Source: Riemerella anatipestifer
GTDB taxonomy: Bacteria > Bacteroidota > Bacteroidia > Flavobacteriales > Weeksellaceae
Direction of reading: 5' to 3'
Length of the DNA stretch: 64,000 nt
Assembly (NCBI RefSeq): GCF_035666175.1
Contig: NZ_CP142016.1
Span: 1,488,001-1,552,000 of the forward strand
Position numbers and translations under genes: made by a program. Position 1 is the stretch's first letter. Each line of letters starts with the position of its first letter. The notes below the pieces were generated by a model that saw only the letters and a program-made list of their open reading frames with translations, was not told the origin of the DNA and did no database searches. Below are positions 1 to 64,000 of the stretch, piece after piece.

Positions 1-893
1 CTCTCTTCGCTTAACTTTTCTCCGCCATAAGTAAGTTCTATTTCACCATTCTCATAACTAATTTTCTTACTTAAAAGAAAATTGTTTTGAAATACAGCTT
101 CACCGCTGATAAAACGAGAGGCATTTCGTTCAAATTTATTTTTATTCACCATCACATAGCCGAAGTAAGTACTTGGTATCAAAGTAAGAACGACTAAAAA
201 CCACATAATTTTCCTAGAGCGTTTCTCTATCCTCTCATCTTTGAAATGATAACGAGGGAAATCCACTACCTTAAGCACAATAAAGGTTGCTAACGCGATA
301 TAAACCGTATTGATGAGATATAAATATAAAGCTCCAAAAAAATACGAAAACTGCAATGTTGCCAGCCCATATCCTGCCGTACACAAAGGAGGCATAAGTG
401 CCGTAGCAATGGCTACTCCTGGTATTACATTACCTTTCAGTTTACTATAAGTAGCCACAATTCCTGCTAAACCTCCGAAAAAAGCGATAAGTACATCGTA
501 GATATTAGGAGAAGTTCTCGCCAATATTTCTGAATAGGCATCGCTAATAGGAGAAACTAAAAAATAAATCATAGAAGCTACCAAGCCAACTCCAGAAGCG
601 AAGGCATAGTTTTTAATGGCTGTTTTCAGCATCCAAGGGTCGTTAATCCCAACAGAAAAACCAATCCCCATAATAGGTCCCATAAGTGGAGATATAAGCA
701 TCGCTCCTATAATCACCGCAGTAGAGTTCATATTAAGCCCCAGACAAGCTATAAATATGGCAAAAATTAAAATCCACAGATTAGTCCCTTTAAATGGAAT
801 ATTTGCAGCTATGTTTTCTTTAACATTATCAAATGTTTCTTGCTGAGAAAGAAGGCTAAAAACTTCTTTTAATTTGGTTAGTTTTTCTAACAT
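1..893 (-). CDS. DUF389-family integral membrane protein (3' end beyond window)
   Basis: About 297 N-terminal residues are visible; the gene runs off the left edge. After a short cytoplasmic leader, several hydrophobic segments carry the patterns typical of DUF389 proteins: a STAVIIGAMLISPLMGPIMG-type stretch near residues 55-75 and VIPGVAIATALMPPLCTAG near residues 145-165. DUF389 proteins are membrane proteins of unknown function in bacteria and archaea. The start codon shares one base with the psd stop (TAATG), so translation is probably coupled to psd and the gene belongs to the same minus-strand operon. Family assignment is from recall of the motifs; the substrate is unknown. Confidence 0.8.
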   Translation of the reverse strand, partial: MLEKLTKLKEVFSLLSQQETFDNVKENIAANIPFKGTNLWILIFAIFIACLGLNMNSTAVIIGAMLISPLMGPIMGIGFSVGINDPWMLKTAIKNYAFASGVGLVASMIYFLVSPISDAYSEILARTSPNIYDVLIAFFGGLAGIVATYSKLKGNVIPGVAIATALMPPLCTAGYGLATLQFSYFFGALYLYLINTVYIALATFIVLKVVDFPRYHFKDERIEKRSRKIMWFLVVLTLIPSTYFGYVMVNKNKFERNASRFISGEAVFQNNFLLSKKISYENGEIELTYGGEKLSEE

Positions 894-1552
894 TAGCTTT
901 TCAGTTTAGCGATTACATCTAAGCCTCCCTTAGTTTTATCTCCTATTTTGCAAAGTATCTCTGTATCTCGTGGCAAAAACACATCCATACGAGAACCAAA
1001 TTTAATAAATCCAAACTCGTGCCCTGCTTTGGCTACATCTCCTTCGTTACAATAGAATACAATTCTTCTCGCAACATAGCCTGCAATCTGACGAAATACA
1101 ACATTAGACCCTAAAAGAGTTTTAACTGCAACTGTAGTTCTTTCGTTTTCGGTAGAAGATTTCTCGTGCCACGCTACTAGATACTTACCTGGGTGATATT
1201 TTTTATAAACCACCTCTCCACTTACAGGATAACGGCAAATATGAACATTAAGTGGCGACATAAAGATAGAAACCTGAATACACTTTCCTTTTAAGAATTC
1301 ATTTTCCTCTACTTCTTTTATCATTACCACTTTGCCGTCTACAGGTGCTATTACATTTTCTCTATGTTCTAAAATAGTTCTATTAGGCACTCTAAAAAAC
1401 CATAAAACCAATCCTAAAATAACCAAAAGAGGAAGTATAATAACCAGTGCCCACCCCTTTAAAAAATAAATAGACAAGCCGCTTACTATAGCCACCACGC
1501 TTCCCACCACAAGTAATGTTCCTTTAGATTCTTTGTGTAATTTCATTATCAT
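893..1552 (-). CDS. psd: Phosphatidylserine decarboxylase proenzyme
   Basis: Decarboxylates phosphatidylserine to phosphatidylethanolamine at the inner membrane, the last step of PE synthesis. The 219-aa length fits the short Psd type. Two N-terminal hydrophobic segments (about 12-50) anchor it. The autocleavage site that makes the pyruvoyl group is visible as Gly186-Ser187 in FIKFGSRMD, and the conserved FMSPLNVHICRYP block is at about 97-109. A start at codon 3 (MKLHKES) is equally possible. It lies 10 nt downstream of cdsA, which supplies CDP-diacylglycerol for the same pathway, and overlaps the DUF389 gene by one base. Confidence 0.95.
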   Translation of the reverse strand: MIMKLHKESKGTLLVVGSVVAIVSGLSIYFLKGWALVIILPLLVILGLVLWFFRVPNRTILEHRENVIAPVDGKVVMIKEVEENEFLKGKCIQVSIFMSPLNVHICRYPVSGEVVYKKYHPGKYLVAWHEKSSTENERTTVAVKTLLGSNVVFRQIAGYVARRIVFYCNEGDVAKAGHEFGFIKFGSRMDVFLPRDTEILCKIGDKTKGGLDVIAKLKS

Positions 1553-1562
1553 CAGTTTATTA

Positions 1563-2441
1563 TTAAAATAACTTTTCTATCGCAAAATATAAATATAATA
1601 CTGGAGCACATACCATAAAACTATCCAGTCTATCTAAAATTCCTCCATGACCAGGAATGATATTTCCACTATCTTTAACTCCGAAAGTTCGTTTTAGTTG
1701 ACTTTCTAACAAATCTCCCATAGGAGCAAATACAGATACTAACACACATACCAATATCCAATTACCTCTAAGTTCCGTATAGTTTTGCTCTATAAAAAAA
1801 CCTAATAGCATTGTGCATAACACTCCACCAATAAAGCCTTCCCATGTTTTCTTAGGACTTATCTTAGGAGCCATTTTATGTTTACCCGATAATCTTCCGA
1901 AAATATAAGCAAAGGAATCACTGCTCCAAATAAGAACAAACATCCAAAATACTTCCATAGAAAAAGACTCTGGTAAACCTTTAATAAAAGTAGGTAAACC
2001 TAATGCAAAAGAAAACGGTATCACAGTATAAATAACAGCAAAGATGAGTTTGCCATTTTCGTAATAAAGCTCTTTAGGGTAACGAAATAATGTTAATGCC
2101 GCAATAGGCAGTAATGCTAATCCTAATATTTCTGATAGTGTAATATTAGCATAAAAACCACTATAGAAGTACTTCATACTAAAGCGATAATACACAAGAA
2201 GAACGGCTGGGAAAACCAACCATTTCCAAAAAGTATTATCAAACTTCATCATTCTCACGCATTCCCATACGCCTACAAATAATAAAAATGTAATTAGTCC
2301 AAAATAGAGTTGCTCCGCTCCTACCACATAATTCCCAAACAAGTTATTGATAGCAACAGCTCCATAAGGCGTTGTACAAGCAATTATCACAAGTGCATAA
2401 ACACCACCAAATATTATACGGAGTAATAAATTTTTATCCAA
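1563..2441 (-). CDS. cdsA: Phosphatidate cytidylyltransferase (CDP-DAG synthase)
   Basis: Makes CDP-diacylglycerol from phosphatidic acid and CTP, the branch point of phospholipid synthesis. The 292-aa protein is highly hydrophobic with about eight membrane segments. The family signature is complete near the C-terminus: LKRTFGVKDSGNIIPGHGG followed by ILDRLDS, containing the K-D, H-G-G and D-R residues of the CDS pattern. A second conserved block, SSDSFAYIFGRLSGKHK then PKKTWEGFIGG, precedes it. It sits between the LUD-domain gene (21-nt gap) and psd (10-nt gap), giving a compact phospholipid operon on the minus strand. Confidence 0.96.
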   Translation of the reverse strand: MDKNLLLRIIFGGVYALVIIACTTPYGAVAINNLFGNYVVGAEQLYFGLITFLLFVGVWECVRMMKFDNTFWKWLVFPAVLLVYYRFSMKYFYSGFYANITLSEILGLALLPIAALTLFRYPKELYYENGKLIFAVIYTVIPFSFALGLPTFIKGLPESFSMEVFWMFVLIWSSDSFAYIFGRLSGKHKMAPKISPKKTWEGFIGGVLCTMLLGFFIEQNYTELRGNWILVCVLVSVFAPMGDLLESQLKRTFGVKDSGNIIPGHGGILDRLDSFMVCAPVLYLYFAIEKLF

Positions 2442-2462
2442 AACAGAATTGATTTAGTTAAT

Positions 2463-3080
2463 TTAATCTTCTAGTAGGAGAAGAAAAAGTTTAGTATTCT
2501 TTTTTTGAGGGTCATCTAAGTGTGATTGCCCACCACTTATCGAAGTTAGATTTTTAAGAGTGCTTTTTCTCCGTTTCACTTTCATCATCGCTTCGTTAAG
2601 ATTGGTTACTATTTGAGAAACAGTAGCCATAATCACAATTTTATCTGGTAGCCTAGAAGAGTTATAGTGTAAGATATTATTGTGAGAAAGCATTATTTTG
2701 CCATCGTAAGCGATAAGATATTCACAAGTGATAAAGGCTGCATCATTGAAAAGTTCTAGAGTTTCCGTAGAAGATACCCCTATCACATTTAAGAAATCTC
2801 TAAGGTTTTCATCACAACAGAAAATAGAGGACATACCTTCTAACTTAACGATTTGATTGAGCGTTTTAAGAGCTTCTGCCTCGTCTGCACAGTAATTGAA
2901 AATACCTCCAGAATGTGTAAACAACTGGGCAAATTTATAATCTAAATCTGCAGAACTAAGCTTATCACCTAATTTTATGATATTAGGCTTCTCTGCTTCC
3001 TCTTCTGTATTAAAAATTTTACCGACGATGTTCTTAAACCAACTCAAAATCAACAGAGGCTTTTTCAATTCAATTAACAA
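2463..3080 (-). CDS. LUD-domain (LutC/YkgG-like) protein
   Basis: A 205-aa soluble protein resembling the LUD domain of LutB/LutC lactate-utilisation proteins. Typical elements are the alternating alpha/beta pattern with FITCEYLIAYDGKIMLS (about 116-132) and the LPDKIVIMATVSQIV segment (about 144-158). No Fe-S cysteine motif or lutA/lutB neighbour is present, so a role in lactate oxidation is not supported. Homologues next to cdsA are common in Flavobacteriia (recall). The assigned ATG leaves an unusual hydrophobic leader; a TTG start about 12 codons later, giving LSWFKNIVGKIF, may be the real one. Confidence 0.75.
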   Translation of the reverse strand: MLIELKKPLLILSWFKNIVGKIFNTEEEAEKPNIIKLGDKLSSADLDYKFAQLFTHSGGIFNYCADEAEALKTLNQIVKLEGMSSIFCCDENLRDFLNVIGVSSTETLELFNDAAFITCEYLIAYDGKIMLSHNNILHYNSSRLPDKIVIMATVSQIVTNLNEAMMKVKRRKSTLKNLTSISGGQSHLDDPQKKNTKLFLLLLED

Positions 3081-3153
3081 AAATAATAAATATTTATTAC
3101 ATATGGCATTAAAAATTAAATTCTCAATCTTTAATGAAACGATAATAAAAGCC

Positions 3154-4815
3154 TTAATTCAATATTTTTTCTAAAATCCTCAATGTGATAAGGTAGGTAG
3201 GCTTAACACCTGTAAGCCCCAATCCTCCCGAAGAAAGGGTACTCCCTGTTTCTAAAGGGTTATCCGAAGCATAGTAAGCATAACACACAAACAAATCTGG
3301 ACTGATGTGATTTCTTATTTTAGAAGCTACTTGTATGGCTTTTTGATAATGAGCTCCTTCCATCTCAAGACCTATAGCTTTCCAAGAGGTAGTCATAAAG
3401 AATGAAAGAATATCCTTATTTTGCAAGGAAGTCCCTAATACCGTAATCATAGACCCTTGAAATGCCTTTAGCTCATCATCTTGAAAATCGGAGAGGCTTA
3501 ATGCATTTTCAAAAGGGTAATTATCTGCCGTTCCTTCAAAAATATGAGAGGTAGGTATCATAATGTCTCCTTTTTTACCTTCCAAAATCCCTGCTTTACC
3601 CATAATGGAAATGGAACGAACTGACATAAAACACATTTCGTCTCCTAGCTTAAATGGTTTTAAAAGTTCGTCCATAACTTCAAAGGCTTGTTCGCCAAAG
3701 GCATAATCAAACACCAAAATCACATCTTCTTTACCGATAGCTTTTCCTTGAAAAGGTGTATTCTCTGAAGTAAATTTCTTTAAATCTATGATTTGAACAT
3801 CTATATTACTTCCACTTTGGTCATCTATATAGATAAGTCCTTTTGATAGGGCATAGTCCGAAACTTTTTTTCTTAGATTGGCATCGTTGCTAATATTTTC
3901 GTATAGAGAATAATCTACACTACCTTTATTCTTAATATTAAGAGCATCATTGGCGTAAAGCATATTTTTAACACTGTGCATATTGGCACTTATGATATGC
4001 AAAGGTCTTTTGTGTAGGTTATTATTTACCAAAACTTCCTTAACCTTGTTTGCCCATTTTTCGCCAAAGAAATGATGTCCCACACGCTCCTGAAGTATCG
4101 CACTAAAGAAGATTTCTCTCGCTCGTTCTTGTCGCCAATCCGCCAAACTTACCTCACCCATGTTATAGATGATTTTGAATAATCGGTCTGGATTTTTCTC
4201 ATCACCAAACTTTTCGTAAGCATCTAAAGTTTCCTCAAAGGTTCTCCCCAAAAAGGCAGAAAGCTGTATTAAGGCAACTTCTTTTTCTTTTCGTGTAAAT
4301 TTCTTTTCACCTTTAGCAACCTCTTCTATTGACTTCCAAATACGGCGAGGTGTGCCTCCTTTTTCTAAATCAAAGCCGATGTTTCTTATTTTATCTGCCT
4401 CTATATAGAAGAAAGTCAAGTGTGTGAGTATATCGTAAATTTCCGACCTTCCTAGAAGCACCTCAATATTCATTTGATGAGCATCTATCCTGTAGCAATT
4501 TCGTCTTCTTTTTTTAGGAACGATAGGCTGAAAACTCGCCTTGTGAAAACCCTCATCTGAAGTTAAATGTATAAAAGCACATTCTTCTACACCTTCTGGC
4601 AAACGGTCTAGCACATAGAGTAACCCATCTAGCTCCACCTTTTTAGGCGAGGACATAGAACCGTAAATTTCGGGCTGTATTACCATCAACAAATCCCTAA
4701 GGCTTTCTCCTGATACGCCTCCTGGCTTGAAAAAACCTCTATAAAATAAGTGCCTCATACTCACAAACAACCTCTCAATAGCCTCCGTTGTTTCTCTTGC
4801 TCTAGACTTTACCAT
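3154..4815 (-). CDS. Conserved Bacteroidetes protein, DUF6909-like, nucleoside-phosphorylase-like C-terminus
   Basis: A soluble protein of about 553 aa from the chosen start (MVKSRARETTEAIERL). An upstream in-frame ATG at 4863 is less likely because a TAAGTTTG promoter -7 box lies at 4850-4843, between the two starts. The C-terminal part (about 270-550) contains PLHIISANMHSVKNML and GLEMEGAHYQKAIQVA, the latter resembling the E-M-E-G active-site block of nucleoside phosphorylases; the N-terminal half is helical and unfamiliar. I recall this family as DUF6909, of unknown function. It heads the minus-strand run leading to LUD-cdsA-psd, with a 73-nt gap. Confidence 0.7.
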   Translation of the reverse strand: MVKSRARETTEAIERLFVSMRHLFYRGFFKPGGVSGESLRDLLMVIQPEIYGSMSSPKKVELDGLLYVLDRLPEGVEECAFIHLTSDEGFHKASFQPIVPKKRRRNCYRIDAHQMNIEVLLGRSEIYDILTHLTFFYIEADKIRNIGFDLEKGGTPRRIWKSIEEVAKGEKKFTRKEKEVALIQLSAFLGRTFEETLDAYEKFGDEKNPDRLFKIIYNMGEVSLADWRQERAREIFFSAILQERVGHHFFGEKWANKVKEVLVNNNLHKRPLHIISANMHSVKNMLYANDALNIKNKGSVDYSLYENISNDANLRKKVSDYALSKGLIYIDDQSGSNIDVQIIDLKKFTSENTPFQGKAIGKEDVILVFDYAFGEQAFEVMDELLKPFKLGDEMCFMSVRSISIMGKAGILEGKKGDIMIPTSHIFEGTADNYPFENALSLSDFQDDELKAFQGSMITVLGTSLQNKDILSFFMTTSWKAIGLEMEGAHYQKAIQVASKIRNHISPDLFVCYAYYASDNPLETGSTLSSGGLGLTGVKPTYLITLRILEKILN

Positions 4816-4842
4816 AATGTTAAAAAAGAATAAATTAAACTG

Positions 4843-4850
4843 CAAACTTA
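4843..4850 (-). promoter_or_regulatory. Flavobacterial -7 box for the DUF6909-like gene
   Basis: On the minus strand this reads TAAGTTTG, matching the flavobacterial TANNTTTG box, 27 nt upstream of the ATG at 4815. No clear TTG -33 element is seen at standard spacing, so support is partial. It decides in favour of the shorter start. Confidence 0.4.
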
Positions 4851-4953
4851 CATAATTTTCCAAATTTATAAGTCTTTAGCTTAATTATCCATAGTAATAT
4901 TGGTCTCTGTATGCCTTTTTTGATTTTCTTTTTAGCAGTCTATTTTAAAACCT

Positions 4954-4961
4954 TATTTTTG
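4954..4961 (+). promoter_or_regulatory. Candidate -7 box for the rlmD operon
   Basis: TATTTTTG fits TANNTTTG and lies 20 nt before the rlmD ATG. No convincing -33 TTG at the usual distance. Confidence 0.35.
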
Positions 4962-4981
4962 CATCAATTAGTTTTAGAATT

Positions 4982-6391
4982 ATGGGGAGAAAGCATAAAA
5001 ACATCATTATAGAAAACCTAAAGTTAGTATCAGCGGGAGCTAAAGGCGTTGCTGTAGGGAAAACCACCGAAGGCAAAACCGTGTTAGTTTCAGGAGCTGT
5101 CCCAGGTGATACGGTAAACGCTAGAGTGAAAAAATCTAAAAAACAATACTACGAAGCCGAAGCTGTAGAGATTGTAGAATTTTCTCAAGATAGAGTAGAG
5201 GCTCAATGCAAACACTTTGGGGTATGTGGTGGTTGCAAATGGCAAAACTTGTCTTACGAAAAACAGCTAGAATTTAAACAGTCTGAAGTTCTTAACAATC
5301 TTAAACGAATTGGTGGTTTAACCGATTTTGAGGCTTTGCCGATTTTAGGCTCTCCGCAAGAGTATTTTTACAGAAACAAGATGGAGTTTTCTTTCTCTAA
5401 TGCTAGATGGCTGACTTCCGAAGAGATACTTAACGGAGCTGACATTGACAATAAAAACGCTTTAGGCTTCCATATTCCTGGTATGTGGAGTAAAATTTTG
5501 GACTTAAAAGAATGTTTCCTACAAGAAACACCTTCTAACGAAATAAGACTTGCTGTAAAAAATTATGCCGATGCCCACCAGCTAGAGTTTTTTGATGTTA
5601 AAAATCAGGAAGGGTTTTTAAGAACACTAATGCTAAGACAAAACTCCAAAGGAGAGTGGATGGTGCTGTTCCAATTCTACAAAGAACAAAAGGAAGACCG
5701 CGAAGCCTTATTTGAATATCTCCTCAACGCTTTCCCTCAAATCAAAACTTTGGTGTATGCCATCAACCCTAAACCTAACGACTCCATCTACGACCTAGAG
5801 GTAGAGACCTACTATGGCGATGGGTTTTTAATAGAACAAATGGAAGATTTGCAATTTAAAATAGGTCCTAAATCTTTCTTCCAAACCAATTACCAACAAG
5901 CCTTAGCCCTTTACCAAAAGACACTAGAGTTTGCCGATTTAAAAGGGGACGAAGTGGTGTACGACCTCTACACAGGCACAGGGACTATTGCCCAGTTTGT
6001 AGCGAGAAAAGCCAAGCAAGTGATTGGGATTGAGTCTGTACCAGAAGCGATAGCTGCCGCTAAGGAACACGCTAAACACAACGGTCTAGACAACTGCACC
6101 TTCTACTGTGGGGATATGAAAGATATTTTTACTGATGAATTTTTAGCTCAACACCCTAAGGCAGATGTCTTAATTACCGACCCTCCTAGAGACGGAATGC
6201 ATCAAAAGGTAGTGGAACAAATTCTAAAGTTAGCTCCAGAAAAAATAGTCTATGTAAGTTGCAACTCTGCTACACAAGCAAGAGATTTAGCCCTGATGAA
6301 AGAACATTATCGTGTGGAGAAAATCCTTCCTGTAGATATGTTCCCACAAACACATCACATAGAAAATATTGCCCTACTAAAGAAGATTTAA
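4982..6391 (+). CDS. rlmD: 23S rRNA (uracil-5-)-methyltransferase RlmD/RumA type
   Basis: SAM-dependent methyltransferase for a 23S rRNA uracil (m5U). The 469-aa protein has an N-terminal TRAM RNA-binding domain (about 5-68), four [4Fe-4S] cysteines (C76, C82, C85 in CKHFGVCGGCKW, and C178), a SAM-binding motif YDLYTGTGTIAQF (about 327-339), the ITDPPRDGM motif (about 398-406) and the catalytic Cys427 in YVSCNSAT. All elements needed for activity are visible. RlmC, RlmD and TrmA-like members cannot be separated with certainty by eye; the 4Fe-4S plus TRAM layout favours RlmD. It is the first gene of an operon with two Bacteroidetes-specific genes, the next ATG starting 1 nt after its stop. Confidence 0.92.
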   Translation: MGRKHKNIIIENLKLVSAGAKGVAVGKTTEGKTVLVSGAVPGDTVNARVKKSKKQYYEAEAVEIVEFSQDRVEAQCKHFGVCGGCKWQNLSYEKQLEFKQSEVLNNLKRIGGLTDFEALPILGSPQEYFYRNKMEFSFSNARWLTSEEILNGADIDNKNALGFHIPGMWSKILDLKECFLQETPSNEIRLAVKNYADAHQLEFFDVKNQEGFLRTLMLRQNSKGEWMVLFQFYKEQKEDREALFEYLLNAFPQIKTLVYAINPKPNDSIYDLEVETYYGDGFLIEQMEDLQFKIGPKSFFQTNYQQALALYQKTLEFADLKGDEVVYDLYTGTGTIAQFVARKAKQVIGIESVPEAIAAAKEHAKHNGLDNCTFYCGDMKDIFTDEFLAQHPKADVLITDPPRDGMHQKVVEQILKLAPEKIVYVSCNSATQARDLALMKEHYRVEKILPVDMFPQTHHIENIALLKKI

Positions 6392-6392
6392 A

Positions 6393-6872
6393 ATGAAATT
6401 ATTCAAACTTGTTTTTGTTTTGGGAATGCTACTTTCCCTCGCCTCTTGTGGAAGCGATGACGATATTTGCGAAAGTGGACTAAGCTCTCCTAGAATGAAA
6501 CTTAAATTTAAAGACAGCTCCAACAAACTCTACCAGCCAGATACCCTTATTATTGGAGTAAAACTGACAGGGGAGGAAAACATTAAAACGGTAGTTTCTG
6601 CCTTAAAACCAGATTCGGTACTCGTGCCATTGAGAGTAGATGATACCAATTTTACAGACCTCTACATTAGTACCAGTGCCAAAGGAACACCCTCTAAAGT
6701 AAGGGTGCTTTACACGCCTGTTTCAGAATATGTTTCTCCTGCTTGTGGTATGCGAAGGCTCTACAACGACCTATCTGCTGTTTTGGAGAATGCCACCCCT
6801 GTTAAAAATATAGAACTCAACGAAAAGAATATCCACGATGAAAATAAAACCCATCTTTATCTTATTTTTTAG
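6393..6872 (+). CDS. DUF6452-like lipoprotein
   Basis: A 159-aa predicted lipoprotein: signal peptide with lipobox LLSLASC (Cys19 or so) followed by an acidic GSDDD. The CxxDDIC-like region and SPRMKLKFKD block resemble DUF6452, a Bacteroidetes family usually found beside DUF6048 and an rlmD-type gene (recall). Function unknown; the anchor suggests an outer-membrane or periplasmic location. The start lies immediately after the rlmD stop and the 3' end overlaps the next gene by 35 nt, so the three genes are almost certainly co-transcribed. Confidence 0.75.
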   Translation: MKLFKLVFVLGMLLSLASCGSDDDICESGLSSPRMKLKFKDSSNKLYQPDTLIIGVKLTGEENIKTVVSALKPDSVLVPLRVDDTNFTDLYISTSAKGTPSKVRVLYTPVSEYVSPACGMRRLYNDLSAVLENATPVKNIELNEKNIHDENKTHLYLIF

Positions 6873-7494
6873 TGTTTTTTTTCTAAACCTATCTGCTCAA
6901 GACAAAGACAGCCTAAAAACAAAATGGAAATATCAGCCTAACGCTATGGTGGGTGTCAATGTTTTAGGAGCAGGTCTTTCAGTATTTTCTAAGCAAAAAA
7001 ACATTCAGTTTTTTGTTTCAAGGGAAATTAAAGGCAAACTCAATGGGATTGTAGAAGGTGGCTACGCCCAAAATATTTATGACAAAAATGCTTATAATGC
7101 AACTACTTCGGGTATTTTTGGTAAGCTAGGAGCCTTCTATATGATGGTAACCGATGCCGAAGACCGCCGTAATGGATTCTATGCAGGAGGTAAACTCGCT
7201 ACTGCTTTTTATCAGCAAACCTACCTCGCCATTCCTACCAAAGGCTCTCTAGGGCAAGTTTTTACGGCTAGTTTGCCCACTTCTCGGCAATCCTCTTATT
7301 GGGTAGAAGCTACCGTGGGCGGAAGGGTAAGGCTTTTTAATTCTAACTTCTTTATAGATGTTAATGCACAACCTAAATACTTGCTTTATACCACAAAACA
7401 AGACGGCGTTTTCCCTATGGTTGTTCCTGGATTTGGACGAAGTTCTGGGAAATTTAATATGGGATTTGCTTGGAATTTAGCGTATTATTTTTAG
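6838..7494 (+). CDS. DUF6048-like outer-membrane beta-barrel protein
   Basis: A 218-aa exported protein: signal peptide about 1-20 ending LNLSAQ, then amphipathic strands and a C-terminal FNMGFAWNLAYYF, an aromatic end typical of outer-membrane beta-barrels. It fits DUF6048, which commonly pairs with DUF6452 in Flavobacteriia (recall); the pair may act together in the outer membrane, but no function is known. The reading frame begins inside the preceding gene, implying translational coupling. Confidence 0.75.
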   Translation: MKIKPIFILFFSVFFLNLSAQDKDSLKTKWKYQPNAMVGVNVLGAGLSVFSKQKNIQFFVSREIKGKLNGIVEGGYAQNIYDKNAYNATTSGIFGKLGAFYMMVTDAEDRRNGFYAGGKLATAFYQQTYLAIPTKGSLGQVFTASLPTSRQSSYWVEATVGGRVRLFNSNFFIDVNAQPKYLLYTTKQDGVFPMVVPGFGRSSGKFNMGFAWNLAYYF

Positions 7495-7603
7495 CCATAG
7501 TTTTCTCGTCCCTTTTGGCTACGCTAAACCACTGCGTTAGGTTTAAGTCAAGCTAAAAGTACAGATATATACATCTATTTCCCTTCTTTTGTCTTGAAGC
7601 AAA

Positions 7604-8070
7604 AGAAGCAAAAATTCAAGACTGTAACCCCTTTGGCTAAACCTCATTACTAAAGGCTAAAATCCCCAAAACTCGCTCTAACGCTTTTGTCCACACCTTT
7701 GCTCAAACAATGGGTATTTTTTAACGCCTTTACTAACGAGGTTCTTAACGCCATCGGGCTTAGAGGTCAGATATACTATATATATTATAAGTACTCCTAT
7801 CCAAAGACCATTTTAAAACCGCTTTAAATTATAACCTTTTAGCTATTATCAACGCTCTGCTGAGCAAATACCATTTAAAGCAATGCTAAATTATTAGCAC
7901 TCCACTCTCCGACCTAAGGAAACGAAGGCGTTAAGAAAATGAGGTATCCATTCGTTAAAAAAGACCTATTGTCTGAACAAGCGTGGGACTTAGCCTTGGC
8001 GTGAGTTCTAGGGCTTTTAGAATGGACAACGCAGTTTTAGCCGCAGTTTTCTAGTCTTGACCTTTTGGTA
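7604..8070. repeat. Large imperfect inverted repeat (arms about 150-160 bp)
   Basis: The arm at about 7604-7765 matches the reverse complement of about 7905-8070 with gaps. Shared blocks, in order from the outside, include TCAAGACT, an AAAACTC/AGAACTC CGC block, a CTCAAACAATGGGT versus TTCAGACAATAGGT block followed by TTTTTTAACG, and TTCTTAACGCC. The arms are separated by about 140 bp. I judge identity at roughly 60-65% by eye. It may be a decayed insertion sequence, a MITE-like element or a structured RNA. Confidence 0.6.
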
Positions 8071-8215
8071 CTTTTAGGTCAAGCTAAAAGTATAGACAGT
8101 AAAATAAATAATATTGTTCTTTTGCCTTGAAACAAAAGTACAAGCATATACATACACAGTGCTTCTGCTTTGCCCTCACTACTGATGTTCTCTTAAAGTA
8201 TAGTTGAGACTACTA

Positions 8216-8299
8216 AAAACCTAGCTAGGTTTTCACAAAAACATCACTAGGTTTTAAGCAAAACATAGCTACCTTTTGGGTAAAAGATAGCTATGTTTT
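8216..8299. terminator. Cluster of short palindromes, probable bidirectional terminator
   Basis: An 18-bp perfect palindrome, AAAACCTAGCTAGGTTTT (8216-8233), is followed by a half-unit (AAAACATCACTAGGTTTT) and by a hairpin at 8260-8299 with arms AAAACATAGCTA and TAGCTATGTTTT, extended by CTTTT/AAAAG around a GGGT loop. It stands between the convergent DUF6048-like (+) and HU-like (-) genes, so termination in both directions is likely. The iterated AAAAC...GTTTT design is unusual. Confidence 0.55.
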
Positions 8300-8344
8300 T
8301 AATACTCCTAAATATAAGTGGTTTCAGGGGGCTTGTAAAAAGAC

Positions 8345-8731
8345 TTATTTCTTCTTCTCAAAGCCTGCTGCCTTCATACTGTCTAAAATGCGTTTACCAG
8401 GGCGGTAGTTTACACCTACCGATTTAATAAGACTTTGATTAAAATCTTTCTCCGTAGCTGCTCCGCCACTGCTTAGGGTAGGATAGAGTGTCCCCAACTT
8501 TTCCAAACGGACGATTTTACTATCTGCCAAAGCGTTTTGTATCACATTCTCTAAAGCGATGATGACCGCCTTAATATCTGCCTCACTTAGAGCAGAAAAC
8601 TTCTCGATTTGCTTGGTAAGCTCGTCTATACCTACCTCTCCGTCGGTGGTAATACTAGCGTACCATTTTTTATCACCTCCACCAGCAACACCTGGTTGAA
8701 CTCTTTCAATAACTTTGTACTTGATTGACAT
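8345..8731 (-). CDS. HU-related DNA-binding protein
   Basis: A 128-aa small basic protein of the HU/IHF-related family common in Bacteroidetes. It starts MSIKYKVIERVQPGVAGGGDKKWYA-like, followed by an HU fold region with GEVGIDELTKQIEKFSALSE (about 31-50) and the LGTLYPTLSSGG turn leading to the DNA-binding arm (about 79-91). In this family the N-terminal part replaces the classical HU start. It probably binds and bends DNA. It lies 82 nt downstream of a large secreted-protein gene on the same strand, but co-transcription is uncertain because a C-rich/G-rich inverted repeat (8769-8815) lies between. Confidence 0.85.
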   Translation of the reverse strand: MSIKYKVIERVQPGVAGGGDKKWYASITTDGEVGIDELTKQIEKFSALSEADIKAVIIALENVIQNALADSKIVRLEKLGTLYPTLSSGGAATEKDFNQSLIKSVGVNYRPGKRILDSMKAAGFEKKK

Positions 8732-8813
8732 ATCTTTTATTTTTATGGTTTATTTTTTCTCTGTTAAAAAATCCCCCACCGTGCTAAAACACACAATAGG
8801 GGAAAGGATTAAA

Positions 8814-10970
8814 CTATTTTACTAATAAGGCTTCTAGCTTCTGTAAACGAGCTTCCAACTCCTTATTTTTATTTTCTAGGCTCTCTATTCTTGCATCTTT
8901 CTCTTTTAGAGCCTTGTCTTGCTCTATACTATGCAGGTACAATTCCTCTATCTTTTCTACATTGGTAAGTTGTGTTGCCATAAGGTCTATATAACCTTGT
9001 TTTTTGATAGCTTCCGCAGACTGATACCCTGGTAAATGCCCATTAGTCTTTACAAAATCTTCTACTTGGCTTAGGGTTTTAAAGCTATAATCCGCTTTGA
9101 TACTAGAAGTACCTGTGTAATACTTTTGGAAGACATAGTCTGGGAAAAGTGTTGCTCCATTAGTTCCTGCAAAAGAGGCTGCTTTTACCCTCCCTGCCAC
9201 TTCTAGTTTTTCGGTTGGAGATATCGTACCTATACCCACATTACCTATTTCGGTAATACGCATACGCTCTTCTTCTGAAGTTTTAAATTTTATACCTTCA
9301 AATCTACCTGTTGCTGATGAATAATTTGTATTGGAATCTGATGAAAGTTCTATAGCTCCAACGGAACGAACTCCAGAATTAAGTGCACTTGTACCGTTGT
9401 TAATTAGATAAACTCCATCATCCATAATAAAGTCAATACCAGAGTAAGCATGACCTACAGCTAACTTTACTTGTGGGTTATTAGTTCCTACACCTACATT
9501 ACCACTGTCTCTAACAAAAATATTTTCACTATCAGTTCTTACAGTTGCACCATCAGATAAATTAGTAAGCTTTATGGAGGTATTAGCTTTATCATTAGTC
9601 CATAGATTAGATAAAGAGGCTAAAGAACCTGTTTTAAGAACACCATTAGCATCTACTGTTACTAAACGATCTTCTGTAACATTATTATCTGCCAACTCTC
9701 CAAATCTAATATTTCCCAGATTCGTAAAAATAGCATATCTGTTTACTCCTTGTGTAATACTATTGACATGAATCCCGTGATTATTTTCAATTCTATTTCC
9801 AACACTTGGGTCTATTTTTTCTCTTATATATAGACCAAATGCATTAGTTACACTCCCTGTAAAATTAGCATCTAATTCTCTACTAGACGATAACCCAATA
9901 AAATTGGTTATATTTCCTGTTGCTAGCGTAGTTTTATTATCTACCATACCTCTGACACCTTCCAAAGATGCAATAGTACCAGCTCCTCTTTGAGAGGCAT
10001 ACCCTTGAAATCCTACCACATTAGATGAATTTTGATTTGAATATTGACTTGCTTGTCCAAAATAGCCATACTGATTTACAACTGTTGAAAGAGGATAGAC
10101 TGTTGAGACAGCAGCTCCTCCTATCACTCTACCTACAGTACCTGAACCTTGGTGTGATATATCTAAAAACTCTCCGTAAAGACGATCAAAATTATCTGAA
10201 TTACTCGCGTCATTTAATAAAGTCTGTGCTGAACCATAAACTTGGCTATATTTAGCTGACAAAGAAGTGTTCACAATACCCATTTTACGGAAAAACACCC
10301 CTCTTTTATCATTAGTATCACTTTGAGTTATTTTTGAAGCATCATAAAACTTCCCGCTAACAAAGTTTCCTCCTACAACAGGATAAGTAATAGGGAGAGT
10401 AGAAGCTATATCCTCCCAAGGATAGACTTTATAAGAACCCAATCCTTTTGTCTTTTGGATATGTTGTGTTTTTGTATAATACTCTTCTATATCTGAACTA
10501 GGATAATTTAGTTCTACATTTCCATTGGTATTATTATATATCCATGGAAACTCACTAGCTCCCTTATTGTCGTTTAGTTTTACCCATTCTCCATTAGTAA
10601 TACTTCCATTCGGATAAGTTTGGTTAGGATTTTTAAAATAATAGAAACCTGGAGTTACCTCTACTTGTTTCCCTCCTTTACTAGTGTCTGCTAAGGTTTT
10701 TCCTGTACCAGAGTTGTAAACTATCATACCGTCAAAATAGGTAGAGAATTTACCTGGATTGATACTTGATATTTTAAATTCCCATGTAGTTAAGTCTACC
10801 TTTGGAAAATACAAACCTTTACCAATATTGTTGTTTGAACGATTGTATCCAGAAGCATCTAAAAAAGGATTCTCTTGATTGATTACTGGGTTAAGATTTG
10901 ATTGTGTATTGATTTGACCGTAAGCCCATGTTCCCAATAATACACTTATTGCAATTATATTTTTTTTCAT
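8814..10970 (-). CDS. Large secreted fibre-like protein with C-terminal coiled coil
   Basis: A 718-aa exported protein. The signal peptide (about 1-18) ends TWAYGQ. The middle contains the repeated glycine turns seen in fibre-like proteins (VGVGTNNPQVKLAVG, VGIGTISPTEKLEVAG, about 490-600). The C-terminus has a linker (PDYVFQKYYTG) followed by a Glu/Lys-rich coiled coil (about 665-718, heptads in KDARIESLENKNKELEARL). This architecture is widespread in Flavobacteriia and reminiscent of phage tail-fibre ends, but no peptidase S74 motif is obvious. Function unknown; a role at the surface is inferred. Its start is 33 nt downstream of a related secreted-protein gene, so the two probably form one unit. 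Confidence 0.7.
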   Translation of the reverse strand: MKKNIIAISVLLGTWAYGQINTQSNLNPVINQENPFLDASGYNRSNNNIGKGLYFPKVDLTTWEFKISSINPGKFSTYFDGMIVYNSGTGKTLADTSKGGKQVEVTPGFYYFKNPNQTYPNGSITNGEWVKLNDNKGASEFPWIYNNTNGNVELNYPSSDIEEYYTKTQHIQKTKGLGSYKVYPWEDIASTLPITYPVVGGNFVSGKFYDASKITQSDTNDKRGVFFRKMGIVNTSLSAKYSQVYGSAQTLLNDASNSDNFDRLYGEFLDISHQGSGTVGRVIGGAAVSTVYPLSTVVNQYGYFGQASQYSNQNSSNVVGFQGYASQRGAGTIASLEGVRGMVDNKTTLATGNITNFIGLSSSRELDANFTGSVTNAFGLYIREKIDPSVGNRIENNHGIHVNSITQGVNRYAIFTNLGNIRFGELADNNVTEDRLVTVDANGVLKTGSLASLSNLWTNDKANTSIKLTNLSDGATVRTDSENIFVRDSGNVGVGTNNPQVKLAVGHAYSGIDFIMDDGVYLINNGTSALNSGVRSVGAIELSSDSNTNYSSATGRFEGIKFKTSEEERMRITEIGNVGIGTISPTEKLEVAGRVKAASFAGTNGATLFPDYVFQKYYTGTSSIKADYSFKTLSQVEDFVKTNGHLPGYQSAEAIKKQGYIDLMATQLTNVEKIEELYLHSIEQDKALKEKDARIESLENKNKELEARLQKLEALLVK

Positions 10971-11003
10971 TGTTTTTATTTTTATCCTCAGTTTTTATTT
11001 ATA

Positions 11004-12536
11004 CTAGTAACTTCCTCCTATTACATACCACGCTGAACCATCTGACATCAAAATATGTCCTTTACCACCATCTAATGTAGTAGCACTAATTGGCTGATAA
11101 CTTCCTCCATAGTTTAACTGTGTACCTGACTGATTATTTACAGATAGGATTTTCCCTGCATAGTTGGCAGGATTAGGCATATCAATAGTTTCAGTAGTAG
11201 TTTGGATTAAACAAAAAGTACCCTCTTTTTTCCATTCTGTATCATTAGCTTGATCTACTTTTCTAATACTTCCAGTAATGGCATTCAAAGTGTTTCCTCC
11301 TGAAAAACTTGAACGCTCTACAGTCTTTAGTATTCCGTTAGTATCTGCTACTACTACTTTATCCGTAGCTACAGTTGATGTTTGTAGTCCTTCTATTTTA
11401 ACAGGATCTGTATCTGCTTTAATATGCAACTTGTTAGTAGGTGCTATTGTACCTATACCCACTTTACCACCACTTGCAACCCTCATATGTTCTTGATTAG
11501 ATACTTTAAAAGTAATTTCTCCCACAGAAGGAAAATTTCCTTCAAAATCAGAAGCAATTTCCACACCTCCTATAGAGCGAATACCAGCCTTCTCTCTATT
11601 TGTCAGTTTGTTTAATAGAAAAATCCCGTCTGTGGTGGCATAATTTATACCTGTATGCGGAGTACTAACAGATAAGCTATATAATGGAGCACTTGACATT
11701 CCAATACCAAGTTTACCATCTTTATTCAATGTCATTTTTACAGAGCGTTCTGTTTCCAAATCATTGGTTGTTGAGAAAGTAATATCTGACTTTATTGCCT
11801 CTCCCGCAACAACATCTCCATTTACTTTTGAGCCTATACTTGATGTATTTACATAATTAGCACCATCATAACCTCTAAATAAAAGATTTCCTAAATAATC
11901 ATTATTACCTACAGGTTTCTTTGCTACACCAGTTCCTCTAGTTTTATTAAATTCTAGCGTAGGAGCTGCATTTACACTACTATAATTTCGCTCTATAGCT
12001 ATTGACCCATTGGAATAGTTATCTCCTTTAACAAAAATGGCTCTGGTAGGATTATTTTCTCCAACTCCAACAAAACCGTCATTATTTACAAATACATTGT
12101 TATCATCTGTTCTTTCTGTTGTTCCATCAAAGAGATTTTTAATTTTTACTACTCCAGTAGTAGGGTCATTAGTCCAAATTTGGTCATTAGCTTGAGTATC
12201 ACTCAAGCTTACCCACTTACCGTTAGTAAAATAATAAAACCCTTTACCTCTTATTTCAGAAATAGTGGTATTAGCTTCAGCAACACCACTTTCTATATAA
12301 ACTAAGGTAGATTCCTTTACATCTGTTCCCATTGCCTTAGCTCTTGCAGCAGTAACACTTGGGATTAAAATCCCTTCTTTAGTACTTCCATTTTTGTTAG
12401 CATCAGATATTTGAAGCTCCAATGTTGCATTAGGAGTAGTGGTATTAATCCCTACTTTACCATCGTACTGTCCATAAGCTGCTAAGCTTAAGCCTAAAAA
12501 GGCTAACACACTTAATTTTGTCGTTTTTGTTGTCAT
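11004..12536 (-). CDS. Secreted fibre-like protein (GKVGINTTTPNATLEL type)
   Basis: A 510-aa exported protein with a signal peptide ending SLAAYGQ (about 1-22). Directly after it is the Bacteroidetes surface motif VGINTTTPNATLEL, then GILIPSV, a block also present in the proteins at 18805-19344 and 8814-10970. Further VGVGENNPTRAI and VGIGTIAPTNKLHI turns recur at about 155-375. The C-terminus is a compact domain ending SDGSAWYVIGGSY. No T9SS sorting domain is visible. The gene appears to have a long leader containing a dinucleotide microsatellite, which could make expression variable. Function unknown. Confidence 0.7.
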   Translation of the reverse strand: MTTKTTKLSVLAFLGLSLAAYGQYDGKVGINTTTPNATLELQISDANKNGSTKEGILIPSVTAARAKAMGTDVKESTLVYIESGVAEANTTISEIRGKGFYYFTNGKWVSLSDTQANDQIWTNDPTTGVVKIKNLFDGTTERTDDNNVFVNNDGFVGVGENNPTRAIFVKGDNYSNGSIAIERNYSSVNAAPTLEFNKTRGTGVAKKPVGNNDYLGNLLFRGYDGANYVNTSSIGSKVNGDVVAGEAIKSDITFSTTNDLETERSVKMTLNKDGKLGIGMSSAPLYSLSVSTPHTGINYATTDGIFLLNKLTNREKAGIRSIGGVEIASDFEGNFPSVGEITFKVSNQEHMRVASGGKVGIGTIAPTNKLHIKADTDPVKIEGLQTSTVATDKVVVADTNGILKTVERSSFSGGNTLNAITGSIRKVDQANDTEWKKEGTFCLIQTTTETIDMPNPANYAGKILSVNNQSGTQLNYGGSYQPISATTLDGGKGHILMSDGSAWYVIGGSY

Positions 12537-12951
12537 AATATTTAATTTTAAAATGGTTAATATTTAAAGTTTATAGAAGTTAGATATTGGATTTTAGATG
12601 TTAGAGGTTGGAGGTTCAGCTTAAGGGTTGATGGGGCTATACTAAGTTCTAAACTCTCATATCTCACCTCTAACCTAAAAAAACGCCTTCCCCCTCTAAA
12701 CACACACAAAATGAGAGGAAAGGCTAAAACAGAAAGAGCAGAATACTCTCTCTGAACACTAAAAGCACCTAACAAGAACGACCATGTTATGAGACAAAAC
12801 AATGGTGCTTTTAATAAGTATTTATGAAAGCTAAAATTAGAATGATATAAACGCAAAAAGCCCCCAACAAAAGTTGGCGGAACGATATCTTGTTTTAACG
12901 ATAAAAGTCTAAAGAATTTTCTAGATAATAGGACGCATATACACGAAACTA

Positions 12952-12994
<43 letters not shown>

Positions 12995-13081
12995 ACACAA
13001 TTATTTGGAAATACCAAATTTTTGTGTAAGTTTTTTTTACTTTTTTGTATGTTGCTGATAGTGTATCGCATAAATTTGAAG

Positions 13082-13112
13082 CAAACTTATAACCTTTTGC
13101 GGAAGTGTGCAA
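13082..13112 (-). promoter_or_regulatory. Flavobacterial promoter, minus strand
   Basis: Reading the minus strand: TTG at 13112-13110, a 20-nt spacer, then TAAGTTTG at 13089-13082. Both elements fit the flavobacterial consensus. It lies just after the asd terminator (13188-13223) and points to the secreted-protein genes. It implies a leader of about 540 nt carrying the microsatellite. Confidence 0.55.
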
Positions 13113-13187
13113 GTTTTTAGAACATTTTTAAATATTTGATAACCCAATTATAGGTCTATCAGCTTTACTCTTTAGTTAATCAACATA

Positions 13188-13223
13188 AAAAAATCTTTTA
13201 GCAGCTTGCTAAAAGATTTTTTT
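13188..13223. terminator. Rho-independent terminator after asd
   Basis: Stem AATCTTTTAGCA / TGCTAAAAGATT with a GCT loop, flanked by A and T runs so that it can act on either strand. It lies 19 nt beyond the asd stop. Confidence 0.85.
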
Positions 13224-13241
13224 ATCATTTCTATTTATCAT

Positions 13242-14249
13242 CTAAACCAACTGATGTTTTACTAAATATTCTGCTATTTGTACTGCATTGGTAGCTGCTC
13301 CTTTTCTTAGGTTATCTGCTACAATCCAGCAGTTAAGTGTATTAGGTTGAGAAATATCTCTTCTTAATCTACCCACAAAAACATCATCTTTACCTTCGGA
13401 GTATCTTGCCATAGGATATAGATTTTGGCTCAAATCGTCCTGAAGCGTTACACCACTAGTATTGGCTAATATTTGTTTCACCTCTTCTAAATCAAAATCG
13501 TTTTCAAACTCTATGTTTACGCTTTCAGAATGTCCGCCTTGCACAGGTACTCTTACCGCTGTAGCCGTGAGGTTAAAGCTATCGTCTCCCATAATTTTCT
13601 TAGGCTCACGCATCAGTTTAAGCTCTTCTTTGGTGTAGCCTTCATCAGAAAACACATCGCAATGAGGCAAAGCATTTTTGAATATTTCATAAGGGTAAAC
13701 CTTCGGAACTGATGCTTCTCCACCTTCTACAGAAGTTCTAATTTCATCATTAAGCTGGTCAACCGCCGCCTTACCTGTCCCTGTAACCGACTGATAGGTA
13801 GATACTACCACTCTTTTTATTTTATACTTTTTATGCAACGGATTAAGCACCATTACCAACTGAATTGTAGAACAGTTTGGATTAGCAATAATCTTATCGT
13901 CTTTGGTTAAAACCTCTGCATTTATTTCTGGAACTACCAATTTTTTAGTAGGATCCATTCGCCACGCTGAAGAGTTATCCACCACAAAAGAGCCTACTTC
14001 TGCAAACTTAGGAGCCCACTCCAAAGAAGTGCCACCACCTGCGGAAAATATAGCAATGGCAGGTTGCTTTGCTACGGCATCTTCCATAGACACAATAGGA
14101 TATTCTGCTCCTTTAAATTTTATCTTTTTTCCAACCGATTTTTCAGACGCTACAGGAATAAGCTCCGTTATAGGAAAATCTCTTTCTTCCAACACTTTAA
14201 GCATCACTTGTCCCACCATACCTGTGGCACCTACTACTGCTATTTTCAT
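13242..14249 (-). CDS. asd: Aspartate-semialdehyde dehydrogenase
   Basis: Converts aspartyl-4-phosphate to aspartate-semialdehyde (NADPH), feeding lysine/DAP, threonine and methionine synthesis. The 335-aa length is standard. Visible motifs are the N-terminal nucleotide-binding GATGMVGQ (7-14), SAGGGTSLEW (69-78), the active-site Cys126 in NPNCSTIQ, the YQSVTGTGKA segment, and the catalytic His in GGHSESVNIEF. The start MKIAVVGATG is the only sensible one. A strong terminator follows. A hairpin (14280-14322) occupies the 98-nt gap between the upstream membrane-protein gene and this one. Confidence 0.96.
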   Translation of the reverse strand: MKIAVVGATGMVGQVMLKVLEERDFPITELIPVASEKSVGKKIKFKGAEYPIVSMEDAVAKQPAIAIFSAGGGTSLEWAPKFAEVGSFVVDNSSAWRMDPTKKLVVPEINAEVLTKDDKIIANPNCSTIQLVMVLNPLHKKYKIKRVVVSTYQSVTGTGKAAVDQLNDEIRTSVEGGEASVPKVYPYEIFKNALPHCDVFSDEGYTKEELKLMREPKKIMGDDSFNLTATAVRVPVQGGHSESVNIEFENDFDLEEVKQILANTSGVTLQDDLSQNLYPMARYSEGKDDVFVGRLRRDISQPNTLNCWIVADNLRKGAATNAVQIAEYLVKHQLV

Positions 14250-14279
14250 ATCTAATTTATTCTGTATTTATTTTAGCAC

Positions 14280-14322
14280 CAACGCTCTAAAACACCATAA
14301 TTATTGATTTTTTAGAGCGTTG
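14280..14322. promoter_or_regulatory. Long hairpin in the asd leader
   Basis: 13-bp perfect arms CAACGCTCTAAAA (14280-14292) and TTTTAGAGCGTTG (14310-14322), 17-nt loop. It lies 31-73 nt upstream of the asd ATG. No U-tract follows on the minus strand, so it may be an attenuator, an mRNA-stability element or a weak terminator. Confidence 0.45.
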
Positions 14323-14347
14323 ATTTAATTATTTTTAAACCTAACTT

Positions 14348-14785
14348 TTAAACAAAAAGTTTATCAAAAGGGAACCTCAACAAGAATAAAACTACCGCTA
14401 ACAGCCCCATAATAACAATACCAAAGTTTAGCGTTTCAGAAGTTTTAATTTTCTTATTTACTATCGTCATCAGTACAGCAGCCACCAACATCGTTACAGG
14501 GTGTTCTACATAAGAAAACCTTAAAACGGCATCTTTCATAATGCCTCCCATACCTATTTCTTTAAGATAGAATAAAAACTGGGACTTAAAAAACAACATT
14601 CCCAAACCTATAAGAAACTGTGTGTGAAACAAAATCATTGTAAATAAGCTGGACTTTTTAAGCAACTTGGAAACCTTACCAGAATAACCAAACATAGCTA
14701 CCAAAAGTGCTACCACAAATACTGCTGCCGCTAATAAAACCAAATAAGCAAACCCTCTATGAGCGTGCAAAATCATATTTTCCAT
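14348..14785 (-). CDS. Small four-helix integral membrane protein
   Basis: A 145-aa protein with four predicted membrane helices (about 10-32, 48-64, 92-106, 118-140) and conserved-looking histidines near helix starts: HAHRG (7-11), FHTQFLIG (53-60) and YVEHP (92-96). The histidines within or next to helices recall cytochrome-b-like or haem/copper membrane proteins, but I cannot identify the family. Upstream is the EEP-family gene (97-nt gap), downstream asd; the link to either is unclear. Confidence 0.65.
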   Translation of the reverse strand: MENMILHAHRGFAYLVLLAAAVFVVALLVAMFGYSGKVSKLLKKSSLFTMILFHTQFLIGLGMLFFKSQFLFYLKEIGMGGIMKDAVLRFSYVEHPVTMLVAAVLMTIVNKKIKTSETLNFGIVIMGLLAVVLFLLRFPFDKLFV

Positions 14786-14882
14786 AATAATCTATTTTTC
14801 GGTAGCAAATATAGAAAAAAATCCCAACGAATACCGCTGAGATTTAGTAGAATTGATAGCTATTCTTCTTATCAAAAATAGT

Positions 14883-15860
14883 TTAGTAGCTAAATTCTCC
14901 AATGATAGGATAGTGGTCAGACAGTTTTCTGCTTCTATCCGTTTTCAGAGAAACAGGTTTTATTTCTTTAGTTGAAAATAGATAATCTATTCTTATCGGA
15001 AATTTATAATCGTGGAAGGTTGTGCCTAAGCCTTTGCCTACTTCTAGGAAGCTGTCCGTCATATTTTGGCTTAGATAATAATACTCATAAGAATTAGGAA
15101 CGGCATTAAAATCACCACCTAAAACCACAGGATAAGGCGATTTTTCTATGGCTTTTCTAATTTGCTCTACTTGAGTTTGGTGAGCTTTAAAGACAGGTAA
15201 AAATCGGGCTATTAAACTTTTAGCTTTTTCTTCGGAAACATTAAGATTTGTACTTGGTTTTACCATTTCTTTATTCAGTTCAAAAGGCTTTAAATAGACA
15301 TTTACAAATCTCATTCGTTTGCCTTTAATTTCAGTGTCTATATAACCCGCATAGCCATTATCTGCATCAATTAGAATTCTCCCAGATTCTATTATCGGTG
15401 TTTTAGAATAAAACTCCAAAATGTCTATTTCTTTTCTGTAAGGCAAATCTTTTATATTTTCCTTAAAAACACCTTTCTCTTGAATTAGAATAATATCAGG
15501 AGAGAAAGATTCTAGATGTTGTGCGATATTTAGGATACCCTTTTTTCCTGCCTTAATATTAAAACTAACCACCTTGAAATCAGAAGCGTTTTTATTTTCT
15601 GTGGAATAGTTAACCCATCTCCTGATAGGTGTTAAAAGCAATGCTAGAGCCAATAGGAAAAATAAGCCTCTCTTTTTCCAACCTAAAATCCAAAACAAAC
15701 ATAACAAACAATAGCCTAAAACTAAAATAGGGAAGGCTAAAGACAAAAGGTTAAGTTCTGCAAATACTCTCGGCGGAATATAGGCATTCATCATACACAA
15801 ATAGAGCAATGCCAAAAGCCCTAAATGTATAATAAATACAATAATTCTAAGAATTTTCAT
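14883..15860 (-). CDS. Membrane-anchored endonuclease/exonuclease/phosphatase (EEP) family protein
   Basis: A 325-aa protein with three N-terminal membrane segments (about 5-27, 33-58, 66-82) and a C-terminal EEP domain. EEP landmarks: FKVVSFNIKAGKKG (N of SFN), ILIQEKG (catalytic Glu), LGGDFNAVPNSYEY (GDFN) and the terminal LSDHYPIIGEF (S-D-H). Family members cleave phosphodiester bonds in nucleic acids, inositol phosphates or sphingolipids; the substrate here is unknown. The domain would face the periplasm if the three helices are anchors. The gene follows the rhomboid gene by 17 nt in an operon with mutL. Confidence 0.85.
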   Translation of the reverse strand: MKILRIIVFIIHLGLLALLYLCMMNAYIPPRVFAELNLLSLAFPILVLGYCLLCLFWILGWKKRGLFFLLALALLLTPIRRWVNYSTENKNASDFKVVSFNIKAGKKGILNIAQHLESFSPDIILIQEKGVFKENIKDLPYRKEIDILEFYSKTPIIESGRILIDADNGYAGYIDTEIKGKRMRFVNVYLKPFELNKEMVKPSTNLNVSEEKAKSLIARFLPVFKAHQTQVEQIRKAIEKSPYPVVLGGDFNAVPNSYEYYYLSQNMTDSFLEVGKGLGTTFHDYKFPIRIDYLFSTKEIKPVSLKTDRSRKLSDHYPIIGEFSY

Positions 15861-15877
15861 TATTTATATTAGGGCTA

Positions 15878-16615
15878 TTACTGTATTCTGAAACGGTTTC
15901 TACTCCACATTTTTATGAGAATATATCCTACTAATGCTCCGCCTAAATGGGCAAAATGAGCCACATTATCTCCTGCCATCTGAGTAAACCCTAAATAAAT
16001 AGACCCTGCTATAATGATTGGGAATAGTATTTTAGCTTTTATCGGGAATGGTATAAACAAAATCATAATCCCTGCATTGGGGTAAGCCACTGCAAAAGCT
16101 GCCAACACACCAAATATCGCTCCAGAGGCACCTACCATTGGCGTTATTAAAAATTGTTGTAACTGTCCTACCTCATCACCTCTCCCAAAAATAGCTCCCA
16201 TGTTAAAAGAAGGATTGTTAAGATTAGCTCCTCTAAACACCGATGCTAAATCTACACCTTGCTGATGCAGACTGCTCGTAAGTTGATAGAAGTGATAATA
16301 GTTCCAAACATTAAATAGAATGAACGCTCCCAAACCGCTAAAAAAGTAGAGTGTAAGATATTTCTTATCGCCCAAAGCCCTTTCCAAAACAGAACCGAAA
16401 CTCCATAACCCTATCATATTAAACAAAAGATGCGGAAATCCTCCGTGCATAAACATATGCGTAATGATTTGCCAAGACCTAAAATTAGGCGACAATGGGA
16501 AATAAGCAGGTAAGAAATTCTCTATCCCTGCGGGTAAAAAGTAACCTAGTATAAATACAACCACATTGATGACGATAAGATTCCTAGTGATTGGTGGTAT
16601 ATTCTGGAACATCAT
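15878..16615 (-). CDS. Rhomboid family intramembrane serine protease
   Basis: Cleaves membrane protein substrates inside the bilayer. The 245-aa protein has six or more hydrophobic segments. The catalytic serine is S164 in GASGAIFG and the catalytic histidine is H223 in HFAHLGGALVGY. The conserved loop HMFMHGGFPHLLFNM (53-67) and the W-x-R-like LERALG block are present. The gene lies 13 nt after mutL and 17 nt before the EEP gene. A slightly long loop (about 105-150) separates helix 2 from the Ser helix. Natural substrates are unknown. Confidence 0.92.
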   Translation of the reverse strand: MMFQNIPPITRNLIVINVVVFILGYFLPAGIENFLPAYFPLSPNFRSWQIITHMFMHGGFPHLLFNMIGLWSFGSVLERALGDKKYLTLYFFSGLGAFILFNVWNYYHFYQLTSSLHQQGVDLASVFRGANLNNPSFNMGAIFGRGDEVGQLQQFLITPMVGASGAIFGVLAAFAVAYPNAGIMILFIPFPIKAKILFPIIIAGSIYLGFTQMAGDNVAHFAHLGGALVGYILIKMWSRNRFRIQ

Positions 16616-16628
16616 TTTTTTAGTTTTA

Positions 16629-18425
16629 TCAATTTTTAATTTTATTCTTCAAGTCTTCCAATGGCAGGGCAATGTAACATTTTTTTCCTGATGGTGTATA
16701 TTCAGGAAACCCCAAATCCGAGAAGTCTTTAATCATCTGCTCTACTTCGGTTTTATAGAAGAAATCAAAGCGAGACTTAGCGTTAATCTTCGTCCATTGA
16801 TTTTCATAGTAAGCCATAAATTCTTCCTCGGTTTTGTAATCTAACACTTCAAATAGTTTCTCCAAAAACTCATTGACTTGCTTCTCCTTCAATCCGTTAG
16901 GCACGGCGTTTATTCTCAAAACATTGTCGTCCCCAAGTTCCATTTCAAAGCCTAATTGTGGCAAATATTTCTTTATGGAACGGTACTTATTTTTCTCCAT
17001 TTCGTTGAGCAGATACTCTATGGAAAACAGTAGTTTTTGACCTACGCCTGTCTCTTTTTTCTGTTTTCTTCGTTCGCTAACAACCACAGAGTGCATTCTT
17101 CCCAAATCTAGCATAAGTGTATCTTCTCCTCGGTTATAAAGCCAATAGCCATTAGGCAATCTCATTAAATCCTCATCAAAGTCTTCATCTTCAAATAAAT
17201 TGATTCTAGAAGGCTCTGCTGTGGTAATACTTTGGCTATAAAGCTCTGTAAGGGCGATGCTTTCAGAAGGTTTTACACGCTCCTGCTGAAACGGATTATA
17301 ATCTCTATCTACCTGTATAGACGGTGCTTTGTAACTACTATTACTGATGGACAGCGTAGCTTTAGGATAATGACTTTGCAAACCTAAAAGCTGACTTTGG
17401 CTTTCATCTTTATCAAAATCTAAACTAGGAGACACATTATAAACACCCAAAGATTTCTTTATTGTAGAACGAATAAGAGCGAAAATAAGGGCTTCGTCCT
17501 CAAATTTAATTTCGGTTTTTTGTGGGTGTATGTTTACATCTATTTTCTCTGGGTCTATTTCTAGATATAAGAAAAACGACGGATTGTAGCCTTGTTGAAG
17601 CAACCCATCAAACGCTTCCTGAACCGCTTTATTGAGATAAGCACTTCTAAAAAACCTACCATTAACAAAGAAAAATTGCTCTCCTCTCGATTTCTTAGCT
17701 CCCTCTGGTTTTGCAACATAACCATTAAGTTTTACCCAATCTAAATCTTCTTTTATAGGAATAAGCAAAGGCTGAAGTTTCCTACCGAATATATCTACAA
17801 TTCTTTGTAGAAGACTTGCTTTTCTGAGTTTGAAAATTTCCTCATCATTATGATAAAGCGAAAATTCTATATCCTCATGAGCCAATGCTACTCTATGAAA
17901 TTCGTCTATAATGTGCCTAAATTCTACATTGTTAGACTTCAAAAATTTACGCCTAGCAGGTACATTGTAAAATAAATTTTTAACTGCAAAATTAGACCCT
18001 TCCGAAGTTTGTACAGCCTCCTGAAATTGCAATTCTCCACCTTCTATATAGATATTAGTACCTACAATATCTTCTTCTTTTTTAGTTTTCAGCTCTACCT
18101 GTGCCACCGCTGCAATAGAGGCTAAGGCTTCGCCTCTAAACCCCTTAGTAGCAATCTTAAAAATATCTTCGGTAGCATAGATTTTAGAAGTGGCGTGGCG
18201 TTCAAAAGCCATTCTTGCGTCAGTTTCGGACATTCCCGCACCATTATCTACTACTTGTATCAAGTTTTTGCCAGCTTCTCTTATGATGAGTTCTACTTTA
18301 GTTGCCTTAGCATCTATAGCATTCTCTATCAGCTCCTTTACTACAGAAGCTGGTCTTTGCACCACCTCACCCGCTGCAATTTGGTTGGCTACATAATCTG
18401 GTAAAAGTCTAATAATATCTGCCAT
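16629..18425 (-). CDS. mutL: DNA mismatch repair protein MutL
   Basis: Mismatch-repair ATPase linking MutS to downstream steps. The 598-aa protein has the GHKL ATPase motifs: ENAIDAKAT (about 34-42), VDNGAGMSE (about 58-66) and TKGFRGEALASI (about 93-104), plus the VNGRFFRS and VDVNIHPQKTE-like blocks. In the C-terminal dimerisation domain I do not see the endonuclease motif DQHAxxExxxxE; the matching region reads LMLDLGRMHSVVVSERR, and the usual CPHGRP near the end is replaced by SGKKCYIALP. The protein therefore appears not to be a nicking MutL, or to use a degenerate site. First gene of the mutL-rhomboid-EEP run. Confidence 0.94.
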   Translation of the reverse strand: MADIIRLLPDYVANQIAAGEVVQRPASVVKELIENAIDAKATKVELIIREAGKNLIQVVDNGAGMSETDARMAFERHATSKIYATEDIFKIATKGFRGEALASIAAVAQVELKTKKEEDIVGTNIYIEGGELQFQEAVQTSEGSNFAVKNLFYNVPARRKFLKSNNVEFRHIIDEFHRVALAHEDIEFSLYHNDEEIFKLRKASLLQRIVDIFGRKLQPLLIPIKEDLDWVKLNGYVAKPEGAKKSRGEQFFFVNGRFFRSAYLNKAVQEAFDGLLQQGYNPSFFLYLEIDPEKIDVNIHPQKTEIKFEDEALIFALIRSTIKKSLGVYNVSPSLDFDKDESQSQLLGLQSHYPKATLSISNSSYKAPSIQVDRDYNPFQQERVKPSESIALTELYSQSITTAEPSRINLFEDEDFDEDLMRLPNGYWLYNRGEDTLMLDLGRMHSVVVSERRKQKKETGVGQKLLFSIEYLLNEMEKNKYRSIKKYLPQLGFEMELGDDNVLRINAVPNGLKEKQVNEFLEKLFEVLDYKTEEEFMAYYENQWTKINAKSRFDFFYKTEVEQMIKDFSDLGFPEYTPSGKKCYIALPLEDLKNKIKN

Positions 18426-18804
18426 AAACTCACTTTATCCGCCCCAAAAATAGGCATAAGATTTTTAGTAAAAAAACGAATTTATTTTAATTTTTAGTAT
18501 TTAATAACAATATTTAATATTTATTATTAAATTACCAATACAAACTATACAATACACAAAAAGTAAAAACTCTTTTATAAATATGTAATTATTATCACAC
18601 TTTACCTTTAAAATGAATTTTTAATAAAATTATTAACTTTGCAAAAAACTTGCAAAGAATGCATTACAAGAACTATTTTCTAATGGAGAGTTTTTGTATT
18701 GTTATACTTTTTGCCTTCAAATCTTAAAACCAAGTGGAATTCCATACAATCCTTACATAATGAAATGGGAATGTATTACCCAAGGTTGTAGTGAATAAAA
18801 AATA
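18426..18804. other. 379-bp divergent intergenic region
   Basis: AT-rich spacer between mutL (-) and the secreted-protein genes (+). It contains a TAACTTTG -7 box (18634-18641) and a 22-codon frame (18659-18727) that matches the 5' end of the paralogues at 22566 and 25788. Nothing else recognised. Confidence 0.6.
18659..18727 (+). pseudogene. Relic 5' end of the BNR-family secreted gene
   Basis: The frame encodes MHYKNYFLMESFC... and stops after 22 codons. The first eight residues (MHYKNYFL) and the preceding bases, including the TAACTTTGCAAAAAA promoter stretch, match the starts of the paralogues at 22566 and 25788. It looks like a truncated copy of their promoter and signal-peptide region left upstream of the array. 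It could alternatively be a translated leader peptide; nothing supports that. Confidence 0.45.
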
Positions 18805-19344
18805 ATGATATTGAAAATATTATTTACTGGCATTGTATCTATTTTGTTAAATCATTGGTCTATTGCACAAGTAGCGATAGACAAAAGCACTTTACGAAGT
18901 ACAAGCTCTATTTTGGAGTTCAACGATATGAAAGAAACTAATGGCTCTGCTAAAGGCATTATACTGCCAACATTATCAGACCATTCTTTGGCTCAACAAG
19001 GTGCTTTATGGTTTGATTTACAAAACCAAAAAGTGATGTATAAATCTGCCACAGCAAATATCCCCCTTACAACTGCGGCTCCTAATCCAACAGTTGTTTC
19101 TACCTATACAGGAACAGAGAATACGGGAATAGAAGGAGTGGTCATTAGACGTACTACAGAAAATTCTTCCTCTGACGACCCTGCGGTTTTGAAATTAGAT
19201 AGTAAAAGTACTGCTTTACTACTACCTTATGTCAACGATGTAACTACTGATTTGGCAAGCCCCGAAGCAGGCACGATTGCCTACGACGGAAAGAGTAAAT
19301 CTTTGGCTATCTTTAATGGTGAACATTGGTACTTTTGGAATTAA
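18805..19344 (+). CDS. Small secreted surface-type protein
   Basis: A 179-aa exported protein with a signal peptide of about 22 residues ending HWSIAQ. It contains GIILPTLSDHS (about 50-60), SILEFNDM, and a C-terminal block ending NGEHWYFWN. The same GI(I/L)(L/I)P and NG-W patterns occur in the larger secreted proteins at 8.8-12.5 kb, so it is a short member of that Bacteroidetes group. It lies 23 nt upstream of the first BNR paralogue and is probably co-transcribed with it. Function unknown. Confidence 0.65.
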   Translation: MILKILFTGIVSILLNHWSIAQVAIDKSTLRSTSSILEFNDMKETNGSAKGIILPTLSDHSLAQQGALWFDLQNQKVMYKSATANIPLTTAAPNPTVVSTYTGTENTGIEGVVIRRTTENSSSDDPAVLKLDSKSTALLLPYVNDVTTDLASPEAGTIAYDGKSKSLAIFNGEHWYFWN

Positions 19345-19367
19345 AAATAAAACTATAATCTAATAAT

Positions 19368-22300
19368 ATGTACAAAAAAGTATTATTATTAACCTATTTT
19401 TATGCCTCTCTACTGATGGGGCAACAGCAAGAACTCTACGACCCCTACACACCAGAGTATTTTTCAATGGGGAAAAATGACCCTGCGTGGTTGCAACTCA
19501 TCGTAGATAATCCGAGTGGGGTTAATTTCTTTGAAATGGAAAAGAAATTTGGCGAGTGGTTAGACAGTGACCCTGATGCCAGACGCAAAACCCCAGAGAA
19601 AAAACCTGTCGTAAACTTCTACCGAAGATGGCAGAAGGCGTACAGACCATTTGTAAATGGCAAAGGGGAAATCGTGCTTCCTACCAAAAAAGATTATTTC
19701 GCCAGATTAGACAGACAAAACTTAGAAAATAGCCCAAATATCAAGAGGAGTAAACGAGATATAACAACATTCAATACAACCCCTTCTACACCCAAAAGAT
19801 GGCATAGCGTAGGACCATTTACTACGGATTATAATGGGAACGAAGGCTACCGAAAATCTTATGATTCTCACGCCAACGTTTTCAGAATCGATGTTTCTAA
19901 AACCAACCCTAATATTCTTTATTCTGGAGCAGAAACAGGCGCCGTCTTTAAAACTATAGACAAAGGAAAAACTTGGACCGCTTGTGCTTCTGATTATAAC
20001 TTCGGGACCAACATCACTGCCATTAGAATAGATCCACAAGATCCAAATACGGTATGGGTAGGTTCTACTTCTGGATTGTTTGTTAGTAACAATGGTGGTA
20101 ATAATTTTAGAAGAATAGGAAACATCACCACCACTGTAAACAGTATAAGAATAAGCGACGACAGTAAAACGGTAACTGTAGCCACAGGGGAAGCACACCG
20201 ATTTAAAGCCAGTCGTCCTAACTCAAAAATAGATGGTTTCTTCATTTCGGAAGACGGTGGTAAAGAATTTCGAAAAGTCATGAACGGAATTTTCTATGAT
20301 CACGAACTAAAACCAGGAAATTCCAAAGTGGTCTATCTTTACGGAAGAAAGGATAGAAACTGGCACTCACAACTACACATCTCCGACAACGGAGGGAAAT
20401 CTTTCAAAAAAAGTCTAACAATAAAATACGGCAATATTGCAGGACGTTTAGCGGTGAGTGATGCTAAAGGAGGAGAAAATTATCTTTATGCTTTAGTAAG
20501 TGTAGAAAAGAAAGGGCATTACTACGGAGAACCCCATATCCTACAAAGCACCGACGGAGGGATAAACTGGACGGATAAAACCCAAATAACAAACGATCTC
20601 AGAGAATATACAAACACTTTTTGCCCTTCTATTGATGGACCAAACGGTGGACAGGGGTACTACGATATGATGATAGGCGTTTCTGGGACCAATCCCGAAC
20701 ACGTGATTTTTGGATTATGCAGTGCTTACCGTTCCCTCAGAGGAGGTTCCGGAGGCTATAAAGAAACAGCCATTGGTGGCTATTGTAGTGTGAACTTTAA
20801 AATGCACGCCGATATGCAAGATATTGCCATCGCAGGCGATGAGGTGTGGATTGCCAACGATGGGGGCATTAAATACTCTGATAATTTTTTTAAAGAGGAT
20901 CACAGTGGAAAAATCACAGGAGAAGACCGAGTCAACGGCATCTATGCCAGTGACTATTACGGTTTCGGACAGGGTTGGAACGAAGATGTAATGGTGGGAG
21001 GTCGATGGCACAATGGCGATGCCGTGATGATGAAAAGTTATGGCGAAGGCAGAGCTGTCTATGTGGGCGGCGTGGAGCAGGCCACAGGCTACGTCATGGT
21101 AAGTAATCCTAAGAAAGTTTATTTTTCTGACGCAGGAATGTTCACCATGCCAGAGAATATAGAAGGAAAAACCATTTCGGATTGGAGACCGTTTGACTCC
21201 CAAAAACCTTACGAAGCCCTAAAAGTGAACGGATTTTTCGGAACAGACCCACGCTATGCCAAAAGAATTCTATATCACCCCAGAGAAAGAACAGGCAACC
21301 CTACCCGGGAGATTTGGGAAACCACAGATGAAGGGCATACTCTTAAGCAGATACATACTCCTAATGATAATATTTCTAATGTAGAGTTTGCCCGTTCTAA
21401 TCCCAATGTGATCTATGCTTGCGGACAAAGCTTCATTTATAAATCTACAAATAATGGAGCTACATGGAAACAAATAAATATGCCTCAGCTAAATGGTTTT
21501 TTTCCAAACATTACTGTAGATCCCAAAGACGAAAATAAAATATGGATAGTACAAAGCTATACTTTAGGTGGAGTAGCTTACAGTGAAAACGGTGGAGAAA
21601 CTTGGGTAAAACCATTAGAAAATAATCCCATTATGAGCAAAATAGCCTTTCGTTGGTTAGTATTGGCTGGTGATGAAACCAATGGCGTTTATTTAGGATC
21701 TGATGAAGGCTCTTATGTTTATTACAAAGACGATACGATGACGGAATGGATAAATTATTCCCAAGGCTTGCCGCCGGCAGCAAGGCTCACCCGTCTCGTT
21801 CCATTCTTCAAAGAAGGAAAACTAAGAGCCGCAACCTCACAAGGGATATGGGAAATTCCTTTATACAGACAAAAATTTACACCCGTAGCACAACCAATGG
21901 CAACCAACATTAGCCAAGCCCGATTAAATGATGCTAATATGACGGTAGAGTTTGAATCTTACTCTATTGTAAACCAAGACAAAGTTGAATGGGAATGGTC
22001 GTTTAAGCCTGAACCTCAATATGTAAGCAACAAAAAGGTAAGAAATCCCAAAGTCATATTTAAGTATAACGGCAAATACGATGTTACCCTAAAAGTTACC
22101 ACACCAGAAGGCTCCCATAGCCGAACCATTGAAAATATGATTATAGTGGACAACGGAGTGCTAGGAACCAACGAAACCCAAGCCTCTACGAATAAAGTAG
22201 CCGTTTATCCTACCTCGTTAAATTCGGGAGAAACACTTTACATAAAACGAGGCTTATCCCAAGAACAAGGAAAGTTTCGTATTTATAGTGCCGATGGAGC

Positions 22301-22439
22301 GTTGATTAAAACAGTAGAGATAGAAGCCAATTCTGGAGCGGAAATTACCGTTCCTACTCACGGATTGCAAAAGGGCGTTTACCTTTTCCAATACTCTACC
22401 TACAACCACATACACCGTGGTAAATTCATCATAAAATAA
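19368..22439 (+). CDS. T9SS-secreted BNR/PKD protein, paralogue 1
   Basis: A 1,023-aa protein destined for the surface or medium through T9SS. Layout: signal peptide (1-18, ending LLMGQ); a conserved N-domain starting ELYDPYTPEYF (about 20-125) whose SDPDARRKTPEKKP block is shared by all three copies; a beta-propeller region with at least six Asp-box (SxDxGxTW) motifs, such as DKGKTWTA, SEDGGKEF, STDGGINW, STNNGATW and SENGGETW; a PKD-like domain (about 855-935, NGKYDVTLKVTTPEG); and a T9SS type A sorting domain (about 945-1023, VAVYPTSLNSGE to GLQKGVYLFQYS and KFIIK). Asp-box propellers occur in GH74 enzymes, sialidases and sortilins; no catalytic residues could be assigned. Its C-terminal third is nearly identical to that of paralogue 2. 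Confidence 0.85.
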   Translation: MYKKVLLLTYFYASLLMGQQQELYDPYTPEYFSMGKNDPAWLQLIVDNPSGVNFFEMEKKFGEWLDSDPDARRKTPEKKPVVNFYRRWQKAYRPFVNGKGEIVLPTKKDYFARLDRQNLENSPNIKRSKRDITTFNTTPSTPKRWHSVGPFTTDYNGNEGYRKSYDSHANVFRIDVSKTNPNILYSGAETGAVFKTIDKGKTWTACASDYNFGTNITAIRIDPQDPNTVWVGSTSGLFVSNNGGNNFRRIGNITTTVNSIRISDDSKTVTVATGEAHRFKASRPNSKIDGFFISEDGGKEFRKVMNGIFYDHELKPGNSKVVYLYGRKDRNWHSQLHISDNGGKSFKKSLTIKYGNIAGRLAVSDAKGGENYLYALVSVEKKGHYYGEPHILQSTDGGINWTDKTQITNDLREYTNTFCPSIDGPNGGQGYYDMMIGVSGTNPEHVIFGLCSAYRSLRGGSGGYKETAIGGYCSVNFKMHADMQDIAIAGDEVWIANDGGIKYSDNFFKEDHSGKITGEDRVNGIYASDYYGFGQGWNEDVMVGGRWHNGDAVMMKSYGEGRAVYVGGVEQATGYVMVSNPKKVYFSDAGMFTMPENIEGKTISDWRPFDSQKPYEALKVNGFFGTDPRYAKRILYHPRERTGNPTREIWETTDEGHTLKQIHTPNDNISNVEFARSNPNVIYACGQSFIYKSTNNGATWKQINMPQLNGFFPNITVDPKDENKIWIVQSYTLGGVAYSENGGETWVKPLENNPIMSKIAFRWLVLAGDETNGVYLGSDEGSYVYYKDDTMTEWINYSQGLPPAARLTRLVPFFKEGKLRAATSQGIWEIPLYRQKFTPVAQPMATNISQARLNDANMTVEFESYSIVNQDKVEWEWSFKPEPQYVSNKKVRNPKVIFKYNGKYDVTLKVTTPEGSHSRTIENMIIVDNGVLGTNETQASTNKVAVYPTSLNSGETLYIKRGLSQEQGKFRIYSADGALIKTVEIEANSGAEITVPTHGLQKGVYLFQYSTYNHIHRGKFIIK

Positions 22440-22454
22440 ATACATTAACCAACA

Positions 22455-22482
22455 AAAGTTGCCTTCTTTGGAAGGCAACTTT
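22455..22482 (+). terminator. Terminator after paralogue 1
   Basis: Perfect 12-bp stem AAAGTTGCCTTC / GAAGGCAACTTT with a TTTG loop. An identical copy follows paralogue 2. Confidence 0.85.
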
Positions 22483-22539
22483 ATCATTTCATAACCTTTC
22501 AGCAACATTACTTTAATAAGAAGCTTTTCATAAAATCCT

Positions 22540-22547
22540 TAACTTTG
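22540..22547 (+). promoter_or_regulatory. -7 box of paralogue 2
   Basis: TAACTTTG, matching TANNTTTG, 18 nt before the ATG at 22566. It overlaps an in-frame TTG at 22545, which argues that the real start is the ATG. The same box occurs at 18634 and 25762. A clear -33 TTG is missing. Confidence 0.45.
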
Positions 22548-22565
22548 CAAAAAATTTCAATTAAA

Positions 22566-25500
22566 ATGCATTACAAGAACTATTTTTTAGTAGCTGGTCT
22601 TTGTGTTGCGATGCTTTTCAAAGCTCAACAAACTCAACCAGAACTTTACGACCCCTACACACCAGAGTATTTCTCGGTGGGGAAAAATGACCCTGCGTGG
22701 TTGCAACTCATCGTGGATAATCCGAGTGGGGTTAATTTCTTTGAAATGGAAAAGAAATTTGGCGAATGGCTGGACAGCGATCCTGACGCCAGACGCAAAA
22801 CACCAGAGAAAAAACCTGCCGTAAACTTCTACCGAAGATGGCAGAAGGCATATAGACCTTTTGTAAACGGTAACGGAGAGATTGTACTTCCTAAAAAAGA
22901 GGACTACCTCGCTAAGCTGGACAGACAAAACCAAAGAAGTAACCAAACAATGGTAAAACACCAACGCGGAGGTTTAACTACTTTGGGAACTAATTCTACT
23001 CCTGCAAACACAAATAAATGGCGGAATATAGGTCCTTACTCCACGGATTACAATAGCCAGCACGAAGGATATAAACCGTCTTATGACTCCCACGCTAATG
23101 TATTTAGAATAGATGTTTCTAAAACTAATCCTAATATTCTCTACTCTGGGGCAGAAACTGGAGCGGTATTTAAAACTACTGATAAAGGTAAAAATTGGAC
23201 AGCTTGTGCTTCCGATTATAACTTTGGAGCTAATATTACCGCCATTAGAATAGACCCAAAAGACCCAAATACCGTATGGGTAGGTTCTACTTTAGGTCTA
23301 TTTGTGAGTGATGATGGAGGAAATAGTTTTAGAAGAATAAATAACATTACCACCACAGTCAACAGTATAAGAGTGAGTGATGACAGAAAAACAGTAACTG
23401 TAACCACAGGAGAATCACATAAATTGGGTGGAGGCAATAAATCAGATAATCGTAAAGATGGGTTTTACCGTTCCACAGATAGTGGTAAAACCTTCAATAG
23501 AATAATCAGCGGCATTTTCTATGACCACGAACTAAAACCTAATAATTCTAATGTTGTCTATCTTTATGGAAGAAAGCAAGGAGAATGGTACTCTAAACTC
23601 TATATATCTAACAATGGTGGTGGGAGTTTTGATAACGGTAGAGAGGTATTATCTGGAGCTAGGATAGGACGATTAGCAGTAAGTGATGCCCCTAATGGAG
23701 AAAATTATATCTATGCTTTAGTCACTGTACAAAAAAAAGGCTATCACTACGGGGAGCCTCATATCCTTCAGAGTACTAATGGAGGACAAAGTTGGACAGA
23801 TAAAACCAAAATAACAAATAATATTAGTGAATATCAAAACACATTCTGCCCAACGATTGATGCCCCAAACGGCGGACAAGGCTATTACGATATGATGATA
23901 GGCGTTTCTGGAACCAACCCTGAACATGTTATTTTTGGATTGTGTAGTGCGTACTGTTCTCTTAACGGAGGAGAGGGAGGATACAAAGACACAGCCATCG
24001 GAGGCTATTGTAACTTTAAGATGCACGCCGATATGCAAGATATTGCCATTGTAGGTGATGAAGTATGGATTGCCAACGATGGAGGCATTAAATACTCTCC
24101 TAATTTCTTTAAAAAAGACGAAAATGGTAATATGACAACAGAAAACCGTGTAAAAGGAATTTATGCTAGTGATTACTATGGGTTTGGGCAAGGCTGGAAC
24201 GAAGATGTAATGGTGGGAGGTAGATGGCACAATGGAGATGCCGTAATGATGGAAAACTACGGAGAAGGTAATGCCGTATATGTGGGAGGTGTGGAACAAG
24301 CTACAGGCTATGTGATGGTAAGCAATCCTAAGAAAGTTTACTTTTCTGATGCAGGAATGTTCACTATGCCAAATAATATAGATGGTAAGTTAAATGCAGA
24401 TTATTTTGCCTTTGACAGGAAAAAACCCTACGAAGCTCTAAGAGCCAATGGCTTTTTAGGAACAGACCCTCGCTATGCTCAACGAATTTTATATCATGCA
24501 GCAGAAGGCCACTGGGGAACTCCTCTAAGGCAAATTTGGGAAACACTTGATGAAGGAACTAATTATAGTTTGTTATATAACCCATCAGACAATATCTCTA
24601 ACATAGAGTTCGCTCGTTCTAATCCTAACGTAATTTATGCTTGTGGGCAATACGATATTTATAAGTCAATAAATAATGGTCAAAGTTGGACTTCATTTAA
24701 AATGCCTCAATTCAACGGCTTTTTCCCTACCATTGCTGTGGATCCTAAAAATGAAAACAAAATATGGGTAGTACAAGGCTACACTAACGGTGGCGTAGCT
24801 TATAGCGAAGACAGCGGACAAACTTGGGTAAAACCGCTGGAAAACGATGCCGATATGAAAAATATAGCCTTCCGTTGGATTGTATTGGCAGGAGATGAGC
24901 ATAACGGGGTTTATCTAGGATCTGACGAAGGTTCTGCCGTTTACTATAAAGACGACACTATGGACAAATGGATTAACTATTCCAACGGTTTGCCACCTGC
25001 AGCAAGACTTACTCGTTTAATCCCTTTCTTTAAAGAGGGCAAACTAAGAGCCGCTACCTCGCAAGGGATATGGGAAATTCCTTTATACAGACAAAAATTT
25101 ACACCCGTAGCACAACCAATGGCAACCAACATTAGCCAAGCCCGATTAAATGATGCTAATATGACGGTAGAGTTTGAATCTTACTCTATTGTAAACCAAG
25201 ACAAAGTTGAATGGGAATGGTCGTTTAAACCTGAACCTCACTATGTAAGCAACAAAAAGGTAAGAAATCCCAAAGTCATATTTAAGTATAACGGCAAATA
25301 CGATGTTACCCTAAAAGTTACCACACCAGAAGGCTCCCATAGCCGAACCATTGAAAATATGATTATAGTGGACAACGGAGTGCTAGGAACCAACGAAACC
25401 CAAGCCTCTACGAATAAAGTAGCCGTTTATCCTACCTCGTTAAATTCGGGAGAAACACTTCACATAAAACGAGGCTTATCCCAAGAACAAGGGAAGTTCC

Positions 25501-25661
25501 GTATTTATAGTGCCGATGGAGCGTTGATTAAAACAGTAGAGATAGAAGCCAATTCTGGAGCGGAAATTACCGTTCCTACTCACGGATTGCAAAAGGGCGT
25601 TTACCTTTTCCAATACTCTACCTACAACCACATACATCGTGGCAAATTCATCATAAAATAA
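22566..25661 (+). CDS. T9SS-secreted BNR/PKD protein, paralogue 2
   Basis: 1,031 aa from the ATG (MHYKNYFLVAGLCVAML, signal peptide about 1-21); the in-frame TTG seven codons upstream lies in the promoter. Domain order is as in paralogue 1: N-domain with LYDPYTPEYF and SDPDARRKTPEKKP, Asp-box propeller (DKGKNWTA, STDSGKTF, STNGGQSW, SINNGQSW, SEDSGQTW), PKD-like domain, T9SS type A tail. It is a mosaic: the N-terminal 135 codons are identical to paralogue 3, the last 200 almost identical to paralogue 1, while the propeller centre is distinct from both. This suggests gene conversion or unequal crossover with diversification of the centre. Ligand or substrate unknown. Confidence 0.85.
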   Translation: MHYKNYFLVAGLCVAMLFKAQQTQPELYDPYTPEYFSVGKNDPAWLQLIVDNPSGVNFFEMEKKFGEWLDSDPDARRKTPEKKPAVNFYRRWQKAYRPFVNGNGEIVLPKKEDYLAKLDRQNQRSNQTMVKHQRGGLTTLGTNSTPANTNKWRNIGPYSTDYNSQHEGYKPSYDSHANVFRIDVSKTNPNILYSGAETGAVFKTTDKGKNWTACASDYNFGANITAIRIDPKDPNTVWVGSTLGLFVSDDGGNSFRRINNITTTVNSIRVSDDRKTVTVTTGESHKLGGGNKSDNRKDGFYRSTDSGKTFNRIISGIFYDHELKPNNSNVVYLYGRKQGEWYSKLYISNNGGGSFDNGREVLSGARIGRLAVSDAPNGENYIYALVTVQKKGYHYGEPHILQSTNGGQSWTDKTKITNNISEYQNTFCPTIDAPNGGQGYYDMMIGVSGTNPEHVIFGLCSAYCSLNGGEGGYKDTAIGGYCNFKMHADMQDIAIVGDEVWIANDGGIKYSPNFFKKDENGNMTTENRVKGIYASDYYGFGQGWNEDVMVGGRWHNGDAVMMENYGEGNAVYVGGVEQATGYVMVSNPKKVYFSDAGMFTMPNNIDGKLNADYFAFDRKKPYEALRANGFLGTDPRYAQRILYHAAEGHWGTPLRQIWETLDEGTNYSLLYNPSDNISNIEFARSNPNVIYACGQYDIYKSINNGQSWTSFKMPQFNGFFPTIAVDPKNENKIWVVQGYTNGGVAYSEDSGQTWVKPLENDADMKNIAFRWIVLAGDEHNGVYLGSDEGSAVYYKDDTMDKWINYSNGLPPAARLTRLIPFFKEGKLRAATSQGIWEIPLYRQKFTPVAQPMATNISQARLNDANMTVEFESYSIVNQDKVEWEWSFKPEPHYVSNKKVRNPKVIFKYNGKYDVTLKVTTPEGSHSRTIENMIIVDNGVLGTNETQASTNKVAVYPTSLNSGETLHIKRGLSQEQGKFRIYSADGALIKTVEIEANSGAEITVPTHGLQKGVYLFQYSTYNHIHRGKFIIK

Positions 25662-26192
25662 ATACATTAACCAACAAAAGTTGCCTTCTTTGGAAGGCAA
25701 CTTTATCATTTCATAACCTTTCAGCAACATTACTTTAATAAGAAGCTTTTCATAAAATCCTTAACTTTGCAAAAAATTTCAATTAAAATGCATTACAAGA
25801 ACTATTTTTTAGTAGCTGGTCTTTGTGTTGCGATGCTTTTCAAAGCTCAACAAACTCAACCAGAACTTTACGACCCCTACACACCAGAGTATTTCTCGGT
25901 GGGGAAAAATGACCCTGCGTGGTTGCAACTCATCGTGGATAATCCGAGTGGGGTTAATTTCTTTGAAATGGAAAAGAAATTTGGCGAATGGCTGGACAGC
26001 GATCCTGACGCCAGACGCAAAACACCAGAGAAAAAACCTGCCGTAAACTTCTACCGAAGATGGCAGAAGGCATATAGACCTTTTGTAAACGGTAACGGAG
26101 AGATTGTACTTCCTAAAAAAGAGGACTACCTCGCTAAGCTGGACAGACAAAACCAAAGAAGTAACCAAACAATGGTAAAACACCAACGCGGA
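25062..26192 (+). repeat. 1,131-bp direct repeat, second copy
   Basis: Joins the 3' third of paralogue 2, its terminator, and the promoter and 5' end of paralogue 3. Partner of 21840-22970. Recombination between the two would delete or duplicate one 3,222-bp unit and leave intact reading frames. Confidence 0.9.
25677..25704 (+). terminator. Terminator after paralogue 2
   Basis: Same 12-bp stem and TTTG loop as at 22455-22482, within the duplicated block. Confidence 0.85.
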
Positions 26193-28895
26193 CTCACCGC
26201 CCTAGCGACGACTCCTACCACTAACAAATGGAAAAATATTGGTCCTTTTTCCACAGCTAGAAACACTCCTAATCCAGACCCTGATGGGAATTATTATGTA
26301 GAATCCTATGACTCCCATGCCAATGTTTTTAGGATAGATGTATTTAAAAAAGATGCTAATATCCTCTATTCGGGAGCTGAAACAGGAGCCGTATTTAAAA
26401 CTACTGATAAAGGTAAAAATTGGACAGCCTGTGCTTCCGATTTTAACTTCGGAACTAATATCACTGCTATTAGAATAGACCCTAACAATGCCGATATTGT
26501 ATGGGTAGGTTCTACTTCAGGACTATTTGTAAGTAAAAATGGGGGAATATCCTTTGATAGAATAAAAGAAATTACTACTACCGTAAATAGTATAAGGGTA
26601 AGTAATGATGGTAAGATTGTAACTGTAACTACTGGTGAGCAACACAAATTCAATGCTAGTAAACCCAACACAAAGGTAGATGGATTCTTTATTTCGGAGG
26701 ATAAAGGTGCTACATTTCGTAGAGTAATGAGTGGTATTTTCTACGACCACGAATTAAAACCTAACAATTCTAAAGTAGTCTACCTTTATGGACGAAAAGA
26801 TACAAATTGGCATTCTCAATTATATATTTCTTACGACGGTGGTAAAAATTTCGACAATGGTAGAGATGTTTTATCAGGAGCCAGACCGGGCCGTTTAGCG
26901 GTGAGTGATGCTCCAGGAGGAGAAAACTATCTTTATGCCTTGGTAAATGTAGAAAACTCTGCTTATTCTTATGGACAGCCTCATATTCTGCAAAGTAAAG
27001 ACGCTGGACTGACTTGGACGGATAAAACCACTATAACCAGTAATAGAAATGAAACTAAAAACACCTTTTGCTATGCAATAGATGGCAAAAACGGAGGGCA
27101 AGGCTATTACGATATGATGATAGGCGTATCAGGCAAAGATCCAGAGCATGTAATTTTCGGTCTATGTAGTGCCTATCGTTCCCTCAAAGGAGGGGAGGGC
27201 GGTTATTTTCACAACTCCATAGGAGGTTACTGCAACGGCAACTTCTCAATACACGCCGATATGCAAGACATTGCCATCGCAGGCGATGAAGTTTGGATAG
27301 CCAACGATGGAGGCATCAAATACTCACCTAACTTTTTTAAAAGAGATAATGAGGGGAAAATAACAGGGGAAAACCGTATAAAAGGCATCTATGCGAGTGA
27401 TTATTGGGGTTTCGGGCAAGGTTGGAACGAAGATGTAATGGTTGGTGGTAGATGGCACAATGGCGATGCCGTAATGATGGAAAACTATGAAAAAGGCAAA
27501 GCGGTTTATGTAGGGGGAGTAGAGTATCCCACAGGTTATGTAATGGTAAGCAACCCTAAGAAAGTCTATTTCTCTGACTCAGGTATGTTTACGATGCCGA
27601 ACAATATAGAAGGGAGAGTAACAACAGATTACCGAGCATTCATCAAACAACCTTATGAAACATTAAGAACCCACGGTTTCTTCGGAACAGATCCTCGCTA
27701 CGCACAACGAATTTTATACCATCCAAAAGAAGGTGCTTGGAGTGCCACTATGCAAATCTGGGAAACACCAGACGAAGGCGTTACCTCTAGTTTACTATAT
27801 GATGCACAAGAATACATTTCTAACATAGAATTTGCCCGTTCTAATCCTAATGTAATTTATGCTTGCGGACGATACTTCATCTATAAGTCTGTGGATAATG
27901 GGAAAAGCTGGAGTCAATTATCAATACCTAAACCTGGTGGGGTTGCCTCCTATATAGCTGTAGATCCGAAAGACGAAAACAAAGTTTGGTTGGTACAGTT
28001 CGTTACCAGCGGAAAGAATGGAGGGCTTCTTTATAGTGAAGATGGAGGGCAAAGCTGGAAAAATGTTCTAGAAAATAGCCCTACAATGAGAGACAAAGAA
28101 TTCCGTTGGATTATACTAGCTGGAGACCAGACCAATGGCGTTTATTTAGGGTCAGAAAGTGGGGCTTATGTTTATTACAAAGACGATACTATGAGCGACT
28201 GGATTGACTATTCTAATGGGCTACCCCCTGCAGCAAGGCTTACCCGTTTAGTGCCGTTCTTTAAAGAAGGTAAACTAAGAGCCGCTACCTCACAGGGGAT
28301 ATGGGAAATACCTCTATACCGAGAAAACTTTACACCTGTGGCACAACCAATGGCAACCAACATTAGCCAAGCCCGATTAAATGATGCTAATATGACGGTA
28401 CAGTTTGAGTCTTATTCCATCGTCAATCAGAAAGATGCTCAATGGGAATGGTCTTTTAGTCCTAAACCACATTCCATAGACAACCCTAAGGCAAGAAACC
28501 CTAAAGTAGTCTTTAAGTACAACGGCGAATATGATGTTACTCTAAAGGTTAAAACTCCTCAAGGCGAACATTCTCGTACCATTAAAAAAATGATTATAGT
28601 AGATAATGGAGTACTAGGAACTAGCGAAACTCAAACCTCTAATCCTAAGAAAGTAGAAGTTTATCCTACCCTACTAAATCAAGGTGATAATATTCATATC
28701 AAAATGGGAGTAACTAGAGAGAAGGCTCAATTCCGCCTCTATGACGCAAGTGGTACTTTGGTGAAAACCGAAGATATAGAAACTAACACACCACAGGAAG
28801 TTACTATCTCTACTCAAGGTTTACCTAAAGGCGTTTACCTCTTCCAATATTCTACTTACAGCTATATACAAAGAGGTAAATTAGTTATTAAATAA
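25788..28895 (+). CDS. T9SS-secreted BNR/PKD protein, paralogue 3
   Basis: 1,035 aa from the ATG, preceded by a TAACTTTG box at 25762-25769. Signal peptide, N-domain, Asp-box propeller (DKGKNWTA, SKNGGISF, SEDKGATF, SKDAGLTW, SVDNGKSW, SEDGGQSW), PKD-like domain (NGEYDVTLKVKTPQG) and T9SS type A tail (VEVYPTLLNQGD to GLPKGVYLFQYS, ending KLVIK). The 5' 400 bp are identical to paralogue 2, whereas its PKD and sorting domains differ from the other two apart from a short SQARLNDANMTV segment. It ends the array and is followed by a GC-rich structured region, not by the terminator used by copies 1 and 2. Confidence 0.85.
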   Translation: MHYKNYFLVAGLCVAMLFKAQQTQPELYDPYTPEYFSVGKNDPAWLQLIVDNPSGVNFFEMEKKFGEWLDSDPDARRKTPEKKPAVNFYRRWQKAYRPFVNGNGEIVLPKKEDYLAKLDRQNQRSNQTMVKHQRGLTALATTPTTNKWKNIGPFSTARNTPNPDPDGNYYVESYDSHANVFRIDVFKKDANILYSGAETGAVFKTTDKGKNWTACASDFNFGTNITAIRIDPNNADIVWVGSTSGLFVSKNGGISFDRIKEITTTVNSIRVSNDGKIVTVTTGEQHKFNASKPNTKVDGFFISEDKGATFRRVMSGIFYDHELKPNNSKVVYLYGRKDTNWHSQLYISYDGGKNFDNGRDVLSGARPGRLAVSDAPGGENYLYALVNVENSAYSYGQPHILQSKDAGLTWTDKTTITSNRNETKNTFCYAIDGKNGGQGYYDMMIGVSGKDPEHVIFGLCSAYRSLKGGEGGYFHNSIGGYCNGNFSIHADMQDIAIAGDEVWIANDGGIKYSPNFFKRDNEGKITGENRIKGIYASDYWGFGQGWNEDVMVGGRWHNGDAVMMENYEKGKAVYVGGVEYPTGYVMVSNPKKVYFSDSGMFTMPNNIEGRVTTDYRAFIKQPYETLRTHGFFGTDPRYAQRILYHPKEGAWSATMQIWETPDEGVTSSLLYDAQEYISNIEFARSNPNVIYACGRYFIYKSVDNGKSWSQLSIPKPGGVASYIAVDPKDENKVWLVQFVTSGKNGGLLYSEDGGQSWKNVLENSPTMRDKEFRWIILAGDQTNGVYLGSESGAYVYYKDDTMSDWIDYSNGLPPAARLTRLVPFFKEGKLRAATSQGIWEIPLYRENFTPVAQPMATNISQARLNDANMTVQFESYSIVNQKDAQWEWSFSPKPHSIDNPKARNPKVVFKYNGEYDVTLKVKTPQGEHSRTIKKMIIVDNGVLGTSETQTSNPKKVEVYPTLLNQGDNIHIKMGVTREKAQFRLYDASGTLVKTEDIETNTPQEVTISTQGLPKGVYLFQYSTYSYIQRGKLVIK

Positions 28896-28903
28896 ATATC
28901 CCA

Positions 28904-28982
28904 GCAGAACCCCTCTGCTCGGTAAGACAGAGTCGTTCTGCCTGAGGCTACAGCCGCCGTCTGCTCGTACGAGCAGACGGCG
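28904..28982. terminator. GC-rich tandem hairpins after the BNR array
   Basis: Hairpin 1 (28904-28941) has GCAGAAC/GTTCTGC outer arms and CTCTG/CAGAG inner arms. Hairpin 2 (28955-28982) is a 28-bp perfect palindrome built from CGCCGTCTGCTCGT and its complement. The GC content is far above the surroundings. It may be a terminator, but no T-run follows directly. Confidence 0.5.
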
Positions 28983-29031
28983 ACTTAGTTATTTGTAATA
29001 ATTTATTTCCCGAAAATAGCATAATCTACTA

Positions 29032-29933
29032 CTATCTCCAATTTCTATGTTCTTTAATATCAGATTTTTTAATTCCTTTATTTATTTTATAGGCAAACCC
29101 TACACCTAGAGTTTGTTTTAATTGGGTTTTTCTGATTTGGTTATGGTCGTATAATAAATCAAGAGTAATTACAGAAGAAACATACTTGTTAATCTTCATA
29201 TTAAGCACCCCATTGTAGCCCAACACCAATCTTTCGGGGTGATTAAGATAATCGGACAATACAGAGGCTGTATTAACGAGTGATATATTCTCCATCAGTT
29301 GTACCTTATAAATAGCCGTCCCCAAAAAACCAAATTGAAATAAAGAAGAATCCCCATCATTTTTTAAACCAAAATTTCCAGATTTTTGTAAGTCTTTATC
29401 CAGCACCAAAGTCCATCTTGCATTAGCAGGTCTTAAGGTAATTGTAAGGTCTTCGTGAGGTCTATAAGTAAAACCTGCACCAGCCATTATATAGCCAGGA
29501 GCCATAAAATTAGATATTTTTTTAGCAGAAGGGTCATTACCATTCTCATAGCCGGGAGCAAATTGAGTTTGCAGGCTAACTCCGCCAGACGCATACCAAT
29601 TGTGAGAAATTTTTCTGCCGTAGTTAGAAGAAAGGTTGATGATATCTTGAGTTTTTCTGCTCCCTGTACCTTTAGTATTATTTTGCCCATAGCCTAATAC
29701 CACTATGTTCTCCCAAAGGTCTTTACCTTTCTCATAAGTCATATTGTAGTTAGTACCTGCTAGCCAACCCACATTATTAGCTCCACCACCTACCCAGTTA
29801 GAGAAGGCCGCCTGGTTAAGCATAAGTGTGTTTGCCCTACTATAGACCAATGTTTGGTACTATCTGATACTGTTTCTTGTGCTGATGCTACCGTACCCAC
29901 AACAGCCAACGCCATAAAAAGTGTCTTTTTCAT
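29032..29933 (-). pseudogene. DUF3078-family outer-membrane protein with a one-base frameshift
   Basis: The natural start is at 29933 (MKKTLFMALAVVGTVASAQ, a clear signal peptide), but the frame breaks after WSIVGQ. The rest of the protein (NTLMLNQAAFSNWVGGGANNVGWLAG onward) is in another frame. Adding one A to the AAA run at 29833-29831 (minus strand) restores WSIVGQNTLMLNQAAF, as expected for DUF3078 proteins (recall). The body is rich in beta-strands and probably forms an outer-membrane barrel. Either the gene is inactivated, or it switches by slippage, or the base is a sequencing error. The 272-codon frame starting MVYSRANTL is not the natural start. Confidence 0.8.
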
Positions 29934-29954
29934 TCTATATTATTTTTGAGGGGG

Positions 29955-29987
29955 CAAAAGTACAAAAACCTTTTTTAAAATATACAA
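29955..29987 (-). promoter_or_regulatory. Promoter of the DUF3078 gene
   Basis: On the minus strand: TTG at 29987-29985, a 22-nt spacer, TACTTTTG at 29962-29955, then the ATG at 29933. Good fit to the flavobacterial consensus, and it supports the longer, frameshifted gene model. Confidence 0.55.
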
Positions 29988-29999
29988 TTGTATTTTATT

Positions 30000-30620
30000 T
30001 TCAACCACTTAGCTAATATATTTTTAAAATTTTATTATACTAATCACACTTGCATGACCTGTAAAAATTCATATTTTAATTTTACTCACAATTACAAATA
30101 GATTATATCTAATATTATCAATATTGATAATCAGTCATATAAATAATTTATATAGCTGTAAATATCACAATTACAAATAAATATTTCTATATGGATAAGT
30201 TTGTTAATATCTTTTAATTCTATTGTGGATAAGATAGGAAAACTAAGTCTTAGAATTTTAAAATATTTTTTCTATTGCTACATTTTGAAATATTATCCAA
30301 ATCAAATTTTAATTTTTTTGAGAGAAGATTTTTAAAGTTTTTCCATAGGATAGTTATCCCAAATCAAGACAGTGTATAATTACCCACATTGTGTTAGTAA
30401 GTACATAAAAAGGTTAATTTATAAGCCTTTATATTGTTCATAAAATATGAATTAACTACCTATGATATGTGATGAAAAATAAGAGAAATACTTATCCACA
30501 AAATACACAACACTTAACAACATACAACAATCTTCTTTTTATAAATATATATCTAAAAAAATAATGTTATTGATAGATGTTGCTCGTGTGGATTGTGAAA
30601 TATTTGTGGCAAAAATTTTA
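30000..30620. other. Candidate replication origin region (AT-rich, DnaA-box-like sites)
   Basis: A gene-free 740-bp gap between divergent genes. DnaA-box-like 9-mers: TGTGGATAA perfect at 30224-30232 and TTATCCACA perfect at 30492-30500; one mismatch at 30190-30198 (TATGGATAA) and 30293-30301 (TTATCCAAA); weaker at 30354-30362 (TTATCCCAA) and 30587-30595 (TGTGGATTG). Very AT-rich stretches lie at 30060-30180 and 30530-30570. Two parS sites occur 7-9 kb away. Genes to the left are mainly on the minus strand and those to the right are mixed. No skew was computed; this is inference. Confidence 0.5.
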
Positions 30621-30641
30621 GTTTTTAAGACAGATAAATCT

Positions 30642-30649
30642 TAAATTTG
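30642..30649 (+). promoter_or_regulatory. -7 box of pgk
   Basis: TAAATTTG, 30 nt before the pgk ATG. No exact TTG at -33. Confidence 0.45.
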
Positions 30650-30679
30650 TGAGTCGTTAAAAATTAAATAAAAGTAATT

Positions 30680-31870
30680 ATGAAAACTATTAAAGACTAT
30701 AATTTCCAAGGGAAAAGAGCCGTTATAAGAGTAGATTTTAATGTCCCTCAAAACGAAAAACTAGAAGTTACAGATAATACCAGAATACAAGCCGCAAAGC
30801 CTAGTATAGATAAAATACTTAACGATGGCGGTTCGGTGGTTATCCTAACCCATCTAGGGCGTCCAAAAGGACAAGCAAACGAGCAATTTTCTCTAAAGCA
30901 TATTCTCCCAGAAGTTTCTAAAGTGTTAGGCAGAGAAGTTAAATTTTGCCCTGTAACAGTAGGAGAGGAGGTCGAAAAAATGACCGCCGAACTAAAAGCA
31001 GGAGAAGTGCTATTGATGGAGAATGTGCGTTTCTACGAAGGAGAAGAGAAAGGAGATAAAACCTTTGCAGAGGCACTTTCTAAATTAGGAGATGCTTATG
31101 TAAATGATGCCTTTGGTACTGCTCATAGAGCACACGCTTCTACAGCGGTTATTGCAGAGTTTTTCCCATCAACTAAGTTCTTCGGTTTGTTGATGGAAAA
31201 AGAGCTAGAAGCCATAGATAAAGTATTAGGTTCTGGCGAAAGACCAGTAACTGCTATACTCGGAGGTTCTAAAGTATCTACCAAAATTACCATTATAGAA
31301 AATGTATTACCAGCTGTGGACAACCTTATTATAGGGGGGGGTATGGCATTTACATTTATCAAAGCTCAAGGAGGACAAATAGGAAATTCTTTGGTAGAAG
31401 AAGATAAGATGAGTTTAGCTCTAGAAATTTTACAAAAAGCAGAACAGCAAAATGTAAAAGTTTATTTACCTGTAGATGTAATAGCTGCGGATAGTTTTAG
31501 CAACGAGGCAGAAACTCAAGAAGTAGATTCTAACGAAATACCAGAAGGTTGGATGGGCTTAGATGTAGGGGCAAGAACTAGAGCTCTTAACAATGATGTT
31601 ATTATGAATTCTAGAACAATACTTTGGAACGGTCCGTTAGGAGTGTTTGAAATGTCTAATTTCTCTGCGGGTACAGAAGCTTTGGGAGATAGCATTGCAG
31701 AGGCAACTAAACAAGGTGCATTCTCATTAGTAGGTGGGGGAGATAGTGTAGCATTCGTAAAGCAGTTTAATTATTCTGATAAAGTATCTTATGTTTCTAC
31801 AGGAGGCGGAGCTATGTTAGAGTCATTAGAAGGTTTAGAACTTCCAGGAGTAGCTGCTATCAATAAATAA
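30680..31870 (+). CDS. pgk: Phosphoglycerate kinase
   Basis: Transfers phosphate from 1,3-bisphosphoglycerate to ADP in glycolysis (reversible in gluconeogenesis). The 396-aa length is normal. Motifs: RVDFNVPQNE (17-26), the substrate loop LTHLGRPKG (about 55-63), MENVRFYEGEEKGD (about 112-125), NDAFGTAHRAHAST, ILGGSKVSTKI (about 194-204), and the ATP-binding GGGDSVAFVKQF near the C-terminus. Complete and apparently functional. Preceded by the candidate origin region; a lipoprotein gene follows after 63 nt. pckA in this window (56.8 kb) serves the same carbon route. Confidence 0.97.
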   Translation: MKTIKDYNFQGKRAVIRVDFNVPQNEKLEVTDNTRIQAAKPSIDKILNDGGSVVILTHLGRPKGQANEQFSLKHILPEVSKVLGREVKFCPVTVGEEVEKMTAELKAGEVLLMENVRFYEGEEKGDKTFAEALSKLGDAYVNDAFGTAHRAHASTAVIAEFFPSTKFFGLLMEKELEAIDKVLGSGERPVTAILGGSKVSTKITIIENVLPAVDNLIIGGGMAFTFIKAQGGQIGNSLVEEDKMSLALEILQKAEQQNVKVYLPVDVIAADSFSNEAETQEVDSNEIPEGWMGLDVGARTRALNNDVIMNSRTILWNGPLGVFEMSNFSAGTEALGDSIAEATKQGAFSLVGGGDSVAFVKQFNYSDKVSYVSTGGGAMLESLEGLELPGVAAINK

Positions 31871-31933
31871 TTATAAAAAGGAATACTTTTTGTAACACTA
31901 GAGATAAATTAATTTAATTCAAATTAGAAAACT

Positions 31934-32434
31934 ATGAAAAAGTCAATTTTAAGTTTAATGTTAGTTGGTGTGGTATTAGCTTTCACTTCTTGTAAGGATA
32001 AATGTAAAGAGCATTGTAAAGAAACTTGCGAAAAGAAAGAAAAAGCTGCTGCTAGTGATAGCACTAAAGTAGAAAACCAAGAAGTTGCTACAGTAGTTGC
32101 TGAAAATGTTTTAACTCAAAATGTAGGTAAGTATCCTAAAGATTTAGGACTTCTTGATAAGAGTGATTTATCTGAAAGAATTAAAAAACTAACAGGAGAT
32201 AAATACTCTGAAATTGTGGCTAACTTTAATGTAGAAACACCAGTAGTATCTGAAGGTGATGTATACAAAACTACAGGTTGTAAAAAGAATAGTTGTTCAG
32301 ATTATATGACTACTATTTTATATGATAAGAAAAATGATAACCTTAATGTAGTAGTTACAAGCAACGATGCTGTAGTTAAAGAATACAACGAGAAAGGAAA
32401 GATAAATTATACAGAAACATTAAAGTCTAAATAA
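31934..32434 (+). CDS. Cysteine-rich-start lipoprotein of unknown function
   Basis: A 166-aa predicted lipoprotein with lipobox VLAFTSC followed by a lysine/cysteine-rich stretch (KDKCKEHCKETCEKKEK) and a low-complexity Ala/Ser linker. The C-terminal 110 residues form a small alpha/beta domain with two further cysteines (GCKKNSCSD). I do not recognise the family. It follows pgk by 63 nt and ends before a strong bidirectional terminator, so it may be read from the pgk promoter. Confidence 0.7.
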   Translation: MKKSILSLMLVGVVLAFTSCKDKCKEHCKETCEKKEKAAASDSTKVENQEVATVVAENVLTQNVGKYPKDLGLLDKSDLSERIKKLTGDKYSEIVANFNVETPVVSEGDVYKTTGCKKNSCSDYMTTILYDKKNDNLNVVVTSNDAVVKEYNEKGKINYTETLKSK

Positions 32435-32455
32435 TTTATCTTATCATTAAAAAAT

Positions 32456-32485
32456 AAAATAGACCTCATTTTTGAGGTCTATTTT
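32456..32485. terminator. Bidirectional terminator
   Basis: 13-bp perfect stem AAAATAGACCTCA / TGAGGTCTATTTT with a TTTT loop, between the convergent lipoprotein (+) and deaminase (-) genes. Confidence 0.9.
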
Positions 32486-32489
32486 TAAA

Positions 32490-33494
32490 TTAAATACTAA
32501 AATTTTCTACTTGAGAAAGGTATTTCTGTTTTTCAGTTTCTGGGAGGAAAGAGTATTTAAAACTATTACTCACTAGAGTTTTAATATCATTTTGGTTTAA
32601 ATCCAAGGCATTTGCAGTTTGTATAAAGTTTTCGTTGAGATAACCCCCAAAGTAAGCAGGGTCATCAGAATTAACGGTAACTTTAAGCCCTAAATCAAGC
32701 ATTTTTTTAAGTGGATGGCTATCTAGATTTTCTACCACTTTAAGCTCCAAGTTAGAGAGTGGACATACCGTGAGAGCCATTTCGGTTTCTACCAATCTAT
32801 TTATCAACTTTTCATCAGATAAGCAGTTATTTCCGTGGTCTATTCTTTTTATTTTGATAAGGTCTAGAGCTTCCCATATATATTCTGCTGGACCTTCCTC
32901 ACCAGCGTGAGCCACAGGGATATAACCTTCTTTTACAGAGGCTTCAAAAACTCTTTGGAATTTAGAAGGTGGGTTACCTCTTTCCGAAGAATCTAATCCC
33001 ACAGCAGTGATTAGAGGTTTGTAAGGAAGAGATTGTTCCAAAGTTTCAAAAGCATCTTCTTCAGAAAGATGTCTTAGATAACTCATTATGAGTAGGGAAG
33101 AGATGCCATATTTGCTTTGAGCTTCCTCTCTTGCTTTTTGGATACCACCTATAACCGTCCCAAACGAAACGCCTCTTTTAGTGTGGATTTGAGGGTCGAA
33201 CATAATTTCTGTATGCACAATGTTTTCTTCTGCACACTTATCAAAATAAGCCATTGTAAGTTCATAGAAATCTTGCTCGTAGAGAAGCACACTTGCCCCT
33301 GCATAGTAAATATCTAAAAAGTCTTGAAGACACGAAAACTGATAGGCTTTCTTGACTTCTTCTACTGTTTGATAAGGAATTTTAACTTGGTTTCTTTGGG
33401 CTATTTTGAACATTAGTTCTGGTTGAAAACTCCCTTCGATATGGAGGTGAAGTTCTGCCTTAGGTATTTTTTTAATGTATTCTGTGATGTTCAT
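32490..33494 (-). CDS. Adenosine/adenine deaminase family hydrolase
   Basis: A 334-aa zinc hydrolase of the adenosine deaminase superfamily acting in purine salvage. Visible residues: ELHLHIEGS (zinc His pair, 15-23), HAGEEGP (zinc His and catalytic Glu, about 196), DHGNN, and NSDDPAYFGGY (metal/catalytic Asp, about 275-285). The block VCPLSNLELKV is closer to the CPLSN form I associate with adenine deaminases of the Aah1 type than to the CPTSN form of adenosine deaminases, so adenine could be the substrate. For this reason I do not assign add. Single gene, convergent with the lipoprotein. Confidence 0.88.
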   Translation of the reverse strand: MNITEYIKKIPKAELHLHIEGSFQPELMFKIAQRNQVKIPYQTVEEVKKAYQFSCLQDFLDIYYAGASVLLYEQDFYELTMAYFDKCAEENIVHTEIMFDPQIHTKRGVSFGTVIGGIQKAREEAQSKYGISSLLIMSYLRHLSEEDAFETLEQSLPYKPLITAVGLDSSERGNPPSKFQRVFEASVKEGYIPVAHAGEEGPAEYIWEALDLIKIKRIDHGNNCLSDEKLINRLVETEMALTVCPLSNLELKVVENLDSHPLKKMLDLGLKVTVNSDDPAYFGGYLNENFIQTANALDLNQNDIKTLVSNSFKYSFLPETEKQKYLSQVENFSI

Positions 33495-33694
33495 AATATT
33501 TTATTTTAAATAAAAAAGGGAGCAAATGTAGTGATTTTGACTATTTATATTATAAAAAACTGATATTATTACTTTATTTCATTGACTTTTGTACTTGTTT
33601 TTTGGAAAAATTAAATAGTAATAGCAAAAGTATTATTAAACCATAGTGGATTCAGTAAAAAAATGAAAATTTGCATAATAGATACATAATGTAT

Positions 33695-33987
33695 ACTCGT
33701 TGTGCATTTTAAATAATACTGATTTTTAGATGATTTAATTTTCTTTGGAAGATAAATTTATTGATATATTGAATAACCGTTGCGGCGGTTATTTTACTGA
33801 TTATCCTTGTTTTAAAGCCTTCAAAAGTTTTAGCATAGTTTCTTTTAATCATAAATTGGTCGCAAAGTTGAGAGAAAAATGTCTCAATTCGTTTTCGCTT
33901 TTTCTTGTACAATGAAAATTGAGGAATATAATCTTTCTGATTACTTCTCATTGGTGTATCTAATTTAATATTAGCATAGTTAAATAA
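33695..33987 (-). mobile_element. IS982-family remnant (copy A), right-end fragment
   Basis: 293 bp identical to the right end of the full copies, in inverted orientation: terminal ACTCGTTGTGCATT at 33695 and the last 80 codons of the transposase (33951-33709), including the DDE glutamate in KRKRIETFFSQL. It is cut off at 33988, where full copy B begins, so B (or a rearrangement with it) removed the other two thirds. Confidence 0.9.
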
Positions 33988-34983
33988 ACCCGTTGTGCAT
34001 TATGAAATGAAAAAAACAAGAGTTGTTTATTAGACTGAAAATAAGTATTATTTAAAATGCACAACGAGTTTTTGCTATAAAACGATATAAATGAACAACA
34101 TAGAGCAAATATATGAAAGAATTTTGGAAGTTTTAGGACTTTTTTCAGAAAATCAACTGATTAGTTATCAGAGAAGAACACCTAAAATGAGCGATTTAGA
34201 AGTCATAAGTCTTAATATTACTGCTGAATACTTGAGTATTGATAGCGAATTACAGTTATTTAGAAAATTGCCAAACTCTCTGATAAACAAAATTGAAAGA
34301 AGTGTTTACAATAAGCGAAAACGAAGACTATCCCTACAAACAGAGCAAATTAGACAGCGTATTTCGATGGAGTTCAATGAGTTTGAAGATATTTTTATCG
34401 TTGATAGCATGCCAATGAAAGTTTGTGAAAATGCTCGTTCTACTCGTTCAAAAATTTGTAAAGAGCAATCCTATTCTTCACCAACATATGGTTATTGTGC
34501 TTCACAGAAATTATATTTCTATGGCTATAAACTACACGCAGTATGTTCTTTAAATGGTGTGATTAAGAATTTTGATATAAGCCCTGCATCCGTTCACGAC
34601 ATCCACTATTTAAAAGATATTGGTGAGCAAATGCGAAACTGTACTTTAATTGGAGATAGAGGCTATTTATCAGCAAAAGTTCAAATAGATTTATTTAACT
34701 ATGCTAATATTAAATTAGATACACCAATGAGAAGTAATCAGAAAGATTATATTCCTCAATTTTCATTGTACAAGAAAAAGCGAAAACGAATTGAGACATT
34801 TTTCTCTCAACTTTGCGACCAATTTATGATTAAAAGAAACTATGCTAAAACTTTTGAAGGCTTTAAAACAAGGATAATCAGTAAAATAACCGCCGCAACG
34901 GTTATTCAATATATCAATAAATTTATCTTCCAAAGAAAATTAAATCATCTAAAAATCAGTATTATTTAAAATGCACAACGAGT
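33988..34983 (+). mobile_element. IS982-family element copy B (996-bp form)
   Basis: Terminal repeats ACCCGTTGTGCATT (left) and, at the right, the complement of ACTCGTTGTGCATT. It is 16 bp longer than copies C, D and F because a right-end sequence is embedded near its left end: 33988-34069 has both a left and a right IS terminus. No target duplication is visible, and the left side abuts remnant A. It resembles Riemerella ISRa1 (recall). Confidence 0.9.
34091..34969 (+). CDS. IS982-family transposase, copy B
   Basis: A 292-aa DDE transposase. The likely catalytic triad is D105 (FIVDSMPMK), D189 (LIGDRGYLS) and E235 (KRIETFFSQ), preceded by an N-terminal helical DNA-binding region with PKMSDLEVISL (31-41). 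Identical at protein level to copy E; copies C, D and F differ by one or two residues. The frame is intact, so the element is probably still mobile. Confidence 0.95.
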   Translation: MNNIEQIYERILEVLGLFSENQLISYQRRTPKMSDLEVISLNITAEYLSIDSELQLFRKLPNSLINKIERSVYNKRKRRLSLQTEQIRQRISMEFNEFEDIFIVDSMPMKVCENARSTRSKICKEQSYSSPTYGYCASQKLYFYGYKLHAVCSLNGVIKNFDISPASVHDIHYLKDIGEQMRNCTLIGDRGYLSAKVQIDLFNYANIKLDTPMRSNQKDYIPQFSLYKKKRKRIETFFSQLCDQFMIKRNYAKTFEGFKTRIISKITAATVIQYINKFIFQRKLNHLKISII

Positions 34984-35245
34984 TTTTTTTAATATTTTAT
35001 TAACTAATTCTATTTTTGTAACGGGTATAACTTATGGAGTTTTAATTTTAGAGTTATTACTTTTTCTTGCTTTATGTTCCAATAGGAAATATAAAATAGT
35101 AATGCTTTATATTGCTTTATTATTTCACTTCTCTATAATAATTTTTCACGGAATATTTTCATTTTTCTTTTCTATTAGCGCAGCATTAATTCTTTATTTG
35201 TATCCCACACACCAAAACTTAAAATTATGGACTCAAAAAAAATAA
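34984..35245 (+). pseudogene. C-terminal fragment of an SdpB-like membrane protein
   Basis: The frame continues from the end of IS copy B with no start of its own. It encodes about 85 residues with two or three membrane helices, including GVLILELLLFLAL, ALLFHFSIIIFHGIFSF and ISAALILYLYP. The EL...LFHF...HG-FSFF pattern resembles the C-terminus of SdpB, which matures the SdpC toxin in Bacillus; the assignment is by pattern recall. The 5' part has been lost, most likely when copy B arrived. It overlaps the DUF1648 gene start by 19 nt, as in an operon. Confidence 0.55.
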
Positions 35246-35481
35246 AATTATTTTACTTATTGCCAATAGGCATAGTTACTCTCTATACATTCTTTTTATT
35301 ATATAAGTTTGAAAATATTCCTGATACAATACCCATATATGGATATGGAGATAAAGCTAAGTTTGGAAAAAAAATACTTATTTGGGTTCCAGTAGCATTA
35401 AATTATTTAATCTTAATGTTTATTTGGGTTCTAATCAAAAACCCAAATAAACTAAATTTACCAATAGAAATTAATAATAAA

Positions 35482-36461
35482 ACCCGTTGTGCATTATGAA
35501 ATGAAAAAAACAAGAGTTGTTTATTAGACTGAAAATCAGTATATTGTTTTTGCTATAAAACGATATAAATGAACAACATAGAGCAAATATATGAAAGAAT
35601 TTTGGAAGTTTTAGGACTTTTTTCAGAAAATCAACTGATTAGTTATCAGAGAAGAACACCTAAAATGAGCGATTTAGAAGTCATAAGTCTTAATATTACT
35701 GCTGAATACTTGAGTATTGATAGCGAATTACAGTTCTTTAGAAAATTGCCAAACTCTCTGATAAACAAAATTGAAAGAAGTGTTTACAATAAGCGAAAAC
35801 GAAGACTATCCCTACAAACAGAGCAAATTAGACAGCGTATTTCGATGGAGTTCAATGAGTTTGAAGATATTTTTATCGTTGATAGCATGCCAATGAAAGT
35901 TTGTGAAAATGCTCGTTCTACTCGTTCAAAAATTTGTAAAGAGCAATCCTATTCTTCACCAACATATGGTTATTGTGCTTCACAGAAATTATATTTCTAT
36001 GGCTATAAACTACACGCAGTATGTTCTTTAAATGGTGTGATTAAGAATTTTGATATAAGCCCTGCATCCGTTCACGACATCCACTATTTAAAAGATATTG
36101 GTGAGCAAATGCGAAACTGTACTTTAATTGGAGATAGAGGCTATTTATCAGCAAAAGTTCAAATAGATTTATTTAACTATGCTAATATTAAATTAGATAC
36201 ACCAATGAGAAGTAATCAGAAAGATTATATTCCTCAATTTTCATTGTACAAGAAAAAGCGAAAACGAATTGAGACATTTTTCTCTCAACTTTGCGACCAA
36301 TTTATGATTAAAAGAAACAATGCTAAAACTTTTGAAGGCTTTAAAACAAGGATAATCAGTAAAATAACCGCCGCAACGGTTATTCAATATATCAATAAAT
36401 TTATCTTCCAAAGAAAATTAAATCATCTAAAAATCAGTATTATTTAAAATGCACAACGAGT
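35482..36461 (+). mobile_element. IS982-family element copy C (980 bp)
   Basis: Canonical 980-bp form, flanked by the 7-bp target duplication TAATAAA (35475-35481 and 36462-36468), the sign of a simple insertion into the DUF1648 gene. Confidence 0.95.
35569..36447 (+). CDS. IS982-family transposase, copy C
   Basis: Intact 292-aa frame with the same D105, D189 and E235. It differs from copy B at residue 56 (Phe for Leu) and residue 254 (Asn for Tyr); neither is a catalytic position, so activity is plausible. Confidence 0.95.
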   Translation: MNNIEQIYERILEVLGLFSENQLISYQRRTPKMSDLEVISLNITAEYLSIDSELQFFRKLPNSLINKIERSVYNKRKRRLSLQTEQIRQRISMEFNEFEDIFIVDSMPMKVCENARSTRSKICKEQSYSSPTYGYCASQKLYFYGYKLHAVCSLNGVIKNFDISPASVHDIHYLKDIGEQMRNCTLIGDRGYLSAKVQIDLFNYANIKLDTPMRSNQKDYIPQFSLYKKKRKRIETFFSQLCDQFMIKRNNAKTFEGFKTRIISKITAATVIQYINKFIFQRKLNHLKISII

Positions 36462-36549
36462 TAATAAAGAAAAAGTACAAATAATCTTGATTATATTATC
36501 AACTATTATCTCAATATTCTTTTGTTTATTATTTGTAGATATTTTTTAA

Positions 36550-37026
36550 AGATTACATTAGATAAAATAAATTTTAGCTACAAAATATTTAAACATAGAC
36601 ATTGAAATTATTAAAAACTTTTACTCTATTTATTGCAGTAGAGCTTACAAAATACCAAAGTATAGCTTCCATTCGCCATTAGAATTTTTAAAATGAAGCG
36701 GTAGCACCTCCGTATCCATACCGAACTTTTAAACCATCAGAGTAGAGTTTCCGCCTGTGTACTTTGCTTTTAAAATATTAAAATAGAAGCTCCGCTTGCC
36801 ATCAGAATTTTTAAAATAAAAATACCATTACTTTTGCTAAAAGTATAACCCTTAATTAGCAATACTGTAACCTATACAAGCATAACAGAAATCCATTAGT
36901 TCTTATTTCAAATTTTAACGAAAGTAAATTTCCACTCAATAATTTTCATTAACTTTGCCCCGTGCTGGCAAGCCATTTTAAAATAGATTTTAATATGAAA
37001 ACTATTAAGGCAATTCTAAAAAAGAA
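36550..37026. other. 477-bp gene-poor region with short repeats
   Basis: Two related units near 36665-36701 and 36787-36822 share GCCAT(T/C)AGAATTTTTAAAAT; a third partial unit (ACCATCAGAGTAGAG) lies at about 36735. A TAACTTTG box is at 36950-36957. No intact gene seen; a degraded start of the Uma2-like gene may lie at 36995-37030. Confidence 0.5.
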
Positions 37027-37224
37027 ATGAAAAACAAATTTAAACTCTACGAAGAATACGGTGTAAAGGAATATTGGATTATAAACCCACTAGACGAGAT
37101 AGTCTATATCCACACTTTAGAAAACGAAAAATACAAAGGAGCTTTGCCCATCGTAGATGATTTTATTTGTTCAGAAATTTTTCCAGAGATACAAATTCAT
37201 ACCGACGATATTTTCAAAGGATAA
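37027..37224 (+). pseudogene. C-terminal fragment of a Uma2/DUF820 family nuclease
   Basis: 65 residues matching the end of Uma2-type proteins: KFKLYEEYGVKEYWIINPLDE carries the E-Y-W-I core strand, followed by VYIHTLENEKY and EIFPEIQIHTDDIF. Complete family members are about 190 aa, so the N-terminal two thirds, with the first acidic catalytic residues, are missing. The ATG is therefore an internal methionine. The family is PD-(D/E)XK nuclease-like and often multicopy; this copy is most likely dead. Confidence 0.75.
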
Positions 37225-37244
37225 AAATTAAAAACCAACCCCAA

Positions 37245-37260
37245 TGTTTCACGTGAAACA
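37245..37260. promoter_or_regulatory. parS site 1 (ParB-binding)
   Basis: TGTTTCACGTGAAACA, a perfect 16-bp palindrome and the canonical bacterial parS sequence. It lies 32 nt upstream of mnmG. parS sites usually cluster near the chromosomal origin. Confidence 0.95.
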
Positions 37261-37292
37261 TTTTAAATTTAGATAAGAAACAAATACATATA

Positions 37293-39155
37293 ATGATAAA
37301 CGAAGTATATGATGTGATAGTAGTAGGAGCAGGACACGCAGGTTGCGAAGCAGCCGCAGCCGCAGCCAATCTAGGCTCCAAAACACTCCTTATTACTATG
37401 AATATGGAAACCATAGGCAAAATGAGCTGCAACCCAGCTATGGGAGGCATCGCCAAAGGGCAAATCGTAAGAGAAATAGACGCTATGGGCGGTTATAGTG
37501 GTATTGTAGCGGATAAATCTGCCATACAGTTCAAAATGCTCAACCTATCCAAAGGACCCGCAATGTGGTCACCTAGAACTCAAAACGACCGTATGCTCTT
37601 CGCAGAAGAATGGAGATTAGCCCTAGAAAACACTCCTAACCTAGACTTCTTCCAAGATATGGTAAAACAACTCATCATAGAAGGGAACAAAGTTGCAGGA
37701 GTCATCACTTCGCTAGGGATAGAGATAAAAGGGAAATCCGTAGTATTAACCAATGGCACATTCCTTAATGGACTTATCCACGTTGGCGACAAACAACTAG
37801 GCGGCGGAAGAATGGGCGAACCAAAAGCCTTCGGTATTACCGAACAACTTGTAGATTTAGGATTTACCGCAGGAAGAATGAAAACAGGAACTCCTCCTAG
37901 AGTAGATGGAAGAACACTAGACTACTCCAAAATGGAAGAACAACCTGGAGATGAAAATTCTCAAAAATTCTCCTATCTAGACACGCCAAAACTTACCAAA
38001 CAACGCTCTTGCCACATTACTTATACCAACGAAATTGTACACGATATACTTCGTTCAGGATTTGACAGAAGCCCTATGTTCAACGGAACCATCCAAAGCC
38101 TCGGACCTAGATATTGCCCAAGTATAGAAGATAAAATCAATCGTTTTGCAGAACGAAACAGACATCAATTATTTGTAGAACCCGAAGGCTGGAAAACTAT
38201 TGAAATCTATGTAAACGGTTTCAGCTCTTCCCTACCCGAAGACATACAAATAAAGGCGATGAAACACATTCCTGGTTTTAAGAATGTAAAGGTGTTCCGT
38301 CCAGGATATGCCATAGAATACGACTATTTCCCTCCTACACAGCTTAATCATACCCTAGAAACCAAAATCATAGAAAACCTTTATTTTGCAGGACAAATCA
38401 ATGGAACTACTGGTTACGAAGAAGCCGCAGGACAAGGGCTTATAGCAGGTATCAACGCTCACAATAAAGTACACGAAAAAGAAGCCTTTATCCTCAGCAG
38501 AGATGAGGCTTATATAGGTGTACTCATCGACGACCTCATCACCAAAGGCACAGAGGAACCTTATAGAATGTTTACTTCTCGTGCAGAGTACAGATTGTTA
38601 CTTAGACAAGATAATGCCGACATTCGTTTAACAGAAAAATCTTATAAACTAGGTCTTGCAAAAGAAGAAAGACTACAAAAAGTTGAGGACAAAATAAAGA
38701 AAAGCGAAGAATTGGAAAACTTCTTAAAGGATTATTCCTTAAAACCAAAACAAATTAACCCTATACTCGAAAGTATAGAATCTTCTCCTGTAGACCAAGC
38801 CTACCGTGCCTCACAAATTCTTACCAGACCTAATATGAAATTGGAACTTCTGGAAGAAATAGAAGAGATAAAAAATACGAGTAGAAACTATTCGGACGAG
38901 GTAAGAGAACAAGCAGAAATCAATATAAAATACAGAGGTTACATAGAAAAAGAAAAAGAAAATGTAGCCAAATTACACAGATTGGAAAACATCAAAATCC
39001 CCGAAGATTTTGACTTTACAAAAATCAATAGTCTTTCTGCCGAAGCTAAGCAAAAACTCAATAGTATAAAACCTAAAACCATAGCACAAGCCTCTAGAAT
39101 AAGTGGCGTTTCCCCTGCTGACATCAATGTGTTACTTATATTTTTAGGAAGATAA
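37293..39155 (+). CDS. mnmG: tRNA uridine 5-carboxymethylaminomethyl modification enzyme, FAD subunit
   Basis: With MnmE, installs the cmnm5 group on wobble U34 of several tRNAs. The 620-aa protein begins with the FAD-binding GAGHAGCEAA (about 12-21) and has the family blocks MSCNPAMGGIAKGQ (about 48-61), the GTFLNGLIHVG segment, GTPPRVDGRT (about 201-210), RYCPSIEDK, and NGTTGYEEAAGQG (about 370-382). The C-terminal helical domain for MnmE/tRNA contact is present (ISGVSPADINVLLIFL). mnmG (gidA) is a frequent neighbour of replication origins. It is bracketed by two parS sites, the second also forming its terminator. Confidence 0.97.
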   Translation: MINEVYDVIVVGAGHAGCEAAAAAANLGSKTLLITMNMETIGKMSCNPAMGGIAKGQIVREIDAMGGYSGIVADKSAIQFKMLNLSKGPAMWSPRTQNDRMLFAEEWRLALENTPNLDFFQDMVKQLIIEGNKVAGVITSLGIEIKGKSVVLTNGTFLNGLIHVGDKQLGGGRMGEPKAFGITEQLVDLGFTAGRMKTGTPPRVDGRTLDYSKMEEQPGDENSQKFSYLDTPKLTKQRSCHITYTNEIVHDILRSGFDRSPMFNGTIQSLGPRYCPSIEDKINRFAERNRHQLFVEPEGWKTIEIYVNGFSSSLPEDIQIKAMKHIPGFKNVKVFRPGYAIEYDYFPPTQLNHTLETKIIENLYFAGQINGTTGYEEAAGQGLIAGINAHNKVHEKEAFILSRDEAYIGVLIDDLITKGTEEPYRMFTSRAEYRLLLRQDNADIRLTEKSYKLGLAKEERLQKVEDKIKKSEELENFLKDYSLKPKQINPILESIESSPVDQAYRASQILTRPNMKLELLEEIEEIKNTSRNYSDEVREQAEINIKYRGYIEKEKENVAKLHRLENIKIPEDFDFTKINSLSAEAKQKLNSIKPKTIAQASRISGVSPADINVLLIFLGR

Positions 39156-39163
39156 ATATTTGC

Positions 39164-39199
39164 ACTCGTTGAATGTTTCACGTGAAACATTCAACGAGT
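39164..39199. terminator. parS site 2 inside a 36-bp palindrome, also the mnmG terminator
   Basis: The parS core TGTTTCACGTGAAACA (39174-39189) is extended on both sides by ACTCGTTGAA / TTCAACGAGT to a perfect 36-bp palindrome ending in TTTTT, right after the mnmG stop. It can serve both as a ParB site and as a rho-independent terminator. Confidence 0.9.
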
Positions 39200-39215
39200 T
39201 TTTATTAGAATTTAT

Positions 39216-40046
39216 ATGAAGATAAAAGACCATTTTCTTTCTCAAGAAATTTTTGAACTTAAAGAAACCTCCATTAATGGTATCTTAAAAACAGAGCCTG
39301 TACCTGAAAATATTGGCAAATATTACGAGAGTGATAAGTACATTTCCCATCATCAGGACAGTGGTAGTTTAAAGGAATTTGTTTATAAATTTATACAAAG
39401 TTTCAACATTAAATACAAGGCTAAAATAGTTAGGGAAAATCTTTCTGCTCCTAATTCTAAAAACTGTAAAATTTTAGACTACGGTTGTGGAGCAGGTGAA
39501 TTTATAAAATCCCTAGAAAATAAATACATTACTTACGGCTACGAACCCAACGAAAAAGCTAGAAACTTCGCTAAGAAAAAAAGTTTTAAAACAAAATTTA
39601 TAGACTCTCTGAACGAAATAGAAGATAATACATTAGACATTATAAGTCTATGGCATGTCTTCGAACATATAGAAAATCAGAAAGAAATACTAGATTTATT
39701 CAAGCAAAAATTGAAATCTGATGGAACACTCATTATTGCTGTTCCCAATTATAAATCTTACGACGCCGAAAGATACCAAGATTTTTGGGCGGCTTATGAT
39801 GTGCCTAGACACCTATTTCATTTCTCAAGAGAAGGAATGGAAACACTAATGCAACAGGAACAACTTAAAATAAAAAAAATAGCACCTCTCCTACTTGATG
39901 CGTTTTATATTTCTATACTTAGCGAAAAATACAAAAAAAATAAACTTTTTTGGCTTTTTGGAGGTATCTATGGAGCGATTTCTAATTTTAAAGCGTCAAA
40001 AACGGGAGATTTTTCTAGTTTGATATATATAGTCAAAAAAAAATAG
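39216..40046 (+). CDS. Class I SAM-dependent methyltransferase
   Basis: A 276-aa soluble protein. The SAM-binding motif is ILDYGCGAGEFIKSL (about 86-100), followed by an acidic end of beta-2 (YEPNEKA), then LDIISLWHVFEHIEN (about 140-154) and LIIAVPNY. An N-terminal part (residues 1-75), with EYFY-like aromatic residues near KYYESDKYISH, resembles sugar/lipid O- or C-methyltransferases of the Methyltransf_23 group. The substrate cannot be told. It starts 17 nt after the palindromic mnmG terminator and ends before a bidirectional terminator. Confidence 0.8.
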   Translation: MKIKDHFLSQEIFELKETSINGILKTEPVPENIGKYYESDKYISHHQDSGSLKEFVYKFIQSFNIKYKAKIVRENLSAPNSKNCKILDYGCGAGEFIKSLENKYITYGYEPNEKARNFAKKKSFKTKFIDSLNEIEDNTLDIISLWHVFEHIENQKEILDLFKQKLKSDGTLIIAVPNYKSYDAERYQDFWAAYDVPRHLFHFSREGMETLMQQEQLKIKKIAPLLLDAFYISILSEKYKKNKLFWLFGGIYGAISNFKASKTGDFSSLIYIVKKK

Positions 40047-40096
40047 AAAATGGATTTTTACCCCATTTATTAAAGTCGTTTTTTTGTAAAATTTAC

Positions 40097-40128
40097 AAAA
40101 AGCCCAACTTTATAAAGCTGGGCTTTTA
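40097..40128. terminator. Bidirectional terminator
   Basis: Arms AAAAGCCCA and TGGGCTTTT enclose a second small palindrome, CTTTATAAAG. It separates the methyltransferase (+) from the DUF6705 pseudogene (-). A similar AAACCCAG/CTGGGCTTT hairpin follows the intact paralogue. Confidence 0.85.
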
Positions 40129-40723
40129 TGTACTCTATTGCTTAATCACAAAAATAGAATTTTGTGGTAAAGTGGTTTGATAAGTTTCATAATTAGGACA
40201 TCTTTCAGGATTATACCAAATTTTATCTCTATCAAAAAATATCCTCATTTTATTAGGCTACTTAGAATATACTTCCATAAATACCACTCCAGAATCATTA
40301 CATTCTGTATTGATTATTAAGTTCATCATGTAAATATTTCTTTGAAAATTATCTCCATGAAAATAAATTTTATCATCATTTCTTTCTGATAAAGTACTGT
40401 ATGTTACCTTTCCATTGCTATCTTGTACCTGCATTCTTCCAATCAATAAATCTCTATATAAACCTTTTCCACTACCATATTTGATTCTTTTGTTAAATTT
40501 AAAAGTATAAATTTTACCATTATATGTTCCTTTCCATATGCCCACAAATTTATCTAACCTATTATCTACATCTTTTACATAAGTGAGATATTCTAAATCA
40601 GGACAACCTTCGGATTGGTAGTTAGGTCTATTAACACAATCTTCCAATTGCTTTAGTGTTCCTATTGATTGTTGTGTGTAAACTATATTTACCAAGAATA
40701 CCGTTAGTAAATAACTTAATATT

Positions 40724-41703
40724 ACCCGTTGTGCATTATGAAATGAAAAAAACAAGAGTTGTTTATTAGACTGAAAATCAGTATATTGTTTTTGCTATAA
40801 AACGATATAAATGAACAACTTAGAGCAAATATATGAAAGAATTTTGGAAGTTTTAGGACTTTTTTCAGAAAATCAACTGATTAGTTATCAGAGAAGAACA
40901 CCTAAAATGAGCGATTTAGAAGTCATAAGTCTTAATATTACTGCTGAATACTTGAGTATTGATAGCGAATTACAGTTATTTAGAAAATTGCCAAACTCTC
41001 TGATAAACAAAATTGAAAGAAGTGTTTACAATAAGCGAAAACGAAGACTATCCCTACAAACAGAGCAAATTAGACAGCGTATTTCGATGGAGTTCAATGA
41101 GTTTGAAGATATTTTTATCGTTGATAGCATGCCAATGAAAGTTTGTGAAAACGCTCGTTCTACTCGTTCAAAAATTTGTAAAGAGCAATCCTATTCTTCA
41201 CCAACATATGGTTATTGTGCTTCACAGAAATTATATTTCTATGGCTATAAACTACACGCAGTATGTTCTTTAAATGGTGTGATTAAGAATTTTGATATAA
41301 GCCCTGCATCCGTTCACGACATCCACTATTTAAAAGATAGTGGTGAGCAAATGCGAAACTGTACTTTAATTGGAGATAGAGGCTATTTATCAGCAAAAGT
41401 TCAAATAGATTTATTTAACTATGCTAATATTAAATTAGATACACCAATGAGAAGTAATCAGAAAGATTATATTCCTCAATTTTCATTGTACAAGAAAAAG
41501 CGAAAACGAATTGAGACATTTTTCTCTCAACTTTGCGACCAATTTATGATTAAAAGAAACTATGCTAAAACTTTTGAAGGCTTTAAAACAAGGATAATCA
41601 GTAAAATAACCGCCGCAACGGTTATTCAATATATCAATAAATTTATCTTCCAAAGAAAATTAAATCATCTAAAAATCAGTATTATTTAAAATGCACAACG
41701 AGT
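40724..41703 (+). mobile_element. IS982-family element copy D (980 bp)
   Basis: Canonical form with the 8-bp target duplication TTAATATT (40716-40723 and 41704-41711), inserted in the signal-peptide codons of the DUF6705 gene. Confidence 0.95.
40811..41689 (+). CDS. IS982-family transposase, copy D
   Basis: Intact 292-aa frame with the DDE residues. Differences from copy B are Leu for Ile at residue 4 (shared with copy F) and Ser for Ile at residue 177. Residue 4 links copies D and F as close relatives. Confidence 0.95.
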   Translation: MNNLEQIYERILEVLGLFSENQLISYQRRTPKMSDLEVISLNITAEYLSIDSELQLFRKLPNSLINKIERSVYNKRKRRLSLQTEQIRQRISMEFNEFEDIFIVDSMPMKVCENARSTRSKICKEQSYSSPTYGYCASQKLYFYGYKLHAVCSLNGVIKNFDISPASVHDIHYLKDSGEQMRNCTLIGDRGYLSAKVQIDLFNYANIKLDTPMRSNQKDYIPQFSLYKKKRKRIETFFSQLCDQFMIKRNYAKTFEGFKTRIISKITAATVIQYINKFIFQRKLNHLKISII

Positions 41704-41741
41704 TTAATATTATTTTTTTCATTTTTTTATGTTTTTAAAAA

Positions 41742-41856
41742 TTATGGGCAGTCACTAGACTGTATTCTGTTGTTATTTCCCAAAGTTTTATTTTCTACAG
41801 TACCATTATTTTAGTCTTATACAAAGATATACCTTTTACTTTCATCTTATCTTTTA
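41742..41856 (-). pseudogene. Orphan 3' fragment of a second JAMM-like lipoprotein gene
   Basis: About 37 codons matching the last codons of the lipoprotein gene at 42490-43929: KDKMKVKGISLYKTK here, KDEMKINGVSLYKTK there. A one-base loss in an A-run then shifts the frame; the downstream bases still align with NKTLGNNNRIQSSDCP and its stop. The 19-nt spacing to the following DUF6705 start equals that in the intact pair. It is a duplicated C-terminal cassette without its N-terminal part. Confidence 0.8.
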
Positions 41857-41870
41857 ACTTTATAAAAGAA

Positions 41871-41898
41871 AAACCCAGCATAGTATATACTGGGCTTT
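41871..41898 (-). terminator. Terminator after the intact DUF6705 gene
   Basis: On the minus strand, AAAGCCCAG pairs with CTGGGTTT around an AT-rich loop. It lies 7 nt beyond the stop at 41905. Confidence 0.7.
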
Positions 41899-41904
41899 TA
41901 TGTC

Positions 41905-42471
41905 CTATTGCTTTGTTAGTATAATCTCTTCATTAGGTATGGTTACTTCATAAGTTTCATAATTAGGACATCTTTCAGGATTATACCAAATTTTGTCTCT
42001 ATCCATATAAAGACGCATTTTGTTAGGTTGCTTAGAATAAACCTCCATAAACACCACTCCAGAATCATTACATTCTGTATTCGCTATAAAATCCATCATA
42101 TAAGTTCTTCGTTGAAAGGTCCAGCCACTAAAATAAGTTTTATCATCATCTTCATTAAAGGTATTATAAATAATCTTTCCATTTCTATCTGTGATTTTAA
42201 GCCTTCCTATCAAAAAATCCCATCTTACCTCATATTTATCATCATTTAATTTTTTTACAAAATTAAATTCATATGTTTTTCCATTATATATTCCCTTCCA
42301 TGTACCTACAAATCTATTTAAATCACCGTTAATATCTTTTGCATAAGATACATCTTCAGGAATTCCATTAGGAGATTTTGAGTATTCGTATGCTTGGGCT
42401 AATGATATTGTTCTTTGGGCATTAAAACAATGTACTATACCCAAAAGTATTATTAATATTATTTTTTTCAT
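41905..42471 (-). CDS. DUF6705-like exported protein, copy A
   Basis: A 188-aa exported protein: signal peptide MKKIILIILLGIVHCFNAQ, then a beta-rich domain with FVGTWKGIYNGKTYEF (about 53-68), two cysteines (TECND, ERCPNY) and MRLYMDRDKIWYNPERCPNY near the end. The FVGTWKG start is shared with DUF6705 proteins (recall), a lipocalin-like or calycin-like design of unknown function. It follows the JAMM-like lipoprotein by 18 nt, so the two are made together. The tandem paralogue at 40.1 kb has the same placement after a lipoprotein fragment. An immunity or chaperone role is a hypothesis only. Confidence 0.75.
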   Translation of the reverse strand: MKKIILIILLGIVHCFNAQRTISLAQAYEYSKSPNGIPEDVSYAKDINGDLNRFVGTWKGIYNGKTYEFNFVKKLNDDKYEVRWDFLIGRLKITDRNGKIIYNTFNEDDDKTYFSGWTFQRRTYMMDFIANTECNDSGVVFMEVYSKQPNKMRLYMDRDKIWYNPERCPNYETYEVTIPNEEIILTKQ

Positions 42472-42489
42472 TTTTTATATTTTTAAAAA

Positions 42490-43929
42490 TTATGGACAGT
42501 CACTAGACTGTATTCTGTTATTATTTCCTAAAGTTTTATTTTGCACAGTGCCATTATTTTTAGTCTTATACAAAGATACACCGTTTATTTTCATCTCATC
42601 TTTTAAAAATTTTAAAAATTTCAATTCATGGCTACCCCTAGATCTTTTCCAAAATTCTACCATTTTATTCCCCCATTCTCTTGTATTAAATCCTGTTTTA
42701 ATATCTTCAGCAGTACCTGTAAATTTAATGGTATAAATCCCATCACTGGAGACCATAGTTCCGTATAGGTCGGCATAGTTACCACTTGTTTGCATTTGTG
42801 CCATGGTCATTAGGGCATCTACATCTGCAGGAGAAAACATCTTGATGGGTTGCCTTATTTCAGAATTGCCATATTCGTCTACACGCCCCGATTCATACTC
42901 ATTAACATGAGTGTGGATATAGCCTTTAGTATCCTCATTGATATTGATTCTCAACCCATCTGAATGTCCTGTAGAAGCACTAGGTGTAAGATTTTCAAAT
43001 GTCCCATTTTTATTCTCTTTGTAACCTGTTTCATAAGTTCTGTTAAGAACAGATGCCCTATTAAGCTCCTCTATTTTGCTTCTGTATCCTGCACTAGAGT
43101 TCATTGTCTTCATTTTTTCGCAAGGGTCTGTGAGAGGGTTTTGTGGTGGAGGTGATTGGCTACCACCGCCACTACCACTGCCATCATCCGATTTACACAT
43201 ATCATACATACTACAACCTCCTCCTCCATCAATCCCCCTTCCTGGATTATGATCACCGTACCAAGGAGATGTGCTACCACCGCCACCACCAATACCTCTA
43301 CGCGGAGGTGGAGAAATAATAACCCCATCTATCACACAATTATCATAATAACTTCCCTTTTTTTCACAAATACCCATAGGTAATAGCTCAAAGAGATTAT
43401 TCTTGTTTACTTTAAATACATATCTATCCCTATACTTTTCCTCAAATAGATGCGCATTAGTTTTATAAATATCCGTATCAGGTTTTAAACTGTAGAAATG
43501 AACCTTGGTCTCATCTTCCGAAAGTACTCCTGCTACCAACTCTGCTACCTTACCACCTTTTATCCTAGGGAATACTACCCACCTATCTCCATTTTTCTCA
43601 ACAATAGTCTGAGAGCGGATATTAAAATCTATATAAGCTTCAGCTTCTACTGCTGTTGGTGCTACTTCATTCTTTTTAGAAAGTACTCTAAGACGCTCCA
43701 GTGTACGCCTTCCCGATATGTTTTTGTTATGCAAACTATCATACCGTAATGCTAACCGTGCAAATCCACTAGGGTAGTCTATCACTTCATTATCAGTTTT
43801 CTTCGTAAAGACACTGAACTTCTTCGCCAAATCCTCTTGTCGTTTGGCATTGGTTACCATGTCGTCTGCCCTACAACCGGCTAATAACAACAGACCAGAC
43901 AGACCCAAAATAGTTAATTTTTGTTTCAT
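42490..43929 (-). CDS. Lipoprotein with Gly/Pro linker and JAMM-like C-terminal domain
   Basis: A 479-aa predicted lipoprotein (lipobox LLLAGC, Cys19). Residues 20-200 form a conserved N-terminal module (PSGFARLALRYDSLHNK, then a WVVFPRIKGGKVAELVAG strand region). A Gly/Ser/Pro-rich linker with paired cysteines covers about 205-270. The C-terminal module (270-479) contains GYIHTHVN (H339, H341) and, 25 residues on, MFSPADVDAL (S366, D369), which fits the HxH...SxxD signature of JAB1/MPN-type metalloproteases. Similar proteins are common in Chryseobacterium, often beside DUF6705 (recall). The constant-N, linker, variable-C design and the orphan 3' cassette downstream resemble polymorphic toxins; the activity is unproven. 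Confidence 0.7.
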   Translation of the reverse strand: MKQKLTILGLSGLLLLAGCRADDMVTNAKRQEDLAKKFSVFTKKTDNEVIDYPSGFARLALRYDSLHNKNISGRRTLERLRVLSKKNEVAPTAVEAEAYIDFNIRSQTIVEKNGDRWVVFPRIKGGKVAELVAGVLSEDETKVHFYSLKPDTDIYKTNAHLFEEKYRDRYVFKVNKNNLFELLPMGICEKKGSYYDNCVIDGVIISPPPRRGIGGGGGSTSPWYGDHNPGRGIDGGGGCSMYDMCKSDDGSGSGGGSQSPPPQNPLTDPCEKMKTMNSSAGYRSKIEELNRASVLNRTYETGYKENKNGTFENLTPSASTGHSDGLRININEDTKGYIHTHVNEYESGRVDEYGNSEIRQPIKMFSPADVDALMTMAQMQTSGNYADLYGTMVSSDGIYTIKFTGTAEDIKTGFNTREWGNKMVEFWKRSRGSHELKFLKFLKDEMKINGVSLYKTKNNGTVQNKTLGNNNRIQSSDCP

Positions 43930-44094
43930 ATTTTATCTTTTTTTGTTATTGTTTTTTATTGGTTAGTCCCCTTCGGAACGGACTTTTATCCCGTAGTTTA
44001 CGACCTGTTACCCCCTTATCAACCCCTTTTTTATCCCTTCTGGAGGGGGCGGGTATCTAAATAACGCCTCCTGCACCTCTAAAATAGCCCCTCC

Positions 44095-44616
44095 TTATAG
44101 TAAGCAAGGGGAATTAGAGGGGTTAGTTAGTCGGTTCGGAGGGCTTAGCAACGGGGCTTTTGCCCTTCCTCCGGGGTATTGTTGCTTAAGGTCGGTGTAG
44201 ATAATGCCCGCTCCAGGGTCGTTATTGGTAGCTGCCACCTTTATCGCACGGTAAAACATCAGGGCAGCACCGTCCAAATCGTAGCCCAAGAGGAGATTGG
44301 TATCCTTCATTAGTTGCAGTTGTTGGTCTAGGAGGTTGATGAGTTCGTTGAGCTGTTTGTGGGCGGCGTAGTCTTGGTCGAACTCCGTTTTGTCCACATA
44401 AGCAGGGACTTTGGTCGGGTTGGCGTCCATTTGGAGCTTCACACGGTCTATCCAAACCTCCTTTTCGTACTTTACCCGCCCGAAACCTTGCCTTTCCGTA
44501 GGCGTAAGGCTCTTTACTTTACCTTCTAAAACACTAGCAATGGTGCTGATAGCGTCTTTCACTTTTTTGATTTCTTCTGTACTGAAGTTTACAGAAATGG
44601 TGTTCTCTTGTGCCAT
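44095..44616 (-). CDS. Conserved Bacteroidetes helical protein, unknown function
   Basis: A 173-aa soluble protein, mainly helical: ISVNFSTEEIKKVKDAISTIAS (about 7-28) and DQQLQLMKDTNLLLGYDLDGAALMFYRAIK (about 97-126). It has no signal peptide. The region from LLGYDLDGAALMFYR to YPGG is typical of a small Bacteroidetes family I cannot name. The last about 25 residues (PLLSPPNRLTNPSNSPCLL) are low-complexity and encoded by more GC-rich DNA, possibly a readthrough into non-coding sequence after loss of the original stop. No clear link to the lipoprotein locus downstream. Confidence 0.6.
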   Translation of the reverse strand: MAQENTISVNFSTEEIKKVKDAISTIASVLEGKVKSLTPTERQGFGRVKYEKEVWIDRVKLQMDANPTKVPAYVDKTEFDQDYAAHKQLNELINLLDQQLQLMKDTNLLLGYDLDGAALMFYRAIKVAATNNDPGAGIIYTDLKQQYPGGRAKAPLLSPPNRLTNPSNSPCLL

Positions 44617-44986
44617 TTTTACTTGTTTTTATTAGGTTGATACTACTTTTACTAAAAATCACATACTATTTTAGCCTCTAATGAGATAAATAGGTAATGA
44701 TTTTTAACTTTCGATGATAAATCTATAAATTGCATTTCGATTATGCAAATTTTTGTTTTTTTAGCTGAAATCTCTTTATTTATGGGATATATCGATGAGT
44801 TACTTAGCCATCATCTTGTAAAATTCTAATGCAAAAATAGGCGGGAAGAAAGGGAAATAGGTATTTCATAAAAGGAAACGCGAATTGCCAATTACAGTAG
44901 TTTCAGTTACTTATCAAAGTTTTAAATCCATCACAAGCTCTAAAAAATAATTCTTATTTTCACGGAGTAATTTTAAACTAAAGACT
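44617..44986. other. 370-bp divergent intergenic region
   Basis: Promoters for the helical-protein gene (-) and the M28 peptidase (+) must lie here. The only structure I see is an ATTGCAT...ATGCAAAT inverted repeat at about 44730-44751. No gene recognised. Confidence 0.5.
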
Positions 44987-46540
44987 ATGAAGTGTACTTT
45001 AAAATCTATGAGTGCTACTTTGTTGTTTTCTATCACGACAGTAGCCTTCGCTCAAAGCTCCCACCCTATTGTGGAAAAAATGGTAGACGAAACCTATCAA
45101 AATTCTCAATTAGAAAAACTGGGATACGAGCTAATTGATAAAATAGGACCGAGATTGGTAGGAAGCCCTAAAATGCAACAAGCTCACGATTGGGCGGTAA
45201 ATCAATTCAAATCTTGGGGAATTTCGGCAAAAAATGAACCTTGGGGTGAGTGGCGTTCTTGGGAAAGAGGTACTTCTCAAATCACTCTTACACAGCCTTA
45301 CATCAAATCTTTGGAAGGGAGACAACTGGCATTCAGCCCTGCTACAACAAAAAATGGAGTGGAAGCAGAACTTATTACAATGCCTGTATTTAAAACCAAA
45401 GCCGAGTTTGATGCTTTTTTAAAAGGGGTAAAGGGAAAAATTGTAATGATTAGCCCATACGAACCTAGCGGAAGACCTGATTATAACTGGAAAGAATATG
45501 CTACGGAAGAGTCCTACAAAAAATATAAAGAAGAGGCTGAAAAAAGAAATAAGGAATGGGCTGCTTCTATGAAAACCATTAACTATACAACACGCACCAT
45601 TCAGAAACCTATCGAGGAAGCAGGTGCAGTAGGCATCGTTATGTCCACTTGGAGTGGTGGGTTTGGAGTTAGTAGAATTTTCAATGCCACTACATCTAAA
45701 ATCCCTGTTGTAGATATTGCGTTAGAAGATTATGGTCAGCTTTACAGAATGGTACAATATGGCGACCGCCCTAAAATCAATCTAAATGTTCAAAGTAAAA
45801 ACCACGGCACTGCTAAAACTTTCAATACAATAGCAGAGCTCCCTGGTACTACTCATAAAGATGAATATGTTATCTTGTCTGCCCATATAGATTCTTGGGA
45901 CGGTGCATCTGGTGCAGTGGATAATGGCACTGGCGTTATTACTATGATGGAGGTAGCTCGTATCCTCAAAAAATACTATCCTAACCCTAAAAGAACTATT
46001 ATAGTTGGTCTATGGGGAAGCGAGGAACAAGGGCTAAATGGCAGCCGTGCTTTCGTAGCAGATAACAAAGATAAATTACCGAAAATACAAGCTGTTTTTA
46101 ACCAAGATAACGGTACTGGTAGGATACAATACATCAATGGTTCGGGCTTTGTGCACGCCTACAATTACCTCCAAAAATGGATTGCCCCTGCACCTGAATA
46201 CATCAAAAAAGAATTAAAATATACCTTCCCTGGTTCTGCAAGTGGCGGAAGTAGCGACCACGTTTCTTTTGTGGCTGCTGGTGTACCAGCCTTTATGCTG
46301 GGCTCTTTAACTTGGGCATACGGTACTTATACTTGGCATACCAATAGAGATACTTACGATAAAATAGTTTTTGATGATTTAAAGCACAATGTGGCACTCA
46401 TCGCTACAATGACCTATATGGCGAGCGAAGACCCTGAACAAAGCAATCGTGAAAAGATGGTTTTACCCATCAACCCGACCACAGGAAAACAATACGAATG
46501 GCCTGAAATTAAAGAACCTATCCGTAAAGGCGGGTTTTAG
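44987..46540 (+). CDS. Secreted M28-family zinc peptidase
   Basis: A 517-aa exported metallopeptidase. The signal peptide ends near VAFAQ (23). An inserted PA-like domain (about 125-275) splits the catalytic domain. Metal and catalytic residues are visible: H300 and D302 (AHIDSWDG), D312 (GAVDNGTG), E346/E347 (GSEEQGLNG), D374 (FNQDNGTG) and H451 (TWHTNRDTYD). Two zinc ions and an aminopeptidase or carboxypeptidase activity like other M28 enzymes are expected; the substrate is not known. No T9SS tail, so it is probably periplasmic. Monocistronic, with its own terminator. Confidence 0.92.
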   Translation: MKCTLKSMSATLLFSITTVAFAQSSHPIVEKMVDETYQNSQLEKLGYELIDKIGPRLVGSPKMQQAHDWAVNQFKSWGISAKNEPWGEWRSWERGTSQITLTQPYIKSLEGRQLAFSPATTKNGVEAELITMPVFKTKAEFDAFLKGVKGKIVMISPYEPSGRPDYNWKEYATEESYKKYKEEAEKRNKEWAASMKTINYTTRTIQKPIEEAGAVGIVMSTWSGGFGVSRIFNATTSKIPVVDIALEDYGQLYRMVQYGDRPKINLNVQSKNHGTAKTFNTIAELPGTTHKDEYVILSAHIDSWDGASGAVDNGTGVITMMEVARILKKYYPNPKRTIIVGLWGSEEQGLNGSRAFVADNKDKLPKIQAVFNQDNGTGRIQYINGSGFVHAYNYLQKWIAPAPEYIKKELKYTFPGSASGGSSDHVSFVAAGVPAFMLGSLTWAYGTYTWHTNRDTYDKIVFDDLKHNVALIATMTYMASEDPEQSNREKMVLPINPTTGKQYEWPEIKEPIRKGGF

Positions 46541-46566
46541 ACATTTTTTTACTAGTTTTATAAAAT

Positions 46567-46595
46567 AAAACCACCCTAAAATTTAGGGTGGTTTT
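46567..46595. terminator. Bidirectional terminator
   Basis: AAAACCACCCTAAA and its complement TTTAGGGTGGTTTT separated by one A, with T-rich ends. It lies between the convergent M28 peptidase and SusD genes. Confidence 0.9.
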
Positions 46596-46620
46596 TCATT
46601 TTTGTGTTTTAATTAGAATA

Positions 46621-48084
46621 CTAATTCTGTTTGATAAGAGGATTTGCGTTTAGCTCTCTTCTAGGTATTAAGAAAGTCCAACGAGAGTCCCCTGCTGATA
46701 CCTCAAATACATTATTAACTACAACACTATTATGATTGCTGCCTGTTCTGTTAAGAGGTTGGTTAAGTCTCTTTAAATCTAAAAATCTAAAGCCTTCTCC
46801 CCACAGTTCTATACGGCGGCTGTCTAATATTTCGTTGATATAAGCTTCTCCTGTAGCAGTAGTAGCTACATAAGCTGGATTTCTGTTTTTAGAAAATTCG
46901 GTAAATACAACCTTAGATTCAGGTTCTTTGCCTAATCTTGCTAGAGCCTCTGCTTCTATTAAATACATTTCAGCAGCTCTCATATAAGGCACATCCATTC
47001 TACTATCTCCAGTACCTACTGCTAAGAATTTTTGACTAGTATAAGGGTACTTAGCAAAATTGGAAGGTAAACTTAAACTTAGGTGTTTTCCTGTAGGATC
47101 CACTACTTGCGTTCTCACATCTGTGCTAGGAAACTTGCTGTAAAGCAACTTATTCATAGCCTTTGGATTCTGTCTGATATTAGTAGAACTAAAATTTCTA
47201 GACATATAAGCCCCGAAATTAGCAAAATAGGCTGTTTGATCTTCTTTAATAGAGCTACCCCAAATCCATTCTGGATTATCTAAGCTGTTAAAACCAGCCT
47301 TGTAAGTACTATTGCTCATTAAAGTAAAACCTTGTCTTGCTAGTTTTGCCTGCTCAGCAGCCTCTTTGTAATTTCCTAAAACTAGTGCTACTCTTGCTTT
47401 GATACCTCTTACCACTTCAACATTAAAGTGTGATTTATGTACCCTACTAATTCCGTTTAAAAGTTCTATTGATTTATCCAAATCTGCATTGATTTGTTTA
47501 TATACTTCCTCAACGGAAGACCTTGCTAGCGGGTCATCATTAGGCTCTAACCTCAACGGAATACCATTAGGATTAGGCGTACCATCGTATCTCTTAGCGT
47601 ACAATTGTACTAATTGAAAATGACAAAATGCTCTGAAAGCATAGGCTTGACCTAAAGCATTATTTCTAGTAGTTTCGCTTCCGGAAGCATTATCTCCCCC
47701 ATTTATCAAAACATTGGCATTTCTTATCAGTTTATAATAAAATCTCCAAGGATATGCGACATCAGCAGAATTTTCATCTTGAATACTCACCCATCTCACA
47801 GCGGATACATACCAACCATTTCCCACACTAGGAAATACCAAATCATCTCCTAAAGCATCCGTCATAATCATAATGCCTGACTGCCCAGATTGTGATTGAT
47901 TCCCCTGACTAGTATACATACTTCGGTGCATACCATTTATAGATAGCATCATATTATCCGCTGTTTGGGTAATACTTTCTGCTGAAATATCACTAGTAGG
48001 AACTGTCTCAAGATAAGAATCTCTACAAGATTCTGCTGTTAAAAATACTCCTAATAGAGAAGTGTATATTAAAAATCTTTTCAT
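46621..48084 (-). CDS. SusD/RagB-family outer-membrane lipoprotein
   Basis: A 487-aa lipoprotein (lipobox TAESC, Cys20, followed by RDSYLETVPT, the classic SusD start). It binds nutrient on the cell surface and caps the SusC channel. The TPR-rich helical body includes NALGQAYAFRAFCHFQLVQL (about 144-163), and the C-terminal SusD signature region YMRAAEMYLIEAEALARLG (about 370-388) and LDSRRIELWGEGFRFLDLKR is intact. It follows its SusC partner by 20 nt. No glycosidase or sensor gene is adjacent, so the substrate could be glycan or peptide. Confidence 0.95.
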   Translation of the reverse strand: MKRFLIYTSLLGVFLTAESCRDSYLETVPTSDISAESITQTADNMMLSINGMHRSMYTSQGNQSQSGQSGIMIMTDALGDDLVFPSVGNGWYVSAVRWVSIQDENSADVAYPWRFYYKLIRNANVLINGGDNASGSETTRNNALGQAYAFRAFCHFQLVQLYAKRYDGTPNPNGIPLRLEPNDDPLARSSVEEVYKQINADLDKSIELLNGISRVHKSHFNVEVVRGIKARVALVLGNYKEAAEQAKLARQGFTLMSNSTYKAGFNSLDNPEWIWGSSIKEDQTAYFANFGAYMSRNFSSTNIRQNPKAMNKLLYSKFPSTDVRTQVVDPTGKHLSLSLPSNFAKYPYTSQKFLAVGTGDSRMDVPYMRAAEMYLIEAEALARLGKEPESKVVFTEFSKNRNPAYVATTATGEAYINEILDSRRIELWGEGFRFLDLKRLNQPLNRTGSNHNSVVVNNVFEVSAGDSRWTFLIPRRELNANPLIKQN

Positions 48085-48104
48085 TGTAATACTTGTTTAA
48101 AAAA

Positions 48105-51050
48105 TTAAAAATTAGTAGAAAAACCAAAACTAATAATTCTAGCAGGTGTAAATCTATTAGCCGTAACACCTGAGAAACTTTGTGCTGGTTCTAGACCTTT
48201 TCTAGCTGTTTTAGACCATATATTTTCTCCGTTAACAAATATCTTAAGATTATTAACCCCTATCGGATTTACAATCTCTCTAGGCATTTCGTAAGATAAA
48301 GTTACTTGTCTTAAAGTAATATAATCCGAATTTACCAACCATCTGCTAGAACCTACCCCTACACTTTGGTAATTAGATGCATCTAGCCTAGGCACATCTG
48401 TTACATCACCTGGCTTTTGCCATCTTCTAAGTATATCTGTACTAAGAGCATCTCCTTGAGGATAAGCACTCATAAGACCTCCATAATTACTGTCATAAGT
48501 CTTACCTCCTAACTGATAAGTGAATAATGCAGATAAGGAAACTGATTTGTATCGGAATGTAGTTCCAAAGCTACCAAAGAGTTGAGGTATAGCACTTCCC
48601 GAATAATCATACTTTGCATCATTATGGTTTGTAGTTACTTTTACTCCATTTATTTCTCTAAGAGTAGTTCCTCCTTTAGCTATAGCTTCATCGGAAGCAT
48701 AGAATAACCCCATACCATCAGCTGGGTCTACTCCATACCACTGTCTTAGCCAATAATCATAGATAGATTTTCCCACCATATACTTTTTCGTTCCTACTAT
48801 TCTTTCATCTTGAGGGAATTTAGTAATCTCGTTTTTAAGAGTTGAGGCATTCACATTAAGGTTCCATTTAAAGTTATTTGTTTTAATAACATCTATACTA
48901 AGGGCTACCTCTATCCCTGAATTTACTAATGCTCCTGAATTTTCATCTCTACTAAGGTTACCAGAAGAATCTGGTTTTGGTACAGATAAAATAAGTCCAT
49001 CTGTACCTCTCTTGTAATATTCTACACTACCTGTAATTCTGTTATTAAAAAATCCAAATTCTAGAGCAGCGTCTAATTGTGTATTACTTTCCCACGTTAA
49101 TTGTGTATTACCTACGCTACTCATCATTACTCCTGCATAATCTCCATTGTTATAACCTAGACTATAAAGAGGTTGCCAAGCATAATAAGAGACATCTGTG
49201 CTATAGCTACCATCATTACCCACTTGCCCGTAAGACCCTCTAAGTTTTAACTGACTTATTGTAGAATTACCCTTTAAGAAATTCTCTTGGTCTATTCTCC
49301 ATCCTGCTCCTAATGACCAAAATGTAGCCCAACGAACATCTTTATGGAACCTAGCAGACCCATCTCTCCTTACAGAAGCCGAAAGTAGATATTTTCTGTT
49401 ATAATCATAATTTAATCTAGAAAAATAAGATTCCTTAGGTAAAATTCTATCATAAGAAGTTAAATTGGTAGGTGTTACAAAATTAACTAACTCATCATTA
49501 TTATCAACTACTTGATTTGTCTTACGACCATAAACATACTCATATTTGTAAGAAATATTTTCGTGTCCCAATAGTACATTCAAATTATGATGTCCAAAAG
49601 ATTTATCATAATTAAGTAACTGATTAAAGGTAATTGTGCGTGATTCTGTAACAGTTCTTGATGCCGCCCCATTAGGCACTGCATCGCCTATAATCTTATT
49701 ACGATAAGCTATTCCTTTATAATTTCTTAAGTCATAACCCACATTGGTAGTGAATGTTAATTCTGGTAACAATTTAAACTCTCCAAAAAATCTTGAATTA
49801 ATATTATATATTTTATCATAATTTCTGTTCAGTAATGTTTCTTGAATGACATGTCTACCTCCAGCCGCTCCTGCTCCTCTCTTATCTCCTGCATCATAAA
49901 CACGATTACCTTCTTTATCATATATATATCCTCCGGTAATTGGGTCATGAGCATAAACATTATAAATAGGTCCTATATTTCTAGTCCAATTAAATGGATT
50001 AACATAAGAACTATTATTATCTACTCCATCTATAGCTTGGTTAGAAAATGAGTTGGAATAAGCCAAATTACTACCTACCTTAAACCAGTCTTTAATTTGG
50101 GTATCTATATTTAATCTAGCTGAAATTCTCTCATAGTCTGAACTCAAAGCGTAAGCATCTTCTTTAAGATATCCAAATGATGCATAGTAAGTCGTTTTAT
50201 CTGTTCCCCCACTATAATTGAAATCATAGTTTTGTCTCATACCTACCTTAAAAAACTCCTTTTGCCAATCTAAATCATCATATATTAAAGATGCATTAGG
50301 ATTTAAAACTCCATCTATTACTAACTGGTTGTCTGGGACATTATACACATTATTTTTCAAGACATCGGGTATCAATGTTCTAGAAGCGTAAGCATTAGCA
50401 TCTGCCAACGACATCGCTCCACTAGGTTTATAAAGTTGTCCGTTTCTTATAGCCTCCCATACTATTGGATAATATTGAGCTGCATTCAATCGGTCATATT
50501 CAGGAATAGATCTCGTAGATATACCAGTACTTGCACTAAAATTAAACTGAGATCTTCCTTTTTTTCCCTTTTTAGTAGTAATCATAACCACCCCATTAGC
50601 TGCACTAGAGCCATACAAAGAGGTCGAAGCTGCATCCTTTAATATATTCAAAGATTCTATATCATCAGGATTTAGATTAGCTATATTTCCATTATAAACC
50701 GTTCCATCTACTATAAACAAAGGGCTATTGTTTGAGCCTATGGAACTAAATCCTCTGATTCTAATTGCTGGACCACTACCAGGCTGCCCTGTACTTGTAG
50801 AAACCTGTACTCCTGGGGTAGCTCCATCTAGAGCTTGAGCTACATTAGTTAAAGACCTTTGAGCTAAATCTTTTGCTTTTATTTCGGCATTTGCTCCTAC
50901 TACCGTTTCTTTCCTTTGCTTACCATAAGCCACTACTACTACTTCCTCAATTTCTTTTGTTTTCGTAGAATCTTTTTTCCTTTGTCCATAGACTTCGTTT
51001 CCACAAAGCACCAATGACAAAGAAAAAACAGTAATAATTGTTTTCTTCAT
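48105..51050 (-). CDS. SusC/RagA-family TonB-dependent outer-membrane transporter
   Basis: A 981-aa TonB-linked porin. The signal peptide ends VYGQ (23); a TonB-box-like EEVVVVAYG (about 35-43) is followed directly by the plug domain (LTNVAQALDGATPGVQV, then RGFSSIGSNNSPLFIVDG and DDIESLNILKDAASTSLYG, about 72-145) and a 22-strand barrel ending FTPARIISFGFSTNF. Unlike many SusC proteins, it lacks the N-terminal carboxypeptidase-D-like domain. Works with the SusD downstream. IS copy E begins only 57 bp upstream of the start, so its native promoter may be displaced. Confidence 0.96.
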   Translation of the reverse strand: MKKTIITVFSLSLVLCGNEVYGQRKKDSTKTKEIEEVVVVAYGKQRKETVVGANAEIKAKDLAQRSLTNVAQALDGATPGVQVSTSTGQPGSGPAIRIRGFSSIGSNNSPLFIVDGTVYNGNIANLNPDDIESLNILKDAASTSLYGSSAANGVVMITTKKGKKGRSQFNFSASTGISTRSIPEYDRLNAAQYYPIVWEAIRNGQLYKPSGAMSLADANAYASRTLIPDVLKNNVYNVPDNQLVIDGVLNPNASLIYDDLDWQKEFFKVGMRQNYDFNYSGGTDKTTYYASFGYLKEDAYALSSDYERISARLNIDTQIKDWFKVGSNLAYSNSFSNQAIDGVDNNSSYVNPFNWTRNIGPIYNVYAHDPITGGYIYDKEGNRVYDAGDKRGAGAAGGRHVIQETLLNRNYDKIYNINSRFFGEFKLLPELTFTTNVGYDLRNYKGIAYRNKIIGDAVPNGAASRTVTESRTITFNQLLNYDKSFGHHNLNVLLGHENISYKYEYVYGRKTNQVVDNNDELVNFVTPTNLTSYDRILPKESYFSRLNYDYNRKYLLSASVRRDGSARFHKDVRWATFWSLGAGWRIDQENFLKGNSTISQLKLRGSYGQVGNDGSYSTDVSYYAWQPLYSLGYNNGDYAGVMMSSVGNTQLTWESNTQLDAALEFGFFNNRITGSVEYYKRGTDGLILSVPKPDSSGNLSRDENSGALVNSGIEVALSIDVIKTNNFKWNLNVNASTLKNEITKFPQDERIVGTKKYMVGKSIYDYWLRQWYGVDPADGMGLFYASDEAIAKGGTTLREINGVKVTTNHNDAKYDYSGSAIPQLFGSFGTTFRYKSVSLSALFTYQLGGKTYDSNYGGLMSAYPQGDALSTDILRRWQKPGDVTDVPRLDASNYQSVGVGSSRWLVNSDYITLRQVTLSYEMPREIVNPIGVNNLKIFVNGENIWSKTARKGLEPAQSFSGVTANRFTPARIISFGFSTNF

Positions 51051-51106
51051 AATGTCAAAATTTATGTTAATACAGTTCCTAAATAACTACTGCAATTTAT
51101 ACATTA

Positions 51107-52102
51107 ACCCGTTGTGCATTATGAAATGAAAAAAACAAGAGTTGTTTATTAGACTGAAAATCAGTATTATTTAAAATGCACAACGAGTTTTTGCTATAAA
51201 ACGATATAAATGAACAACATAGAGCAAATATATGAAAGAATTTTGGAAGTTTTAGGACTTTTTTCAGAAAATCAACTGATTAGTTATCAGAGAAGAACAC
51301 CTAAAATGAGCGATTTAGAAGTCATAAGTCTTAATATTACTGCTGAATACTTGAGTATTGATAGCGAATTACAGTTATTTAGAAAATTGCCAAACTCTCT
51401 GATAAACAAAATTGAAAGAAGTGTTTACAATAAGCGAAAACGAAGACTATCCCTACAAACAGAGCAAATTAGACAGCGTATTTCGATGGAGTTCAATGAG
51501 TTTGAAGATATTTTTATCGTTGATAGCATGCCAATGAAAGTTTGTGAAAATGCTCGTTCTACTCGTTCAAAAATTTGTAAAGAGCAATCCTATTCTTCAC
51601 CAACATATGGTTATTGTGCTTCACAGAAATTATATTTCTATGGCTATAAACTACACGCAGTATGTTCTTTAAATGGTGTGATTAAGAATTTTGATATAAG
51701 CCCTGCATCCGTTCACGACATCCACTATTTAAAAGATATTGGTGAGCAAATGCGAAACTGTACTTTAATTGGAGATAGAGGCTATTTATCAGCAAAAGTT
51801 CAAATAGATTTATTTAACTATGCTAATATTAAATTAGATACACCAATGAGAAGTAATCAGAAAGATTATATTCCTCAATTTTCATTGTACAAGAAAAAGC
51901 GAAAACGAATTGAGACATTTTTCTCTCAACTTTGCGACCAATTTATGATTAAAAGAAACTATGCTAAAACTTTTGAAGGCTTTAAAACAAGGATAATCAG
52001 TAAAATAACCGCCGCAACGGTTATTCAATATATCAATAAATTTATCTTCCAAAGAAAATTAAATCATCTAAAAATCAGTATTATTTAAAATGCACAACGA
52101 GT
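51107..52102 (+). mobile_element. IS982-family element copy E (996-bp form)
   Basis: Same long form as copy B: the embedded right terminus ends at 51188. No target duplication is visible (left flank ...ACATTA, right flank TATTCCT...). Divergent from susC and placed in its upstream region. Confidence 0.9.
51210..52088 (+). CDS. IS982-family transposase, copy E
   Basis: Intact 292-aa frame, protein identical to copy B, with D105, D189 and E235. The shared 996-bp structure and protein identity indicate that B and E descend from the same recent parent. Confidence 0.95.
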   Translation: MNNIEQIYERILEVLGLFSENQLISYQRRTPKMSDLEVISLNITAEYLSIDSELQLFRKLPNSLINKIERSVYNKRKRRLSLQTEQIRQRISMEFNEFEDIFIVDSMPMKVCENARSTRSKICKEQSYSSPTYGYCASQKLYFYGYKLHAVCSLNGVIKNFDISPASVHDIHYLKDIGEQMRNCTLIGDRGYLSAKVQIDLFNYANIKLDTPMRSNQKDYIPQFSLYKKKRKRIETFFSQLCDQFMIKRNYAKTFEGFKTRIISKITAATVIQYINKFIFQRKLNHLKISII

Positions 52103-52184
52103 TATTCCTATGTTTTTAAAATAATATGATAATGTTTAAAAATTAAGCCATTTTTTAAATTTGGTTTTGCTGTATAATTAAATT

Positions 52185-52284
52185 AGTCAAAGAAGGCTAC
52201 CTAAACTTTCAGATTTAGAGCTTATCAGTTTAAGTATGAACTACCGAATATATGGGAACTGACATTGAAAATGATTTGTCTTAA
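52185..52284 (+). pseudogene. Remnant of a different IS982-family transposase
   Basis: The frame reads SQRRLPKLSDLELISLSMN, and after a one- or two-base shift TEYMGTDIENDLS. This aligns with YQRRTPKMSDLEVISLNITAEYLSIDSEL of the full copies but is clearly diverged. It is an old N-terminal fragment, next to the recent copy E. Confidence 0.7.
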
Positions 52285-52367
52285 ATAAAGAAAATATTGC
52301 GTGTTTATCTGAATTTTTTTAACTTCAGCACATAAAATATAGTAAATCTTTTAAAATCTTTTTAAAA

Positions 52368-53039
52368 ATGAAAATTAGTTTAGGGAAATTAAAAACCGTT
52401 ACGCTTGCTGCGTTAGCAGAGCGTTTGATTTTGGCATCTAAGAATGGAAACTATACCATTAGTATAAGCAACCACCCTTTGCTAAAGGCTCTGGAGGCGG
52501 AGTATGATTTGTACAAAGATTTGGTGGCAAAACAGTTGTATAGCGGCAAAGGGGCAGAGGTTGCCAAAGAGGATAAGGAGCGAGATAAGGTTTTTGTGGG
52601 TCTTAAGGCGTATCTAAAAGCCTATGCGGCTCTGGACTTATTGCCAAACCAAGAGAAGGCGGTGGCGCTGTATGAGGTTTTTAAGCGTAATGATTTGAAT
52701 TTGGATAAAAAGTCTTACGCAGACCAGTCTGTATTGCTTAACAAATTGCTCGCAGAACTAGATGCAGAACCCAATAAAACGGCTCTAAATGCTCTGAATT
52801 TAACCCCTGTATTTAATGATTTAAAAACGAAACAAGAAACATTTTCTAACCTGCTGTCAGAACAAACCGAAGCGAATGCAACATTAAGACTAACTAAATC
52901 TGCTAGTGCCTTGCGTGGGGATATAGAAAAATCAATACGGAACTATATCAATTTGGTGTCGGCAATGTAATCCCAAGCGGAGTGGGCAGCCCTTTATAAA
53001 GAACTGAATGAGATTATAAAATCGGCTAAAAACGCTTAG
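52368..53039 (+). pseudogene. DUF6261-like protein with a late in-frame stop
   Basis: Codes for a 200-aa helical protein (MKISLGKLKTVTLAALAERL onward) with the pattern I recall for DUF6261: a RDKVFVGLKAYLKAYAALD segment (about 65-83), then a second helical repeat ending SASALRGDIEKSIRNYINLVSAM. A TAA at 52968-52970 is followed in the same frame by SQAEWAALYKELNEIIKSA and a natural TAG at 53037-53039. That tail looks like the original C-terminus (22 residues). The truncated protein may still fold; I label it as a possible pseudogene. Function of the family is unknown. Confidence 0.6.
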
Positions 53040-53056
53040 GGAAGTTTTTTTATTCT

Positions 53057-53095
53057 AAAACCACCTTAGTCCTAACGAGGGGCTAAGGTGGTTTT
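53057..53095. terminator. Bidirectional terminator overlapping the ybeY stop
   Basis: 13-bp perfect arms AAAACCACCTTAG (53057-53069) and CTAAGGTGGTTTT (53083-53095). The last codons of ybeY lie in the loop and right arm. Separates the DUF6261-like gene (+) from ybeY (-). Confidence 0.85.
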
Positions 53096-53494
53096 GTTAA
53101 GGTAGAAATCTTCTTTTCCACGCATTGTTTTAATGTCTTCTTCCGTTTTGTCTTTGTATCCGCAGAGATGCAAAATACCGTGAGCTAATACTCTTAGAAA
53201 TTCTGACTGATGGTCTTTGGATAGGGTAGAGGCATTGTCTTTAACGCGTTCTAAGGACACAAAAATATCGCCCGATATGGTGTTTCCTCTAACATAGTCA
53301 AAGGTAATAATATCGGTATAATAATCGTGTTGTAAATGCTCTTGATTTATCTTGAGGAGGTATTCGTCATCACAGAATATGTAGTTTATCTTGCCTAGTT
53401 TTTTGTGTTCTGATAAGATGATTTGCTCTAGCCATTTGCTGATGTCAGTAGATATACTAATGGGCTCTATTTCTTCAAAAAAGAATTGTATCAT
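53072..53494 (-). CDS. ybeY: Endoribonuclease YbeY (rRNA maturation)
   Basis: A single-strand-specific metalloendoribonuclease needed for 16S rRNA 3' maturation and ribosome quality control. 140 aa is typical for Bacteroidetes. The zinc motif is HGILHLCGYKDKTEED (about 110-125): two His of the HGxLHLxGY signature are present, while the third ligand, His in E. coli (GYDH), is replaced by GYKDK, as I recall for other Bacteroidetes. The upstream DYYTDIITFDY block (about 56-66) is also conserved. It follows the patatin/OMP gene by 15 nt on the minus strand. Confidence 0.93.
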   Translation of the reverse strand: MIQFFFEEIEPISISTDISKWLEQIILSEHKKLGKINYIFCDDEYLLKINQEHLQHDYYTDIITFDYVRGNTISGDIFVSLERVKDNASTLSKDHQSEFLRVLAHGILHLCGYKDKTEEDIKTMRGKEDFYLNKTTLAPR

Positions 53495-53509
53495 TTTTAA
53501 TTAAGTTTT

Positions 53510-55669
53510 TTAAAACCAATGTCCTAATATGACATTTAACATTCCTTTGTTTTTGTTTAGTGGATTGCTGTAGTTTATTTTTATTTGTCCAAAAGGTGAT
53601 TTGTATCCTGCGGTAATGCCTAATCCTTTATGATTGATATTTAGCATCTCCTTCAGATTGATTTCATTGAAAAGGTTTGCCATACTGAAATGAGCGGTAA
53701 CGAAATAGCTTTTCTGTATCCTGAACTGAAAATTATTGGTTGCCGTTAATAGATTTGGGCTGCTCGTGTATCCGAAATAGTACCCTTGCATTTGTGCAAA
53801 ATTCCCTAGTTTTTGTTCAAAAATACCACCTATACGGTATTGATAGAAATGGGATAAATCATCGTAATTGGCAGTAAACCCTCCAAAAAGGCTTAGATTA
53901 TAGGTGAGCCAACTGCTGATAGAGAAATTCATTCTAAGGTCTACCTTGGTTTGTATGGGAGTTATTTCGGCATTTTTCTCATTAAATAATTCTAATATTT
54001 TAGCTTCGGCATCTAGAAAGAAACCTCTAGTAGGGAAATTTTTGTTGTCCTGTGTATCGCTTTTAATAAAGAAATAAGGGTTAATAAAGTTTTTTATTTC
54101 ACTGATGTTGGGATTATTCGTTTTAAAATAATCGTGGCTAAGCCCTCCACCTATGGCGTATCGATCTCTCCATATAGAATGGATAAAAACATCGTTTCTT
54201 AGCCAAGTCCAATCTTCCGTAATAGCACCTTGGTTGTTTTTGAGGTTTAATTTCATTCCTGATGAGGAAACTCCAAGCCCTGGTATATAGCCATTATCCA
54301 TAAAGTAGTTAAAGTAATATCTAGGGCTATCTCCCACTACTATATCTAAGGATACGGTGGAGTTGGGCAGTAGGAGTCTTCTGGCGGTGGCATTGATGAG
54401 GAGCCCTGTTTTAAACAATTCATCGTAATGTAACCCAAACTTAAGATAATACCTGCTTTGGTCTTCATCTACTGTAACTTGGAGGGTATTTTTCCCGTTA
54501 TTTTGAATGATATCATAGTTGATAAGATTATAGTTGTTGGTAGCGTATAGTTTGTCCACCATTTTATTGATACTTCCGTAAGTTTGTGGCGAAGGTGTTT
54601 TTAAGTTCATTTTACCTTGTAGGTATGAACGGCTAAATATTTTATTGTTATTCACTTCTAAACTATCTATTTTGTAGATGTTAGAGTAAATAGGGTTAGA
54701 TGTTACTCTTAGTTGGGTATGTTTTCGTTTAGGAAGTTTGGATAGTATATCAGTATATTTTTGAGCTTTTTCGTAGCCTATTTTTAGTATTTTTTCTTTG
54801 TCTCCGTAGCTAGTGGCATTCATACCATCTAGGTTTGGATGTATGTTGATGTCAATGTATTGGTATTGGTTTTTGGTTTCATTCTGTATGCCAAAATCTA
54901 TCACTTGGTTGAGGATACTAATGGCACTTTGTAAATCCTCTCTTTTAGCTAAACCTTGGCTTAAATCTACTCCTATAATAATATCCATTCCTTTCTCTTT
55001 GAGAGGTTGTGCAGGGTAGTTGATGGTCATAGCCCCATCTATATAAAGGCTATCACCTATCTTAACAGGGTCCATAAGCGAAGGATAGGCAGAACTCGCC
55101 ATAATAGCTTTAATTAAATCTCCTTTTTCAAAAATTTTCATCTTACCACTTTCAAGGTTTGTGGTAACGCACATAAATGGGATAGGAAGTTGAGCAAAGT
55201 CTTCTACATTAGAAACATTTTTAAATAAATCTTTAAGCATATAAATGTTCTTTTGTCCCGTAGAAATAGCTTTAGGGAGCACATTTATCTTGCCATTTTT
55301 TATAGGAATATTCAAGAGGTATTTGTCTGTGGTTTTGCTGAAAAAGGAAGTTTCCTTTCTGTTTTTTTCATTAGCGATGATGTCGTAAAAATCAGTATTG
55401 GTAATTATTTTCTCAATATCGTTTCCTGTGTATCCAGAAGCATATAGTCCACCCACAATAGCCCCCATACTCGTCCCCGAAATATAATCTACCTTTACAC
55501 CTAACGAGTCTAAAACTTTAAGAACACCCACGTGAGCAAAACCTTTAGCGCCGCCACCTGCCAAAACAAGACCTATTTTTGGTTTTTTGGGAATATTTAG
55601 ATTATCCTTTACTTGAGATTTGTAAGTGAAAAATGCTAATAGTAAACTCAGCCATAATACTTTTTTCAT
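53510..55669 (-). CDS. Patatin-like phospholipase with C-terminal outer-membrane barrel
   Basis: Counting from MKKVLWLSLLLAFFTYKSQ (signal peptide), about 719 aa; an upstream in-frame ATG at 55726 would place 19 odd residues before it. The patatin domain (about 35-250) shows the oxyanion loop GGGAKG, the nucleophile GTSMG and the catalytic Asp in DGAMTIN. It is followed by a POTRA-like segment (SLEVNNNKIFSRSYLQGK) and a BamA/Omp85-like barrel ending NPLNKNKGMLNVILGHWF. This PlpD-like (type Vd autotransporter) arrangement suggests a surface or secreted lipase (inference from architecture). The gene precedes ybeY. Confidence 0.9.
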   Translation of the reverse strand: MKKVLWLSLLLAFFTYKSQVKDNLNIPKKPKIGLVLAGGGAKGFAHVGVLKVLDSLGVKVDYISGTSMGAIVGGLYASGYTGNDIEKIITNTDFYDIIANEKNRKETSFFSKTTDKYLLNIPIKNGKINVLPKAISTGQKNIYMLKDLFKNVSNVEDFAQLPIPFMCVTTNLESGKMKIFEKGDLIKAIMASSAYPSLMDPVKIGDSLYIDGAMTINYPAQPLKEKGMDIIIGVDLSQGLAKREDLQSAISILNQVIDFGIQNETKNQYQYIDINIHPNLDGMNATSYGDKEKILKIGYEKAQKYTDILSKLPKRKHTQLRVTSNPIYSNIYKIDSLEVNNNKIFSRSYLQGKMNLKTPSPQTYGSINKMVDKLYATNNYNLINYDIIQNNGKNTLQVTVDEDQSRYYLKFGLHYDELFKTGLLINATARRLLLPNSTVSLDIVVGDSPRYYFNYFMDNGYIPGLGVSSSGMKLNLKNNQGAITEDWTWLRNDVFIHSIWRDRYAIGGGLSHDYFKTNNPNISEIKNFINPYFFIKSDTQDNKNFPTRGFFLDAEAKILELFNEKNAEITPIQTKVDLRMNFSISSWLTYNLSLFGGFTANYDDLSHFYQYRIGGIFEQKLGNFAQMQGYYFGYTSSPNLLTATNNFQFRIQKSYFVTAHFSMANLFNEINLKEMLNINHKGLGITAGYKSPFGQIKINYSNPLNKNKGMLNVILGHWF

Positions 55670-55780
55670 AAGCATAAGGTTATGTGTTAGATAATAAACC
55701 AATGAACAAATATAACAATATATCAACTAATAATTGAGGCAAAATAAAGTTTACCTGTTTTAAAATCGAATAATTAGAAT

Positions 55781-55788
55781 TAAATTTG
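55781..55788 (+). promoter_or_regulatory. -7 box abutting the GHMP kinase start
   Basis: TAAATTTG ends 5 nt before the ATG at 55793. If it is used, transcription would begin at or very near the start codon, giving a leaderless mRNA. A -33 TTG is not evident. Confidence 0.45.
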
Positions 55789-55792
55789 CCTT

Positions 55793-56695
55793 ATGGAACA
55801 TTATTTCTCATCAGGAAAACTACTCATCACTTCAGAGTATGTTGTTTTAGACGGTGCTAAAGCTTTGGCATTACCAACCAAAATGGGGCAAGATTTGTGG
55901 GTAGAAGAAAAAAAGGATAACAATGCTAAAATCTTTTGGGAAACCTATCATCAAAACCAGTTGTGGCTGTATATAGAGATAGATTATCGTAAGTGGGAGA
56001 TTATTTCTACTAACTTAAAACCTAATGCCGAATTTATCCTAAAAGTATTAAAGTATCTGCAATCTATTTCGCTGGAAAAGTTAAAAAAAGGAGTTTCCTA
56101 TCATATCAAAACTAATCTTCAGTTTCCTGCCAATTATGGTCTAGGGAGTAGCTCTACACTTATGGCTAACTTAGCAAAGTGGGCAAAAACAGATGCATTT
56201 CTTCTTAACGAAAATACATTGGGAGGTAGTGGCTACGATGTGGCTGTAGCATTAGAAGAACAATCTATATTGTACCAACTAAAGCCCTTTAGGGAAGTTG
56301 TGCCTGTACATTTTTTACCTAAATTCAAAGACGATTTACTCTTTATACATTTAAACCAAAAGCAAGACAGTAGAGAAGGTATTGCTTTATATAAGGCAAG
56401 GGAAAAATCTAAAAAGGATATAGCTTTTTTTTCAGAACTTACCGATGCAGTACTAAAATCAGATAGTTTAGAAGAATTTTCAAAACTGATGATGGCACAC
56501 GAGCAAAAACTTTCTGAATTTTTAGGGATACCTACAGCTAAAGAACTTTATTTTTCAGATTGTCCAGGGTTTATAAAAAGTTTAGGAGCTTGGGGTGGAG
56601 ATTTTATTATGGTTGAGAATTTTTCTGGAGCAAGGTCTTATTTTGAGGAACAAGGTTTCTCTAATATTTTTAAATTTTCGGATATAATTTTATGA
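55793..56695 (+). CDS. GHMP-family kinase (mevalonate-kinase-like, GYDIA type)
   Basis: A 300-aa kinase of the GHMP fold. Motif 1 is SSGKLLITSEYVVLDGAKAL (about 6-25). The ATP loop is FPANYGLGSSSTLMANLA (about 112-129), and GGSGYDVAVALEE (about 146-158) corresponds to the GYD(I/V)A motif that names a Bacteroidetes subgroup (recall). The C-terminal third has the GAWGGDFIMV glycine motif 3. By family position it could phosphorylate an intermediate of isoprenoid synthesis, but no other mevalonate-pathway gene is nearby, so the substrate is open. Confidence 0.85.
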   Translation: MEHYFSSGKLLITSEYVVLDGAKALALPTKMGQDLWVEEKKDNNAKIFWETYHQNQLWLYIEIDYRKWEIISTNLKPNAEFILKVLKYLQSISLEKLKKGVSYHIKTNLQFPANYGLGSSSTLMANLAKWAKTDAFLLNENTLGGSGYDVAVALEEQSILYQLKPFREVVPVHFLPKFKDDLLFIHLNQKQDSREGIALYKAREKSKKDIAFFSELTDAVLKSDSLEEFSKLMMAHEQKLSEFLGIPTAKELYFSDCPGFIKSLGAWGGDFIMVENFSGARSYFEEQGFSNIFKFSDIIL

Positions 56696-56774
56696 TAATC
56701 AGTATTTTATTTTTAAGTTGCGATTTCTGACTAATATCATTATCTTTAACGCACTATTCCTCTCGGAGAATAAG

Positions 56775-56782
56775 TAAATTTG
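56775..56782 (+). promoter_or_regulatory. -7 box of pckA
   Basis: TAAATTTG, 47 nt upstream of the pckA ATG. No exact TTG at the -33 position. Confidence 0.4.
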
Positions 56783-56829
56783 TATGCTTTAAAAATAAAA
56801 CCATAATTTATATATAATTAATATCACCT

Positions 56830-58434
56830 ATGAAAAATTTAAAGATTATCCAAGAGTTGCACAATTTGGGGATTACAGGTTACCATGAAGTCGTGTATAA
56901 TCCTAGTTATGAAGAGCTTTATAAAGCAGAGGTTTCTGATAAGAACAAAGGCTTTGAGAAAGGAGCTCAAACAGAATCAGGAGCGGTAGCTGTTAAAACA
57001 GGAATTTTTACAGGGAGATCCCCTAAGGATAGATACATCGTATTAGATGATATTACTAAAGATACAATACACTGGGATGGTAATGTTAACAGACCCACTT
57101 CTCCAGAAGTTTTTGCACATTGTAAAGATTTAGTTCTTAAGCAACTTTCTACATCTAAAAAACTTTATGTGGTAGATGTTTTCTGCGGAACTAACCCTGA
57201 TACTAGACTTAAAGTAAGATTTGTAATGGAGGTGGCTTGGCAAGCACACTTTGTTACCAATATGTTCATTAGACCATCTGTTCACGAGTTAGAAAACTTC
57301 GGAGAGCCTGATTTTGTTGTGATGAACGGTTCTAAAACTACTAACCCTGATTGGGAAAAACAAGGTCTAAACTCTGAAAACTTTGTGATGTTTAACCTTA
57401 CAGAAAAAATCCAAATTATAGGAGGTACTTGGTACGGTGGAGAGATGAAGAAAGGTATGTTCGCGATGATGAACTACTACCTACCACTTAAAGGTATGGC
57501 ATCTATGCACTGTTCTGCCAATGTAGGAGAGAAAGGAGATGTAGCGTTATTCTTTGGTCTTTCAGGAACAGGTAAAACAACGCTTTCTGCAGACCCGAAA
57601 AGATACCTAATAGGTGATGATGAGCACGGTTGGGATAACAACGGAGTATTCAACTACGAAGGTGGTTGCTATGCTAAAGTTATCGACCTTACAGAAGAAA
57701 AAGAGCCAGACATCTTTAGAGCTATTAAAAGAGATGCATTGCTAGAAAATGTTGTGGTAAATGAATACGGTGAGATAGATTACAAAGACGGTTCTATTAC
57801 AGAAAATACTAGAGTTTCTTATCCTATCTACCATATCAATAAGATAGTACTTCCTTCTAAGGCAGGACACGCTAGTAAGATTATATATCTATCTGCTGAT
57901 GCTTTTGGGGTATTGCCTCCAGTATCTATACTTTCAGAAGACCAAGCACAATATCACTTCTTATGTGGATACACTTCTAAGTTAGCAGGAACTGAGAGAG
58001 GTATCACAGAACCTACACCTTCGTTCTCACCAGCGTTTGGAGAAGCATTTCTTACTTTACACCCAACAATGTACTCTAAAACATTGATTAGCAAAATGAA
58101 AGAGCACGGTGCTAAGGCTTATTTAGTAAACACTGGGTGGAATGGTACAGGTAAGAGAATTTCATTAAAAGATACAAGAGCTATCATTGATGCTATTTTA
58201 GATGGTTCCATAGATAATGCACCTAAGAGCGTAGTTCCTGTAATGAATTTAGAAATTCCTACTTCGTTACCTAATGTTTCTGAAGGTATTCTAGATCCAA
58301 GGGATACTTACGCTACACCAGCAGAATGGGAAGAAAAAGCAAAATCTCTAGCAGCTAAGTATATTAAGAATTTTGAACAATATACAGATACCGAAGAAGG
58401 TAAGAGATTAGTAGCGGCAGGACCTCAGATATAA
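56830..58434 (+). CDS. pckA: Phosphoenolpyruvate carboxykinase (ATP)
   Basis: Converts oxaloacetate and ATP to phosphoenolpyruvate and CO2, the entry to gluconeogenesis. The 534-aa length is normal for the ATP form. Visible sites: [11 protein letters not shown] (about 60-70), the P-loop [11 protein letters not shown] (about 243-253), metal-binding [23 protein letters not shown] (about 261-283, written here in parts: IGDDEHGW and [10 protein letters not shown]), and the late [11 protein letters not shown] block (about 436-446). Complete. Strong terminator downstream; transcribed alone. Confidence 0.97.
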
Positions 58435-58457
58435 TTTACTGGAAATACTTTAAATAG

Positions 58458-58490
58458 AATAGAGTGCTAATTTAGCACTCTATTTTTTTT
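58458..58490 (+). terminator. Terminator after pckA
   Basis: 12-bp perfect stem AATAGAGTGCTA / TAGCACTCTATT, ATT loop, followed by an eight-T run. Confidence 0.92.
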
Positions 58491-58531
58491 ATCATAGGTA
58501 ATTATAATATGTTAAAGTTTGTTAATACACA

Positions 58532-58560
58532 TTGTAATAAGAAATCTCTAATTACCTTTG
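58532..58560 (+). promoter_or_regulatory. Flavobacterial promoter of the small exported protein
   Basis: TTG (58532-58534), an 18-nt spacer and TACCTTTG (58553-58560), ending 9 nt before the ATG at 58570. Both elements match. An in-frame TTG at 58558 overlaps the box and is not the start. Confidence 0.6.
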
Positions 58561-58569
58561 CCCACTGAA

Positions 58570-58836
58570 ATGAAAAAGTATTTAGCCCTTTTATTAGTAG
58601 TTTTGATTACTTTATTTTCCTCGTGGAAAATAGAGGCAAACTCTATGAAGCTACCTCTTAATAAAGAGATAGGTACAACATTGGCTAAATTTTCTAAAAA
58701 AAAGACATTCTTTGTTGAGAAAGATTCATCTAAGGATACAGCTAGTTTAATAGCTTCTTTAAATGAGATAGATGAAGACTTTAGTTTTATTATTTCTAGT
58801 ACTATTAAGGAAGTTACTTTCTGTAGTTCTCTTTAA
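58570..58836 (+). CDS. Small exported protein of unknown function
   Basis: An 88-aa protein starting MKKYLALLLVVLITLFSSW, a clear signal peptide, followed by a polar 65-residue stretch with KKTFFVEKDSSKDTASL and a C-terminal FIISSTIKEVTFCSSL. It has one late cysteine and no recognised domain. It has its own promoter. A separate 218-nt gap with a putative operator divides it from the efflux operon, so co-regulation is unclear. Confidence 0.55.
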   Translation: MKKYLALLLVVLITLFSSWKIEANSMKLPLNKEIGTTLAKFSKKKTFFVEKDSSKDTASLIASLNEIDEDFSFIISSTIKEVTFCSSL

Positions 58837-58993
58837 GGTAGCTAAAATACTGTACAGAGGCACTTCTGTTTTTTCCTATCTAAAGGTAAAACGCTATATT
58901 TTCATTCGTTCTATTAGAATTTGATTTGTTTTTTATTGTAAAAATTATCGTGTGTTTTCGTATTTATTGATATGCGGGATATACACTTTTTTC

Positions 58994-59012
58994 CATCAAA
59001 CCAAGTTTGATG
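58994..59012. promoter_or_regulatory. Operator-like inverted repeat upstream of the efflux operon
   Basis: CATCAAACCAAGTTTGATG: perfect 8-bp arms with a 3-nt centre, 43 nt upstream of the adaptor-protein start. Symmetry and size suit a dimeric repressor (for example TetR-type); no regulator gene is visible in the window. Confidence 0.45.
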
Positions 59013-59054
59013 ATAACCATACATAATTTTCTAATAACTTAACAAATTAACGAA

Positions 59055-60125
59055 ATGAATAAAATCACACTTTTATCAGTACTAATAGTTTTAAATCTAT
59101 CCTCTTGCAAATCAGAAGATAAAGATAAAAAAGAGGAAATGCCTGTTTATCCTACAACTCAACCTCTAAAAATGGATACTAATATATCCAAAGATTTTGT
59201 AGCTCAAATACAATCTCAAAAAAATATAGAAGTAAGAGCTCAAGAGAAAGGATTTTTGGATAAAATCTATGTAGACGAAGGTCAGTATGTTAAAGCAGGA
59301 CAAGTTCTGTTCAGAATAATGCCACAAGTCTATGAAGCTGAACTCATGAAAACAAGAGCTGAGGTAGAGCAGGCTAGAATAGAATATCAAAATGCAAGTA
59401 TTTTGGCAGGGAATAATATTGTTTCCAAAAATGAAAAAGCTTTGCTAGATGCGGCTAGTGCAGAAATGAGAATGGCTCAGTTACATTTGTCTTTTACCAC
59501 TATTAGAGCCCCGTTTTCTGGTATTATCAATAGAATTCCTCTCAAATTAGGAAGTCTTATAGAAGAAGGAGATTTGTTAACAAGTCTTTCAGATAATACC
59601 AATGTCTACGCCTATTTTAATGTCTCTGAACCAGAATATTTGAGCTATCAAACCAATGCTGATGAGAGAAGCAAGCAGCAGGTAACTCTAGTTATGGCAA
59701 ATGGTCAAGAGCACCCAGAGAAAGGTTTTATCCAAAATATAGAAGGAGAGTTTAATAATGAAACAGGTAACATAGCCTTCCGTGCCAAGTTTCCTAACTC
59801 GGATTTGCTTTTAAGAAACGGACAAACAGGAAAAGTAAGAATGGAGATTCCTGTGAAGAATGCACTTATTATCCCACAAAAGGCAACCTATGAAATTCAG
59901 GATCAGAAATATGTTTTTGTTGTAGATAAAAATGGTAAAGTAGAATCTAGAAATATTAAAGTTTCCTATTCTTTACCAGATATTTATGTGGTAAGTTCAG
60001 GGCTTTCTGCGGGTGACAAAATATTATTAGAAGGAGTACAAAAGGTAAGAGATAATGATGTTGTAAAAACTCAGTTTCAGAATCCTAAAGAGGTATTAAA
60101 AACTCTAAAACTTAATGCCAACTAA
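59055..60125 (+). CDS. RND efflux periplasmic adaptor (membrane fusion) lipoprotein
   Basis: A 356-aa HlyD/AcrA-type adaptor with lipobox LNLSSC (Cys18). It contains the lipoyl half-motifs GFLDKIYVDEGQYVKAGQVL (about 66-85) and IRAPFSGIINRIPLKLGSLI (about 152-171), a short helical hairpin between them, and a beta-barrel and membrane-proximal part ending VRDNDVVKTQF. It bridges the inner-membrane RND pump and the outer-membrane channel. First gene of adaptor, pump, channel; 11 nt upstream of the pump gene. The pump is broken, so this subunit has lost its natural partner. Confidence 0.92.
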   Translation: MNKITLLSVLIVLNLSSCKSEDKDKKEEMPVYPTTQPLKMDTNISKDFVAQIQSQKNIEVRAQEKGFLDKIYVDEGQYVKAGQVLFRIMPQVYEAELMKTRAEVEQARIEYQNASILAGNNIVSKNEKALLDAASAEMRMAQLHLSFTTIRAPFSGIINRIPLKLGSLIEEGDLLTSLSDNTNVYAYFNVSEPEYLSYQTNADERSKQQVTLVMANGQEHPEKGFIQNIEGEFNNETGNIAFRAKFPNSDLLLRNGQTGKVRMEIPVKNALIIPQKATYEIQDQKYVFVVDKNGKVESRNIKVSYSLPDIYVVSSGLSAGDKILLEGVQKVRDNDVVKTQFQNPKEVLKTLKLNAN

Positions 60126-60881
60126 AATATTAAGCTATGTTTAAAACATTCATAAAGAGACCTGTACTATCAATAGTAATTTCTCTTATTATAGTATTTT
60201 TGGGGGTATTATCTCTATTAAGTTTACCTATTACCCAATTTCTGTCTATCTCGCCACCTAAAGTAAATATTACGGCAGAGTATCCAGGTGCCAATAATGA
60301 ACTTTTGGTAAAATCAGTAGTAATTCCTTTAGAACAAGCTCTAAATGGGGTACAAGGTATGAAATACATTACCTCTGATGCAGGGAATGACGGGGTAGCC
60401 TCCATACAAGTAGTTTTTAATTTGGGTACAGACCCTAACTTAGCTGCTGTAAATGTGCAGAATAGAGTTTCTTCAGCCATTAACAAATTGCCTCCTTTGG
60501 TGGTACGAGAAGGTGTTAAAATTACGAGAGAAGAACCTAACATGCTGATGTATGTTAACCTCTATAGTGATGATCCTAAAGCCGATCAAAAGTTTTTATT
60601 CAACTATGCAGATATTAACATTCTACCAGAATTAAGAAGGGTTAATGGTGTTGGTTTTGCTGATATACTTGGGACAAGAGAGTATGCGATGCGTATTTGG
60701 TTAAAACCTGATAGGCTTACTGCATATAATATTTCTACTGATGAGGTGATGGAAGCGCTTAGTTCTCAAAGTTTAGAAGCTTCTCCAGGTAGAACGGGGG
60801 AAAGTTCTGGGAAGCGTTCACAAGCATTTGAGTATGTACTAAAGTATCCTGGGCGTTTTGATAATGAAAAAGACTATGGTA

Positions 60882-61861
60882 ACTCGTTGTGCATTTTAAA
60901 TAATACTGATTTTTAGATGATTTAATTTTCTTTGGAAGATAAATTTATTGATATATTGAATAACCGTTGCGGCGGTTATTTTACTGATTATCCTTGTTTT
61001 AAAGCCTTCAAAAGTTTTAGCATAGTTTCTTTTAATCATAAATTGGTCGCAAAGTTGAGAGAAAAATGTCTCAATTCGTTTTCGCTTTTTCTTGTACAAT
61101 GAAAATTGAGGAATATAATCTTTCTGATTACTTCTCATTGGTGTATCTAATTTAATATTAGCATAGTTAAATAAATCTATTTGAACTTTTGCTGATAAAT
61201 AGCCTCTATCTCCAATTAAAGTACAGTTTCGCATTTGCTCACCAATATCTTTTAAATAGTGGATGTCGTGAACGGATGCAGGGCTTATATCAAAATTCTT
61301 AATCACACCATTTAAAGAACATACTGCGTGTAGTTTATAGCCATAGAAATATAATTTCTGTGAAGCACAATAACCATATGTTGGTGAAGAATAGGATTGC
61401 TCTTTACAAATTTTTGAACGAGTAGAACGAGCGTTTTCACAAACTTTCATTGGCATGCTATCAACGATAAAAATATCTTCAAACTCATTGAACTCCATCG
61501 AAATACGCTGTCTAATTTGCTCTGTTTGTAGGGATAGTCTTCGTTTTCGCTTATTGTAAACACTTCTTTCAATTTTGTTTATCAGAGAGTTTGGCAATTT
61601 TCTAAATAACTGTAATTCGCTATCAATACTCAAGTATTCAGCAGTAATATTAAGACTTATGACTTCTAAATCGCTCATTTTAGGTGTTCTTCTCTGATAA
61701 CTAATCAGTTGATTTTCTGAAAAAAGTCCTAAAACTTCCAAAATTCTTTCATATATTTGCTCTAAGTTGTTCATTTATATCGTTTTATAGCAAAAACAAT
61801 ATACTGATTTTCAGTCTAATAAACAACTCTTGTTTTTTTCATTTCATAATGCACAACGGGT
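60882..61861 (-). mobile_element. IS982-family element copy F (980 bp), inverted
   Basis: Canonical form, opposite in orientation to copies B-E. The left flank (...TATGGTA) and right flank (TTTAGAA...) do not match, and the flanks belong to distant parts of one gene. Confidence 0.95.
60896..61774 (-). CDS. IS982-family transposase, copy F
   Basis: Intact 292-aa frame with the DDE residues; Leu at residue 4 is shared with copy D. Because it faces B-E, recombination with them would invert 10-28 kb. Confidence 0.95.
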   Translation of the reverse strand: MNNLEQIYERILEVLGLFSENQLISYQRRTPKMSDLEVISLNITAEYLSIDSELQLFRKLPNSLINKIERSVYNKRKRRLSLQTEQIRQRISMEFNEFEDIFIVDSMPMKVCENARSTRSKICKEQSYSSPTYGYCASQKLYFYGYKLHAVCSLNGVIKNFDISPASVHDIHYLKDIGEQMRNCTLIGDRGYLSAKVQIDLFNYANIKLDTPMRSNQKDYIPQFSLYKKKRKRIETFFSQLCDQFMIKRNYAKTFEGFKTRIISKITAATVIQYINKFIFQRKLNHLKISII

Positions 61862-62256
61862 TTTAGAAAATAATATCTATGCACAAGTTGCTCTAGTAAT
61901 GTTGATAGGTTTATTGGGTAAAAACGCGGTACTTATAGTAGAATATGCAGTGCAGAGAAAAAACGAAGGTGCTACAATATTCAAAGCGGCTATAGAAGGA
62001 GCTGTGATGCGTTTTCGTCCTATTTTAATGACATCTTTTGCATTTATTGCGGGGCTTATCCCTTTAGCTTTGGCAACAGGTCCAGGAGCAATAGGTAATA
62101 GAACGATAGGAACTGCAGCGGCAGGAGGTATGTTTATTGGGACAATATTTGGCGTAGTACTTATACCTGGCTTATATCTTATTTTTGGTAAAATAGCAGG
62201 AAAAAATGAGTTGGCAGAATATGAAGACCTTAATCCATTAACTGAAGAAATTGAAG

Positions 62257-63693
62257 ATGAAAACTAAACTAAAATATATATCATTGGTAGTGGGTAGCTT
62301 AGTGCTAGTTAATTGTAAAGCACCAGCACCATTACAAGTAAAAGATAATGTAAAAGAGGCTCTACCAGAAAGCTATACAAAAGATGAAGTTTCCAATAAA
62401 AGTACAGGGACACCACCTTGGAGAGAGTTTTTTACAGATCCTAATTTAGTTTCTTTAATAGAAACGGCACTTAGTAATAATCAAGAGTTACTAATTACAT
62501 TACAAGAGATAGAAAAAGCCAAAAGTAATGTAATGTATAAAAACGGAAGATTGCTTCCCACAGTTTCTGTGGGGGCAACTGCTGGTGTTAGAAAAGTGGG
62601 GCGTTATACTAGTGAAGGAGCAGGAGATGCAGCTACACAGATGGAAGATGGAAAGCCGATTCCAGATCCGTTGGGTAATTTTGGAGTAGGCTTACAAGCC
62701 GATTGGGAGGTGGATATTTGGAATAAGCTTAGAACAGAAAAAAAATCTGCAATAGCTCACTATTTGGCTACAGTAGAAGGTAAGAATTTTGTGCTTTCAA
62801 GTTTGATAGCAGAAGTGGCACAAAGCTATTATGAACTTTTAGCTTTGGATAGCCAATACTCTTATCTTAAAAAATATATTGAACTTCAAAGAAAAGCATT
62901 GGAAGTTTCTAAAATTCAAAAACAGGCGGCTGCAACTACAGAGTTATCAGTTAAAAAATTTGAAGCTGAGTTAGCAAAATCATCGGCGAATTTATATACA
63001 GTTCAACAAAGCATTTTAGAGAAAGAAAATGATATCAATTTGTTACTAGGAAGATTCTATCAACCTATTCCTCGTTCAAGTGCAGAATTTTTAGATCTCG
63101 TACCACAGTCTATTAAAACAGGTATTCCTTCGGAGTTATTGGCTAATAGACCAGATGTTAAACAAGCAGAGCTAGAGATAGAGGCTGCCAAGTTAGATGT
63201 AGAAGCTGCTAGAAAAGAATTTTACCCTTCTTTAAATATTACATTTGGAGCTGGTTTAGAAGCTTTTAAACCGAGTTACTTCACTCATTTTCCAGAGTCT
63301 TTAGCTTATAATATAGTGGGAGATTTGGTCGGGCCGCTAATTAACAAATCAGCAATAAAAGCAAAATTTAATACAGCAAATGCATCTCAACTACAGGCTT
63401 TGTATGAGTATAATAAAACGCTCATCAAATCCTATATGGAAGTTTCTAATAATTTGAATAAAATTAAAAATTACCAACAATACTTTGACTTAAAACACAC
63501 TCAAAGCAAAGATTTGGACGAGGCGATAGGGATTTCAAACCTTCTGTTTACTAATGCTAGGGCAGACTATATGGAGGTTTTGATGACGCAAAGAGATGCC
63601 TTAGATGCTAAAATGGAATTTATAGAAGCTAAAAATACACAGCTGAACGCAACGGTTTATCTCTATAAAAGTTTGGGAGGTGGATGGAAATAA
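62257..63693 (+). CDS. Efflux outer-membrane channel, OprM/NodT/TolC-like lipoprotein
   Basis: Starts at MKTKLKYISLVVGSLVLVNC (lipobox VLVNC), an ATG overlapping the last codons of the pump gene; an in-frame ATG two codons earlier is less likely. 478 aa. Two OEP repeats are visible, each with helical barrels: WREFFTDPNLVSLIETAL (about 55-72), GVGLQADWEVDIWNKLRTE (about 148-166), IPSELLANRPDVKQAELEIE (about 290-309) and the second-repeat FYPSLNITFGAGLEA. It forms the outer-membrane duct for the RND system. It is intact though the pump is not; it could still serve other transporters. Confidence 0.93.
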   Translation: MKTKLKYISLVVGSLVLVNCKAPAPLQVKDNVKEALPESYTKDEVSNKSTGTPPWREFFTDPNLVSLIETALSNNQELLITLQEIEKAKSNVMYKNGRLLPTVSVGATAGVRKVGRYTSEGAGDAATQMEDGKPIPDPLGNFGVGLQADWEVDIWNKLRTEKKSAIAHYLATVEGKNFVLSSLIAEVAQSYYELLALDSQYSYLKKYIELQRKALEVSKIQKQAAATTELSVKKFEAELAKSSANLYTVQQSILEKENDINLLLGRFYQPIPRSSAEFLDLVPQSIKTGIPSELLANRPDVKQAELEIEAAKLDVEAARKEFYPSLNITFGAGLEAFKPSYFTHFPESLAYNIVGDLVGPLINKSAIKAKFNTANASQLQALYEYNKTLIKSYMEVSNNLNKIKNYQQYFDLKHTQSKDLDEAIGISNLLFTNARADYMEVLMTQRDALDAKMEFIEAKNTQLNATVYLYKSLGGGWK

Positions 63694-63709
63694 GGCTTAA
63701 TATTTTTAT

Positions 63710-63717
63710 TATCTTTG
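63710..63717 (+). promoter_or_regulatory. -7 box of glmM
   Basis: TATCTTTG, 19 nt upstream of the ATG at 63737. No clear -33 TTG. Confidence 0.45.
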
Positions 63718-63736
63718 CAGGTATAAAATTTAGGCT

Positions 63737-64000
63737 ATGGCACTTATAAAATCTATATCAGGAATTAGAGGTACAATTGGCGGAAAAGTAGATGAAAACT
63801 TAACGCCGCTAGATGTCGTAAAGTTCACTTCCGCTTTTGGAACTTGGCTTCAGAATACCAAACAGAAGAAAGACTTAACCATAGTCTTAGGTCGAGATGC
63901 TAGGATTTCTGGAGGCATGGTATCCTCTTTAGTTACAGCCACTTTGCAAGGGTTGGGGATTCATGTTGTAGATTTAGGGCTTTCTACTACGCCTACAGTG
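63737..64000 (+). CDS. glmM: Phosphoglucosamine mutase-like phosphohexomutase (3' end beyond window)
   Basis: 88 codons are visible. MALIKSISGIRGTIGG (1-16) is the N-terminal signature of phosphohexomutases, and VLGRDARISGGMVSSLV (about 52-68), then DLGLSTTPTV, follow. The active-site serine loop (TASHNP) lies beyond the edge. In Flavobacteriia this type is normally glmM, which makes glucosamine-1-phosphate for peptidoglycan and LPS; a phosphomannomutase or phosphoglucomutase activity cannot be ruled out from this part. Confidence 0.82.
   Translation, partial: MALIKSISGIRGTIGGKVDENLTPLDVVKFTSAFGTWLQNTKQKKDLTIVLGRDARISGGMVSSLVTATLQGLGIHVVDLGLSTTPTV

Follow-up and report, generated by a model that had tools for sequence, protein, structure and literature searches.

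Three tandem paR1 genes of Riemerella anatipestifer are old mosaic alleles joined by nearly identical junction blocks

Results

Layout of the array

In the window, that is the whole 64-kb stretch of Riemerella anatipestifer DNA that was analysed, three intact paR1 genes (A, B and C) stand in tandem on the + strand. The bodies of these genes are old, and the junction blocks J1 and J2, which join A to B and B to C, are the recent part of the array. The features are listed below; G001 and G002 are the two close relatives with an intact paR1 that made up the comparison set.

18599..18711, + strand: leader, an upstream motif of the TAACTTTG type and a truncated gene start resembling the starts of B and C
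18805..19344, + strand: small ORF, 179 aa, 96-98% identical and identically placed in G001 and G002
19368..22439, + strand: paR1 copy A, 1023 aa
21840..22970, + strand: junction block J1, the last 199 codons of A, the intergenic stretch and the first 135 codons of B
22455..22482, no strand assigned: hairpin in J1, 12 pairs, with a terminator-like call on the minus strand only
22566..25661, + strand: paR1 copy B, 1031 aa, with a C-like start, an A-like end and a body unlike both
25062..26192, + strand: junction block J2, the last 199 codons of B, the intergenic stretch and the first 135 codons of C
25788..28895, + strand: paR1 copy C, 1035 aa, its end lying outside any recent block

The start of copy B was set at the ATG at 22566, inside an ORF listed from TTG 22545, and that of copy C at the ATG at 25788, inside an ORF listed from TTG 25767. 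Copy A is made up of an N-terminal part, a BNR/sortilin-like propeller body, a PKD-like part and a T9SS type A C-terminal domain. The gene order mutL - small ORF - paR1 is common to the window, G001 and G002, and at E 0.001 neither Pfam nor NCBIfam matched the small ORF (18805-19344). The truncated gene at the leader consists of an ATG, 22 codons and a stop; the leader is 77-80% alike within the window, and its G002 and G001 versions match the junction block at 79-81%. The leader may be what is left of an earlier unit, or no more than a shared promoter. In the former case, units were gained and lost at this locus before the lineages of the window, G001 and G002 split.

Identity of the genes and predicted secretion

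Judged by their sequences, A, B and C are copies of paR1, the gene of a T9SS-secreted protective duck antigen of R. anatipestifer; they occupy the orthologous place and are homologous to PaR1 over the full length. G001 and G002 have one paR1 orthologue each, at the corresponding locus. The single orthologue of G002 encodes 1039 aa (117.29 kDa) with an 18-aa leader and a C-terminal domain from residue 962, and it was taken as PaR1 by its length, mass, leader and C-terminal domain position; the mass of PaR1 (AS87_RS06600) has been printed as 117.29 kDa (PMC6549377). It agrees with the PaR1 of strain Yb2 in the 1039-aa length, the leader length and the start of the C-terminal domain. PMC9874225, however, prints 117,222.2 Da and a pI of 8.44 for the Yb2 protein, while 117,293.3 and 8.60 were computed for that of G002, thus the latter is not letter-for-letter the Yb2 PaR1. 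The same paper gives 99.9% identity between the PaR1 of Yb2 and that of the type strain, and 83.8-100% between strains. The proteins of the array were 73-78% identical to the G002 orthologue and 72-78% identical to the two orthologues taken together, in both cases over the full length.

The sequence-only reading had described the genes as a tandem triplet of T9SS BNR/PKD proteins, and the domain searches bear this out: Pfam Sortilin-Vps10 was above the cut-off in all three, the PKD matches were near it, and TIGR04183, the T9SS type A sorting domain, scored 27.1, 26.8 and 25.8 bits in A, B and C (cut-off 23). PF18962 scored below its cut-off (27) in A, B and C alike when the proteins were scanned; in the genome search it rose above this value for C alone. 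The three proteins are thereby predicted T9SS type A cargo, secretion itself being known for the Yb2 protein. According to PMC9874225, Yb2 PaR1 was present in those spots of the culture supernatant that were the most immunogenic, in a T9SS-dependent manner, and anti-PaR1 antibodies did not bind whole cells, which does not agree with the earlier suggestion that the array is a route to surface variation.

The AlphaFold model was weak (pLDDT 62, pTM 0.41). Its top fold matches were chains of GH74 xyloglucanases and of sortilin/Vps10 propellers, with TM scores by query of 0.15-0.24 and identities of 9-16% over the 50 matches listed. A model of such low confidence permits no claim of an enzyme activity.

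Copy number and distribution

In the published survey, 26 of 33 strains had one paR1 copy and seven had two or three (PMC9874225), so the variation in copy number between strains implied by the sequence-only reading does occur. Strains 20190509E1-1 and 20190507E1-1 are named there among the seven. The genome of the window (2.57 Mb, 2 contigs, 99.98% completeness) has a second contig of 9,748 bp that is fully covered at 100% identity by plasmid p20190509E1-1 of a goose isolate; the 13,667-bp plasmid of strain 20190507E1-1 also contains it at 100%. The genome is therefore probably that of strain 20190509E1-1 or of a near clone, one of the seven multi-copy strains.

Of the six genomes of the genus (that of the window counted), four matched at E <= 1e-100. 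The genome of the window has three copies and G001 and G002 have a single one; in G003 the gene is split over two frames (L017:8475-11500, the split lying near 9788). No match was found at this threshold in the other two, G004 and G005. In the family search (320 genomes) nine genomes matched at E <= 1e-80 and 20 at 1e-12, the 11 additional ones at 26-33% identity. G256, a genome from a different genus with 80% completeness, carries a paR1 relative directly followed by a second, partial one (L023:352-4862), about 49% and 33% identical to copy B. A distant relative of 1,410 aa (about 25-28%; L018:3278-7507, L016:13554-17786) is found elsewhere in the genome of the window, and in G001 it lies about 4 kb downstream of paR1. 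Twelve plasmid records matched, none over 80% of the query and all under 60% identity; 15 stretches of viral contigs matched a pattern and none of them encoded a paR1 relative. No donor array was found among the genomes searched.

Age and constraint of the alleles

Synonymous divergence was computed against G002. The set comprised the 45 window ORFs of at least 150 aa, 41 of which were entered, the four left out being three ORFs antisense inside paR1 and 40258-40755. After removal of the three paR1 copies, three ORFs with no G002 match (8814, 11004, 52368) and five transposase ORFs, which were set aside because they all matched one G002 copy, 30 comparison genes were left. Their dS values were 0.00-0.65 (median 0.145), and those of mutL and the small ORF just upstream of paR1 were 0.02 and 0.03. 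Against the same genome, A, B and C gave dS values of 1.66-1.71, which are near saturation and consequently rough. The top value among the 30 genes (0.65) belonged to 29032-29850, which adjoins the end of the array and may have been carried along in exchanges.

The ten pairs of the five alleles gave dS 1.3-2.4 and dN/dS 0.07-0.13. The bodies of A, B and C differed pairwise by dS 1.4-1.9, in agreement with the earlier statement that the centres outside the blocks are diverged, with dN/dS 0.11-0.12. Since this divergence is mostly synonymous, with dN/dS of about 0.1, the centres are old alleles under constraint and are not fast-evolving. The proposal that they diversify rapidly was thus contradicted along the paralogues, where the dN/dS of about 0.1 points to constraint and not to selection on the centres, and where the top 40-codon pN/pS in sliding windows was 0.42. 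The three copies are not recent duplicates of one another, since the distance of the G001 and G002 orthologues from A, B and C is about that between A, B and C themselves, and since in the propeller trees the orthologues fall among the copies; the earlier dismissal of a simple recent duplication was correct in this respect.

The ends of the genes are heterogeneous. B and C have no difference in the 134 codons compared at the start, and B and A differ at the end by a dS of 0.04, while the body of B is at dS 1.4 from A and 1.7 from C. The start of A, on the other hand, is at dS 0.96-0.98 from the other four alleles and the end of C at 1.2-2.0 from the others. G001 and G002 differed by 0.49 and 0.27 in the ends and by 1.35 in the body. 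The idea of homogenised ends therefore stands for the junction alone. Constant ends with a variable propeller, taken as a general rule, were rejected: the ends of A and C are unlike, as are the starts of A and B, and the pattern holds only at the junction. Base composition was uninformative as to a foreign origin, the GC3 of the copies (0.34-0.37) lying within the spread of 31 chosen window ORFs (0.292, sd 0.074).

Two features elsewhere in the window were recorded. Five ORFs of 292 aa (34091-34969, 35569-36447, 40811-41689, 51210-52088 and 60896-61774) are each 99-100% identical to one G002 ORF (L077:16789-17664); by name and length on a plasmid record they are taken to be the IS982-type ISRa1 transposase. 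Apart from transposase ORFs, the genes of 39216-51050 differ from those of G002 by a dS of 0.00-0.06, which is less than in most of the window. In G002 (L077) their order and strand are reversed and they lie between insertion-sequence ORFs, which looks like a recent exchange or inversion. Within this stretch, 46621-51050 is presumably a TonB/SusC-like pair.

Mosaic structure

Different regions of the alleles gave different trees. A and B grouped together (95/97) in the first propeller half, against C, G001 and G002 (83/78, weak), in the second half A, G002 and B did (100/98) with C outside, and at the C-terminal end A and B were joined again (100/100); at the N-terminal end B and C are identical. 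These trees had 11-12 rows and were calculated with LG+G4 without mixture, with long outgroup branches flagged and several forks left open. A PHI-type test, run with our own script on the 309 informative sites of the propeller in the five sequences, gave 0.535 as compared with 0.592 (sd 0.009) after shuffling, and none of 2,000 shuffles was as low, so the recombination test called for by the sequence-only reading was positive. Patches of high identity also switch partner: 84-91% between A and G002, 91-92% between C and G002, 97% between G001 and G002. Taken together, the region trees, the PHI-type test and the partner-switching patches mean that the paR1 alleles are mosaics and that alleles of different genomes have exchanged pieces.

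The propeller bodies do not group by genome, and paralogues closer to each other than to orthologues, the mark of concerted evolution, were seen only at the junction (the A-B end and the B-C start). The commonest informative split in the propeller was nevertheless A+B (48 of 309 sites), and A-B was the closest protein pair in the window (81% vs 72 and 76%). A and B may thus have an older paralogous history partly in common, which counts against a pure allele pool.

Junction blocks

The near-identity of 21840-22970 and 25062-26192 that had been noticed at first was confirmed: J1 and J2, 1,131 bp each at an exact offset of 3,222 bp, differ by 7 mismatches (99.4% identity), located at 22007, 22019, 22239, 22271, 22277, 22415 and 22421, and their final 549 bp are identical. 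Both edges are sharp. On the left, 56 mismatches fall within the 226 bp of 21614-21839, and the identity of A and B over the 300 bp preceding the block is 77%. Past the block, B and C are 69% identical in the best ungapped comparison (23000-23300). The block matches five places in the genome of the window, namely J1 and J2 in full and, at 74-88%, three partial matches (the end of C, 74%; the start of A, 88%; the remnant 18606-18711, 79%).

Each block contains a gene end, the 12-pair hairpin, an upstream stretch and the start of the next gene. The sequence-only reading had also given it a terminator and a promoter; the ends and the hairpin were recovered, but the terminator was called on the minus strand only and the two sigma-70 matches in the block were near the shuffled mean of 0.9 (sd 0.8). 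Upstream of copy B the motif TAACTTTG is present at 22540-22547, which we take to be a promoter motif of the Bacteroidota -7 type.

Since the offset of 3,222 bp is 3 x 1,074 bp, J1 and J2 share one frame, and it follows from the coordinates that by crossing over between them the array would lose or gain one unit of 3,222 bp with whole genes kept, just as had been proposed. All 7 mismatches fall in the 597-bp gene-end part, and the remaining 534 bp are free of them. When the block was divided at the stop codon, a cut chosen post hoc, this skew had P values of 0.011 for all sites and 0.006 for weakly constrained sites, and a scan test for a clean run of the observed length gave 0.075. If the unevenness is real, it hints that there was more than one event and that conversion acted too.

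Discussion

Origin of the array

Copy B combines the start of C, the end of A and the body of neither, hence an unequal crossover within the genome is insufficient unless an import or a later conversion is added. We are inclined, with due reserve, to the explanation that one paR1 gene grew to three by the gain of a foreign unit through homologous recombination. A, B and C would be old divergent alleles from a pool common to related lineages, between which homologous recombination, probably by way of natural transformation, would swap pieces of the gene and sometimes add a unit. At the last gain a foreign B body would have been placed between A and C through the junction of gene end, intergenic stretch and gene start, and the junction would have been duplicated to J1 and J2 in the process. 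As direct repeats in one frame, these could later delete or re-add a gene by crossover, and conversion could keep the two alike. As a result, strains would come to differ in how many versions of a secreted, antibody-eliciting protein they encode, and in which. We infer transformation as the source, the insertion as the cause of the identity of J1 and J2, and any immune relevance of three copies. R. anatipestifer is naturally competent (PMC8459023).

Gene conversion is a less probable explanation, yet one to be taken seriously. Here the A-B-C array would itself be old, and one or more recent events would have transferred about 1.1 kb from one junction to its counterpart. Conversion of this kind, between two old junctions, would leave an identical footprint and needs no insertion event, the bodies of A, B and C are all old, and the uneven spread of the 7 mismatches fits repeated conversion. 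What nevertheless favours the gain of a unit is that gains are needed anyway, since G001, G002 and 26 of the 33 published strains have single copies, and that, if a unit came in through the junction, the duplicate is accounted for with no further event.

An expansion or misjoin of the assembly at the repeat is very improbable. Short-read assemblers can be misled by repeats of about 1.1 kb, but the three bodies are distinct and the junctions are not identical, the genome is nearly closed (2 contigs, 99.98% completeness), and strains with two or three copies have been published (PMC9874225); moreover, the study of the likely source strain reports complete genomes from Nanopore and Illumina hybrid data. 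The concern about a collapsed or expanded assembly raised in the sequence-only reading is thus largely removed. A recent tandem duplication, with rapid diversifying selection acting on the propeller centres thereafter, would account for strongly differing centres between alike blocks, but it can practically be dismissed in view of the dN/dS of 0.11-0.12 at dS 1.4-1.9 among the three bodies, the single-copy orthologues that branch among A, B and C, and a 40-codon pN/pS that nowhere exceeds 0.42.

Relation to known systems and significance

The loci pilE/pilS, opa and Msp2 are bacterial antigen loci diversified by recombination. Like the paR1 array, they have divergent copies with common stretches that enable antigen change. 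Unlike pilE/pilS, opa and Msp2, the array has no silent cassettes, that is, unexpressed partial copies feeding one site, as A, B and C are by their sequences complete ORFs.

The paR1 gene and the variation of its copy number were already known, PMC9874225 giving one to three copies per strain, in line with the three found here; the tandem layout and the junction blocks are features of the present array. The tandem arrangement, junction blocks, mosaic alleles and excess divergence were not found in the literature searched, which consisted of openly available main texts; among the papers listed, that on PaR1 alone dealt with this locus. Relative to that literature, the tandem junction layout, the mosaic alleles, the dS excess over the neighbouring genes and the finding that the copies are not recent duplicates are new.

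PaR1 is a candidate vaccine antigen whose cross-protection is patchy. According to PMC9874225, the immunised ducklings that survived challenge numbered two of ten for WJ4, four of ten for Yb2 and none for HXb2. The immunising protein was that of Yb2, to which the PaR1 proteins of WJ4 and HXb2 are 84.5% and 85.5% identical. Tentatively, and as a possibility to which we give less weight than to the gain of a foreign unit as such, paR1 could be a recombination-driven antigen locus, with an old pool of mosaic alleles, tandem stacking in some strains and a frame-preserving junction repeat as the exchange point, at which natural transformation would bring in, remove or swap whole antigen genes under selection by host immunity. 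If strains do draw from an old allele pool and hold up to three alleles, a single-allele vaccine would cover only a part of them, and typing by the content and number of paR1 genes could be informative. In evolutionary terms, the array is a compact example of a recent exchange point that is legible down to the single base, amid alleles that far exceed the neighbouring genes in age.
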